From: Agarophyton chilense
Lineage: Eukaryota; Rhodophyta; Florideophyceae; Gracilariales; Gracilariaceae
Assembly (NCBI GenBank): GCA_030374765.1
Contig: JARGXX010000004.1
Coordinates: 558,001-622,000, forward strand
DNA length: 64,000 nucleotides
Direction of reading: 5' to 3'
The stretch's first letter is position 1. Every line of letters begins with the position of its first letter. The position numbers and the translations under genes were made by a program. Shown here in pieces: positions 1 through 64,000 of the stretch. A model generated the notes under the pieces. It saw only the letters and a list, made by a program, of their open reading frames with translations, made no database searches and was not told where the DNA came from.

Positions 1-1549
1 AGTGAATGTTATCATTGACCCCCACAGGGGCCGGGCCTCCTGCGAGTGACAAAGACGAGTTACCTCCATCGGCGAGGAGTGCACTTGTCGGCCGACTCTT
101 TCGGTTCTGCCGGGCACGGAGAGTATCCCCCTCAGCCTGGGCGTATTGAACCAATTCCAAGTAGGTCAACTTGCGCTTCTCTTCCCGATGTCGGGCAACC
201 AATGCCTTTATCGAGGGGTCCAAACCATCCACAAACATGGAGCATCTCTCTTAGACGGGGAATACATTCCCGCATCGGTGAAACGCTTTATTCAAGCGAG
301 TTGAATACACCGTTTCGGTTTCCATCGGCTTCTGCCGCGTATCCCTTAATGCAAGGATTGCTTCCTGAATCGCATTTCCAGTAGCGTATGACCTCAAGAG
401 GTACTGCACCGCTTCGGGCCAGCACGTGACTCCCCCTTCCGAGGCTCGGGATGATCCACGGACGGAGTTGAACTGGTCTTCAGCCATTCCCTTGAAGAAA
501 TAGGGTAATGCAAGATACGCTTGCGCTTCACTCATACCGAGGATGTCAGCCTCCTGGACGAACCTCGCAAGGAAATCGAGCACCAGAATTGGGTCTGTTC
601 CTGTGAACTCCCTCTTCTGTAGGGTGATGCTCAGCCTTTCGATGTAGTCCTTGACCTTACCCGTTCCGCGGGATGTTCGATCTCCCGAAGGGTTATCCAA
701 CCGGTAATAGCGGTACGATAGCAGCTTCCGATAGAGAGGATTCGTCGGCTTCAGCTCCCTTAATCCAAGGTGTTTCCTACCCTTCTTCCGGGTACGGATT
801 GCCCCTTGAGAGGTGTAAGTAGCCTTCGACCAAGTCGCCCGGGATGACCGGCGTTCATCTTCACTATCCGAAGATTCGGAGGACGAACTCGATGACGAGC
901 GATTGGGATCGGAATCCGATAAATCCTCTTGGAGGTGAACGCTCTTTTTTGACTTGCGGCGGTCCCGTTTAGCGGAGCGGTGTTCTTCGTCTTCCGAAAC
1001 GTCGGGTTTATCCTTCGAGGCTTCTGTGTCTCCGTCCATACGGATAATGGCCTCGAGGGTCTCCAGCTGAGCTCGGAAGCGTTCCGCTTGCACGCCGTGT
1101 TCCTCCACGAGGCTCCGGTACTCCTGGATAAAGACCCCAGGGGTACCAAAGCTTTCCAAAAGGGAAATCACATCCCTCCTCAGGGTACGAAGGTCATCGG
1201 CGACTCCCCGCACCGGGGCGTCCTCCACCTTGAGGCGGAGGGTAGTAACCTCCTGAAGGAGCTCGACGTGAGCCGCGTAAGCGATATCGATTCGAGTCTC
1301 CAGGCGCTGTAATTCAGGGTCGGCCCGACTTCGGGGTGCTGCTGAGGGGGTCTCCACCACTGGAGCTGGGCCCACAGCCACGACCTCTCGAGGACCTGAA
1401 AACACTGAGGGTGCTCTCCGAGTGTCCGGATCGATACCGGAATCGTTCCGACCTTCGGGAATTGAGCTCCTCGGCCTAGGCGGGGCCGGGGGCACTGAAT
1501 CCGCTTGACGGTTCGATCCAGTCCTGGAACCACGGGTAGGCGGCGACAT
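1..1549 (-). pseudogene. Gyp-A gag, broken by an in-frame stop, runs off the left edge
   Basis: Structural polyprotein of a Ty3/gypsy retrotransposon. The ATG is at 1549. The N-terminal half is Pro/Arg-rich and is followed by a probable coiled coil, then a Lys/Arg and Ser/Asp/Glu-rich tract (about 1010-850). Next comes the capsid-like core with LLSYRYYRL, FTGTDPILVLDFLARF and RLNKAFHRCGNVF, all closely matched in Gyp-D and Gyp-E. A TAA at 251-253 lies where Gyp-D has a Glu codon. The same frame stays open beyond it to the window edge (MFVDGLDPSIKALVARHRE), so this is a nonsense mutation inside gag, not its natural end. The zinc knuckle and pol would lie left of the window. Confidence 0.85.
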
Positions 1550-1756
1550 GCTGCAGACACGACACCGACGATTTGAGGTAACGATGAAATTCGATCACGA
1601 GATTCCCGGAGAACGGATGACGTAACACAAAACAATAATAAAAACCAATTCCACCCTTTCCAAAGGGGACCACTACAACAAATCTTCACGACGGTGCTTC
1701 CTCTTCCAAGAGATATTCCAACACGTGGATGACCAACCCAAAAGTCCGAGAACGGA

Positions 1757-1774
1757 TTCTAAGTCGGGAGACCA
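1757..1774 (-). other. Primer binding site of Gyp-A
   Basis: On the minus strand this reads TGGTCTCCCGACTTAGAA and lies two bases inside the LTR. It begins with TGG, the complement of a tRNA CCA end. The same 18-mer, with at most one mismatch, follows the 5' LTR of Gyp-B, C, D and E. Confidence 0.8.
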
Positions 1775-1776
1775 CT

Positions 1777-2696
1777 TGTGGAGCAAAACCCGGCGACGGG
1801 AAGTGCTCTCAAGGTGTTCGAAGCCTTGCTCCCTGGGGGACGCAGACTCAGAGACAGAGCCCTCCGTTCCACCCGTAGTGTGGGGTGTAACTCCCACGGG
1901 GGATTCCGGCAGTACCGACGGAGGTGAGGGGTAGAAACCGTTGGATCGGGAATGGGTATGGGTATCCCAAAGAATGGGGGAAAATCCGGCGAAGAGGAAA
2001 AACGGGGCGAGGGTCGGGCACTAACAGGCACCGGACCCGAGAACCAGAAAAGGGGCGAAACAACAAAAGAAACCCAATACAGGGGCGAAAACCTGTCCTC
2101 GAAAGGAAACACAAAAAGCACGCAACAAGTAAGCAGAACCCCCACGGGGTATCGTGCACGCAGGTCGTCTGAGCCGTCCCAAGGGGGTGGTTGCACGGAA
2201 CCCAAACGTGGGCACTCTCCAAGTGGAGTCGTGTCCCTACGCAGGCGTTGCTAACCAGAGCCCGTTCCGGGTTGTAAGGCCGAAACGATGGCGACGAAGA
2301 ACCTCTAAAGGTATCGAAGACCAACCTTGGTTACCATTTACTTTGAGCTTCGGACTGTCAGATCTCATCTCCCTAAGTAGGGCCCACTAACTAAACTCTA
2401 CAGTAGTGCACACCTGCTCAGGGCCGTACACGTGGAGATCCCACTGCCAGGGCCCAAAAATCCAACGTTCTAACAAATATCCGAAATTCGGTGCCAAAAT
2501 TAAGCCACGTGTATCACGGGGCCAATCCAACCATGGGCCATTCGAATCTTCACTTCAGAAAACAGTGCCACCTCAGCACACCTTAGAGGGGATCATAGTC
2601 ATAACCCTCGGAGGGTTCAATCCTCATTCTATGAGTTGCATCTTCAAGTATCCCCTAACTGGGCGTTGCTCTACAAATAGCTCTACTCTCTCAACA
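1777..2696 (-). repeat. 5' LTR of Gyp-A
   Basis: About 920 bp, bounded by TGT...ACA. The inner boundary is set by the primer binding site at 1757-1774. The outer boundary is set by the abrupt start of copia protease coding sequence at 2697. The partner LTR is outside the window, so a target duplication cannot be checked. It shows only faint similarity to the Gyp-D LTR. Confidence 0.6.
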
Positions 2697-5600
2697 CAAA
2701 ATCGACACCGCATACATTGATTCTGGGGCCACACACCATTTCTTCCACTCTAGAAAATCGTTTGTTCGATATGAGAAAATTCCTATCAAAACTGTACAAG
2801 TCGCTTCTAGTACAGCACGGCTCGTAGGAAAAGGTCACATCTGGATTCCACTCAACGAAGGAAAAATTATTGAAGCATACCATGCTCCTTCCTTTCAGTC
2901 CAACATTCTCTCAGTGGATACACTTAGTGTAGACTATATGGTGACATTCACATCTTCGTTGAGACCATTCAATGGCTGCTTCATCATGGATCCGAGACGA
3001 AACAACGAAGTAATCTGGGAAACCGAGATAAGCCACGGACTTTACGTAGTGAACCTCAAGGAAGAAGAACAGACACAAGCCATAGTGGTGGATGCCTTCA
3101 ATAACAATCAAGATCTCGCTCGAGAATGGCACGCACGCACAGGCCACTTACATCCAGACCGCTACCAACAACTGGCAAAAACTCTTAAGTCCGTCCCTTT
3201 CTTCCCACGAAAAACCCTGGATACACTAAACTGTGTTCCTTGTATCACTGGAAAAATGAAACGACACCCGGTAACCAGGAGATCTCGATCCGTATCTACA
3301 TTAAAGCCACTTGAATTAATCCACATGGATATCTCAGGGAAGGTTACTCCATCACTTTCGGGTGCAATCTATGCCCTGGCCATCTTGGATGATTGGACCT
3401 CCAAGTCTGATGTTTACTTTCTAAAAGACAAGACTAGCACAACGGTTCTCAAACATCTGGATTGGTACAAGCGGAGATCAGAGTTAGAGTTGAACAACTC
3501 TTGTCGCCTCAAGAATATTCGTCTGGACGGGGCAGGCGAACACAAGAGCACAGAGTTGTATAACTTTTGTTTCGATAACGGTATCAACATGGACTACTCC
3601 CCCGCTTACGCCTCACAGAGCAACGGAGCGGCTGAAAGATTGATCCAAGAGCATTGGACGAGGACGCGCGTATTACTGTTCGCCAGCAAGCTTCCGTTTT
3701 CATTTTGGGCTGAAGCTATGAACCACGCAAACTGGTTCAGAAATCGTGCGCCTTCCTCACGCATACAAGTTCGGATACCAATGCTGGAGTGGGATCAAAA
3801 TGTCAAAGTGGACTTCACAAATGTCCCCACCTTTGGACAACCTGGATACGCGTTCATATACCGCTCGAAGACGGCTGCGAATAAGAAGTTTCTTCCACGC
3901 TCCGTATTCGCTCACTTCCTCGGAATGCAGAGTGATGTGACACTCCTTCGGGTTTTGGTACCGGAAAAGAATTCGGTTATTACTTGTCGAACTTTGGACT
4001 TCAAGTTACTGAACTCTTCGCCTCTTCCAAGTCTTACTTCATTATTGGAAGGGATCTCGAGACAGCAAGAAATCGAGGAATCCACCACAACTCAATACAA
4101 TGATGAGAGTCCGGATCTCGAGGAACACATGGTCACCGCGTTCACTGAAACATCGCACAACTTCCCGAACGCATGGGTCTCCAAGAAAACTGTAGAAGAC
4201 CCCCATGTTCCAAGCAGTTTCAAAGATGCTTGCAAGGATCCTGGTTGGTGCGATGCAATTGACCGTGAAATGAACGCACTCACTCGACGAAACACTTGGG
4301 AACTAATTCCGCGAGAGCGCTGGATGAAACCAGTCCCTTACACCTGGGTATTCAAAGAAAAAAAGCTAGATGGTATCGGTAAAAAGTTTCTGAAGAAGGC
4401 ACGCTGTTGTCTACGGGGAGACAAACAGAAGCCCTTCGTAGACTTCGACCCGCATAACACCTATGCTCCTGTCGCCTGTCATGAGTCTCTTCGGATTCTC
4501 TTGGCCTTCGCCGCCGCCCACAACTTAATTCTGGAAGGAGCAGACATATCAAACGCATATCTCTATGGCAAGTTGGACATTCCCATCATCATGGAACAAC
4601 CAACAACTTCCACAGGTATTCAGGAAAAGCCAGGATACGTCTGCAAACTTCTAAATTCCTTATACGGAGCAGTGCAGGCAGGCATCATATGGGGTTCTCT
4701 CTTCTCGGAAACACTACTCTCTTGGAAGTTCGTCACATCTAACCTTGACACACGGATCTTTCTCTTCCAAGAAGACACCCGCTATCTTCTGCTCACAGTT
4801 ATTGTGGACGACTGCGCATTCGCAGCAAACGATGAAAGCCTGCTCAAACATTTCAAGAGCAAACTAGCCGCAACGTTCGACGTCAAACTCTATGGCGACT
4901 TAAAGTGCTTCATAGGTTGGAATGTTGAAAGATCAGTTTCTGGAATCAAAGTTCTACAGTATGGGTACGCCGTGCAACTTTTGAAAAAGTTCAACATGGA
5001 ACACGCAAATGGCGTTGGTTCCCCTTTTTCCCTCCTCCGCGGATTTTTCCTCTACCACTGCAAACGATGTTACTTTATCCACAACGAAACACGCAGAATA
5101 TAGGTCAGGAATTGGTGGTCTTTTGTACTTGGCTGTTTCAACTAGACCAGACCTCTCTTTTTGCGTCTCTGCCTTATCAAGGCACCTCCATAACCCATCA
5201 GAGAGACATTATGCTCTACTGAAGAGATTATTTCGGTATGTGGCTGGGACCCTGGAATATGGTCTTCATTTTCCTTCCAACACACCCATAACTCCCTCTT
5301 CACTAATCGCGTATGCTGACGCCGATTGGGGTGGTTGTATTGAGACACGAAAATCCACTACTGGATATATAATCGTCGTCAACAACGCACCGATAATGTG
5401 GAAATCGAAGCGACAAACAGTCATAGCCCTGTCTTCTACTGAAGCGGAATATGTCGCTCTTTCTACATGTGCAAAAGACATCTCCTGGATAAGGAAGTTG
5501 TTTTGGGAATTCGCACATCAGCGGCCCTGGAGCGAAGATGTATGGTTCGAGGCAACCAAAGTTCTACTGGACAGCTCGGCCGCTGTATCATTAAAAACGA

Positions 5601-5791
5601 ACCCGAAGATTTCGGGAAGAAACAAACACATAGATATGAAAATGCATCATGTGAGAGACTTGAACCAAGAAGAGGTAATCAAGCTCGAACGCATACCCAG
5701 ACTTTATCAAGTTGCAGATATCCTGACGAAAAGTGCGTCCCTCCGTGATTTGAGGAGGATGGTCAGTCTGATATCGTTGAACTCATTCTAA
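2697..5791 (+). pseudogene. Ty1/copia pol (protease to RNase H), 5'-truncated and frameshifted
   Basis: The frame opens directly at the Gyp-A LTR edge. Domains in order are: protease motif DSGATHHFF (about 2727); GAG pre-integrase zinc motif (H...H...CVPC, about 3128-3245); integrase core with HMDIS (about 3325), RLDGAGE (about 3523) and NGAAERL (about 3622); RT starting near 4340 with YLYGKL and the catalytic box VIVDDCAF, where the usual YVDD has Ile; and RNase H with ADADWGG and SSTEAEYVAL. The RT frame runs into a stop at 5103. The correct frame resumes near 5025, after a T/C-rich run, and reads to the stop at 5791. This indicates a single indel. Gag is missing because Gyp-A inserted in the protease region. 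Confidence 0.9.
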
Positions 5792-6600
5792 GTTTGTTCA
5801 CAGAAGTTGAGCGTCTTTTACTTTCCCTTGGTTTTGTTTTGTTTTGTTCAGGTTTTGCAGATTTGATACTACTGCGTTTCCCTGCGTTCTTTTGTAATCA
5901 GTTCGTCACAATCCTTCTCCATTTTCCCGAATAAGACGTTTGTTTTTTCCCACAGGGTTTCACTTCGTCTACGGTTTTAGGAGTTTACTGGTGTGGCAAT
6001 TTTCTTGAATATGTATTGTTCTTTGTTATTTTCTGTTGTTTGTTTACTCAAACAATTAAGCGTGTGAAACTTGATTGCCACTACACCTTAGTATGCTGAA
6101 AGACGGTACTAAGAAGAGACTTCTTGATGTGAAGATGTCTTGCCTCTTTAAGTTTGATGATGCGAGTTGATTATGGGAAATCCTCGCCCTAGTGTGCTGA
6201 AGTCTGTAGAGCTTCGCCTTGAGGGGTGGTGTTGACCGTTTGTGTCCTCACGCAAGGCGAAGCGAGTTTCCACAACATATGCCACGTGTGAGACACGCGA
6301 GATCTGTCGCACAATGTGCACTGTCTAAATAAACTGGGCTGCGCCGGCGTCGAAGACACTCAACCGCCGGCGGCAACTTGTCTTGGAAGGCAACATTAAA
6401 TCCTACTGTTATCCATAGCGAATAGCGCCGACGAGAAAACCGCACCACACCGTTGAATAAATGTCTCGCTACGCTCCGCCGCACCAGAACCGCTGTAGGG
6501 CAAGAGATATCTTCGGGTTATTCCAAGCTTCCGTAAGAGTCTGGTTGCAGAAAGCAAAGAGATGTTCTCAATCCATACTATCTATTTCTAGCATCTACTA
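5792..6600 (+). other. Possible copia 3' leader and 3' LTR
   Basis: No gene is visible. About 440 bp after the copia stop, a purine-rich run (GAGGGGTGG at 6221-6229) is followed by TGTTGACC at 6230, which looks like a polypurine tract and LTR start. An AATAAA lies near 6328. The 5' LTR is not in the window, so the limits cannot be confirmed. Confidence 0.3.
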
Positions 6601-6676
6601 GTTCAACGCCCCGCCCATTACCAGCAATCTGATTGTACAAATTACACGAGCAGTCTTGTCACACATTAGTGTTTGA
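6601..6676. repeat. Diverged copy of a palindromic repeat
   Basis: It shares the core CCAGCAATCTGAT and the flanks GTTCAACGC...GTGTTTGAC with the two better-preserved copies at 32457-32535 and 32567-32650. The outer arms are still roughly complementary. Confidence 0.5.
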
Positions 6677-8187
6677 CAAGTCTGCATGTAAAGTCCTTTA
6701 TTTTGACATTCTTCTGTTATGCAATGGCGTTTTGTAATCGCTTACAAATCTGTGAAAGATATGATCGCTTTAAAAAATCGAATACTATCATCAATCCGAT
6801 AATGGAAGCTGTACATATCTTGATAACTTTGCATTGTTACTTTTGAACATTTATTCCGTTTTTTAACGACAATTATACTTCAATCTTGCTTAATAAAGCT
6901 CAAAAATAGGATTGAAAAACGAACTTTAAAAAGCACTACTCCAATTGTGGCAGTCTAATTTGAACGAGAGCTGCTATAAGATCCACTCTTACTATTTTGG
7001 TTACTTTGAGATGTTTTCTTCCTTACGAAGTAGACAGTTTGCCTTTAGGGCTCATTTTGACTCTCAGACTCTTCTCCAAAGAGACTCCAAACTGGTTTGT
7101 TATGAGGCATGTTTGGTTGATGAATTTTACCAAAGTTTATATGGAAACTATGGAAGCAGTTGTTGAAATTTAAAGAGCAATTCGATCTGCATCTTAAATA
7201 ATCATGCCAAACTTTGCCTAACAATCTACAAGATCTCTACAAAATGATACGGGAGCATGAAAGAAGTAGGTGAATTTTCGATCATTCAACTAATTTCAGT
7301 TTCTACTATTTGAGCTCATAATACCGAGCTTGAGTAAGATCAAGACTTTTACACGAATATACTGCCTATTGAACCCGCTTGACGATCTGAAACCCAAAAT
7401 TATAGATCTGATCCCGCTATCCAAGGTCAACATGTGGTCGAAGACACGCACAAGGCTAGTAATGTTCTTCAAACTTTCAAAGGTAACTTCTTGAAAAATC
7501 TCAATCAATCGATCGGACTCACTCTCCTTGACTGCAAGTTTTGTGCTCATCAACACCGACTCATGCCGTCACAGGAGATTGATTATTTTGTTAATATTTT
7601 CGGTGGACCTGCTCGTACCTTCTTCTTCCCGAATGTTCGTGCCAATATTTCATTTCAAAGAAATGAGCAAAACGGTGACTCTAGAGTACGATAGCAATGC
7701 TTGTCAGTTGCAAGTGCACAGTATGAGGCACGCTCTCTGCGTTGAAAAATTCATGGCTGAGAACGAGATAAGATCTATTTTAGAAGGCTTCAAGAAGATT
7801 GTAAGCAACAGCGAAGAACTTTCCCGTCCATGCTCCTCACATTACAAATTGAAATCGCACAAAATGGAAAAGTTGCGAAAGGCACTACTCGGACTTTCAA
7901 GGTTGAGGTTGCTCATTAGAAACAAACTGACGTCAAAATATACCCTCAATGGGTTTTTACTGCTGTTCACTAGAACCTGCAGCTAGAAAAATAAATTGAA
8001 GAAGTGAACCGATGCTCCCCTGCAAACTTTGTAAAAAACGAATTCCCGTTCTGCAATACAGAAAAGATACGAGGTATGTACGCAAACATGACCCCCATCA
8101 GAACTTTCGAGAACCAAGGAACCACAAGCAGTTTTCTTTTATAAAGTCTCTTTGTACGTTAGACAAGAGCCAGTGTAGAAAAGAGTA
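6677..8187. other. AT-rich region, no gene recognised
   Basis: Short open frames (for example 7528-7986) have no recognisable domain and no codon pattern I would trust. I see no terminal repeats here. It is probably decayed transposon or intergenic DNA. Confidence 0.4.
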
Positions 8188-8901
8188 TGAAGTATCCGCT
8201 CTTTTCGTAAGAGTAAACATCTACGACAGAGTTTGGACTGCTGATGTGGTGCATGCGGTTAAGGTACGAAGGTCGGTAGAGCTACCACACCAGCGAGCTG
8301 GAAGGGGGTATTAAGGCCATTATTCGCCAGCGAGGGTGAACGGTACACTGAATAATGCGAATAGGACGTGAAAAAGGAGGCGGCTCGAGAAGTAGTTGTG
8401 AGATAAATCTGCATTATAGCTCGTCTCGATCTCCGGTTAAGGAGTCCTAAGCGAGGAACAGAAGAGTCATGATACCTATGTTGTCTCCTGTACTTGGAGC
8501 CAGCGCTCCTCACTGGTATCTTTTGTACTGCGTACCAGGGTGAGGTATCAACCAATTCATAAATAATACCCAGTGGTCAGCCATTTCGCCAAAACACAGT
8601 ATGCGTATGGCCCCTATTGGCTTCTCCCTGTAAAGATTAGTAAAGCCTAACACGTGTATCGCGACTATATGTGTCGTTTCCGATATGAAATTTCTCTGAA
8701 AACGCTCGCAAATGCATACGCGCCGAGGCAAGACACTCGACTCGTGTCACATTTTGTTCCACCATTATATTCCGCCTCTATACATCCTGTGCGGAACGCC
8801 GCTTCATATAATAGTACTGACTATACCACTCAGTACCTAATTCTAAACGCAACGTTGCGACAAAGAAACTGGTTTGCAAGCCTAAATAGTAGAATATTAT
8901 A
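8188..8901 (-). repeat. Old solo LTR of the Gyp-E family, inverted
   Basis: The reverse complement of the Gyp-E LTR can be followed end to end. Landmarks in order are GAAGTATCCGCTCT, GGTAGAGCTACCA, AGCGAGCTGGAAG, GCCAGCGAGGGTGAAC, CTCCGGTTAAGGAGTCCTAAG, AATAATACCCAGTGGTCAGCC and, at the end, TAGTAGAATATTATA. It is far more diverged than the two LTRs of Gyp-E. No clear target duplication remains. The small open frames across it are artefacts. Confidence 0.8.
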
Positions 8902-9275
8902 GATTTCCATATATACCGTGCCGCTTGGTAACCAGAACATCGTTAAAACCATGAATCTAATCGAGATCTCGTTCGCCAACGATTAAGAAATGGTGCTTCT
9001 GCAGTGGAAATTGTTTCAGAGCTCATTCTTAGGATGAAGAGAGAAAATTCCAACCCCAATACTTTTTCTGATCAACCAGAAAGAAATTGTGCCGAGCGTA
9101 ACAACGGAGAGGTTGACCTGTTTGAAGACAAAACTATGAACCAGTGTATCGACGATGTCTCTAACTTTGAAGCGGCTGACAAATAATGGCGTAGAGACTA
9201 CTTGATGGCTGCTTTGAACAAGTCTATTGCTTCTGATGATTACTCAAGTCCTCATCTTTTTCAGTAAGTTGACGA

Positions 9276-9696
9276 GTGAATATGTCTCGTTTTCGTCACC
9301 CCCATCGAGGGACAGCTTCCCATGGAACCATTCATCCGAGGCGCAAAACCGTCAACGAAATTATTCTTGAGATGGATGAATGTGTCGCAATCATTTTACA
9401 AGAACGTCGTCATTTTCGTGTGAATGGGTTCTGCGTGGGCGTTAGTGCTTCGAAATCTTTTGTTGGTATCGAAGACCTAAGATGGATGTATGTTGAACAA
9501 TTCCGACCCTTTTGAAAGGTCTATCAAAGGCAAGTTTTAGTTTCGGCGAGACCAGTTTTGATTCAGTTGGACAATCGTAACATCTCTAGCAACACCACCC
9601 AATTTCCATACTATACATTTCAGGATCGCCGTCTTCGAGGCCAATATACACGACGTTCTGGGTATGGACGTCCTGGACAAAGAGACCTTAATCGGG
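9276..9696 (+). pseudogene. Copia-like retropepsin fragment, left half of an inverted locus
   Basis: One frame reads FCVGVSASKSFVG near 9430-9470, which resembles a retropepsin active site (D-S/T-G-A-S) with the catalytic Asp changed to Gly. A second frame reads FRIAVFEANIHDVLGMDVLD and stops abruptly at the LTR at 9697. This is the C-terminal part of a retropepsin as in copia-like polyproteins. The reading frame continues in frame on the minus strand from 11239 (DTLSNGLTK) once the LTR is removed and one 5-base flank is collapsed. It has several stops and is clearly dead. The upstream stretch 9004-9186 may belong to the same gene. Confidence 0.55.
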
Positions 9697-10330
9697 TGTC
9701 GTACAATCACCTCTGGGGTATGCTACTGTCTTGTCTCGGGAGCGTAGTGACGCTTAACCGTGGGAAGCGTGTTGACGCTCAACCTTAGAAGGTGGACGTA
9801 GTAAACCTCGATGGTAACAGGGCACTGTGAAAACCCGCAGGGGCAAACGGCGGGGTGACTAGCCTATACCGTGTATGTGAACGATGGTAGGCGTCGACGC
9901 GCGTGAAAGCCTGTGTGGTAGTTGAGAAACGATAAACCAAAAGGAATAGTCGTGACCTAAGTCGTGCCTGTGTTTATCAGATTAGGATGGGGGAGGTGCA
10001 GTTCCCTATATGCAGTGGACTGCACTCTCCAGATCACCCGGGAGGTGCCAAAAAGGCATGGTCTCTGACCTAGTGTCAGAGACCTGGCCAACACTGGCTA
10101 CAGTGCCAGGTGGCCACTCAACTACTGTACTAAAATACACATAATTACAATTACTATCACTAACAATTACTCAAGCAGAAGGTTCATGTTAGCACTACAC
10201 GTGGCCGACAACACGTAGATGGTAGCTCGCCCAGAGCTGCATGGCCGATGATCCCTCGCATCCATCACCTACATGGTCAGTGCAGTATATTGACAACCTC
10301 AAAGGTCAGCCCTTCCGCCACTATACGACA
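9697..10330 (-). repeat. Solo LTR of the Gyp-B family, inverted
   Basis: 634 bp, the reverse complement of the Gyp-B LTR, bounded by TGTCGTA...TACGACA. Its present flanks (TCGGG left, TCTTT right) do not match. TCGGG does match TAGGG at 4 of 5 positions; TAGGG is the reverse complement of the bases just before the Gyp-B 5' LTR. That fits an inversion of 10331-11244. Confidence 0.9.
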
Positions 10331-10630
10331 TCTTTGACACCTTCTGTATAATCCTTTGCCGTCCTTTCTATAAAACATTCAGATATTGCACCAGTCAAAA
10401 GGTGTCGCCGTACCAATAGAATCTGTTCATATGAATCCGAGAATATTTCACTTAGCTGGGATGCGTATCTTCCAAACAAGCACTCTAAATCAAACCATCC
10501 CGCTGGCGTGTTCAATCGATTCCGGACAATTCATGTAGCAAACAGGGACTCGATAGAGTATCTATTACCGGATGTTAGCGACTTCCGAGAGAACCAAGCA
10601 AGCGCATCCATAATTTCGCTCATATTTCGT
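10331..10630 (-). pseudogene. PIF/Harbinger transposase, N-terminal half
   Basis: Minus-strand frame with ESLFAT, a TGA, then GWFDLECLFGRYASQLSEIF and RRHLLTG. This is the segment just upstream of the DDE domain in Harbinger (DDE_Tnp_4-type) transposases. It ends at the solo LTR. The continuation (NCLGFINSTV...) is on the plus strand right after the Gyp-B 3' LTR at 20354. The two halves were probably one gene, split by the Gyp-B insertion and then moved by the LTR-LTR inversion. Confidence 0.65.
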
Positions 10631-10889
10631 TTTCTTAATTTGAAAAGCTGTAGACGCGCTTAATTTGTCATTGTAGAGAATGCACATGAAAAGTCTACTG
10701 AAGAGATGTATTAACGACTCAAATGAAAGTGATGAAACTCGATCCTATGTTTAACATATTGGTATGCATTGGAAAGAGGCATATCTGATGCAGTAATTAA
10801 AGATCTGTTGGTTGAGCGTCGGTTTGCAAAACCGGTTTCACATTCTAATAAATGATAACTATAAAACTTTTCCCATTTAAGCGAACATT

Positions 10890-11244
10890 TCATGCATCGA
10901 AAGCGATTCTAAAGCGAGTTGGGGTCTTCTGAATCCTTTGAAACTGATCAAATCTCTTTTCCAGGTTTTTGAGAATAGAGTAAGATTTCTGTGTAGCTTC
11001 TTGCAGACAAACTCTTTTCATCAGGTTGAACAATTTTTCAGCTGAACCGGGAAGGAATTTCTTTTGCAGCTTCAGAAGTGGTGACCTCGTGAAAAAGGGC
11101 AATTCTGAAGAGCTGCCTCAACAAATAAATATCCACCTCTCGCTCGCCATAGAGAGATATATCATTCATCAATATATTGATTCGATCCATCATCTTTGTG
11201 AATGCGTGATCATTTGGTCAAACCATTTGAAAGCGTATCCCCTA
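10890..11244 (-). pseudogene. Copia-like GAG pre-integrase fragment
   Basis: The minus-strand frame 11102-10890 contains FTRSPLLKLQKKFLPGSAEKLFNLMKR followed by FDQFQRIQKTPTRFRIAF, split here only for reading. This matches the GAG pre-integrase zinc region of copia-like polyproteins, which usually reads C-x-x-C-Q-R-I. Both Cys are Phe here, so the zinc site is gone. Bases 11244-11103 carry the last retropepsin codons in continuity with 9276-9696. Confidence 0.5.
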
Positions 11245-11878
11245 TGTCGTATAGTGGCGGAAGGGCTGACCTTTGAGGTTGTTAATATACTGCACTGACC
11301 CTGTAGGTGATAAGTGCGAGGGATCATCGGCCATGCAGCTCCGGGCGAGCTACTATCTAGGTGTTGTCGTCCGCGTGTAGTGTTGACATGTACCTTCTGG
11401 TTGAGTAATTTTTAGTACTTGTAATTGTAACTATATTTATTTTAGTACAATAGTGGAGTGGCCACCTGGCACTGTAGCCAGTGCTGGCCAGGTCTCTGAC
11501 ACTAGGTCAGAGACCGTGCCTTGCTGGCACCTCCCGGGTGATCTGGAGAGTGCAGTCCACTGTATATAGGGAACTGCACCTCCCCCATCCTAATCTGATA
11601 AAGACAGGCACGACTTGGGTCACGACTATACCTTTTGGTTCATCGTTTCTCAACTACCACACAGGCTTTCCCGCACGTCGACGCCTACCATCGTTCACCT
11701 ACACGGTATAGGCTAGTTGCCCCGCCGTTTGCCCCTGCGGTTTTTCACGGTGCCCTGTTACCATCGAGGTTTACTACGTCCACCTTCTAAGGTTGAGCGT
11801 CAACACGCTCCCTACGGTTGAGCGTCACTACGCTCCCGAGACAAGACAGTATCATACCCCAGAGGTGATTGTACGACA
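11245..11878 (+). repeat. 5' LTR of Gyp-B
   Basis: Bounded by TGTCGTA...TACGACA. It contains a palindrome GGTCTCTGAC-ACTAG-GTCAGAGACC and, near the 3' end, two tandem hairpin units of the type GAGCGT...ACGCTC. Confidence 0.95.
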
Positions 11879-11881
11879 TTT

Positions 11882-11899
11882 TGGTCTTCCGACTTAGAA
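11882..11899 (+). other. Primer binding site of Gyp-B
   Basis: TGGTCTTCCGACTTAGAA, three bases after the LTR and one base different from the other elements' sites. Confidence 0.8.
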
Positions 11900-12025
11900 A
11901 GTATTTTTAGGTTTCGTCGTACCTTCACGGTTCACACAAGATTCCGAGAAGGATTGGACGCTCGTACATCTATCTGGTTTCAGGAAATCCCGCAAAGCAA
12001 TACAGGATACCACTATTGGTCACAA

Positions 12026-13966
12026 ATGGAACGACCTAAAAGGAATACGCGTGGTGCGAGCGTCCCGCCAATCCATAAAGGTCCTAAAGGAGCTCCATCG
12101 ACTCAACCGATTCTGGAAAACCCCGAGGAGCTGCTCTGGCACCCTCGGGACAAAACCGTAAAGGGACATGGTCCGCCGCCTATGGCAACGGAACCTCAAA
12201 GGGAATTACCAAATGAGGTTGCAGCGGAGGAGCTATGGCCTCAGCTCGAAGAGCGAGCGAAAGCGCTCATCACCCTCGCGGTCAAGGATGCATTAACCTT
12301 AAAGGAGAAGTCGGATATCCGGATGGTTCCGCCCTCAATGGACGTCGATGCATTTACCCGTATTGTGGTTGACCGAGCAGCTCAAGAGCTATCGGACAGG
12401 ATACCTGAAATGGTGAAACAGTATCTCTTTACAGATGCTATGGAGCATGTTTACCGTGCTGTGCAGGACCTTTGGGTTTCCGAGGGATTCGCAGAATCCC
12501 GACGTACACCGGTGAACATCGCAAAGCGCACACCACAAGGGTTCCAAACGGGTCATTCCACCCATTGCAAACACTTACCTACTGATAGTGAGTACCTACA
12601 AGTTCCAAGGCAGATTCAAGAGGTCCCGGGGAAGGTAGATTCTCAAGACATTCCGCTGCCACCAATTACTGGTTCCGTTCAAAAGGATACCCATGGAGGT
12701 GGTCCCAAGGACGATTCGTCTGACTCGTTGGATGAGCGACGAAGAAACCAAAAAGGAAAGCAGCGGAGGACGAAGAGGGGAAAGAGTCGAGAGGATGATT
12801 CAGACCCCGACTCGTCAGAATCCAGTTCCGATACGACTCCATCGTCGGATGATGACCGTAAAGGTAAGAAGAAGAAGAAAACGAACAGGTCAACGAAGAA
12901 GTCATCGAAAAAGAACCGAAAGGGTAAAAAGCGATACAATGAGTCGCCCGACTCTGAGTCGGACACCGAAATAGACCTGGAGGTGCACCAACCCTTGAAC
13001 GATATGTTCACCAAAGCGGTTGACTACAAGACTTATCGGTTGATCAACAAGTCTTCTGAATACACCCAAGGGGTGGCTCAGAAGATTAATAAGCACCACA
13101 AGAAGCTCAGATTCCAAATGGGTGACACAAACTTCACAGGTACGGATCCTATTGCGATAATTGAGTTTCTACAGAAGTTCAAGCTTGCATGTGACCAAAA
13201 TGGGTTTTCCGAGGGCGCTTCGATGTGGCTGTTTCAGTTTTACCTTAAAGGACAAGCATACTACTTGCTGCAGGGTAGGCTCCGCGGCAAGACCTCAGCG
13301 ATGGATGAGGATGGCACAGAGATGTTGGAGTTATACCCAGAAGTGGTCAATTTCCTTTTGGAATCATATGCCACCGATGACGTTATCCAAGAGGCTTATT
13401 CGGAAGTCCTCGCCTACCTTCAAAGGTCTGGGCCAACCAAATCGGAGTTTTCGCTCGCGCTGTGGAATCTGGCAGCCCGCTCTGGTAATGTGTTCACTAC
13501 CTCTCGGTTTAAGTCGCTATTTGCCGACAATGTCGACAAAGCGATCCGTTCCAAGGTACGCAATTACCTGGCCACTAACCGAAAGGTAGACTACAATGGG
13601 CTGGCTCGATACTCCCAGGGCCTTGGAGGTACCCTTCGGCTGGGAAAGAGACCAGCCATGCCTCCAACCTCGAAGGATAAACCGAAAAGGTCAGTCTTGG
13701 AAATTGAAAACACAACAACCTCAGAGGGTAGCTCGCGCATCGAAGTACCTACAGGAACCGCTATCCACTTGGTAGCGACCCAGGGGCGGTTCTCGAAACC
13801 TTCAACGGTAGGAAATTGGTCGTCAGCGCGTACACCAAACTCAGTACAATCGGCGCCAAGTGCGATGAGCTCGCAGAGGATGCAGGGAGCGAGCTCTTAT
13901 AACTCGCCACCCACCTCCTACGCCACTGCTCCTACCAACCAGGTTTCGAAGCCCCCTCAATGGTAA
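12026..13966 (+). CDS. Gyp-B gag, intact frame
   Basis: Structural polyprotein of about 646 residues, starting at ATG 12026 (MERPKRNTRG). The frame is open a further 24 codons upstream but has no ATG there. Order: Pro-rich N terminus; helical region with EELWPQLEERAKAL (shared with Gyp-C); long Lys/Arg/Ser/Asp tract (about 12720-12970); capsid-like core with YKTYRLINKSSEY, FTGTDPIAIIEFLQKF and LARYSQGLGG; Ser/Thr-rich tail. The zinc knuckle is not in this frame. It is in the next ORF, whose ATG overlaps the gag stop as ATGGTAA (13960-13966). This is the best-preserved gag in the window. Confidence 0.88.
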   Translation: MERPKRNTRGASVPPIHKGPKGAPSTQPILENPEELLWHPRDKTVKGHGPPPMATEPQRELPNEVAAEELWPQLEERAKALITLAVKDALTLKEKSDIRMVPPSMDVDAFTRIVVDRAAQELSDRIPEMVKQYLFTDAMEHVYRAVQDLWVSEGFAESRRTPVNIAKRTPQGFQTGHSTHCKHLPTDSEYLQVPRQIQEVPGKVDSQDIPLPPITGSVQKDTHGGGPKDDSSDSLDERRRNQKGKQRRTKRGKSREDDSDPDSSESSSDTTPSSDDDRKGKKKKKTNRSTKKSSKKNRKGKKRYNESPDSESDTEIDLEVHQPLNDMFTKAVDYKTYRLINKSSEYTQGVAQKINKHHKKLRFQMGDTNFTGTDPIAIIEFLQKFKLACDQNGFSEGASMWLFQFYLKGQAYYLLQGRLRGKTSAMDEDGTEMLELYPEVVNFLLESYATDDVIQEAYSEVLAYLQRSGPTKSEFSLALWNLAARSGNVFTTSRFKSLFADNVDKAIRSKVRNYLATNRKVDYNGLARYSQGLGGTLRLGKRPAMPPTSKDKPKRSVLEIENTTTSEGSSRIEVPTGTAIHLVATQGRFSKPSTVGNWSSARTPNSVQSAPSAMSSQRMQGASSYNSPPTSYATAPTNQVSKPPQW

Positions 13967-14214
13967 CGCGAGACCCCCAAACTGGAGGCCTCGTTTGCTG
14001 GTTTTGTCTCGCGACAGACCATTTGGCAAACAATTGCGCTAACTTACCTCCCGGGATGAGAGACCAGTTGATTCAGGCTCGCATGCAGAATCACCAACGC
14101 CTCTATGGTTCTTCAACGCAAGCACCAAATAGGTTCCAACCCCGTACACCGGTACAGGTCAATACCATCGAGGAAACACCAAACTTGGACTCCACCCCTC
14201 CCGTACAGGAGTGA
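13960..14214 (+). CDS. Gyp-B nucleocapsid-like zinc-knuckle ORF
   Basis: 84 residues in the -1 frame relative to gag. It holds one CCHC knuckle, CWFCLATDHLANNC (CX2CX4HX4C), expected to bind element RNA during packaging. The start ATG overlaps the gag stop (ATGGTAA), so it could be made by -1 frameshifting or by termination-reinitiation. It ends at 14214, just before the protease frame, which is again -1. Confidence 0.75.
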   Translation: MVTRDPQTGGLVCWFCLATDHLANNCANLPPGMRDQLIQARMQNHQRLYGSSTQAPNRFQPRTPVQVNTIEETPNLDSTPPVQE

Positions 14215-14225
14215 AACACCGAGCA

Positions 14226-17200
14226 ATGGGCGTAATGGCCGAACCCAGCTTGCAATCGGAAGGCCAATCGATACCCAGAACCTTGAAGGTGGAAGAGAAC
14301 ACGTCACAACCAGTTCCGGTTTGTCATATGAAGTACAACAACTATAAAGTACGTGCTTCAATGTGTTTCTCTCATCGCCTTGCGGTTCCGGTCACCTGCT
14401 TGTTGGATACGGGGGCCGGCCCAAACATGCTGAACTCCCGCGTCATACCTGAGGCGGTACTTCGGAACTTGAGCCAACCTCCCGACAACAACCCGCTGGT
14501 GGACGCAAATGAGCGCCCATTAAACCTTCGAGGTATGCTCACCACTGTGGTGCAGCTCGGACACCCCAAGGTAAGAATGTAATTCTTTGATGTCGACCGT
14601 TTACCGACAGACTGCCTACTAGGTACGAACTTCATTGACAGACATGTCAAAGCAATCCTTCCTGGTTCCCATACCGTCGCCCTACGTCACGGGGGACGAA
14701 TTGCCATTCTAGGTAATACGGAAACCAAACGGGGATGGTTCATCAAACCGAAGAAGAGGATATCCAACGAAACGGTCTCCAACAAAGTGCGCATTACCCA
14801 ACAGGTTGTTATCCCGCCAACGCACCAAATATTGTTACCGGTGTCGTGTGCGACCCCGGGGCTGGTCATACTACAAAACCATCCGAGGATAGGACATCGA
14901 CACCTCACCTTGATGGCCAACGGGATTGTCGACAACATCCCAAATCAACCCTTTAAGGTGTGTCTCAGCAACTTCAGCAGTCATGACGTGAAGTTGCCGA
15001 AAAATACCAATGTTGGCATCGCACTACCGGCACCACAAGGGGTCTTCACCGTAGCTCACACTGATCTCGGCGAGGTCGCCCTCGATAAGGAAGGGGGGTG
15101 CGCAAATGCGTCCACAACCACAAAGGTATCGATAAATACCAACTTGGAAGCGAAAGTAACTGATAAGGCATCGGTAGACAAAGAAAAGAAACCGGACCCT
15201 GAGAGGCAATTGCAAGATACAGTCCAGATCGGTGAAGATAACGGCGAACTGCGGGGCCGTATTCTCGACCTTCTGGAGGAGTTTGAAACTATGTGGTCAG
15301 GCCATCTGGGCCAAATTAAGGCCACACATCATCGCATCGAGCTCCTCCCTGACTCGAAGCCGATTTACCAGCAACCATACCGAGCAGGTCCGAAGGCGAG
15401 AGAGATAGAACTCAAAGAAGTGGAGCGAATGCTCCAAGAAGGGGTAATTGAACCAGCCAATTCAGATTGGGCTAGTCCCGTGGTTCTGGTTCAAAAGAAA
15501 GAGGATAACCGTATGAGGTTCTGTGTGGACTACAGGAGGCTCAATAGCTTGACCATCAGGGATTCGTACCCAATACCTAGAATGGATGAGTGCATCGACT
15601 CCTTGGGAGATGCGCAGATATTTACCACGTTGGATGCCAATTGTGGTTATTGGCAGGTACCTATAGGTGAGAAAGATCGAGACAAACCGACCTTCACGTG
15701 CCATGCAGGTCTGTTTCACTTCACGCGGATGCCATTCGGGTTGCGCAATGCTCCAGCCACCTTTCAAAGGGCGCTGGACATCATCCTTTCGAAGTTTAAT
15801 TGGACAACCGCCTTGGTATACATCGATGATGTGATCATCTATTACAGATCGGTAGAAGAGCATTTTGCACACGTACGCACCGTACTAACCCTCCTAGCTG
15901 AGGCGGGGGTGACGCTGAAGCTACGCAAATGCGTCTTCTTTACCAGAACAGTTGAATACCTGGGACACACCATAGGCCCTGGTACCCTAGAGGTTGCGCC
16001 AAGCAACATTAGAGCCGTACAGGAGGTCAAGTTGCCACGATCCCAGACAGACCTACGATCCTTTATAGGTTTATGTAACGTCTATCGTCGCTTCGTGAAG
16101 GGATTCGCGAAAATAGCGGCTCCTCTCAACAAGAAGCTCCAGAAAGTTGAACCTGAACGGTTTGAGAATCTATCGAACGAAGAAATGGACACCTTTGAGG
16201 AATTGAAACGAGCGCTGTTGTCGCCGCCAATCTTAGCGTTACCGAAAACAGGTCTACCATACACGCTGGATACAGATCCATCCCATGCCCAAATTGGTTG
16301 TTGTCTCATGCAGGAGCAGCACAACGGAGACAAATTACCTATAGGATACCGAAGCCGCGCTATGAATGAGGCGGAGCAGAACTGCACGGTAACCGAGAAG
16401 GAATGTCTAGCAGTAGTGTGGAGCATGTTGATGCTCCGTCCATACCTGTATGGTGAGCGCTTTACGTTGCGCACGGACCACGACGCCTTAAGGTGAATCC
16501 TTGGACTCGTACATGCGTCTGGTAGACTTTCCCGTGAGAGGTTGAGAATGTCGGAGTTTGAATACGACGTACAGTACCGTCCAGGTATCAAACATAACAT
16601 AGCTGACGCTATGTCACGCTTAAACACCTCAGGGTTAGAGACAGAACCGGTGAACGATGATATCCCTTGCTTTTTGGTTTCATCAAACCAAAATGAAACC
16701 GGCGAACACCTAGAAGGATGTTGGGACTTCTCTGAAGAAGTTGCCTTGCGGAACACCGACATGGCAACGCAGATACTGACCCTAGAGGAAACGAACGTCA
16801 TGCCCGTAGTCCGAGAGGAATTTCTACGAAATCAGGCCCAGGATGCGTACTGCAGAACCCTGGCTGACCAAATTGGTTTCAAAGGATCACCGTTCGATGT
16901 GGACCACAATGGGTACATCGTGAGAAGGTCAACCTTGGATGGTAGCCTTCAAAAGGTAGTTCTGAAGGCACTGCGCCCGTGAGTCTTGTATCTCGCGCAC
17001 TACCCGCGACTATCGGGATACCCCGGTGCCACCAGGATGTATTACACCTTGAGGCGACAGTTCCATTGGCCTCATATGGCCCATGATATCTATACCTTTG
17101 TAGGTCAATGCGAATCTTGTGTTCGTACCCGCGGTGGTATTCCAAAGCATCGAAAGTACCTCAAGCTGTTTCTAGCAGCGGATCCGCTGGAGTTTGTTGC

Positions 17201-18521
17201 GATAGACCCTCTAGGACCACTTCCCAAAACCAAGAATGGGTATCAGCACATTTTAGTGATCACCTACAGGTTCTCGAAGCTCACGAGAGCGATACCTTTA
17301 AAGGAGACGAAGTCAACCACGCTGGCGATCGCGTTACTCAACAATTGGGTCTACCCGTACGGTGCACCACTGTACCTACTTACCAATAATGGTTCAAACT
17401 TGTCATCGAAGTTCTTCGAAGCAGTCTGTAACCTCTTGGATATCAAGCACTATTTCAATACTGCCTACCACCCGCAGACGACCGAACAGGTCAAGCGCTT
17501 TAACCACACTTTGGTATCGAGGCCACGACACTATACTGAAGAGCACCAAACTGGGTGGGATGAGCTGATGCAACCACTCACCTACTCCTATAACCTTCAG
17601 GTACACCGGTCAACGCATACTACTCCCTTTGATTTGGTTCTTTCGCGACACCCCCCAGGTATTGTAGTGCAGGGAGATCATACCACCAGCACTGCAACTG
17701 GCGCACTGACCCCTGCCCAGGTCAAGCGGAATACCCTTGTGAGGTTGAGGAGGGCTCTCAAACATGCAGAGAGCCGCCTCACTGCAGCCCAAAAGCCGTA
17801 CAAGGCAGACTACGACCGTAGGGTAACCAAAGTGGTCTCTGTATCTTCGGGACAATCTGTCTACATAGACAACCCACCTTCAGGTAAGAGACCACGACCG
17901 GGTGATGAAGCAGACGATGAAGCTATTGAAAGAGATATCAATTCGAAGCTTCTACCCAAATCAGTGAGACCTTATAAGGTATTGAATGCATCAGACCACA
18001 CCGTTACGGTTGAACAAGATGTAATACCGAATACGATACCAATTGACCGTATTACAGTAGCACCTGAAACGGTTCAACATCGCATTGAGGCAGGCACCTC
18101 AGCCCGAGAGCCCAAAGCTGTAGCTCTGCGCACTCGACCCTCGGAGGACCCAACGCCAATCGAGGGGAACGATGACCGTGAACGTGATGATCCAGATTAC
18201 AAACCTCTAACAGGGACGGAAATTAAACCCCAAACGGTAACAGCGGGAGCTCCCGACCCGGCTCCCACACACGAAGCTTCCAACTCCGAGCATATGAACC
18301 CTCGATGTAGCGTTCCCACGAAAGATCAGGACCAAACCACAGAGGAAATTCCAGTTGACCGTCTGGTGGGCCACACGCGAACCTACAATGGTCTGAAATA
18401 CACTGTCAGGGGGTACGGCTGGGGCCCAAAAGGGGACACCCTCGAACCCCCAGCCGCAATACCCCCACACTTCCGTATTAGGTAATGGCGCCGTCGCAAG
18501 GAGCCGATGCCTGCAGACGGC
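14226..18521 (+). pseudogene. Gyp-B pol: protease, RT, RNase H, integrase, chromodomain
   Basis: One reading frame with stops at about 14580, 16494 (TGA at the Trp of DHDALRW), 16981 (TGA at a likely Arg) and 18483 (TAA at a Tyr of the chromodomain tail). Domains: protease LLDTGAGPNML (about 14403); RT with FCVDYRRLN and catalytic YIDD (about 15820); RNase H with TLDTDPSHAQ; zinc-binding H2C2 region with CESCVRTR, where the second His is Tyr (SGYPG); integrase core near 17185-17520. The integrase first Asp (VAID) is present, but the second Asp is Asn (LLTNNG) and the catalytic Glu is Lys (QVKRFN). A degenerate chromodomain lies at about 18355-18500. RT looks intact and integrase looks dead. 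Confidence 0.9.
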
Positions 18522-18684
18522 TAACCTTAGACCTTCGTGGTACTCAGGCCTAAGAAAGGGGATGAAAAGACGTCGCTTTCCGGAGAAGGTGGACGCATAT
18601 GCGTGCCAGATTACCTACAAGGGAGGACACGAAAGAACAACCAAATGGAAAAGTAGAGGAGACAAGAAGAGACAACAATTTACT

Positions 18685-19430
18685 TTAAGAAGGACCTGTC
18701 GGTTTAGGAGCAATGGAATCAGGAGGACCCGTGTTATTGATTACCCACGGAAAACTTGCAGAAATGCTAGGAGCCATCGACTTAGGAGGTAGCGAAGAAG
18801 CGGTAGCCCCGCCACTGGGGAGAGGAGTCGAAACCAAGAGAGGATGAACGAAAGCAACCGCCGGAGCAGGTTGCAAAACCGCAGGGTTCAAGTTAGCACC
18901 TAGAGGGGGGTCCGTCAAAGAATCAGATGGCGCAGCAGCAGAGACTCTTGCCAGATTGGCAACCTGACCGGTGGCCAGTTGGTACATGTCTAACTGGAAG
19001 TGATTCTGGAACTCACCAAGTTGGTTCAGGGCCTTCACGTATTGCGCATGGCGCGGCACCAAACCTTCAAGGAGCGTTAATGCAGCAACCACGGAGGTAG
19101 GCCCAGCCCTCTGAAAGTTGGTGACACAAGACTGGCGAATTCGAGCCAGCAAACCGACCACGGCCGGAGAAGCCATCATAGGTTGAGGCGGAGGACGAGC
19201 AATACCCGCCAACAGAGGTCGAACCGGACCAGCAACACGCGAGGAGCTCGGTTGAGTAGGGGTCACACGCGTAGGGATAGGCGACTTACGACCTTGAGGT
19301 AACGGCTTGGACGGAAATGTACCAGCAGAACGACGAAGCGGGACAGCACGCGCAGGGACCTAGGACGGAACTGAAGTTTGGGTAACCGGGAAGGGGGAGA
19401 TACCAACTTGGTTAGACAGGGGGCTATGCG
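18685..19430 (-). CDS. Gyp-B antisense ORF between pol and 3' LTR
   Basis: Function unknown. From 19266 to the stop at 18685 the minus strand is open for 194 codons. The same frame extends upstream with one TAG near 19360 and no clear ATG. The protein is Pro/Ser/Ala-rich at both ends, with a helical middle (LGEFQNHFQLDMYQLATGQV) that resembles in pattern the end of the Gyp-C antisense ORF. It has no signal peptide or membrane segment, so it does not look like an envelope protein. Its position and orientation match the antisense ORFs of Gyp-C, D and E. Confidence 0.5.
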
Positions 19431-19703
19431 GAAGAAGAATCGAAAGCAAGCAGGGCCACTACCGAAAAGGTGTCCGCGCGCTCGCTAGTTACACTGCATC
19501 GCCTTCATGTCAGTCCCTACCTGAATGGTTGTCGCTCAATTCGTGCGCCGACGTCGTCGCGTGCCCTCCCCAACCGATACTGGCACCGAGTTCTGAACCT
19601 CAAGGGATTGCACGTCGTGCACAAACACCATTCAGATGTCTGCGTCCCTGTCGTTCGCTACAACTCCATGGTTTGATGGAAGGGGACACGGAGCGTGCCT
19701 CAC

Positions 19704-19719
19704 GGGTAGGAAGGGGGTC
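19704..19719 (+). other. Polypurine tract of Gyp-B
   Basis: GGGTAGGAAGGGGGTC directly before the 3' LTR; probable primer site for plus-strand DNA synthesis. Confidence 0.7.
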
Positions 19720-20353
19720 TGTCGTATAGTGGCGAAAGGGCTGACCTTTGAGGTTGTCAATATACTGCACTGACCCTGAAAATGATGGGTGCGAAGGATC
19801 ATCGGCCATGCAGCTCCGGGCGAGCTTTCATATAGGTGTTGTCAGCCACGTGTAATGTTGACATGTACCTTCTGGTTGAGTAATTTTTAGTACTTGTAAG
19901 TGTAACTATATTTATTTTAGTACAGTAGTGGAGTGGCCACCTGGCACTGTAGCCAGTGCTGGCCAGGTCTCTGACACTAGGTCAGAGACCGTGCCTTGCT
20001 GGCACCTCCCGGGTGATCTGGAGAGTGCAGTCCACTGCATATAGGGAACTGCAGCTCCCCCATCCTAATCTGATAAAGACAAGCCCCACTTTGGTCACGA
20101 CTATACCTTTTGGTTCATCGTTTCTGAACTACCACACAGGCTTTCCCGCGCGTCGACGCCTACCATCGTTAACCTACAAGGTATAGGCTAGTTGCCCCGC
20201 CGTTTGCCCCTGCGGATTTTCACGGTGCCCTGTCACCATCGAGTTTTATTACGTCTACCATCTAAGGTTGAGCGTCAACACGCTCCCTGCGGTTGAACGT
20301 CACTACGCTCCGGAGACAAGACAGTAGCATACCCCAGAGGTGATTGTACGACA
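19720..20353 (+). repeat. 3' LTR of Gyp-B
   Basis: 634 bp, the same length as the 5' LTR and bounded by TGTCGTA...TACGACA. It is followed at once by Harbinger coding sequence. Confidence 0.95.
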
Positions 20354-20960
20354 AGAGAAAAAAGAAACGCTCTTTCCAATTGTTTGGGGTTCATAAACAG
20401 CACAGTCATCGCTATAGCACCTCCAGGCGTAGATGCAGTTCAGCTTGTAATGTATAACGGACTTGAACGAAAGCATGCGTTGAAGTTCCAAGCCTTTAAT
20501 ACTCCTGATGGCCTGATCTTAAATGCACATGGGCCAATCGAGGCCCCTAGAGATGACTGGGTCGTTTATTTGACCATGGGAATAGAGAAAGGGTTGGTAG
20601 ATGAGTTTTTTTTAAATAAAAAGACGTACTGTATCTATAGAGACGTAGAATATAGGACAAGGGCGTTCTTAGAATTCTCATTTCAGAGTTATTTTCTGAC
20701 AGCGGCTCAGAGAACAATTAATAAGCCCATGTCGAGCGTTTGGATAATGGTTGAGTGGGTCTCGAAGTAGGTCAAGGTTTACTGGATAGAAATAAACTTC
20801 AGGAGGAAACGAAGAATCAACCAAAGCCCATTTTGGTTTGTGTAATCCGCAACAATGGTGCTAAAGAACCTCAGAAATTGCCTCTATTCTAGCCAGACAT
20901 CGAATTTTTTTGGGTGCGCAAATCTTTCTTTCTATCTCTACATCTTTACAAGAAAGATTG
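20354..20960 (+). pseudogene. PIF/Harbinger transposase, C-terminal half
   Basis: DDE-type transposase fragment. It opens with NCLGFINSTVIAIAPPG, where active enzymes have GFIDGT, so the first catalytic Asp is Asn. It continues through YNGLERKHALKFQ, NTPDGLILNAHGPIE and MSSVWIMVEWVSK, then a stop at about 20770. The same frame goes on with VKVYWIEINFRRKRRI and LKNLRNCLYSSQTSNFFGC, typical of the Harbinger C terminus. It lies directly against the Gyp-B 3' LTR; the matching N-terminal half is at 10331-10630 on the minus strand. Confidence 0.75.
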
Positions 20961-21049
20961 AAACAACGATTGTCTCCGATGCGGAGAGCCTTCGAGAGGC
21001 GTTAGCAAACTCTACACGGGAGCTCGTCAGCGCATAGAGCGAGCCGAAG

Positions 21050-21492
21050 TGTGAAGGAGCGATGATAACGTTTGAGCCCTGTAAGCCGCAGAGCCCTGAG
21101 GTATCTTACAGGCGACACGTGGACGGGACGACCTCAGGTGGACTCATGTATGTTATTGATTTTTTTTAGTTAGTGTAATAGATTAGCATTACAATGCCAG
21201 TGAGATCTCAGCGCCTCGCCAGTACTATTTACTTGGCTCGAGTGACGCTTCTCTCTTAGAGTAAGGTAGGCATCGTAAGGGTACTAAATAACCTTTGGTA
21301 TATTAGTTCCACCGTTTGGTCTTCAAGCCATCGTTTCCGTAGCTCCAACCTGTAGGAATACGCAGTAAACGCCAGCCCATTGCACCAAATACTCTGGGAG
21401 TGCCGCCGTCAAGGATTCGAACCTTAGGACCCGCTCTACAACTCTACCACCGGTCGAGACCCGTACGCTGACCCAACAGGCATTGCGTTACC
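21050..21492 (+). repeat. 5' LTR of Gyp-C
   Basis: 443 bp starting TGTGAAGGAGCGATGATA. The final ACA of the 3' copy is ACC here. It contains tRNA-like A-box and B-box matches on the minus strand (about 21407-21455). Confidence 0.88.
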
Positions 21493-21495
21493 TTT

Positions 21496-21513
21496 TGGTC
21501 TCCCGACTTAGAA
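21496..21513 (+). other. Primer binding site of Gyp-C
   Basis: TGGTCTCCCGACTTAGAA, three bases after the LTR and identical to the sites of Gyp-D and Gyp-E. Confidence 0.85.
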
Positions 21514-21526
21514 ACCTTTGGAATAA

Positions 21527-23813
21527 TTGAACGGACCACTGGAACGAATAATTATACGGATTCTAACCTTTGGAATAGTTACCCAATGGTCCAGAAGTAG
21601 AGAAGCAACCGCCATTACGAATACAGGAAACACACCCAACCGACCCGACCATAGGACTCCCACGGCAGGAACAGGTGCTACTGCAACGCCGACGATGTGG
21701 CCTGACCCTCAGGTTAATACCGCTAGCGACCGCAGGAGCATGAGGAGCCAGCCGCAAGGAGTACTGACCCCCCTGGATAACCCTGGAAGGACTGGCTGAG
21801 AACCCACGGTGGCAGCGCGTCTACGAGAACGCCTCACCAGGGCCACCTCTAGGCCAGCGACACCTCAAGGAGAAACCCACCAGAACAAAGGAATGAGAGA
21901 AAACATGTCCGCAGGGCTTGCCGACCATCTCTGGCCCCGTCTCGGTGAGCTCTGCTCAGCCCATGTGGATGCCATTATGAACGTGCGACTCGCTACGGCG
22001 CTCGCAGACCATACGGACTACCTCATCATGCGAATCGTCCCTAAGGTAAGGGAATCTGAATTATTCATAGACTCCCTCCAACAGGCCGTTCAAGGAGCAG
22101 TCACCCGCCAGGCAGGCAATTTGGTACCTAGAACCACTCCACCACAAATTAACCATCCGGTCTCCATATGGCAACCCCCTACCTAACCCCCAGGAGCAGG
22201 AAAACCCCATGATGGGACAATCTAGGAGCAGAAGAGAATCTTCTCGTCTAGATGAGAGACAGGTTGCCCATCAGGAAATTCCAAAGGAAGAACAAGCGAG
22301 GAGCCGAAGAGAAGCTCCGCGTCTAGAAGAGAGACCGCTTTCCCCACCCGACGGATTAAATGAGGTACAGGGACCTCAGGGCTCCATCGGATCTGATAGA
22401 GAGATCGATCCTTTAGGTCTCTACTCCGCTGGAAAGAAAAGAAGCAACCGTAATAGAAAGAAGAAAAGAAGCAACCGTAAGAGAAAGAAGAAAAGAAGTA
22501 GGGAAAGAAGGGACCATTCGGACACGAGTGATTCCGAATCGGCCTGGACCGAAACGACCGACTCGGAAGTGGATGAGGCTGCTGTTCAAGGCCTCAGACC
22601 ACTGACAACCACCAACGAACTTTTCTTTAAGGTTCTAGACTACCGTAATTACCGGCTGGCCGACAGGTCGGCGAAATATTCTGGTTCAGTGGCTTGCAGA
22701 GTCGCCAAATGAGCCAAATGAATGCAACTAACCATTACGGACAAGTTCTCGGGTTTCGATCCCATTGCTGTCCTTGGGTTTCTCAGTTTGTTCCGTACGG
22801 CCTGCGATCAGAACAGTGTCCACGAGGGCACCGCTCTATACATATTCCGATTCTTCCTTACAGGACAGGCGCGGGACCGAGTGGTTTCGAATATATCTGG
22901 CACAACTGACCTCGTGGATGCTCAAGACCGTAAGCTCCTCAGGTCATACCCCCAGGTTGTTCACTACCTCTTGGAAAACTACGCCACAGATGACGTCATA
23001 ATGGATGCCCACCAGGAAGTCATCTCCTATAGGCAGAACTCCAACATGACCGAGTCGGCTTTCGCAGACGACCTATGGAAGAAGGCTTACCGATGTGGAA
23101 ACGTGTTCTCCGGAGGACGGCTTAAACGTCACTTCATCACGGGATTGCTCCCTGCCATTCGGACACATGTGTGCAATTACCACACGGAAAACCGGTAATA
23201 CTCCTTCAGAAGGCTCGTTTCCTACGCCGAGGCCCATGGGAAAACCTACAGGACCTCCAAGCGCTACGCTAATATACCCAGAGGACACGCAACTCCATTG
23301 AGTAAACCCAACCAAGCCCATTTGGTTAGCTCCACGGAGTCGGACATGGATGCATCACTCCATTACGCCAACTTGGGAGATATCCTCACGGTCAATTTCA
23401 GCGCTCCTCCGTCCGGCCCCCTATCATATACATTCCAGGGAATTACAGCGACCACTGGACCACCTACACCCAAGCATTCTCCCTTTCCGCCCCGCAACGA
23501 CGTTTTTGTTCGCTCCCAAACGGCTTGCTTCCTCTGCCTTTCCGTGATCCAACCTTGTAACTGTACGAGTTATCTGCCTGAGGACGCACGTAAAAACCTC
23601 CTAGCCCTAAGTAAAGAGAATTACCGGGTGCGGAGATCCGAAGGAGTGTATAACAGGGCACAGCAAAGAACCACAGGGACCCCTGGAAGCTCACGGTGTG
23701 CCTCGCCTCCGGATACTCCGATCAAGGCCCCACCGGTCCACGCCGTTGTAGACCCTACGGACGACCCCGTGGAAGAATCCTATCCTCAGGAAGAAACGGA
23801 AACCCCATCGTAA
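21527..23813 (+). pseudogene. Gyp-C gag and zinc-knuckle region, multiply broken
   Basis: The N terminus lies in one frame (21527-22186, with a TGA at about 21798) and includes LADHLWPRLGELCSAHV, matching Gyp-B gag. The rest lies in another frame (22209-23813). It has a Lys/Arg tract containing a tandem duplication (KKRSNRNRK / KKRSNRKRK, 22437-22500), the core YRNYRLADRSAKYSG, FSGFDPIAVLGFLSLF and NYATDDVIMDAHQEV. Two TGA codons near 22692 and 22701 sit where Arg is expected, and a TAA lies near 23198. The zinc knuckle is damaged: in CFLCLSVIQPCNC the His is Gln and the spacing is changed. Confidence 0.85.
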
Positions 23814-26800
23814 AACTCCTAAAGGGACTACTCGAGGCCAATCCTCCCTCTTCAAGGCCCTGCCTCAACCGATTGGATGGTCATGAGCCAAAGAGCTCCT
23901 CACCTCTCAATACGAACCACCCACAATGGACCACTCAGGATGAACCACAGTTTGAACACAGTAACGACCCTGTGTGTATTCTCAGGAAAGAGAACTATAA
24001 AGTTCGAGTAACCGTAGGACTTCGTTCCAAAAACTCTCAAGTGACCACAGCGGTATTCGACACAGGCGCTGGTCTCAACTTGGTCCAACCTAAGGAACTC
24101 CTACTGGGGTGGCAAGATATCGTTCAGGCAAGGAAGACCCCAAACATTACCGATGCATCACGTAGTCCAATGGAAATTAAAGGGATGATACCACTTGACC
24201 TCCAGTTAGGACAATTCAAAGTTCGCACGTCGTTCCCTGTATGTTCTAACTTGGGCGCTGAGGCAATCCTAGGGACCTCCTTTATCGACCGATACACTAA
24301 GGCCATTTATCCAGGCTTTAGGAAAGTCGCGTTCTACGGCGCACCTTCCATCTCCATGACTGGTTCCGATCCAAGGCCAGAAGCTAACCGCAAACGAGCT
24401 TCTGTCTCCGAAAACACGAAGTCCAATAAGGTTCTCTTGTCAAAGGCCATAAAGATACCCCCGATAATCCAAATCACTGTATCGGTCCATTCCCAGTTCT
24501 CAGGTCTCGTAACGATTCAGAAACACCCGAAAACGGTTCTGAAGCACCTTACCTTAATGACCAATGGAGTAATGGACATCGACCCCAACAGGTGCTTTTT
24601 GGTGACAATCAGCAACTTCCGAGATAAACCCGTGCGGTCACCTAAAGTTACAGTGATTGATATCACTCTACCCGCGCTCGTGGCCATTATGGAGGACCAA
24701 ATGGATAACCTTGCAACGCCAACTCCCGACGAGGACGTCGACTCACGGGAGCGGACGGTCGCCATCAGTGCATAATTCGAATCCTTTACGCCCCAGGTAC
24801 TTGATCTCTTCAAGGAATACCAGGCCATTTGGTAAGTTAGATGCGGCACAATCAGAGCCACTATACACCGCATTGACGTTCAAGATGATGCTAGACCACA
24901 GTTCCAGCACCCATACCGTACCGGTCTTAAAGGTAGAGAAATTGTCGCCGACTGGCCAAGATGCGCAAAGCTCAAGTCATAGCGCCACCGCCTCCAAACC
25001 AATCCGAACGGGTAAGTCCTCCTGTCATCGTGGCGAAGAAATATGGCTCAGTCAGGTTCTGTGTCGACTACAGGAAGCTTAACGCAGTAACCAAGACGGA
25101 CTCATACCCGATACCCCGCATGGACGACTTTCTGGATTCCTTTGGCGATGCTGTCGTATTTACAAGACTGGACGCTAAGTCTGGATACTGGCAAATCCTT
25201 TTGACCGAAGATGCGAGAGCGCTGACAACCTTTACCACCCATAAAGGTCTGTTCAGATTTACTCGCATGCTCTTTGGTTTGAAGAATGCAACAGCCAGTT
25301 TCCAACGGGTAATGGATATTATACTGTCCAGAGTTAAATGGAAGTTCGCCCTGGTCTATTTGGATGACGTTATAATCTTCTCACGGACCGTAAAGGAACA
25401 CCTTCGCCCCATGAAGAAAATGCTAACAATCCTACAGGACGCTGTAGTAACACTGAAACTCCGCAAATGCGCTTTCTTCCAGGCCTCAGTGGACTATTTC
25501 GGTCACGTTGTCTTCCTAGGAAAGAAGAGGTGGCCACACGGACCACAAATGCGATTCGCCAGGCGAAGCCTCCTAGGACCCACACGGAACCACGATCCTT
25601 CGTGGGCTTGTGCAAAGTTTACCGACGGTTCGTCCAAGGGTTTGCCAAGATCTCGGCCCCTCTCAACGCGATTCTAAAGAAGGGAACACCTTCGGAGTTC
25701 GAAGCCCTTACCGATGACCAGTACGAGGCATTTCAGACCCTAAAAGACAAATAGCTGAACCCACCCATATTAGCTTTACAAAAGCCCAAAAGGCCTTTCG
25801 TCCTGGACACAGACGCCTCTGACGTCCAAGTGGGTTGTGCACTGCTACAGGAACAGGAGTCACCGGAGGACTATCGACCTACTGAAACTCCGTCCGTACC
25901 TCGAGGGAACTAGGTTTACCATTAGGAGAGACCATGATTCACTCCGCTGGCTATTAAATATGGCCGATGCAACAAGTCGCCTCGCTCTATGGCGCCTCAG
26001 GCTGTCAGAATATGACTAAGAGATAACCTATAGCCCGGGCATCAAGCACTAGGCAGCAGATGCCCTCTCGCGAATCATTACCGACGGAACTGACGACACT
26101 CCATTGGACGACCTAATTCCTACCCCTTTTACAGACGATAGACCACATGACTAAACGGAAACAGATGACCTCATGGGTAAGCTGCAATCGGAGGCTCCTG
26201 AGGTAAAGGAGAAGGAAGTATACCTATTGGACTGGGAGACAGTACCGCCCAATTCGGCACCATCTCAGGTTAATGCGATAGCCCCGGAGGAAAAAGAACT
26301 CCTCCCTATAACTATTGAGGAACTCCTACAGGCTCAGGTCTAAGACGAGTACTGTAAGGAAACAGCCCAATTGGTAGGAACCCCAGGATGCATGCTCTAC
26401 TATGACCGATTTGGACAACTACGTCGCCGCTCACCGCTGGATGGCGCACTCAAATGGGTAATTCCAGCTTCGCTAAGGGCACGATTCCTATACCGCGCCC
26501 GTTTCCACCGCTTGGCTGGTCACCCTGGAGGCCGACGAGAGTACCAGACCCTAAGGAAGTTCTTCTACTGGCCACTAATGGCGCTGGACCTATGGCAAAC
26601 CGCACGGAACTGCGCATCGTGCGCACAGATCCGAAGGTCTCGTGCCAAACATCAGGCCAAATTGAAGCTTTTCCCTGCCGCAGGTCCAATGGAATTTGTC
26701 TCAATGAATATACTTGGGCTTTTGTCTAAGTCGTTCCATGGGAAACGGTTTGTTTTGGTTATAACCGATAGGTTTACCAAACTTACCCGAGCCCTACCAC

Positions 26801-28063
26801 TAGGAAAGACAACGGCCACGGATGTCTCCACGGCCATCTCGTCCCACTGGGCATATCCATATGGAATGCTACTCCACCTCCTTACGGATAATGGCAGACA
26901 GTTTGTATCCAAATTCTTCTCGCATGTCTGTGCTACCTTAGATACCAAACATGTGACGACCACGGCGTACCACCCGCAAACCAATGGCCAAGCGGAACGC
27001 TTCAACCGCACCCTTATGGAACGAATGGCGCACTTCATTTTGGAGCATCAATTGGACTGGGACGACTACGTTGAGCCACTGGTTTATGCCTACACCACGC
27101 AGGTGCACGCTTCCACGTGGACAACACCGTTCGACTAAACGCTAAGGGGAGCGCCGCCGCCAATAGATGTTGACCGTCAGGAGTCTATCATACCCCAGGA
27201 CATAACCGAAGGGATGACTCCTACCCAGGCGAAGCGCTACTCGCGCCGACGCATCGACCGCATTCTCCGATCGGCCAGAACTGTACTAAACAAGGCCCAA
27301 TGGCGCTACAAGATCAATTTCGACAAAGCCGTTTGGAACACACCGACCTTTTGGGAAAGGGGACCTGCTTTACCTGGACCGGCCATCGAAGGACACTGAG
27401 GAACTCGAGGCCACTACGCAGATGCTCTTATCTCACTCTACGGGACCATGCAAAGTCTTTAAGGCCAATGAACACATCATCACGTTACTCTTTGATGGCC
27501 TACAGGACACCGTGTCTATTGACCACGTGACACGAGCTCCTGGTTCCTCCGGACCACCACAGTCCCAGCCCCCTAATCCAGCGGAAGCAACACGACCTCA
27601 GGTCGACGATCAAGTCTCCACACACCCTATGGCAGTTCCCGCGGACTCGACTAGCCCCGCGGACCCGATGGTCAACGCCAACTACTATGACCCATCTCTC
27701 CCAACCGAATCCGATGGATTCGCCCCTCTGGACCACACTCTCCTTCCGGAGAATGAACACCAACTGGAATATGTGACTGAGCGCATCATCTTCGCCGGTC
27801 GGGAAGAAGATGGAACTATGCGCTATCACGTCCGTTGGTTCGGCTACACACCTGAGGAAGATTCTTGGCAAGAGCCTCAAACCATTCCGGCTAATTTTAT
27901 CGCCCGCTATTGGCGCAGAATCAGCCACTCGCAGCGCGGCCTTCAGGAGGGGGCAACCATTTTTCCGAATAATCCCCAAACGCCTCCCAAACCGCCTCCC
28001 GACACGACGGTTCGCCGTAGCTCCCGCATCAGGGAACAAGGTCTGTCCTTCGGAGACTCCTGA
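23814..28063 (+). pseudogene. Gyp-C pol: protease to chromodomain, multiply broken
   Basis: Protease VFDTGAGLNLV (about 24055) lies in a frame that opens at 23696. RT lies in a second frame, 24961-25520, with FCVDYRKLN and intact YLDD (about 25360). The RNase H connection is in a third frame from 25467 (SFVGLCKVYRRFV), followed by stops at about 25752, 26018, 26050, 26152 and 26341. The integrase (26371-27138) has H2C2 (CASCAQIR), a first catalytic Asp changed to Asn (VSMNIL), and intact TDNG and QAERFN. A well-preserved chromodomain is at about 27770-27925 (YHVRWFGYTPEEDSWQEP). At least two frameshifts and about seven stops make it a dead copy. Confidence 0.9.
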
Positions 28064-28235
28064 GGAAGACCCGAGACGCTCTTAAGATTGGACGCCGTCC
28101 CGAGGCACGCACGTTTGAGATACAAGAACGACCTTGGGAAAGCACAAGCATTAATTTATTTGACAACTGACAGAAATAGAACAGCCCTCACCATGACCTC
28201 GAGGTTCGCGGAAGCGCTCAGAACACCATCAAGAC

Positions 28236-29287
28236 TCATGGGGGCGGCGAAGGAGTAACTCCGTCGTCCTCATTGGAACCTGCAGAAGCGAAACCAGGAC
28301 TAGGGTCACCTGAGGAGCCAATTGGACCACCAGAACCGGCCCGAGCGAGCCGAGCACGCTTCTTCGGCGGAGACTCACCTGAGGAAATATTGTCACCATC
28401 GGAAGCCCCCCGGTCGCTATAATTTAGACCATACCGGGCACCCAAGTCGGCAATAACCCTCTGGGACATCACCTGCGCATTCTGCTACCGGAAATTGACC
28501 ATAGCGGTCTTCAGATTTTGAACCTGTTGGACAACCGGGGCGTAGCGCACCGAGCGACGCGCCCAGGAGTAGGCTTCCCTCAGGACTGTCGCATTGTCCA
28601 TCGAGGTAGTAATACCAACGGGACGGCAGAATGGAATGATACACTGCCCGCGGATCTCAACAGATGGTATGGTCATAGCGGTCCCCGGGGGCGCTCTTAA
28701 GCTACTTGATATCCAGAGGAGCACCCCGCTTAGTTGTTCGAAGCCATGGTGCCGCTGCCCACAGGTGGGTCCGCCGGAAAATGGATAGGAAAACCGACGG
28801 AAGCGACATAGTCCGGAGAGAGAATGGCACATCCGACGGGCTTATAAGGCGATCGCGGCATCGCCCGCGACCAATGGAGGAATACCGCGATGGGAAGAAG
28901 GAATGATGAAACCGAATCGGGCAGGCTGACTGACGTGACCTTGTATGGAAAAAGCGCGCACCGTGGTTCACGGCGGACAACGCGCGTAAGGTCGCCAAAG
29001 AAATACCCAAGGATAGGAAAAGCGGCAAGGAACCCCCGCCGCGCGTACAGTACCTTAGGTGAACTCATTTCCAACCTTGCGCCAAGGGTCAGCTCTTACG
29101 ACCTGGTGCCCCCAAGGATGGTGGCGATGCGAAGGCCCGTCGCGCCCACTGGTAACGAGAACAACGAACCCCCGGGATGGTCATAAGACGCCGACATGTC
29201 GGGCACCGCACCGCTCGTGTCGAGGCCATTACGACGCTCAGGATCACGACGTTCCGACCGCGAAGGCAAGATTAAAGGTTCAGCCAT
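28236..29287 (-). pseudogene. Gyp-C antisense ORF between pol and 3' LTR, broken
   Basis: Function unknown. The likely start is ATG at 29287 (MAEPLILPSRSERRD). The coding signal continues through two other frames (about 29074-28702 and 28832-28485) and ends at 28236 after ENISSGESPPKKRARLARA-like basic and acidic text; the actual start of that segment reads GDNISSGESPPKKRARL. PKKRARL resembles a monopartite nuclear localisation signal. The segment VVQQVQNLKTAMVNFR followed by QRVIADLGARYG is helical and resembles the middle of the Gyp-B antisense ORF. It has at least two frameshifts and one stop. Same position and strand as in Gyp-B, D and E. Confidence 0.45.
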
Positions 29288-29355
29288 AGGTCCAGTTAGA
29301 GCCAGACCCCCAGAAAGGTGTGGGGCAATTTAGACTTCCCTGTGACGGTCGAATC

Positions 29356-29370
29356 CTAAGGAGGGAGATA
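29356..29370 (+). other. Polypurine tract of Gyp-C
   Basis: CTAAGGAGGGAGATA directly before the 3' LTR. Confidence 0.65.
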
Positions 29371-29816
29371 TGTGAAGGAGCGATGATACCGGTTGAGCCC
29401 TGTAAGCCGCCGGGCCCTGAGATCTCTTACATGCGACACGTGGAAGGGTCAACCTCAGGTGGACTCATGTAGATTATTAATTTATTTTAGTTAGTGTAAT
29501 AGATTAGCATTACAGTGCCAGGGAGATCCCAGAAACTCGCCAGTACTATTTACTTAGCTCGAGTGACGCTTCTCCCTTAGAGTAAGGTAGGCACCGTTAG
29601 GATACTAAATAGCCCCCTTTGGTATATTATTTCCACCCTTCGGTCTTCAAGCCATCGTTTCCGTAGCTCGAACCTATAGGACTACGCAGTAAACGCCAGC
29701 CCATTGCACCAAGTACTCTGGGAGTGCCACCGTCAAGGATTCGAACTGTAGAACCCGCTCTACAACTCTACCACCGGTCGAGACCCGTACGCTGACCCAA
29801 CAGTCATTGCGTTACA
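29371..29816 (+). repeat. 3' LTR of Gyp-C
   Basis: 446 bp, bounded by TGTGAAG...GTTACA. It is visibly diverged from the 5' LTR, which fits an older insertion. Confidence 0.9.
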
Positions 29817-29851
29817 TAGTGAGGCAGCTTCCCGCCGGTTCCGAATGCGCG

Positions 29852-31364
29852 TCAAATGACGAGCTTAAACCCTTGCAAAGACCGTCCAATAATTCGTCCG
29901 GGCTTTGCGGAGCATATCTTCACCTTGAAGACATTAAACCGAACCATATTGTACAGGAAACGGTAGCGAGCGAAAGCAATCCGGAACTTCTTGTTCGCCT
30001 TCTGTCGCTTCGAATTCAAAGCCTTCTTCGCAAGGCTCGAAATTCCCTCATCGCCATCGTCGGACTCTGAGCCAGAGTCATTTCTGGAATGCGACAATGT
30101 CTTATAGTGGCAGTAGGGCTGACCTTTGATGTTGTCAATATACTACAATGGCCTTGTAGGTGATGGATGCGAGGGATCATCGGCGATGCAGCTCCGGCCG
30201 AGCTACCATCTCGGTGTTGTCAGCCATGTGTAGTGTTGACATGTACCTTCTGGTTGAGTAATTTTTAGTACTTGTAATTGTAATTATATTCATTTTAGTG
30301 CAGTAGTGGAGTGGCCACCTGGCACTGTAGCCAATGCTGGCCAGGTCTCTGGCACTAGGTCAGAGACCGTGCCTTGCTCGCACCTCCCGGGTGATCTGGA
30401 GAGTGCAGTCTACTGAATATAGGGAACTGCACCTCCCCCATCCTAATCTGATAAAAACAGGCACCACTGGGGTCACGACTATACCTTTTGGTTCATTTTT
30501 TCCCAACTACCACACAGGCTTTCCCGCGCGTCGACGCCTACCATCGTTCACCTACACGGTATAGGCTAGTTGCCCCGCCGTTTGTCCTTGTGGGGTTTCA
30601 CGGTGCCCTGTTACCATCGAGGTTTATTACGTCTACCTTCTAAGGTTGAGCGTCAACACGCTCCCTACGGTTGAGCGTCACCGCGCTCTCGATAAAAGAC
30701 AGTAGCATATCCCAGAGGTAATTTTACGACAGACAATAAGCCCTTCCATCGCCTGTCTGCTGTCGACAAGAAAGTCCTCCCCCTTTGATTTCTTCTTTAA
30801 ATTCTTCCGCTACTCCTTCAATTCCTTTATGTCTTTAGTCATGCATTTCTGCGCCTTATCCAACCCTTCTATGGAAGAAAGAATTTTCTGCATTTCACTG
30901 GAGCGTGTAGTAGCCTCATTCCCAGAGTCAGAATCCGGAGCGAACTCAGATTCGTATTCACTCAAGGAGTCACCCTATTTGCCCCCCGTCACGCGATTAG
31001 AACGCCCTAGAGGTATTTTATCCGAGACGGTTACAACTCAAGTACATGCTACTCCCTTAGAAGACCGCTCTTTTGACGCACTCCTGCCGCCACTTAGTGG
31101 GTATGTTTTATCTTCAATGCGATGGAATAAGACGTCCGACTCACCCTCGTTAAAGACCCCCGGGATCTCATTCCTAATTACACGAAGGAAAGCATTTTTG
31201 CTCTCTGGACATACTCCAAGGTAAACTGAAAGCCTACCCCGAAAATCTTCTCTTATGATTCCCAAGTCATCTTCCCCCATGACCTCGGTTTTCTGCCCGA
31301 GAGCACCGCAGTTTTGAAATTTTGTTTGTAGCAGATCCATCAACTCTAAGAACAGTCTACCCAT
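29852..31364 (-). pseudogene. Decayed unknown ORF split by a solo LTR
   Basis: Not recognised. The right part (31364-31038, with later fragments to about 30760) starts MGRLFLELMDLLQ and contains an acidic SEYESEFAPDSDSGNE stretch and a probable coiled coil (SSIEGLDKAQKCMTKDIKEL). The left part (30097-29852) reads SRNDSGSESDDGDEG then basic KKALNSKRQKANKKFRIAF. Acidic-then-basic composition resembles a gag-like or nucleic-acid-binding protein. Two or more stops are present, and the frame does not join cleanly across the LTR, so it is dead or mis-assigned. Confidence 0.3.
30098..30731 (+). repeat. Solo LTR of the Gyp-B family with intact target duplication
   Basis: 634 bp, starting TGTCTTATAG and ending TTTTACGACA. 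It is flanked by a perfect 5-bp duplication GACAA (30093-30097 and 30732-30736), which fixes the LTR ends for the whole family. Confidence 0.95.
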
Positions 31365-32410
31365 TCCGTTTCAGGACTACTTAAACCCGTAGTGCATGCT
31401 TTCACTTTTACGAGGGCTGCTACTGGCTGAGTGTGCGAAATAAATAGGTTCAGTTGTCATCAGACTCCCATAAAAGTCGAACTAGGTCTGGGCCTCGTAT
31501 CCGCCAGGTCTCTGAGATTCGTGCCTAAAACAAAATACCCACAGTTACTCCTGGACAGATCTTTGTTCTTTAAACACCCCCCGTCCTGCGTCATTACGCA
31601 AGGGGCATGGTATGGACATGTGAAAAATTGTTTTCAGAAAACACTTTGAACACTAAACACCAATATAGTAAAACTTTGACATGCAAATTGAAAAAACCTT
31701 ATAAAAATTGATAAAAAACACGCAGAACCCCCAGGCAGATAAAACTTTTACTCGAGCTCCTAAATGTCATTGATGATAAACTTGCGCACGTTAGAAAAAA
31801 CCTCTGTTCACCCAATTAATGAAAGACCTTATATAATTCCGTTTCTGGACTTCAACACGAGAAACGTTAGTAAAGCTCAATGGAAAATAATACATACGGA
31901 AACTCGCTTAAATCTACATTTTATTTAACTTAGCCTTTAAAATTAATTTTCAAAAGCATAGTGCAATGCCGGGCTCTGCTGGGCCTTGCTACACCAAAAA
32001 TTTAATTTTTTTCGAAAATTGAAACACGTCTCAAGAATTCTGAAAAAAACACTAACACAATAGGGATCACTGGCCTACGAAGCCGGGATCACTTCTATCT
32101 CCAACAAGGAACCCTCCCTGACTTACTCCGTTAGCCAGCTTAGGCTGCCCAGTCGACATCACGAGGAGGTGGAGTAAAGCTTTAGTCGACCAAACGCAAA
32201 GGCGTCAATTTTTCGTCTGGTCTCCGAAAATAATAATCCATACGCAGGCTCTCGATTAAAGCATTGTCATCAACATCAATTATTCAACTACTATTACAAT
32301 TGTCAATTGTTGGTATCAACTACGTTCTACACTATCAACGTTCGACTTTAGCGTTACAGTATAAGCGTTGTACAGGCTGAAAGAGCTTAAATCTACTTAA
32401 CTCGCGGTCC
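31365..32410. other. AT-rich intergenic DNA, nothing recognised
   Basis: Long A/T runs, no credible gene, no terminal repeats seen. Confidence 0.4.
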
Positions 32411-32435
32411 AGGGATATGTTTTTGAAACAGACTT
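32411..32435 (+). repeat. Detached Tc1 terminal repeat
   Basis: AGGGATATGTTTTTGAAACA followed by GACTT matches the right end of the Tc1 element at 63147-63172 and is the inverse of its left end at 41095. No transposase sequence is attached, so it is a relic or part of a non-autonomous element. Confidence 0.65.
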
Positions 32436-32456
32436 TGTTTATGTTTAACTTCTACT

Positions 32457-32650
32457 CGTCGAACGCGCCGCTCGTCACCAGCAATCTGATGGTACAGACT
32501 GCCCGAGCGGCACTGTGCATCATCGGCGTTCGACGACTCTCTCACCCCATATTCTGTACATCTAATCGTCCAACGCACCGCTCGTTCCCAGCAATCTGAA
32601 TAGACTGTTGCAGATTGCTCGAGCAGCGCTGTCGAACATTGGCGCTTGAC
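32457..32650. repeat. Two tandem copies of a palindromic repeat
   Basis: Copy 1 (32457-32535) has outer arms CGTCGAACGC / GCGTTCGACG and inner arms GCCGCTCG / CGAGCGGC, both perfect inverted repeats. Copy 2 (32567-32650) has the same frame (CGTCCAACGC ... GCGCTTGAC) and its own inner hairpin AGCAATCTG / CAGATTGCT. A third copy is at 6601-6676. This could be a small non-autonomous transposon or a structured element. Confidence 0.65.
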
Positions 32651-33306
32651 ACTTCAGATACCGTCACCTATTGACAGTTTGTGCTCGCGGCATATTGTGG
32701 TGTGGCGTTCCCACAAAAATATCGTAGATGTCCCTCAGCTGACGGAAAACTACGATATTCTCCTTCGCAACCGAGCGACAATATGAACAATTGGGTTGGA
32801 ATGGGGTTGGAATTAACTTGGAATTTTCATACAGTATTCGCTGATTGGTCATCATGGTGATGACACGCAACCAGTTTGATGAATTCACAGCCACTCTTGC
32901 GTTGCGTGTTGACACCGAAATATCAAGTTTCTCGCCTTTCCCTCGGGACTTAAATATGCGGTCTATTTATCTTCACCTAATCAAATACCCGTGTCTTTCG
33001 TCACGCATTTCTTTGATGCGATTCCAATCAGACATTTTCGAATCGCATTCTCCATTTCAGATCCAATCGATTTCAATAACTACCAAGTGCATCCAAAATC
33101 ACATGCTGTTCTAGGATTAGAGGGTGTGCAGAGGTGAAACAAGTAGTGCAAATTGTTTTTAACTAGTCCAAACGCAAGAGTTAAAATTCTGTTTTGTATT
33201 GCTACATGCAAACCAGAGAACAGTCTTAAAGTTCTTAGAATCAAACATCTACACACTTCGAGGGTGTGATTTAATAAACGGTAGTCCTCTTACACCCTGC
33301 AAATTT
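32651..33306. other. Intergenic region downstream of the bestrophin gene
   Basis: Contains the 3' end and terminator region of the minus-strand gene. Short frames here have no recognisable domain. Confidence 0.4.
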
Positions 33307-36300
33307 TCAAACGCTCTCGGAAGCAAAGTTGCCAACTTCACCTATCGCAGAGGACATCCCTGATGAAAAAGCTTTTCTGTCGTCGCGGATCAATGCTTGC
33401 ACACCGTGTTTGAACAGGTGCAAGTTCGTCCGAACAATTTTCGCAGCTTCATCGGCGAAATCTTCGAGGGGCACGTCCGAAATGTCATCCCCAAACGGAT
33501 TTGATAATTCTTCTGACCATTTTGCGGTTCCAACCACCCCATAGGAAATGAACACAATCCACAAAATCGTCAACCAGCCGCTTGACTCAACTAAGCCAAG
33601 AGGTAACAACAAAAGCCAGATCACCATGAAGATTTTAAGGTGTTGGACGTATCCAAAAGGCATCGGAATTTTGATAATCTCTTCAGCTTCGGTTGCTTCG
33701 TTCTTCAAATAGTAAAGATACCACATAATACACCAATGTTCGTCAAAGCTAGCAGGGTCGAAAACATCTTCAGATACGCGCCAGTAATCACCCCTTGTAA
33801 TGTAATGGTGCAACACATCAAGGCAGTAGTCAGCATGGTCCGGCGCCTTCATCAGCTGATTTGTGTCTTCTTCGCTCAGGAGCTTTCTGTAGGCTTCTCG
33901 TGATTCAACATTCCGGAGTCTGCACATGAGTCCCACGGAAAACGCAGCAATGTGTGCCGCAATTCGCTCCAAGTCCTTCTCGTGCCATTCGTTTCCACGA
34001 TAACTTTCAAAAAACCTGTTAGCGAGCAATCGCGTGTGCCCCAAAATATTGGTCCAAACTTGTACGCCTTTCACGTAGCGCCCATGACTTTCGTACAACC
34101 AGAAGCCCAGTAGAAGGAACAAGGCAAAGCCGACGTACTCCTGGACTGCGCTGTCAACAGCAATTCTTGAGCAAAACCATACCGTACAATTCATCTCCAC
34201 TTCGCCGTCAAAAGGAAATTCTCTTGAAATCACCCAAGCAACTACGACCGCTAATGCAGTCCAGATGAGAATTCCGGCAGTCTGCAGTGGTGAGAATGTG
34301 CACCTGGCCAGGCTCAATATTTGTCTGAAGCTTAGTGAATTGGTTTGCCTCTTCACGTCCACAACCCAATCTTCAGACGAATCTTCCCAAAATGATTCGA
34401 TAGCAGAAGGACGCACGAATTCAGTTCCTTTCCCTGTATAGTTTTTCTGCACGAACACAATGTCGGCGACAGTTTTGTTGGCCATGCTATTCAGATCCAA
34501 GTCATTCAAGTCCGTTCCGAATGGGAATTGCAATTCTCTGGCAATTTGGTACATGCTGTGCCGGATGTTAGTTTTTCATGCCACACATTGCGAAAAAGAA
34601 GAATGATACTTACCCTAGGACTCCATACGCAATGATTGGCACCCACAAAATGGTAAACCATCCTACAAGGGTAAATAACGTGGAGTGTCAGTGGAGAACT
34701 GCTGTGAAAGCATTGGATGTGGTTGCACGTACCTGAAAACTCTGCGAGAGCAAAAGGCAGAACCAAAAACCATAGTCCTAAAAAGCTTTTCAACAAAACA
34801 AGGAATCCAGGTGCAATTTCGAAAGATCGCAAAAATTTTGAATGCCGAATGACCTTTTCAAGCTCAATGATCTCATATTTCACAAAGGAAGTCCTGCTCC
34901 CGTATGTTACCGGAACACTTATTTGCTCTTTGTGACACATAAAGAACAGATAGTACGACCGAATGACGTCGACACAATGACTGACCATGCTGTCGGCGCA
35001 TTGAATTCTTGCGATATCTGAGAAAGACAACAACCCCTTGACTTCCCTCAAATCCCTTGAATTTCGGAGCTCGCTCTTCAGAACCAGAGGAATAGCCGCC
35101 ACATGAGCGAGAACCCTTGTTACATCTCCATCGTGAATTGTTCCTTCTGAAAAGAGCGTCTGGAATTGCACTGCGATAGAATGACACGACGAACGAAGGC
35201 GAGCACCCCAGACGCTTCCGGCCGCAATATACCTGATAAACGCCGCTTGAACAAAAAACCCGAGAAGCATAAAGGCAGCGAAAGAGACGTACGTGGCCAC
35301 CGTAGTGTCTACACTAAATCGTGACCGCCACCATCTGCTAATCATAGCCTCGTCTCGGGCAAGATAGGATATGAGTGTCGCTACTACAGTCCAAACCGTG
35401 ACGTAAAGTAGTATCCACCAGGGGACGGACTGCAGCAGATGCGAGAAGAGCGTGGGCTTTGCTTTGTCAGGTTCGGGTCCCTTGAAGGACAGTGCAGGTT
35501 CTTCCCCAAATTGGGGGCCACTATTCTTCTTTTTGAGAAAGTGGGCCAGATTGTATTCACTACTAACCCCTCCATCACCGAGGACACATCCAAGAGTCGG
35601 ATCGGATTCGGTTCTTTCCTCTCGGATGAGCTGTCTGGGGCCCCAGCCAACGCTCTCGACAGCCTGAACGACTGAGCTTGCGGCGTGAGCGCACATGTTT
35701 TCAAAAGGAATATCAATGGAGTCCCTCCCGTATGGATCTACAAGCTTCGCAGCAATCTCCTCCAGCCCGAGAACACCAAACGAAATCAGTGGTGCCCATA
35801 GAATCGTGTAAAATCCTGTAGAGGGTGTCATTGCGAGTGGCAGAAGAAGAAGCCAAAGCACCGTGAAAAGGTGTTGGTGCTGCGTGTAGCTCGCTATGAC
35901 TGGAAAGCGTTTAACACCAATGGCACGCGAAATTGTTTCACGAATCGATTTCACCCTACCCAACATAGTGCCCACGACTCCACCGGGAATACGATTTGGT
36001 GCGATGTGGGAATGGCCATCCCGAAAGTTGGAATCTTGGAGAAGAAGGTAAGCTTCTATTGTATGCAGCAGATGATGAACTGGGAATTGTTCCGAGAGCA
36101 TTGCGCGGCGATCCTCTTCTGAAAGGAGGCCTACGTCTTCCTCAGTCTGGTACTCATCCATGAGCAACAGAGTGTCGCGGAAACAGAGAGGCACTTGGGT
36201 GATATGTGCCACAATTCGTTCTTTGTCGTTTTTGTGGAAGAAACCATCGCTCAGACATTGCACGAATTCTACCGCCAAGTGACGAAGATTCATCTCCATG

Positions 36301-39054
36301 TCAAAGATCAACATGGCACCATCTTCGTACCTGCCAATGGCATCAGAAGCCCGGAAACTGAGAATCATGAACAATGCAAATCCAATGTTCGCCAGCACCG
36401 AAACTTGAACGTCAATTGGACTACACCAAGCGCCACATACTTTTCTCTTTGCTTCGCTCCAGGTGAGTGAAAGTAGATACGAAGAAACTGAAGCGATTAC
36501 AGCCCACGCAGTAACGACTGCCATACCCCTTACGGAAACAGACGGAAGGGAGTCGAATACTTTCGATATCAATCCTGGTAGTGACGGTTCAGGATCGTCC
36601 TTCTTTGCTCGGAAAGTCTCCCAGAGCCTTTTGAAAAAACCTTGTGTGACTGCTTTGGCCGAGGCGGACTGGGGTTCTCGCATAAGGCGAGACTTGAAAT
36701 CTCCACGAGAGTATTCAGACTCTCGGACAAATGATAAGGTTCCATTTCGATTGGCGTAGTAAACGTTGTGCACTGAGGATCGAATTTCGTCGCACAGCAT
36801 ATCGAGAGGAACATCTTCCTTGTCAAACCCAAAAGGATCCGAAAGGTTGGTGCCAATCGCAATGAGATTGATAATTGAATATGTGATGGGTACGATGTAT
36901 ATGAACGCCGTAAATCCAGAAAACTGAACAAGGGATAGTGGAAGGAGGGCTAACCAGAAAAAAGTAAAAATCTTCAAGTGAACGGTGAACGACTCGGAAA
37001 TCGGAAACTTTTGAAGAGCAACACACTCGGCAATAGTCGCTTCCAGATCCCACATGGTGTACACCATATTGTAGATACTGCCATTTACGGGACAAGTAGG
37101 AACTTGAGTGAGTTCAGCATGCGCACAATCCGCAGTATTCAAGTACCCGAAAATCACGTCGATGCCATGTGCAAATGGATTATCGGCCTCATTGAATGCA
37201 GCTACATCATCAGCACAAAGTAAATCCTGCAGTTCACTTGTATCTCTGCTCGCCCGCAGTGTCATCTTGGCGGCAATTCCAAGAGCCGCTAGATGAGAGA
37301 ACAAGCGTTCTCGATCTCTCTCATGCCACATTCCCTTCCTGCAAACAGTACTGAATTGAAATGCTAATTCTTCAATGCATACTTTGACCTTACTCTGCCA
37401 CAATTGAAGAGCTCTCCAATAGCGTCCATACGCGTTGCTCAGCCAGAAACCAAGGGTCAAAAAGATGCCCAGACTGACGTAAGAGGTAATCGACGAGTCA
37501 ACTGGGATGTAGATGCACCACCATCTGCATGAACTTTCCTCGTCAGCGTCCCTAACACTTCGCGTGAAGAAAATGACGAAAGCGCTCCACCCAGTTGCAA
37601 CCAGAAGGTAAAGAAGAGTACCTTTGCTGAGCTTGCTGAAGCGCAGAGTAACAAAATTTGAAAGGAAAGTTTTTCGAGCGGGTTTTTCCATTACTGCAGG
37701 TTGCAATGGATGTTCGAGCCATGTAGGAGTATCATGGTCTGTCCTGATGACAGATTCGAAGTCCAACTTGTCTTTGAAATGGGCATCGAGAACCGTAAGC
37801 GATGCCTCCGCTGCGAGGTGGTTGAGCTTCACGTCTTGCATGTCAAAGCCAAAGGGATCCATTAGCGCTTCACCAATAGTGAACAGCATTCCCACCCCAT
37901 AAGTAGTCAGAACAGCCCAAAGAATTGTGAACCTGCGAAATAAACAAATCGAAGAGTGGTGCAAATCAGATAGGTTAATTAGTATTTGTGACGAGATGAG
38001 ACCCAATGTTGCTAGAATCAACTTACCATCCGCTGCTTTGAACGAGCGCCAGAGGGAGAAAAAACATCCAGATGTACAAAAAGATCTGTAAGTGAGCGAC
38101 ATATCCGAGCGACGGGCTAGTTCGCGCAATCTTAACAAGATCGTTCGCGCGATAATCCACGGCATCCACGAGGTCAATGGCAAAATAACGAATACCCCAT
38201 CCAGCAGGGGTCTCATCCGCCGATATATGAGAGAATCCGTATCCATCATCCTCTGAAGAGCTAATATACGCCCTGACGACTCTCATACAGTGGTTGTGCA
38301 TAAGGTCGGCTTTGATGACGTCATCAATGTCTTTTTCATGCAAAATGCCTTCGAGTTGCTTCCGTTCACGTTCATCGCGGAGTGTCATCTTTAAGGCGAT
38401 TGGGTATGCAATAAGATGTGAGGCAATACGAGATATATCACCTTCGTGCCATGTGCCAGGAGGATAGTTCTGCCTCACCTGGCGAGCAAGCTGGCGAAGC
38501 AATCCACCAACTTTAACCCAATCTAACTGCGCCTCCCAATAGCGGTTGGAAGCCTCGCGAATGAAAAAGCCAAGTAAAACAAACAACGCCCAGCCCACAC
38601 CGTACGAAACGGAGGAGGATACCGAAAGGCGTGACGTCCAATAGTCAGTGCTAAACCAGTCCCCGTCCTTGTCTGCCAGGCCGTACGCAATAAGAGTGAC
38701 AATAGTGCTCCACACAAGCTCAAAGGCGAGAATAGAGTACGGAATGGTTAGAAGGACTGAACGGAAGGGAGAGCTCTCGGCCTGGCTGCGTTCGATTGGG
38801 CCAGAACCCAGTTCGCCACTGATTGCTGCGCTTCGGAGTCGAAGAGCGATGGCTCGATGTTCAAACAACTTATAGCCGAGACCTTCGGCTGGAGGCTCGC
38901 GGTTTGACGACCCTGACGCCATCTGCTGTGCGGAGAAAGATGATGAACGCGATTCTTGACCGTTTTCTTTTGTTGGAACGTCTGGGACGCGAAGCGCGTC
39001 GGGATTTTCCGCGGCAGTACCATGGGATATGACTTGCTCGTCGGATTTGTTCAT
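33307..39054 (-). CDS. Protein with five tandem bestrophin domains (predicted anion channel), four exons
   Basis: Predicted chloride/bicarbonate channel of the bestrophin (RFP-TM, PF01062) family. Exons: 39054-38027, 37932-34733, 34662-34614, 34555-33307. They splice at GT-AG sites to exactly 1842 codons (1841 residues). A cytosolic Ser/Glu-rich N terminus (about 1-95) precedes five repeats of about 350 residues. Each repeat has a long hydrophobic helix pair, an (N/G/I)RY motif (R161, R513, R877, R1243, R1575), an H-x-x-D helix start (H193, H546, H909, H1276, H1587), a hydrophobic helix pair ending near S-(S/G)-G-(W/F) and the family's calcium-clasp-like motif (DPFG 368, DPFG 708, DPYG 1075, FPFG 1436, NPFG 1788, each followed by D-x-x-D). 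Ordinary bestrophins have one such domain and assemble as pentamers. The first in-frame ATG was chosen as start. No stop or frameshift is present, unlike all neighbours. Location (plasma membrane or organelle) cannot be told. Confidence 0.88.
34556..34613 (-). other. Intron 3 of the five-bestrophin gene
   Basis: 58 bp, GTAAGT...GGCACAG, phase 2. It defines a 49-bp exon 3, and removing it joins AYGVLG to MYQIARELQFPFG in frame. Confidence 0.85.
34663..34732 (-). other. Intron 2 of the five-bestrophin gene
   Basis: 70 bp, GTACGT...TTGTAG, phase 1, splitting the Gly codon of FSGW in repeat 4. Removing it restores the FSGWFTILW text seen in the sister repeats. Confidence 0.85.
37933..38026 (-). 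other. Intron 1 of the five-bestrophin gene
   Basis: 94 bp, GTAAGT...TTTCGCAG, phase 2, splitting the Trp codon of SSGW in repeat 1. Confidence 0.85.
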
Positions 39055-40432
39055 GGCCGAACCCAAAAAACCGTTGGGCTTGTTCGAACACAACGCGGGA
39101 GCGTATGATTAGCGTACTTCAGCGGCTGCCGAGAACAATTTTCTGGAAAGTGGACTCGCGACGTGATCTTTCACGAAGGGCGCCGTGAGCTGGATGCCGA
39201 CGGTGCGAGCGGCGTACATGAGTGAAGTCGCGGCACACACCCTTGGAGCTCAGTATACCTGAAAGAGGATCTATACTGGTAACTACGAATTCTCCGTCAC
39301 GGCATTACGCACGAGATCAAGTAACGAATGCGCACAATCACGTTGCGTGACGCTCATCTACTTTGGTGGCTGGCGTTTCTCCGTCCATTAAAATGGTCTC
39401 GTCGAGGAGTATGAAGTCCACAATTTCCACTGCGCAGATTCCACCACAGTAATCTGTATTCTCTTCTTCAGACCACCACAAATTAAGCCTCTTACCTTTT
39501 GCGTGTTTAGTACACACGCACAAGGATAGCTTAACTTAGATACCATAGTTACTGATAATTCAAGTATACCAGGAGGCAGTGAGGAAAACCTCTTCCAGCC
39601 TGGAATCAAAAACTGTAACAAACAATTGCAGGGAGAGATTGGCGGTCGTTCCACAAAACCGCTGGCGATTGCATATAACTGCGCTTGATTGTCTTCACGT
39701 AGGTAAGTTGGGTTGACATGTTTTGTATCTTTGTAATGCTGTATTACTTGGCTGTCTGATTATACAGATAATGATCGATTAGGCGGTGAGCGGTGAAGTA
39801 CTGAGACCTCAACTAGGTCTATTCGAAAATTAGGTCTCTGGACCTCACCTCATTGAAATCAATGAAGCAATGGCCGCCAGCCGTACTTTTGCAATCATTC
39901 GGGTGGAAACAGGGGGACACGATGCCACGTGTCTGGAGGCGACCCACAGGGTGTCATTCTTCTCGCAGTTACGCTTACCTGCAAAAAGAAGATTATTGCA
40001 CTATGCCTATTCGACATGATTATTTGCTCAATTGAGCACGTCTTTTGCTCAACTGAGCCACGCCAGTTTGCCACATTTGTCCAATTCCTGCCGACCCAAT
40101 AAGCTATTCTCTCCTTTCTTTGCGTGCTTTGCTACACTGTGGGTATCGGAGTTATTCTGGAAACGCCGGAAGCGGGAGCAGTGCCGCACTAGAATAGCTG
40201 AGTATCAAACTCTCTTCATGTATTTGTAAACAATTGCTCGTACCGGCGGTCTCTGCTGCTCAGAGCGACGCGACTTGCTAAGGTATGCTTTAAAAATGAT
40301 TAAAACACATTTATGGACTACTTGTGACTCTTGTCGCAGTGCTGAGTGAAGCAAACACGCGAAGACTTGGTGTGAAACAAATACTTCAGCACACACCTCA
40401 TTAAAACAACCGAAACATACCCTTGTGCTAGG
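39055..40432. other. Upstream region of the five-bestrophin gene
   Basis: Presumed promoter and 5' UTR near 39055-39300. No other gene recognised; short frames look random. Confidence 0.4.
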
Positions 40433-41092
40433 TTAACCACAAACATTAAAAAACTTCTGTAAACGATAAGTAGTCAAAACTCCGTTCATGACGCGGCGAC
40501 GCTTGAACGGCATAATTTGAATGCCAACGCCACACCTCTGATCGGATGACGTGAAGCTTCTGTGACTTCTTGAAGATGAAGATTCCGAGCTACTGAGCTT
40601 TCTTTGATTGTAGTCGTTTTGTATCAATTCCGTCGCTAATTCAGTCCAAATTACATGAGGCTTCATGTTTTGCTTATCGCCACGACCTGCAACGTAAAGA
40701 AGATACGCATCTGTCAAATTGGTACCAAGTAGTGTGAAATTGAAGCGAAATAACTACTCCTTAACTTCAACAGTTTTTTTGATGTCTAGTTTGTCCTAAC
40801 AAATTCGGTTGTGACGGTTAGTACGACTTGCAATCAAAAAGTAGTCGGATACTACGCGCGGAATACGCATAGCTATTTCAACAGGAAAAGAAGTGTCTTC
40901 TGCTTATGGGGCGCCAGGACGTACGTTCTTCTGAACATGTCTCGAATACGTTCCCGAGGGTGGTAACGAAGTGCCTTCGGGGGCGATCAATCCAACAGAT
41001 GGTTGCAACATTATTGTTTTCAACGCCAAACTTCGCGTTCAAAATTTTGAAGTCACCTTTTCGGGTCATGATTTTGCTGTTGAAAAACGACA
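40433..41092 (-). pseudogene. piggyBac transposase, C-terminal part
   Basis: Continues from the Tc1 junction with MSFFNSKIMTRKGDFK, then NNNVATICWIDRPRRHFVTT, the DDE_Tnp_1_7 region that normally reads W-x-D-x-(K/R)-x-V/H-x-x-(L/T)-(S/T)-T. A stop comes at about 40880. Further down, LTDAYLLYV and WTELATELIQ match the family's C-terminal helix region. The end is at 40433. Confidence 0.65.
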
Positions 41093-41218
41093 TACAGTGC
41101 GTTTCAAAAACATATCCCTTTACAAAAACTGCGCCAAAAAGGCGTTTCCCGTACTGTAGAGCACATTTCACAACAAATAAAAACCAAGTCAACAACACTG
41201 TTTCAAATGTATATTCTT

Positions 41219-41691
41219 TATACAATCATTAGCTCAATTGTGGCTCGTGGCGCACCTCTGACACGCTCTAAACAGCTGGAAATCATGGAATTAGTAGATC
41301 AGGGTATGATTCCAGCAGATATAGCCCGAACACTCAAGCGCAGCCCAAAAACAATCAGCAACTTCATGAAAAACCCGCTGCATACGGAAAAAAGCGTTCA
41401 ACCGGCCGTCCCACGTCAATATCCCCGGCCGATAAGCGTGTAATTAAGCTAGAACTATGACGTAACACTTCACCTTGCGAAAAAATTGTAAAAAATCTAA
41501 ATTTGCCTCTATCAAGATCTACAATAAACCGTGAAGTCAACCGTCAAAATTTGTTCAAGTACACAAAAATGAGGAAAACTTTTTTTTAAAAGATAATCAC
41601 AAGAAAAATCGAGTTGAATGTTGTGCTCAAAAAGCTTATTAGAAAACGGAATGGAATAATGTTATCTTTCCCGACGAAAAAAAGTTTAACC
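41219..41691 (+). pseudogene. Tc1 transposase, N-terminal half
   Basis: Helix-turn-helix DNA-binding domain VARGAPLTRSKQLEIMEL...DIARTLKRSPKTISNFMKNP (41234-41373), written here in two parts. A frameshift follows near 41385, then stops in the next frame, and the first catalytic block NVIFPDEKKFN ends at 41690 against the Gyp-D LTR. The Asp of PDE is the first catalytic Asp. No intact start is obvious. Confidence 0.8.
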
Positions 41692-42573
41692 TGTAGGACA
41701 ACGCTTGCAGCGGAGACACCACGAAGATGTTCGGGATCTTTCTCTCTTGAGAGACACGCCTCTGGCCGCGGAGACGCGTCCCAGCGGAGCACAGAAGCAG
41801 AGCCACTTTGGAAAGGAACGACGGAGTCAAATGTAAGACCGAGGCCAGTCCGGCGGGATATACCTAGAGTGTTTAGGTGAGCACGGCACAGTCCGGAGTG
41901 TGACCAGTCCTAGGCGGAGCGGTACCACAGCGATCGTCGGAGAAGGAGCGAGGACTCGTATGATAAGGACGAGCGGGGTGAGTGAGGCGGCCTCTCACGA
42001 GAGCCAAAAAGGAGAACAAGAGGAAACGGGGGCGAGACCCTATACAACGGCGAAACTACGACAAGTGTAGGCGATTAAATATGAACCCACAGTGGTGGTA
42101 GCACTCTGGTCGACAGACGGGTGGATGAACTAACGTGCGACAGGCGCTCACGCAGTATGCGATGAAGACGCGCCGAAGGCGAAAAGTTCAGAGCCAAGAC
42201 TCCCTCCTTGGTCTCCCAAGAGAGTGTTTACTGTGGAGCAGTGCTCAACCTCCTAAGTAGTGTGGCGCGCGGCCCCTGACAGTGGGCGCGCGCCCGAAAA
42301 ATAGACACTAAATAGCGATAGCGTAGCTAAATATATACTAAATAATGCTAAATAATACTAACCATTAGGTAGAATCCGGGCCACGTGTGGCACGCCTCGC
42401 ACTCGAGCGTCGGCATCCGTGCAGTCCACGTGTTCCACCAGTGTGCACTTCCGGTTCTAACCGGCCGTCAGCACGCAAAAGTGGTATAGCTTGTCATAGA
42501 CCAAGCTAGTCCTCAAGCGAGCGAACTCTCTAATTCCTGCGAAGAAACCCCCCTGGAAGGGCATTGTCCTTCA
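41692..42573 (-). repeat. 3' LTR of Gyp-D
   Basis: 882 bp. Contains a GC-rich palindromic patch (GGGCGCGCGCCC near 42282) followed by short ACTAAATA-type direct repeats. The element's polypurine tract AAGGAGGGGGGATA (minus strand) abuts it at 42574-42587. Confidence 0.93.
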
Positions 42574-42675
42574 TATCCCCCCTCCTTAGGTGACGAACAC
42601 GCCGTCGACATGGCGGGGAGGCAACGGTCCAACCGACATAAGAGCGAGCCGCGTAACGCGTCCAGCGACCACTCG

Positions 42676-43341
42676 TGTAGTATTCTACTATGTCGGGGAA
42701 TCCGATAGGCTGGTTTTTCGCGAAGTCGCGGTTGGAACTCATAAGTGAGTGATATCATCAGCATTGTGATATGAAACGGCACACCGCGTAGGATGCCAGG
42801 AGGCAGGGTATATTGTTGGAACACGTGGTATCACGAGTGGAGTGGCTTGCAACGGCGCATGTAGTGACGATCCACGTGGCTGGTTTTGCTACCCTTTGTA
42901 GATGTATGTCCATTAGGGACCGTACCCATACAGTGGTTGGGCTAAGTGGCTGACCACTGGGTATTATTTACGTATTATTTGGGCACTCACCCTGGCACAC
43001 AGGATATAGTGCACCAGAGGTGAGCGCCGACTCCAAGTAAAGGAGACAACATGGGCATCATGACTATTCTGTTCCTCGCTTAGGATTCCTTAACCGGAGA
43101 TCCGGACGAGCTATAATAGATAGTCAGCCCCCAACCACTTCACGAGCCGTCTCGTACGTACGTTCCATCAACGTTTTACAGTTGCACTGTTCACCCTCGC
43201 TGGCGAGTAGTGGCCTTACACCCCACTTCCAGCTCGCTGTTGTTGTAGCTCTACCACCCCTTTTCTTTCGCCGCAAGCGACCCGTCGGCAGTCCGAACGC
43301 TGTCGCAGGTGTCTGCTCTCTCCGTTAGAGCGGATACTACA
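42676..43341 (+). repeat. 5' LTR of Gyp-E
   Basis: 666 bp. The primer binding site TGGTCTCCCGACTTAGAA follows at 43344-43361. Confidence 0.95.
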
Positions 43342-43343
43342 AG

Positions 43344-43361
43344 TGGTCTCCCGACTTAGAA
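43344..43361 (+). other. Primer binding site of Gyp-E
   Basis: TGGTCTCCCGACTTAGAA, two bases after the 5' LTR. Confidence 0.88.
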
Positions 43362-43556
43362 CCACTGTGGTCAGCTGCCCTGAACAATTCGTTCCTGGAA
43401 CGTGGAATCGATATCGATACTTGGAAGAAGTGGAATCACTACAGCTATTGTTTATCGAACCACCTCCGGCAATTGCGGAATTCATAGTGGTTGAACACGT
43501 GGTCGAGAAGTTGAAGACACCATTTGGTTCGCACCTGGACTCAGGTTTGGTCTAGG

Positions 43557-45287
43557 ATGCCGAAGACCCGAAGCCAGTCGAGTACTGGTCGCCCCGGTCC
43601 TGCGAGACCACCCCCGAAACCGAGGCTGGCTTCATCTGTTGAAGCCGGAGAGCGGCTGTATCGTCAAGCGATGTCGCGCTCACGCTCGTTGACTGATGAA
43701 CGAAATCTCTCGGATGTACCGTCCCCTGTGGCAGCGGCAGTCGCGCCCACCACAGAAGCCGTAGTTGACCCTGAGGTCGTCGGACTTCAAGAAGAGGATG
43801 ATTTGCGCAGGGAAGTGCATCGTCTCAAGTCTGAGTCAAGCGCTTCGCTTGTGCGCATGGTTGCGTTGGAATCGCAGATCGCTGCTCTTATCTCTGATGT
43901 CGAACAATTACGCAGTGCGCATCAAGCACTCGTTCGTCAGGACGATGGGAAGCAGGTCTCTACATCAGTGAAAACACTACGTGAGGATTTGAACCATCTA
44001 CAGGAGAGGTACGGGAATACGCCCGATGCACTACCCGGCTTAACCGTGAATGTAGGGGAAGTCCTTACTCGAGTTAAACCTCGTTTAGAACGCCTGGAGG
44101 CGGCAGTTCATGCGCAAACTGCTGCTAAACCAGTCGTGCTGGAAGAGGAATAAGCTCCTTTGAAGGACGCTCGTTCGAAGAAGTCGAAGTCACGACGTAA
44201 GAAGCGGAAGTCCGCACGTGATTCGAGTGATGAATCGTCAAGTACAGAGGGTTTCAGTTCCAGTACTGATGATTCTGATGATTCAGATACGTCAGATGAC
44301 GACGACAGTGATGATGGTCATCGAAGGTCCCGATCTCGGAAGAAGAACACTTCTTCGTGGTTAATGAGAAAAAAAGGCTCACCTTACAGAGGATTGAAGG
44401 TGCTCCCGTGCAAGAATCCGCTTTATCGGAAGGTCCTGAATTACAGGTACTACCGTCTGAAGGTGAAGAGCAAGAAGCTCTCAGGACGCGAAACCGCGAA
44501 GGTGAAGGATCAAATCAAACGATTGAAGATCGGACTTAATGATTTCACATTTGATGGGAAACCCCCCATTCTCGTTATCGAGTTTCTCACTCGATTCGTT
44601 GCCGAAGCAGACACTCTAGAGATGAGTGAACCACAGGCATTTGTGTCTTTACCACACTTCCTGAAGGGTTTTGCTTTAGAGCAATATCGTTCCGTATGCG
44701 AATCATTGACAGCCGATGAAGGCGGCGTTACCTCATGGCCAGAGACGGTGCAGTATTTGCTGCGCAATTATGCGACATCAAACGCGATACATCAGGCGAT
44801 CCTGAACCTAAGGGATGTGAACCAAAAGCCAGAGGAGGGCGAAGCTGAGTACAGCTCAAGGCTTAACAAAGCTTCAGTCCGCTGTGGAAACGTCCACTCG
44901 ACGGAGGACAAGATTACCTTGTACATCAACGGGCTGGACTCGAGCATCAAGTCGTTGGTAGCTCGATATCGAGAGAAGCATGGAAGAGTCTCCTTTTTGG
45001 AGTTAGTTCAGTTTGCGAAAGCTGAAGGAGACGCGGCCAGAGCGCGTGGTAGCCCCCGTCGTTCAGTGGCTTTTGGAACCTCAATGGGTAAGGAGAAGAT
45101 CTCCGCCAGTGTTAATCAGCGCAGCAAACTGCTATATCTGGAATCTCCAGTGCACTCACGAGATTCGTCGTTGGCACCCAAGGGGAGTGACTCGCATGAG
45201 GAGGCGGTCCATTTAATGGAATATACGGACTCTTCTGTACCTACAGTGGATTTCCGCACTCGGAATCTCAGGACGAGGAAGTCCTAA
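43557..45287 (+). pseudogene. Gyp-E gag, one in-frame stop
   Basis: ATG at 43557 (MPKTRSQSSTGRPGP). Order: Pro/Arg-rich N terminus; heptad-like coiled coil (LRREVHRLKSESSASLVRM, LESQIAALISDVEQLRS); a TAA at 44151-44153; then, in the same frame, the Lys/Arg then Ser/Asp tract; core LNYRYYRLKVKSK, FDGKPPILVIEFLTRFVAEAD and RLNKASVRCGNVHS. It ends at 45287 in a TAATG overlap with the zinc-knuckle ORF. Gyp-A and Gyp-D have no stop at this position, so the TAA is probably a mutation rather than a readthrough site. Confidence 0.85.
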
Positions 45288-45709
45288 TGGCTATGGAGGG
45301 CCGTCGCCGTATGTACCGTCCCTACACGGTGCCTCCACAAGGAGGTTTTAAGAACGGGAAACCCGGATGGGTGGATACTCGCACGGCATACCGTTCACAA
45401 CCTATGTTGACCAACCGTCGTGACGGTTTGATATGTTATTCATGTTATGGAAAACACCATTTGAGTGCAGAATGCACGCTTCCTGCAAAGGATCTGAGTC
45501 GTATCATGACGAATTATGAAGCACTCTCAGAAGGGGAAAGAAGCCGCGTACCGGCGGGCATGTATTGGAAAGCCAAAAGTTGGTTTTCTCAGACACCCAT
45601 GCGCCGGACGTACAAGCCGGTTGCTCAGAATGCTGAAGTGTCACAACCCGGAACCCCGGTAGGAAGAGGTGCCTTTGAGGCGAATCAGCCGGTGCAACCG
45701 GAAAACTAA
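45287..45709 (+). CDS. Gyp-E nucleocapsid-like zinc-knuckle ORF
   Basis: 140 residues in the -1 frame relative to gag. Its ATG shares the A of the gag stop (TAATG, 45285-45289). The knuckle is CYSCYGKHHLSAEC (CX2CX4HX4C). The protease frame, again -1, is open through its 3' end. GGAAAAC just before the stop (45700-45706) is a possible slip site, but not a canonical one. Confidence 0.75.
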   Translation: MAMEGRRRMYRPYTVPPQGGFKNGKPGWVDTRTAYRSQPMLTNRRDGLICYSCYGKHHLSAECTLPAKDLSRIMTNYEALSEGERSRVPAGMYWKAKSWFSQTPMRRTYKPVAQNAEVSQPGTPVGRGAFEANQPVQPEN

Positions 45710-48700
45710 GTGAGGGAGCCCCTAGGGGGTCGGCACTAGTCGATCCCGTAGTGCTGACCAGGGAGAGCTCGCCTCCCTGCTCCCGCGCTTGGAAGCCCAA
45801 GATTCTCTTGAGGCCTCACAAATTTCCGCCGTACGGAATCAATCCGCCGGACGGAAAGCGAGTACAGTTTGACTGTGAGTTACATCGTTCTTGGAGACGT
45901 TATACATACCCGTCAAAACGGGAACGTTACCTCATGGTAGTGTCTAAAAGAATCTATAAGGTCTATGCCGACATCGGCTCTTACAGGAATCTGTTATCTC
46001 TTCGATTGAATATCCTGGACACAGGTGCTGGTCCGAACTTTATACGGGAATCGGAGCTCGCTCCTGCTGACTTAGAACGTATTCGATACGGTCTTTTACC
46101 GGACATCCGGGATGCCAACAAAAATGTTGTGGAGACACTGGGAACAGTTCGACTCGTGGTGCGTTTGGGACGCTTTGTAGTCCTAGTCGACTTCACCGTA
46201 TGTAAGACGTTAGCTGCACCAGTGGTACTGGGATGTGATTATTGCGACAAGTTTGTCGAAGCCATTCGCCCGCGAAGAAAACTAGTGGAACTAGATGATG
46301 GATCAATGGTACCAATTGTTTGCAAGCCAATGCGTCGTTGCCCCGAAGCACCTCCACTTCCACCATCTATGGAATACGGGAAATCCAGAGGACGTGTCTC
46401 GCCGAGGATTCGAGTAGCGAAGAGTGCCATGCTCAAGGCGCAACCCCAAACTTGGGTTCAAGTAAGAACAGAACGACATGGACTCGCGGTAATTCAACCG
46501 AATACTCGGGTGTACGAATCCCGTGGATTGCTAGTCGCTAACGGCATTGTTCAGGTTGATCCTGGTAGCCCCTTTTGGATACTAGTGAGTAACTTCACCG
46601 ATAACGATTATCAGATACCGAAGAATCAGGTTGTTGCAACAGCTTTGCCTCATCCCACAGTGGTGGTCCCTACTCATATTTCTACTGCAGAAGTATTGGG
46701 ATTAACCCATGTCGGTGACACAGAGGAAGAACTGCAAACTCCGTCTGGAGATCAGTTGCAAATGGAAAAGGATCCAGAGAGCCTGGTCGATGAGCTACAC
46801 TTAGCACATGTGTCGGAACACTACAGAACGAAGATCAGGTCTATGCTGAAGAAGTATACAGCCATTTGGACTGGAAAACTAGGAGAGATCTCCGCTACGG
46901 AATACCACATTGATTTGGTCCCAGGGTCACAACCCATCTCCCAATCACCCTACAGAGCGGGACCGCGAACTCGCCAAATCGAGGAGGAGAATGTCAGCAA
47001 AATGTGGGAAGAAGGAGTAATCGAAGCAGCTCAATCTGCTTGGGCCTTACCAGTGGTGCTGGTCCCAAAACCTGATGGTTCTTTACGATTCTGTATCGAT
47101 TATCGAAAACTGAACGCAGTTACAGTTCGGGATACATACCCGTTGCCTCGAATGGACGAATGTATTGACAGCGTAGGAGAAGCGAACGTTTTCACCACGT
47201 TGGACGCCAACTCTGGCTATTGGCAGGTGCCTGTAGCGGAAGAAGACCAAGACAAAACCGCATTTGCGTGTCACGCCGGTCCCTACCGTTTCAAAAGGAT
47301 GCCCTTTGGCTTAACGAATGCACCGGCTACTTTCCAGCGTACTCTGGACATCTTGCTCTCAAGATACAAGTGGAAGACTTGTTTAGTCTATTTGGACGAT
47401 GTGATCATCTTTTCCCAGGATGTGAAAAGCCATTTACGGCATATAGAGAAGATCCTCAAAGCACTACAGAGCGCAGGTATCACCTTGAAGTTCAAGAAAT
47501 GCGAATGGTTCGCTGCCACCGTCTGGTACTTAGGACACGTGATCAAACCGGTACAGCTTGCCATTCAAGAGGCACAAACAGCGGCTCTCCGCGAAGTACA
47601 ACCTCCGTCGACACAGAAGCAATTGCGTTCTTTCCTCGGCTTGTGCAACGTCTACCGACGATTCGTGCAGCGAAACTTGCATATAGCGGCACGGCTCAAC
47701 GCAAAGCTGCGTAAAGGACAACCAGTACAGCTGGAACAATTCAGACAAGCTGAAGTGGAAGCGTTCGACACGCTGAAGACAAAGATTATTACAGCCCCAG
47801 TCTTGGCGCTGCCCATCCCCAACCTGCCATACTCAGTGGATACCGACTCTAGCGAGTACCAAGTAGGGTGTGCCCTTTTTCAAACACACCCTGATGGTGA
47901 AGTATTCAGTTTCAGAAAAAGAATGCCTTGCAGTCGTTTGGGCTCTAACCACATTGCGACCGTATCTCCAAGGAGAACGTTTTACCGTCAACACGGATCA
48001 TTCGTCTCTACGATGGTTACTGTCCATTACAGACCCGTCTGGTCGTCTCACACGATGGCGCTAACGCCTTTCTGAATTCGATTTCGAAGTGAAGTATAAG
48101 AAGGGACTGGACAATGTCCAAGCTGACGCGCTATCGCGACTCAAAACACTGGGCGAAACCCAAGGCGAAATCGATGAGGAGATACGTTGCTTCTACATGG
48201 AGACCCATTCACCATCTTTTGAAGAAGAAGAACAAGAGACCCTTGATGATTATTCGGATGCAGACCCGTTCCTTGCATTAGCAGACACTGACCCTTTAGT
48301 TCAACTCGAGCGAATCTCGTGCACTGAGCTCCTCAATGAGCAACACGCCGATACGTTTTGTGCGTCGATACGCTCTCGTCTTAACGGGGGGTAGGAGCTC
48401 CCCTTTTTACTCGATTCACGAGGAATACTGTTAAGACATGTCGAAAAGCATGATCAAATCGTGATTCCACACGTCTTGAAGAGTCGAGTACTCCATCTGG
48501 CACACTACAGCAGGCTGTCTGGTCATCCAGGAGTAAGGAAGTTGTTCATGACTCTAAGAAGAGATTTTAACTGGCCTGCTTTGGCAATGGAATGCCATGC
48601 TACAGTGAGGTTGTTTACAACATGGGCGAAGAATCACATGAAGCTTCACAGGAAGCGGAAACCGATGACGTTGTTCCAGGCGAAAGCGCCTTTACAATAC

Positions 48701-50479
48701 GTCAGTATCGACATCCTAGAGGAATTGATTCGCTCAAGGAGAGGTTATCGCTACCTATTGGTAATCACCGACCGCTTCTCGAAGCTAGTGCGGACTGTGC
48801 CACTGAAGCGGATAACCGCAACCGTAATCGCACAGGCGTTTATCAAAAATTGGGTGTTTATATACGGACCACCAGAAGTTCTGTTATCAGATAATGGGAA
48901 GCAATTCGTTGCGAAGTTCTTTCAGAATGTTTGCCGCATTATGGGCATTCGAAACGTTTTTACCACGACCTATCATCCGCAATGCAACGGTCAGGTGGAG
49001 CGTTTCAACTGCACGCTGATAGCAGCATTACGACACTACATCGCGAACCACCCAAAAGAATGGGACATATTTACAGATACTATGTGCTACGCGTACAACA
49101 CACAAGTGCATACCTCTACAAAGATGGCACCGTTTGACGTCGTTCTCTCACGTAACCCTCCGGCTTTACCAGTTGCGCTCGACGACGAGACAGAATTGGA
49201 CGCGCCGACCCCAGCTAAGTACCATCTGAAATGGAGGAATGACCTGAAGGCCAGAGCGGAAGAAGCCGCTAAGGAGTTATCGAAGACGCAAGCTCGCTAT
49301 AAGCGAAACTATGACGCCAGAAGGCGAAGAGGAAATCCGGCAATCCGAGTAGGAGGTCACGTCTTCGTGCGAATCGAAAGACCTGACAAGCAGGAAGAAT
49401 CGCGTCATAAGTTGTTGCCGAGAGCGGCTGGACCCTTCAAAGTGGTGAACCTTGATGAAGACACAGTGGTCATCAAGACAGGTGAGGACGTTGAACGTGT
49501 TTCGCGCGATCATGTTGAAGTCGCGCCTGACCCGCAAGTGGAAGTCCAGGTATCTGGTAGAACTAAGGAGGCAAGTGCGACTGAACGTTAAGGCAAAAGC
49601 CCAAGTGACTCTGGGGAGAGTGAACCGCCACCAATGGCTAGAGCGGAGGAGAAAGCTCCTGATCATCCACCGCCGGCGGTTGCATACGCCAATCACGGAC
49701 AGCTTCCGAGATATCGGGATATGCCCCGTGGCACGCGCCCACCCGAAAGTACATAAATGGAACCTCAAAGCATGAAAGATGTTTTGGACTTTGGCCCCAA
49801 GGACTTGGAAACGGGTGCACGCGAAAACGCGCTGTTGCCGCTTCAGGCTGAACCCTCAGGTGAAGCGCCACTCGCTGTTCCGCCGATATCGGCTCCCATC
49901 CCTCGTGGGCAGGAAGAAGAAGAGGTATCGCCTCTTGTCTTGGTGCAAGCACCATCGTCCACCGAACAGCGGTCAGAATCGGATAAACCGAAGGAAGTTC
50001 ATCCCCGAATGGAATTGAGAAGTAGCAAGAAGTGCGCTTCTATGGAACCTGAAAAACAGGATAGCTCTTTATCTGAGAAAGGTTCTCAAGGAATGAGTAC
50101 ACTGCCCCTGCGGGCAGAACGACAGTTAGTCGACGAGCGAACGCTTAGCGACGCTGAGACTGCTAACACAGAAACGCTTTGGTCAGCCCTAAGGCATTTC
50201 AAACCTGGTAACAGGAGTCTCGAGCCAACAGCAAAAGCATTGGGAAACGCCCAGGAATATGCTATGGATCGCATATGTGAACATGGCGAGCATGAAGATA
50301 TTAGAGAATTACTGTATCGAGTCCGTTGGTACGGTTTTCCTCAGGAAGCGGATATGTGGGAACCTATAGCTCATATCCCCCGTTCGCAACTCGTGCGATA
50401 TCATCGACGCATGCGATTACCACTCCCCAGGGAGATCGACTCCTCGATAGTCGGGCTCATGGGCACATCCCATTTATAA
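45710..50479 (+). pseudogene. Gyp-E pol: protease to chromodomain
   Basis: Protease ILDTGAGPNFI (about 46010); RT with FCIDYRKLN and YLDD (about 47390); RNase H TVDTDSSEYQ-type motif reading SVDTDSSEYQ. Near 47895 a short deletion removes roughly 20 codons before [13 protein letters not shown] and shifts the frame. After that, one frame runs to the end with stops at about 48064, 48393, 49591 and 49755. Integrase VSID, LSDNG and QVERFN are all intact, but the H2C2 Cys pair is lost (LFTTWAKNH where Gyp-D has FCTDCARNR). The chromodomain YRVRWYGFPQEADMWEP lies at about 50315-50370. This is the best-preserved pol of the four. Confidence 0.9.
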
Positions 50480-50499
50480 GTATGGGCTACAAAGGTAGT

Positions 50500-50690
50500 A
50501 AAAACTCGAAAGGCGAGAAGAAAACAAGAAGTAATAAAGAAGAAACGTGAAGACACGCAAGCAAAAGACTTTTACTGATTATCACCTAGGACAAACTCGA
50601 GAAGCGAGAAGAAGGATTGAAGAACTCGAGAAGCGAGAAGAAGAAGTTAAGAACTCGAGAAGCGAGAAGAGATGAAGACTAGAAGATAGG
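50500..50690 (+). repeat. Short tandem repeats after Gyp-E pol
   Basis: Four or more imperfect copies of a unit like AACTCGAGAAGCGAGAAGAA, a strongly purine-rich strand between the pol stop and the end of the antisense ORF. Confidence 0.75.
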
Positions 50691-50779
50691 AAGGGAACGT
50701 GAAGACACGAAGTCACCGGAGTTTATTGGTATCAAGATACCACCGCAAGGGTGTTGACTACGAGTCTTTTCTAGGATCA

Positions 50780-52606
50780 TCAAAGAGACGTGCGAGCACG
50801 CAGGTTCGCAAGAAGCTGTGCGCGATCACCCTCAACTTGGTCCACGGGAAAGCCCGCATCTAAGAGGAACTGCCTCAGCGGATCCAAGCCTGGGTCTTCG
50901 ACTGGCACTGCACTCGGTTGTTGGGTAAACCCATGAACGTACTCTTGAGCAACTCCCGCCGCTGCGGATTGATCGAGGGAAGTCGCTACGCCTGCCAGCT
51001 CTGGCTCATCCTCGTAACCGAGTTCAGCCTCAGCTCCCGGCGCTTCCTCATACGGTTCCTCTCCGTTCTCGGATGGAGTAGCATCGTACACGTATCCAGT
51101 GGGCTGGTTCGGTGGCATGTCACGTGGGTTCTCCCGAAGAAAGCGAGCCTGCTCGGAGGTGACCAACTGGCGCGTCCAGGGGTCGTACCAAACGAAATCT
51201 CCAGCACTTGCTGCTCGTCCAGGAGAATGGTCGTAATGTCTTGCACGGGTTCGGAGAGCGGATTGATCAGCTGGCACTCCAGACCAATCGACACTGTCGA
51301 TCAAATCCACAAGATGGAGGAAGTCGGCATGGTTCGCACGGGATCCCAGGACAAGGGAAAGATCGAGTTCTCTCGCATACTTTCGCGCTGTGGGCAACAT
51401 GTACCAAACTCTAAAGGTATCATAAGCCTCCCACAGGAGGAAGACGGCCATCTTGGCGATAAACTCGTTATAAACCACCGTGTAATATCCCGAGAACGGG
51501 TCGTTAACCAACGCGGACCCGATGTAGGAGATCGCCGGTGGGAGCCCCACAGGGAAACCACGAGGACTCTCGATCGCCGCCCAATGCTCCGGAATACCGA
51601 TGTAGCGCCCGAAGCGCGCGTTCCGCCGGATGCGGTCAATCTCGATCATTTGATACGGCACCAAATAGCCCAAACGTGATCGAGTACGACGTTCCCAACG
51701 GGGATAATACCAATAGGGAATGTCACGCTTTCGAAGGAAGAAGAACTCTGCACGGAGAAGAGGTTGCTGAAAGCAGAGAGCTGCATCACGCACACCGCGC
51801 ACACCGCGCCAACCGCTAATATCGACTTCAACGAGTGTCTCGATACACGAGTAACCTTCACCGTCGGTACGGGCTTTCCAGGTATCTAGTTGCCAGTCCT
51901 GTGGGAGGAGAACCGTACTGATGAATCGGTGAAGACGCTCGTAAATCAGCTTGGTGAACCGCGTACGGGCTTCAGACAAGGTTTCCGTTGAATATCGCGC
52001 AATCGCGTTGTCTGGCAAAGCAATATGGCTCGCCCAGTCGTCGCTATGAATCGCGTGTTCCGGAATACCGTCAGGGAAGTACGCACCGTGTACATACCGT
52101 TGTATCAACGCGTCATCGCGGATGGCAACTGGATCAAACCAGGGCGCTTGCGCGAAAAGTTCAACGTTGTCGAGAAGATCTCGTCCATAGAAATCCGCAG
52201 GGTGCGGGTAGCTCCGCTGAGCACGACGAGAAGGAGCTCGAATCACACCCGCAGAGGCGACGTAAGCCGCGTTCGGCATTGGAGCCACGGTTGGCTGAGG
52301 TAACGGTACCGACCGGAATCCGGTGTACGGTGTGGGGAACGAACGGTATGGACCGAGTCGAGCAGTAGGCTGCGACGCAAAACCAGAAGTGTTGGACGGA
52401 GCCCCAGAAGGCACATCCTCAGAGAAGGGCCAGAACGGGTTGGACCCGGCGTTCGGATCCATCGCGAGAGATCGAGCTGAAAAGCGGTGACGAACAGAAT
52501 GCTGTTGAGAACTGTAAGAGTTGGTCGGGCGGCGAGGAATTTGTGATGAAGATGAGCACCCGGAACACCGGTCCGACTGCGTATGAATGCTTCTTGTGTC
52601 CCCCAT
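50780..52606 (-). CDS. Gyp-E antisense ORF, intact, 608 residues
   Basis: Function unknown. ATG at 52606 (MGDTRSIHTQSDRCSGC), stop at 50780, no interruption. It lies on the opposite strand to gag-pol, between pol and the 3' LTR. Residues 1-150 are Ser/Pro/Arg-rich and probably disordered. About 155-480 form a globular, Trp/Tyr/Arg-rich core (WFDPVAIRDDALIQRYVHG, YPRWERRTRSRLGYLVPYQ, LLWEAYDTFRVWY, AGDFVWYDPW). An acidic stretch (about 500-560) is followed by a short C-terminal helical segment (RQFLLDAGFPVDQVEGD). It has no signal peptide, clear membrane helix, zinc finger or nuclease motif. Homologous to the Gyp-D antisense ORF. Confidence 0.72.
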   Translation of the reverse strand: MGDTRSIHTQSDRCSGCSSSSQIPRRPTNSYSSQQHSVRHRFSARSLAMDPNAGSNPFWPFSEDVPSGAPSNTSGFASQPTARLGPYRSFPTPYTGFRSVPLPQPTVAPMPNAAYVASAGVIRAPSRRAQRSYPHPADFYGRDLLDNVELFAQAPWFDPVAIRDDALIQRYVHGAYFPDGIPEHAIHSDDWASHIALPDNAIARYSTETLSEARTRFTKLIYERLHRFISTVLLPQDWQLDTWKARTDGEGYSCIETLVEVDISGWRGVRGVRDAALCFQQPLLRAEFFFLRKRDIPYWYYPRWERRTRSRLGYLVPYQMIEIDRIRRNARFGRYIGIPEHWAAIESPRGFPVGLPPAISYIGSALVNDPFSGYYTVVYNEFIAKMAVFLLWEAYDTFRVWYMLPTARKYARELDLSLVLGSRANHADFLHLVDLIDSVDWSGVPADQSALRTRARHYDHSPGRAASAGDFVWYDPWTRQLVTSEQARFLRENPRDMPPNQPTGYVYDATPSENGEEPYEEAPGAEAELGYEDEPELAGVATSLDQSAAAGVAQEYVHGFTQQPSAVPVEDPGLDPLRQFLLDAGFPVDQVEGDRAQLLANLRARTSL

Positions 52607-52630
52607 GGTTCCCGCTTAACGAGGGGGGTA

Positions 52631-53297
52631 TGTAGTATTTTACTATGTCGGGGAATCCGATGGGTTGGTTTTTCGCGAAGTCGCGGTTGGAACTCATAAG
52701 TGAGTGATATCATCAACATTGTGATATGAAAAGGCACACGGCGTAGGATGCCAATAGGCAGGGTACAGTGTTGGGATACGTGGTATCACGAGTGGAGTGG
52801 CTTGCAACGGCGCATGTAGTGGCGATCCACGTGGCAGGTTTTACTACCCTTTGTAGCTAGACGTCCATTAGGGACCATACCCATACTGTGTTTTGGCTAA
52901 GTGGCTGACCACTGGGTATTATTTATATATTTATTTGGGCACTCACCCTGGCACACAGGATATAGTGCACCAGAGGTGAGCGCCGACTCCAAGTAAAGGA
53001 GACAACATGGGCATCATGACTATTCTGTTCCTCGCTTAGGATTCCTTAACCGGAGATCCGGACGAGCTACAATAGATAGTCAGCCCCCAACCACTTCACG
53101 AGCCGTCTCGTACGTACGTTCCATCAACGTTTTACAGTTGCACTGTTCACCCTCGCTGGGAAGTAGTGGCCTTACACCCCACTTCCAGCTCGCTGTTGTT
53201 GTAGCTCTACCACCCCTTTTCTTTCGCCGCAAGCGACCCGTCGGCAGTCCGAACGCTGTCGCAGGTGTCTGCTCTCTCCGTTAGAGCGGATACTACA
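52631..53297 (+). repeat. 3' LTR of Gyp-E
   Basis: 667 bp, a few percent different from the 5' LTR by eye, preceded by the polypurine tract AACGAGGGGGGTA (52618-52630). Confidence 0.95.
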
Positions 53298-54389
53298 TTG
53301 CCTCCAGTCGTCTCCTATCTGGGCTCGAACCTCATCGAGGATCCGCACTCCGGCTTATGGTCCGTGTTCCTCACCGAATGGGCATTCTGCGCCGCGGCAT
53401 ACATCTTGTGGGAAGCCTACGACCAGTATCGACTGTGGTATCTTCCTCCGCGTTTGCGTGGTTACATCTGGCAGTTGGACCTTCAACTCCCTCTTGGAGG
53501 TGTCAATAACTCTGATGAAGCCCAGAAGCTCATCGAAATCATTGGGCGTGTCGACTGGGCTGTCGTGCTTGTCCGGCAGAGCGGCCGTGGTCAAGAAGCC
53601 GGTGGGGCTGATCGGTCTCCGGGGCGTCGCACGCCGTTGGCGGGAGATTTCATCTTCTTTAACCCATGGGAGCAGCAAGGGATCTCCAAGGCGGAGGCGT
53701 CGGCACTCCGGATGGCTCCGCGAGGCATACCATAGGGGCACCTCGTGGGGTTTGTCAACTCGGATGACTTCTACTACTCCTATGGCGGTGATGATCTTCC
53801 GGAGGAGGCGGGCGAATACCGTGGCGACGAGGTCATGGAAGACGTGGAAGACCCCGATGGTGCCGATACTACGGCGCAGCCGGCGCAGAGAGCGACTCAC
53901 GCAGGTGCGGTCATCGATCCAGTGGCGGCGGCGTTGCCGGACGAACCAAAAGTTATCGAGGTTCCCATACGCCCAGAGGCGGTCGTGATCTCCCAGTTCC
54001 TTCGGGGTTTTGGACTGAACGGGCAAGCGGCGAGCGGCGACATCGGTGCGATGAGAGACGCCCTCGTGGCACGCCTGACCGGCGGGAGTAACTCCGCTAG
54101 CGACTCGGTTGGCGCGCACGGCAATCCGGGTTCTTCCAACTAATCCCTTGTGATCTTGGTTAGTATATCCAGCTGTTGCGGTAGTGTGTGCAGCAACTTC
54201 GAAAATAGTAAACTGCTTCCGTCTATGACTTATTTGTTTTCTTTCTTCTCTTCCACTTCTTCTGAGTATCCTTCTCCAGATCTTCTGTGCACCTTCTCCT
54301 TCTTCCAAAGGTCTTTATCCAGATCTTCTGTTCCTTTATCCCCATCGGGTGTCTTCTTATCCCACTTGGGCTCGGTCTATGGTAGCCGG

Positions 54390-57300
54390 CAAAGCCGTGA
54401 CAGTACGACGATGATACTGTACCGCCTTTGACCGAGGTAGGTGCTCTATCGGTTCGTCTGAATCCCAATCGGGGCCGTACCCGTACCAACGGACCAAGTA
54501 TTGGAGTACCCCTTCGGGTGGTAGGAGTGCTCCAAAATGCGTCCGACCACGAACTCTTGTCAGTACACTTCCCGGCCATCCCGTATGACGGTGTCGCTAT
54601 TTCCGGTTGGTACCCGTCCTGAGCAGGGGGTACCGAAGTGATCACGCGTCGGGCGGCTTCGCTCCGGTCGGACCGTGTAGCGCGCAAGGCAGTCATCGGC
54701 TGAGTAGAATGTCGACCCGACTTCGGCGGTTCATTTTCTCCAAGGGCCGGGTTTGTTTCGGCGCTTCCCACTCCGGTTGGAGGGCCCACACCAGCGGGTA
54801 ACACGGGTGGTCGTTCCGCTAATCGGCGTGGTGAAGCTCGCTTCGGCGGTGATATTGGCTTGGGCGGTGGTGCATTGTCGCACCTCTCTGTCCCACGGCG
54901 AGGTTCCGTGTAGTCACGTGAGGGTTCCAATGGCTGGCTGTCCGGCTTCGGTGCCGTGGATGTATGCGCCTCCCTGTGCGGGGTACTTGGCGGTGCGTCG
55001 TCTACTCGTACTGTATCAGGCTGCGGTGCGTCGAGCACACTGGCATTCCGTGTTGCACGTGTGGTGACACCTCGGCGAGTGTTGGTGGCGTTATCCGCAG
55101 CTGCGTTCTGAGGCTTAGATAGCGACTGCGTCGAGTCTTGCCGGACGTCGGAATCAGGCACCCCTAGTGGGCGAAGAATGACACGCGACGGTGCGGCGTT
55201 TCCAGGGACGGTATCGACCGGATTACGACGGCTGTCGGGCGCCTCCCCCTCTTTAGACGATGCACCGGAGTTGGTGTCCGTCGGGTGGACTGGGGAGCAG
55301 CGACGAATGCGCCACACGATTCCTTGCGGAATGGGCGCCGCGGGTAGGGGAAGGTCAGACAAACCCCGAGATGGGTGTGGTAACGCGTAGGGACGCGGGT
55401 GGACCTGAGGTAAGAGGGTCGATGAATCCGTTTCAACGGGAGCAGTCACACCAGTAGGTTGGGATATTAACGGCGGAGTAGCCGATACCACGCGATCGCG
55501 GGAGATGCGTTCGTGATTACCAGCTAGGCCAACAACGACAGTGTCGGAAGCCACCTAAATAACCCGAAAGGGGCCGTCGGCAACGGGTGACAGCTTGTGG
55601 CGTTTCTCCTTCTCTGGGTTCCAATACTCCTTGCGGATGAATACATGACCGTCAGGGGCGAGACGTGGCGGCGATTGAGGGGCTTTGATATCAAAGTCAC
55701 GCTTGTAAGCGGCCTGGGCTCGGCCCATTGAACGTCGTGTGGCTGGAACGAGCTTCGTGAGCCAAGTTTTTCACGCTTCGCTGTAAGCAGTCGGTGACGT
55801 AAAAGTATCCGGCGTGGGCTGTGGTTCCAGCGCCACAGGCGGTGGGGTATGGGACAGTACCAGCTCGAAGGGCGTTAATCCAGTTGTCCTGTGCACTTGC
55901 GTATTGTACGCAAAAGTGAGCGCATCAGTGAACAAGTCCCAATCTTTGGGGTGGTCTGCAACGTATGAACGGAGTGTCGCAAGTAATGTCCGGTTGAACT
56001 GGTTGGCCTGCCCATTAGTTTGGGGGTGGTAAGTGGTCGTGAACAGGTTCTTAATGTCCAAGATGCGACATACATCCTCGAAGAAACGAGAGGCAAACTG
56101 TCTCCCGTTATCAGAGAGGAGGTTGACCGGTGGACCGTAGACGAAGACCCAGTGTAGGACGAAGGCTTGAGCCACGCTCAGAACGGAGATCTTCCGTAGC
56201 GGTACGGTCCGGACCAGCTTTGAGAAGCGATCCGTAATTACGAGTAAGAACTTGTAATTCCGCTTAGTGGTAAGGAAGGGACCGAGTATATCGATGGCCA
56301 CAAACTCCAATGGAGCGCAAGCTGGAAACAGTTTCAACTACGTCGTATGACGGCGGAGTTTGACACGGTTTCGAGCGCAATCGGTACAAAACCGCACCGT
56401 TGCGTAGCAGTCCACTGCCATGGCAGGCCAGTAGAAGTTACGGCGTAGGGTGAGGTAAAGTTTCCGTCCTCCGACGTGGCCACTCAGTTTGGAGTAGTGC
56501 GACATCTGCAATACTCTCGACTGGAGGTTATGTGGTACCACGATTTGTGTGTGCGATCCGACGGTCCGTAAAAGGTATACGGCGTCATTCACCTGAAAGG
56601 GGAGAGTACCTCCTCCATTGAGTTGAGCGCGGACCTTCACGCAGAACCGGTCAGCGTATTGCTCCCGTATCATCTCCTCTGGAGTGATAGGCACGAATTT
56701 CCCTGGTAAGGGTTTCTCGGAATCTTCCGAGAGAAGAAAGTCGTCCAATTCGGAACCGGAATCTGAACAGTCCGTGTCTCGTTCCTCGTCCTCGATGGCA
56801 GCGTCGTCGCCATTCACTGCAAAGCAGGGTATTTCATCGTCTTTGACGGGTAGTGCTTCGCCAGTAGTGACCAGGCGGGAGAGAGCATCGGCTTGGGTGT
56901 TGCACGATCCTTTTCGGTACTGCACGTGAAAGTCAAATTCCGCTAGACGGAGACGCCAACGCAACATGCGCCCTTAAGGCTCCGAGATGGAGCGTAGCCA
57001 TCGAAGTGATTCGTGGTCTGTAAAAACGGTGAAATGATTACCCATGAGATAGGGGCGCAACGTTTGTAATGCCCAGACTACTGCAAGGCATTCATTATCC
57101 GAGACGGAGTAATTCTTCTCGTGGACGTTGAGCGATCGACACCAGTACCCTACGGGGCGTCTTTCCCCAATGGGTGCAGTTTGAAACAGTGCACAACCTA
57201 CTTGGTAGTCGCTGGCGTCCGTATCTACGGTGTAGGGCCTTCCAGGCTTGGGCACCGAGAGGATCGGGGCGGCGACGACAGAATCCTTACGAAAGTTGAA

Positions 57301-59361
57301 AGATTCCGTTCGAACGGGGGTTAAGGGGTCCAGTTTTGGTGCTTGGCCTTTCGGCAAAAGCGCGTTTAACGGTGCAGCCTTGTCCGCAGAGTGCGGGATG
57401 AATCGTCGGTAGACGTTTTCGAGTCCCAGAAAGGAACGAAGCTCGGTTTGCGTCCGCGGTTCTTTAGCCTCTTTGAGTGACTTAACACGAGTCTCCTCGA
57501 TTGTAACACGTCCTGGACGGATAATATGGTCGAGATACTTCACGGTGTACGTTAAGAAGCCACATTTCTTCAACTTAAGAGTGACACCCGCATCTCGAAG
57601 CGTGGTCATTATATCCCTCACATGAGTGAGGTGTTTGTCAAGATTATCTGAGAAGACGATTATGTCATCCAGGTAGATCAGGAAGGTACGCCATTTGAAG
57701 CGGGCCAATAGGATGTCGATGGCTCGCTGGAAAGTAGCGGGGGCGTTGGTAAGACCAAAAGGCATCCGTTTGAAACGGTAGAGACCGGAGTGACCCGCGA
57801 AAGCGGTTTTATTTTGGTCTTTCTTCCTTACTGGAACTTGCCAGCATCCCCAATTGGCGTCCAGGGTTGTTAAGACGGTGGCGGTGCCCAGCGAGTCAAT
57901 GTACTCGTCCATTCTTGGGATTGGATACACGTCCTTGACCGTGACGGCATTCAACCGACGGTAGTCGACGCAAAACCTCCAGGAACCATCCTGCTTTGGA
58001 GCCAGTACTACTGTAGAAGCCCACGGCGACTGAGCCGGTTCAATGACTCCTGCTCGAAGCATTTTATCCACTTGCGCCATTTCCCCCGCGCGTGCGGCGG
58101 GTCCGGCACGGTATGGGTGCTGAGAGATGGGTTTGGTGTCCGGTAGCCAATCAATCCGGTGTTCCGTAGTGGCAATCTCACCAAGGGAGCCCTCCCACAT
58201 AGTGGTGAAGTCCCTCAAGAGTTCTCACAATCGATGGCGGTGGGACTCCGGGACGTGGCTGAGATCCAGGTTCTCGAGTTCTTGGACTGGATCGGGGCGG
58301 TCACCACTCGTTGAAACGGGCTGCGTCCCTGATGTTACAGGTTGAACCCCGGGTACCGGTGATGAAACGGGTTCCGGGCTGTCCCCCTCCCTAGAGTGAA
58401 CGAGTCCGAGAACGTCGGCTGCGGTCAGCTTTGTCGGCACCATAGCGATGGGGTGCGGCATGACGGACCCTATCAATTGGTTCTTCACCAGATACTGGGG
58501 TACAGTCCCTAGATTGGCGATCAGCACGTGAGACGGTTGGTTTGGCTCCACATGGACGATTCCATTCGCAATTGTGAGGCTGTTCCTGTCATTCAGTGAC
58601 GACAACGGTTGCAAGACCCGGAGTCCGTGTTGACGAGAGGTTACTTTCACCATCATTTGGGACTCAGGCGGGACGCAAAACGACGCTGCGATGCGGAGCT
58701 TATTAGATTCACGGTTATCCGGTCCAGGTTCTTGTGCTGCCGGTAGCGGGACCTGCTTCTTCGTGGCACGCCTAAGCGGACGACGAACGATCGGAGTGGA
58801 CGATCCATCCTCCATCTCGACACGCCGTTGGCAGGGGAAGATCGCTTCGACGAAGCGGTCGCAAAAGTCGCAACCTAAGATGACTGGGGCGGCTAATTTC
58901 CGACATACGACGAAGTCGAGTTTCACCACACGAGCGCCAACGCCGACTACCAGTTCTATGAACCCCACCGTATCCTACGGTTGGTTGTTCGCGTCAGCGA
59001 CCTCCGGGACGTGGTCGCGGCGGATCCTAGATTGCAATGCAGGCGGTAACACTTCCTCCACGACAAAGTTCGGACTGTCACCGGTGTCTAAGACGGTAAG
59101 GTGTCGCACCATAAACTGGGGTTAAAGGCCAAGGTCAGCATAGACCTTGTAGTTTCTCATGGTCATCACCAGAACTATATTCTGGAACCGGTTATGGGAA
59201 TCACGTTTCCACGGACGACGCAGAACACTAAAGTGTTCCGAGTTTACGTCATTGAAGGCCTCTTTCCTTGAAAGGATTTTCACCGGGGAGCGAGGCTTGG
59301 ACGCCTCGGGCGCCGTCGACCTCGACTCTGAGGGCGCCCCTCCTTGAAAGGAGACTCCCAC
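54390..59361 (-). pseudogene. Gyp-D pol: protease to chromodomain, one frame with repeated stops
   Basis: A single frame from 59361 to about 54600 carries stops at about 59122, 58970, 58225, 56974, 56338, 55771 and 55555, with no frameshift until the end. Domains: protease LDTGDSPNFV, where the usual Ala of DTGA is Asp (about 59090); RT with FCVDYRRLN and intact YLDD (about 57680); RNase H with TVDTDASDYQ and TDHESLRW; H2C2 with CTDCARNR (about 56390); integrase with VAID, LSDNG and the Glu position changed to Asn (QANQFN). A Pro/Ser/Thr-rich linker follows. The chromodomain YLVRWYGYGPDWDSDEP lies in another frame near 54490-54400. Confidence 0.9.
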
Positions 59362-59650
59362 ATTTAGTTTTAGTTTTTCTGGGCCTGCTCCGCCGGAGGC
59401 GGCTGCTCAGGACGTTGAGCAGACAAGGCCGGGGCATCAGGTCCAGAAGGTACGGCAGAAGCGTTGGGGTGACCGACCAAGTCGGTGACACGGGATTCCG
59501 GTGCAGGTACCACCCGAGCTCGGGGAAGCGACACGTGACGTGGAACATCCGTTCAATCACGGATATACGATGCAATCGGAACAGCTGCTTTGTCCTCCGG
59601 GGATAGGGCCTCGTGATTGACTACGACTTGTGCCCATTCTCGGAGAGACA

Positions 59651-61432
59651 ACACACATTGTGGAGGAGTATGGCTTGGTTTGTAGCAGAGATGACAAATC
59701 AGACCAGAAGCCGGCGTTGGGTGGCGAGGCTCGGCGAACTACACCGCGGGGCGGGTATGTCTCCAACCAGGACGCGAAAAGCGGACATTACCACTCTCTT
59801 GTGGGACGCGCGGCGCACGGACGCGACCATTATCCGCATAGAGTAGCGTGTCATCCCCAATCACGTATTGGGACTCGTCCAAGGTTGAGGGTAACTCCGT
59901 TGGGGGGATGGAATGAACGTTGCTATGGGCTAGCTTCACGTTATCATAATCCCTTCGAGAGGCCTGTTCGTCGATCATCGAAGCTGACGGGGTACCCGAT
60001 TGTAACATCAACGCTTTTGCGGATCTAACCCTGAATCCAGGAGTGCGTGCGCGCAGGGCTTCACCTTCTGCGCGAGCGAACTGCACTAGTTCCAAGTACG
60101 TGGCTTTGGGTCTATCTTCTCGACGTCGAGCAACAAGAGTCCGGATCGCCGGGTCCAAACCATCGAAAAACATGGTACAACGCTCTTCAGTGGGGTAAAC
60201 ATTGCCACAGCGGTGGAGGGCCTTGTTAAGGCGCGACGAATAATCGGTTTCCGACTCGCCTGGACGTTGGCGAGTGTCCCGCAGGGCGCGTATAGCCTGC
60301 TGAATGGCGGAGCTAGTAGCATACGACCTCAGGAGGTACTGAACTGCTTCATGCCAGCATGTGACCCCTCCGTCGAAGGCGCGTGATGAACCTCTGATAG
60401 AGTGATACTGGTGTCTTCTGCAAGCACACGTAAGAAGTACGGTAAGGCAATGTAGGCCTTTCCCTCGTTCATTCCAAGGATGTCAGCTTCCGCGACAAAG
60501 CGTGCCAAGAAATCCAACACCAATATTGGGTCTTCTCCAGAAAACAACTGGTTTTGTAGTGAGAGCTGCATTCGCTTATTGCAGTCCTTCACTCTTCCCG
60601 TACCACGGGGTGTACGATCCAAAGAGGAGTCCTCCAAACGGTAGTACCGGTATGATAAGAGCTTCTTAAAGAGCGAATTCGTCGGTTTCAGCTCCTTCAA
60701 ACCTGTGTGCTTCCTTCTCTTTGTGCGGGCACGGATCACACCATGGGTAGTTGTTGACCGCTTAGAGCGTGATGAACGCTAACGGCGAGCTACTTCCACC
60801 GATGAGTCGGAAGAGTCGGACTCCGAGGATGAGGAATCTGACGGTTCGGGATCCGTGTTCCTTCGCTTCTTTCGAGCCTGGCGGTTCTTTTCCTTATTTC
60901 CTTTGTGGGATACTGCAAACGGCTCGGCCGGATCATCCCCCGACATTAAGGTTTGTTCCAACGTCTCGAGACGGCTTCGGACGCGCGAGAATTTGTCCGT
61001 AACGTCCTTGACAAAGGCCGAGGGTCCACCAAGGGACTCTAGAATCGAGTTCACATCCGCACGGAGGACACGGAGGTCCTCAGAAAAATCCTCCGTAGCA
61101 GTGTCGTTTACCTTCTTGCGAAGGGAATCGAACTCCTCTGCAAGGATGACTTGAGCTTCCCGCATAGAGCGGAGTTGCTCTTCCACAGCTGCAAAGCTGG
61201 GATGGAGAGTGACGTCCCTAGCAGGGGAGGGCATCTGGTCGGCGGTAGACGCCGGTCCTGCTCCACTTGCAGGGGCTGTCGAATCAGAGACAGGAGGTCT
61301 TGAGGTCCTTCCACCTGGCACGCCAGTCGATCTACCGGTATGCGACCGTGAAAGAACCGAGATACTGGATGGTTGCGATGGTTCCGGTGCACCGGTTTCA
61401 CTTCGCGTCCTCGGACGGTCTTTGGACGACAT
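59651..61432 (-). pseudogene. Gyp-D gag with zinc knuckle, broken
   Basis: ATG at 61432 (MSSKDRPRTRSETG). Order: Pro/Ser-rich N terminus; coiled coil (SRVRSRLETLEQTLM); basic and Ser/Asp tract; a TAG at about 60780; same-frame continuation with RKHTGLKELKPTN and LLSYRYYRLEDSS; frameshift near 60410; then the frame with HRCGNVYPTEERC and MFFDGLDPAIRTLV to about 59739; a TAG; then the knuckle CHLCYKPSHTPPQC (CX2CX4HX4C) near 59690-59651. It is the closest relative of the Gyp-A gag in this window. Confidence 0.85.
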
Positions 61433-61576
61433 GAGATCAGAATCCGTTACACGTGAGTATCCAAACCCGATCGGCTAGTGGGGCCAAGAAACTTCCTCAA
61501 AGAGGGCAACTGAGATCAACCTCAATTTGTGAGTCCTCTTTCCGATTAATCGTGACTGAGTGTGCCCGACTCAACC

Positions 61577-61594
61577 TTCTAAGTCGGGAGACCA
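61577..61594 (-). other. Primer binding site of Gyp-D
   Basis: TGGTCTCCCGACTTAGAA on the minus strand, four bases inside the LTR. Confidence 0.85.
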
Positions 61595-61598
61595 GTTT

Positions 61599-62479
61599 GT
61601 AGGACAACGCTTGGAGCAGAGACATCACGAAGATGTTCGGGATCTTCCTCTCTTGAGAGACACGCCTCAGGCGAAGGAGACGCGTCCCAGCAGAGCACAG
61701 AAACAGAGCCACTCTGGAAAGGCACGACGGAGCCGGGTGTAAGACCGAGGCCAATCCGGCGGGATATACCTAGAGTGTTTAGGTGAGCACGGCACAGTCC
61801 GGAGTGTGACCAGTCCTAGGCGGAGCGGTACCACAGCGATCGTCGGAGAAGGAGCGAGGACTCGTATGATAAGGACGAGCGGGGTGAGTGAGGCGGCCTC
61901 TCACGAGAGCCAAAAAGGAGAACAAGAGGAAACGGGGGCGAGACCCTATACAGCGGCGAGACTACGACAAGTGTAGGCGATTAAATATGAACCTACAGTG
62001 GTGGTAGCACTCTGGTTGACAGAGGGGTGGATGAACTAACGTGCGACAGGCGCTCACGCAGTATGCGGTGAAGACGCGCCGAAGGCGAAAAGTTCAGAGC
62101 CAAGACTCCCTCCTTGGTCTCCCAAGAGAGTGTTTACTGTGGAGCAGTGCTCAACCTCCTAAGTAGTGTGGCGCGCGGCCCCTGACAGTGGGCGCGCGCC
62201 CGAAAAATAGACACTAAATAGCGATAGCGTAGCTAAATATATACTAAATAATACTAAATAATACTAACCATTAGTTAGAATCCGGGCCACGTGTGGCACG
62301 CCTCGCACTCGAGCGTCGGCATCCGTGCAGTCCACGTGTTCCACCAGTGTGCACTTCCGGTTCTAACCGGCCGTCAGCACGCAAAAGTGGTATAGCTTGT
62401 CATAGACCAAGCTAGTCCTCAAGCGAGCGAACTCTCTAATTCCTGCGAAGAAACCCCCTTGGAAGGGCAATGTCCTTCA
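61599..62479 (-). repeat. 5' LTR of Gyp-D
   Basis: 881 bp, nearly identical to 41692-42573. The primer binding site, identical to that of Gyp-C and Gyp-E, lies at 61577-61594 on the minus strand. Confidence 0.93.
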
Positions 62480-63031
62480 TAACTTTGATGGTCCAGATTG
62501 CTATAACTTTTATTGGCATGATTTACGAAAAGAAAAGAAAGAATTTCTGACCAGACATTCAGGAGGCGCATCAGTAATGGTTTGGGTTGGAATCTCTACG
62601 AAAGGAGCAACTGGTATGGCTTTTGTTGAAACTACAATGAACTCTGAGAAGTATGCTGAGGTTCTAGAAAACTATCTTTTACATTTTGCATACCGTATGC
62701 ACGGAGAAGAATTCATTTTTCAGCAAGATAATGCACCTGTGCATAAGTCCAATTCTATGAAACAGTGGTTCAATAGTCTAAATATGTCGGTTATGGAATG
62801 GGCTGCGCGCTCTCCTGTCCTCAACACTATCGAAAACATTTGGGGAATGTTGGTTAGAATGGTTTATGGGCAAGGAAGGCAATTTGATACAGTTTTTGAT
62901 CTAAAAAATTGTATCAAAGATTGCTGGGAAAAAATTGACTGTAATGCTATCAATCCTTTTATAGAATCAATGCCAAAGCGTTGTATAAGTGTTATACATG
63001 CTAAAGGAGCAAAAAAACTCGCGTTAGAATA
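62480..63031 (+). pseudogene. Tc1 transposase, C-terminal half
   Basis: Begins FDGPDCYNFYWHDLRKEKK directly after the Gyp-D LTR and is open to the stop at 63030. The second catalytic Asp is in FQQDNAPVHKS. Thirty-four residues later comes the Glu of NTIENIW, giving DD34E spacing. The usual SPDLNPIEN is SPVLNTIEN here. This half has no stops, so decay is concentrated in the N-terminal half. Confidence 0.85.
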
Positions 63032-63174
63032 AAAAGGATGCAATAAAGGTTATGTTTTTGAAACAGTGTTTTTACTTGAAAATTTTTTCACACTGATTTT
63101 GTTAGTTTTACTGTAGCCAAAACGTCGATTTTTGGAAAATTTGGGCGAGGGATATGATTTTTAAACAGACTTTA

Positions 63175-63999
63175 CGATATTTGCAGGTGGCCGTTTTAAT
63201 TACGACTGTGAACCGCAATATCAAGCCCAACAATGCTTCAGCGTACTCCACGGAAGAAACGTAACTATCTGCATCCACTATTCTCTCTTTTGTAGTCCAT
63301 AGTTCGTATAAATCAACCAATATGTTTTTTCCATCGTTGATATTTGAATCTTTTTTTCATACCGCTTTTACTATTCTAATGTGGCAAGTTTAAACCACAT
63401 ACAATTTTCGACTTTCGGCACGCGATATCTTCTGTCTCAAGGCCGCTTTCTGGCTTTCGGTTTAATGACACATAGTTAGTGTCTCCTACATCAACCCAAG
63501 AACCTCTAAGACCGTATCAACGACTCAGAGGTTCATCAACACACAAATGATAAGAAGTGGTGAAATTCTGCTGTCTGTGAGTGTTAATGGACCTGACCAA
63601 ATTCTCGAACTTACTCCACTCCTTTGCCTCGCTGTACTCTATACTATTGTCTTTATTGTAACAGCTGAATTTGATACAATGTCGCAGGTCTTCCCAACGA
63701 CCTCTGCTTAGAAATTGAGAGAAGTAGGCTGGTTTTAAAAGGTATGTCATACCATTTCGCTTCCAAAGATCACGACGATCAGAAAAATTGTAGGTCGTCA
63801 TTAATACCAAAGTGACTAAAAACTTAATGACCTCGCCTAAGTCTGTTTCGATAATTCCACTCTTTTTGAGCTCCATATTTGTCATTGGCACCATTTCAGT
63901 CAGGAATGCCATCGGAAACACCCACAGAAAGTAGTCGAAGATTGTTATGTGCTCGAGAGCAGTGCCTTCTCGAATAATAGTTCCATATGGCCCATGCAT
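63175..63999 (-). pseudogene. piggyBac transposase, N-terminal and catalytic part
   Basis: Starts beyond the window edge. It contains FDYFLWVFPMAFLTEMV, NMELKKSG and YHLCVDEPLSR, where the Asp of VDE is the first catalytic Asp. A TGA at about 63515 replaces the Trp expected before YGLRGSW, and a TAG follows near 63385. The later frame holds ELWTTKERIVDADSYVSS; the Asp in ADS is the second catalytic Asp. It then reaches the Tc1 insertion point after ATCKYR. Stops show it is inactive. Confidence 0.75.
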
Positions 64000-64000
64000 T

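Follow-up and report, generated by a model that had tools for sequence, protein, structure and literature searches.

The stretch of DNA considered here (the window, 64,000 nucleotides) comes from the red alga Agarophyton chilense, a member of the Florideophyceae in the order Gracilariales. On its minus strand, from 39054 to 33307, lies a gene whose four exons, once three GT-AG introns are spliced out, deliver a frame of 1841 amino acids with a single stop at its end. Exon 1 (38027..39054) opens with the start codon (39054-39052) and encodes an N-terminal tail and most of a first domain, within which intron 1 (37933..38026) falls. Exon 2 (34733..37932) completes that domain and encodes domains 2 and 3 and most of domain 4. 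Introns 2 (34663..34732) and 3 (34556..34613), both within domain 4, flank exon 3 (34614..34662), a piece of domain 4 that is 49 nt long. Exon 4 (33307..34555) supplies the end of domain 4, domain 5 and the stop codon. The inner exon borders are reproduced by an independent spliced alignment, made with our own script, whose sole input was the Gracilariopsis chorda protein P0003. The splicing and this alignment together bear out the three GT-AG introns and the stop-free frame of 1841 residues that a first-pass annotation of this DNA had claimed.

The encoded chain has a computed mass of 208 kDa. Its N-terminus, inspected by eye, displays no clear targeting peptide, and a hydropathy count of its membrane helices returns 35 fragments, a broken-up output. 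By eye again, introns 1 (in domain 1, at 38026) and 2 (in domain 4, at 34732) are seen to cut a homologous SGW motif, 4 nt apart and in different phases.

The neighborhood of the gene holds retrotransposon remains, which flank it at window positions 2659-5103, 11822-18485, 45679-49591 and 56974-58224. One of their frames carries a Pfam RVT_2 domain, and several carry RVT_1, RNase H or integrase domains. Frames without such a domain match, at 11822-13966 and 48395-49591, are counted as retrotransposon by position and by eye. A 611-aa open frame at 50780-52615, on the minus strand, has no match in Pfam.

The chain itself is built from five bestrophin domains. Pfam finds in it five stretches of the family PF25539 (Bestrophin_2), with an E value for the whole protein of 6.6e-162. 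Chance is excluded as the source of these matches, because each of the five pieces, submitted alone, clears the PF25539 cut-off of 27 bits, with scores of 100.6-137.8 bits and E values from 1.5e-28 to 6.8e-40. The five repeats proposed in the first pass are therefore real, but the family on which it had based its domain-count test, PF01062, is not the one that matches. At E <= 0.01, PF01062 appears neither in the whole protein nor in any of its five pieces; a search of the genome with PF01062 returned no matches, but neither did its controls. Indeed, PF25539 is the sole Pfam match at E <= 0.01 in the 1841 residues. The protein thus has no rhodopsin domain, and it is not a bestrhodopsin.

All five domains lie on the minus strand, and each displays the landmarks of the family: a hydrophobic pore neck on the second membrane helix, an RY motif, and a clasp loop. 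Domain 1 (D1, 37773..38745, residues 104-396, split by intron 1) has its neck at W155/V159/F163, its RY arginine at R171, and the clasp DPFGFDMQD beginning at 368. In D2 (36750..37628, residues 445-737) the corresponding features are L497/L501/F505, R513, and DPFGFDKED at 708. D3 (35655..36539, residues 808-1102) has F861/M865/F869, R877, and DPYGRDSID at 1075. D4 (34438..35426, residues 1179-1465, split by introns 2 and 3) has F1227/M1231/F1235, R1243, and FPFGTDLND at 1436. Last comes D5 (33400..34287, residues 1516-1811), with F1569/L1573/F1577, R1585, and NPFGDDISD at 1778. Three of the ten motif positions given in the first pass were off by 10. Its RY arginines R513, R877 and R1243 were right, while those placed at 161 and 1575 are correctly R171 and R1585; its clasp starts at 368, 708, 1075 and 1436 stand, and the fifth moves from 1788 to 1778.

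Pairwise identity among the five domains is low, at 27-34%. Between the ends of the profile matches lie linkers of approximately 48, 70, 76 and 50 residues. When the window gene is compared with its homolog in Gracilaria domingensis, these linkers are 46-64% identical, versus 70-80% for the domains. Linker parts are alike by position in most of nine full-length genes, inspected by eye: an HDTPxWLE-like stretch follows D1, and an SVPWW-like stretch precedes D4. By the same inspection, every domain, D5 included, is followed by a stretch of two hydrophobic residues and an arginine (VIR, FVR, LIR, FVR and LIR, in order), which looks like a tail shared by the domains.

The neck deserves a closer look. 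In bestrophins, the neck is formed by three hydrophobic residues from each protomer, I62/I66/F70 in KpBest (excerpts of PMC9253114). Alignment places such a three-residue hydrophobic neck in all five domains of the window protein. The residues are specific to position. In the first ring, across nine full-length genes, D1 has Trp (9/9), D2 has Leu (9/9), and Phe is found in D3 (7/9), D4 (8/9) and D5 (9/9). When partial relatives are added, the ring 1 Trp of D1 is found in 14/14 ungapped rows and the Leu of D2 in 34/36. Phe occupies the third ring in 44/45 domains of this nine-gene set. Of the 174 domain rows in the family, 144 have hydrophobic residues at the three sites, 22 contain a residue outside the hydrophobic list, and 8 are gapped. 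The exceptions are mainly Thr in ring 2 of D4, where Thr is the commonest residue (12/29 ungapped rows); the paralog L014 contributes another, a Lys in D5. Measured against 262 windows, the number as conserved as the neck helix is 15 for D1, 1 for D2, 4 for D3, 15 for D5, and 74 for D4. By this measure the neck helix ranks high in D1, D2, D3 and D5, but its conservation in D4 is unremarkable.

The clasp is likewise retained. A loop of the PFGxDxxD type is present in every domain of the window gene, again with residues specific to position. Among the domains of the nine full-length genes, 44/45 have its acidic pair, as do 156 of the 174 rows overall. In human Best1, the Ca2+ clasp includes P297, F298, G299 and D304 (excerpts of PMC6591409). 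The acidic pair is no proof that Ca2+ is bound or exerts control, however, since two cyanobacterial bestrophins have the pair too. The residue at the cytosolic aperture varies across the family, at a place where the alignment of the loop is unsure; variability at this site is also described for bestrophins generally (excerpts of PMC9253114).

Columns that are poorly conserved in one domain but conserved in its four companions number 0/24 for D1, 1/26 for D2, 1/31 for D3, 1/29 for D4 and 0/25 for D5. Mean conservation for D1 to D5 is 0.54, 0.49, 0.51, 0.54 and 0.47, slightly lowest in D5. Were the five domains arranged in an open arc, one face each of D1 and D5 would lack a partner. The unrelaxed condition of these end domains would fit a closed ring, without proving one.

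The genome of A. chilense (79.8 Mb, 135 contigs) contains more genes of this kind. A family search returned at least 30 PF25539 matches in at least seven places, and a second search, with a query of single-domain length, returned the identical seven loci; because the best candidates were scored, these and the following gene counts are lower bounds. At least five of the genes have five domains: the window gene, L011 (1828 aa), L012 (1794 aa), L013 (1805 aa) and L014 (1826 aa). All five, 1794-1841 aa long, are open from start to stop and have five domain matches each. Thus, every multi-domain gene found in the genome (5/5) has exactly five domains, and among the matches listed there is no bestrophin gene with a number of domains other than five or one. 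At least two genes have a single domain, L015 (about 4108-5019) and L016 (about 3433-4883), both as incomplete gene models. The five-domain genes all have intron 1, and all have the 49-nt exon set between two introns; the four paralogs also have an additional intron in domain 4 that is absent from the window gene. Most diverged is L014 (G000:C75:228801-238700), approximately 34-36% identical to its relatives. It has lost the clasp motif of D3 and carries the Lys in the D5 neck ring mentioned above, with its frame still open at 1826 aa. Its function may have changed.

Three protein searches delivered at least 63 related proteins. Two of these searches scored the best 8000 candidates by shared words, and all three reach close relatives of approximately 200 to 3200 aa, so that distant fusions having a different number of domains would escape them. 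The relatives include a G. domingensis protein of 1859 aa that is 69% identical and a Gracilariopsis chorda protein of 1821 aa that is 62% identical; public databases list the two as "Bestrophin/UPF0187" and "hypothetical protein". Four of the 63 are genes of the A. chilense genome itself: P0001 is the window gene, P0004 is L012 (100% over 1280 residues), P0005 is L013 (98.4% over 1805), and P0006 is L011 (100% over 1656). The public model for P0005 omits 29 codons of domain 5, despite the open frame at L013, and P0004, P0006 and the G. domingensis proteins P0063, P0049 and P0051 also appear to be incomplete models.

Five position-specific profiles place the domains of all 63 relatives in a contiguous stretch of the order D1-D2-D3-D4-D5, although 59 are partial and bear on the order, not on the full count. 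The patterns are 12345 in 22 proteins, 45 in 23, 1234 in 12, 5 in four, 23 in one, and 123455 in one, where the model of that protein splits D5. Whole domains score approximately 1.6 to 3 times as high at their own position as at the next best; for the nine genes from which the profiles were built, four of them among the 63, the high scores arise partly by construction. Of the 23 proteins with the pattern 45, 21 start near position 50 or 250 of the D4 profile, where the paralogs have introns, as is expected of predictions made exon by exon. All five domains are whole in four relatives (P0002, P0003, P0007 and P0009); most of the remaining 12345 proteins retain just the end of D1. Thus, the search of related genomes for the same architecture that the first-pass annotation suggested does find it, with five whole domains in four database proteins and a consistent order in 63 of 63. 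Run against prokaryote genomes, the D5 alignment gave 15 pattern matches, none of which was confirmed.

A maximum-likelihood tree was built from 64 domains of 14 genes, together with the two single-domain genes and four bacterial sequences. The 14 genes were chosen by hand for having several whole domains, and the root as drawn is the midpoint. In this tree each of D1 to D5 forms one clade with a support of 100/100. The single-domain genes group with the bacterial sequences, outside the position clades (99/94), L015 on a long branch. The full support for one clade at each position implies that fusion to five is older than the divergence of the paralogs and that of the sampled species; no change in domain number since that fusion is seen among the sampled genes. 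A recent or artefactual tandem duplication is ruled out by the low identity between domains and by position clades that are older than the paralogs.

What would a protein with this architecture do? In human bestrophin structures, five protomers surround one pore, and C-terminal segments extend to the next protomers (excerpts of PMC9253114). This makes it plausible to join the C-terminus of one unit to the N-terminus of the next. The window protein is probably a single-chain bestrophin channel having pseudo-five-fold symmetry, with its domains around one pore. In such a channel, the five domains would pack side by side as do the five chains of ordinary bestrophins, joined head to tail via the linkers. 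The neck would be built from three stacked, uneven rings: W155-L497-F861-F1227-F1569, then V159-L501-M865-M1231-L1573, then F163-F505-F869-F1235-F1577. The five clasp loops would couple the binding of a ligand, perhaps Ca2+, to the opening of the neck. The fusion would fix the order and number of units; this, in turn, means that each position could specialize, with the neck and the cytosolic aperture becoming asymmetric. The ion carried may be Cl- or HCO3-, a guess from knowledge of the family.

One chain making one pore would account for both the fixed number five and the conserved residues specific to position. The recurrent count of five, the position clades, and the retained neck and clasp residues all support the one-chain pentameric channel predicted in the first pass; the closing of the ring is the part that we infer, and the chain most likely does close into one asymmetric pore. 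Beyond the single gene, it is probable, on the evidence of these sequences, that this is a natural family of pentameric ion channels made from one chain. Such a family would have had a single origin in red algae and would have retained exactly five positions since then, every one of them with conserved pore residues of its own, much as voltage-gated sodium channels have retained four.

A chain with five domains need not, of course, be one channel. Several chains might co-assemble, with domains from different chains sharing pores in domain-swapped or higher-order complexes. Engineered concatemers can assemble in unintended ways, and such an arrangement is compatible with the sequence. Linked subunits of the nicotinic acetylcholine receptor (nAChR) are the subject of a 2026 paper (PMC13287450, in excerpt). 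Free mixing would require no conserved five, however, and yet five is the number in all five genes here and in the four whole database proteins, with the other 59 relatives offering nothing against it. The end domains D1 and D5, moreover, have no relaxed columns, and co-assembly is accordingly unlikely. Still less likely is the cleavage of a polyprotein into five subunits that go on to assemble as a fixed heteropentamer. Other algae have polyproteins. The title of one reference also points to them, and the recurring hydrophobic-hydrophobic-Arg stretch, which follows even D5, might be read as a repeated processing site. Apart from that stretch, however, the linkers differ from one another, and parts of each recur at the same position across most of the nine full-length genes. 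Further, the modules known from polyproteins are near-identical, unlike the strongly different domains seen here.

It is harder still to credit a membrane scaffold or non-conducting relic having no pore. The unconserved aperture and the Lys in the D5 neck of L014 would suit such a protein, but the neck sites are hydrophobic and position-specific in most genes, and the clasp retains its acidic pair almost throughout the nine. Last, the gene model could be an artefact in which adjacent single bestrophin genes were joined through false introns. Here, the sole transcript-named protein seen, P0001, does end early. This protein (source name GEZJ01002761, like that of a transcript record), compared as protein rather than as DNA, is identical to the window protein over residues 1-1414. 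All three splice junctions are present in it, that of exon 1 included; the third, traced letter by letter, is in a shifted frame. It diverges after residue 1414 and stops at 1439 aa, upstream of domain 5. Among losses of 1-40 nt that were tried, solely a loss of 11 nt in exon 3 reproduces this end exactly. As the genome keeps this frame intact and all five five-domain genes have an exon 3 of 49 nt, we take the 11-nt loss to be either an assembly error or an allelic difference. False joining is refuted for domains 2 to 4, since a single intronless exon of 3200 nt encodes domains 2 and 3 and most of domain 4. The introns lie inside domains, none between them, and all five genes share intron 1 as well as the 49-nt exon between two introns, making an artefact almost certainly the wrong reading.

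The single-chain channel is best placed by comparison with known systems. Natural fusions with specialized positions exist in the four-in-one voltage-gated Na+ and Ca2+ channels and in the two-pore channels. These belong to an unrelated family, however, and are four-fold or two-fold, not five-fold. Bestrhodopsins have one bestrophin domain per chain. They are pentameric, according to the title of a paper, and resemble the window protein as giant algal channels with a fused bestrophin domain (PDB 7pl9, a match to the D5 profile with E 4.5e-22); they differ in having the rhodopsin domain that the window protein lacks. The best matches among solved structures are bacterial bestrophins of the KpBest type (PDB 4wd7, 4wd8, 5x87 and mutants). 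These have the hydrophobic neck at the I62/I66/F70 sites, but only one domain per chain, five identical chains, and, of the acidic pair in the clasp, the second residue alone. Vertebrate BEST1 and BEST2, as described in excerpts of PMC9253114 and PMC6591409, are homopentamers whose neck consists of I76/F80/F84 and whose Ca2+ clasp loop includes P297, F298, G299 and D304. They too have one domain per chain, and neither belongs to the set of 22 solved-structure sequences that match at E <= 0.001.

Among the open-licence PMC papers listed by full-text searches, we recognized none that describes a chain of several bestrophin domains or a natural five-in-one channel, and none pairs bestrophin with Gracilaria. 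The phrase "bestrophin domains" in PMC11638005 concerns, in the excerpt at hand, models of the green algal bestrophin BST4. Thus, judged by its sequence, the window protein is a bestrophin, new by its architecture.

Should the single-chain reading be correct, it would mean that fusion, with specialization of the separate positions, is possible for a five-fold channel. It would also provide a covalently fixed bestrophin whose neck, aperture or clasp sites could be mutated singly. The stoichiometry of gating would then become directly testable, something that is hard with five identical chains carrying equal sites. The red algal genes would offer an evolutionary series for such work, with single-domain relatives included in the same genome. 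As a minor observation, all 30 PF25539 matches in the seven places lie on the strand called minus, which is probably chance or the orientation of the contigs.
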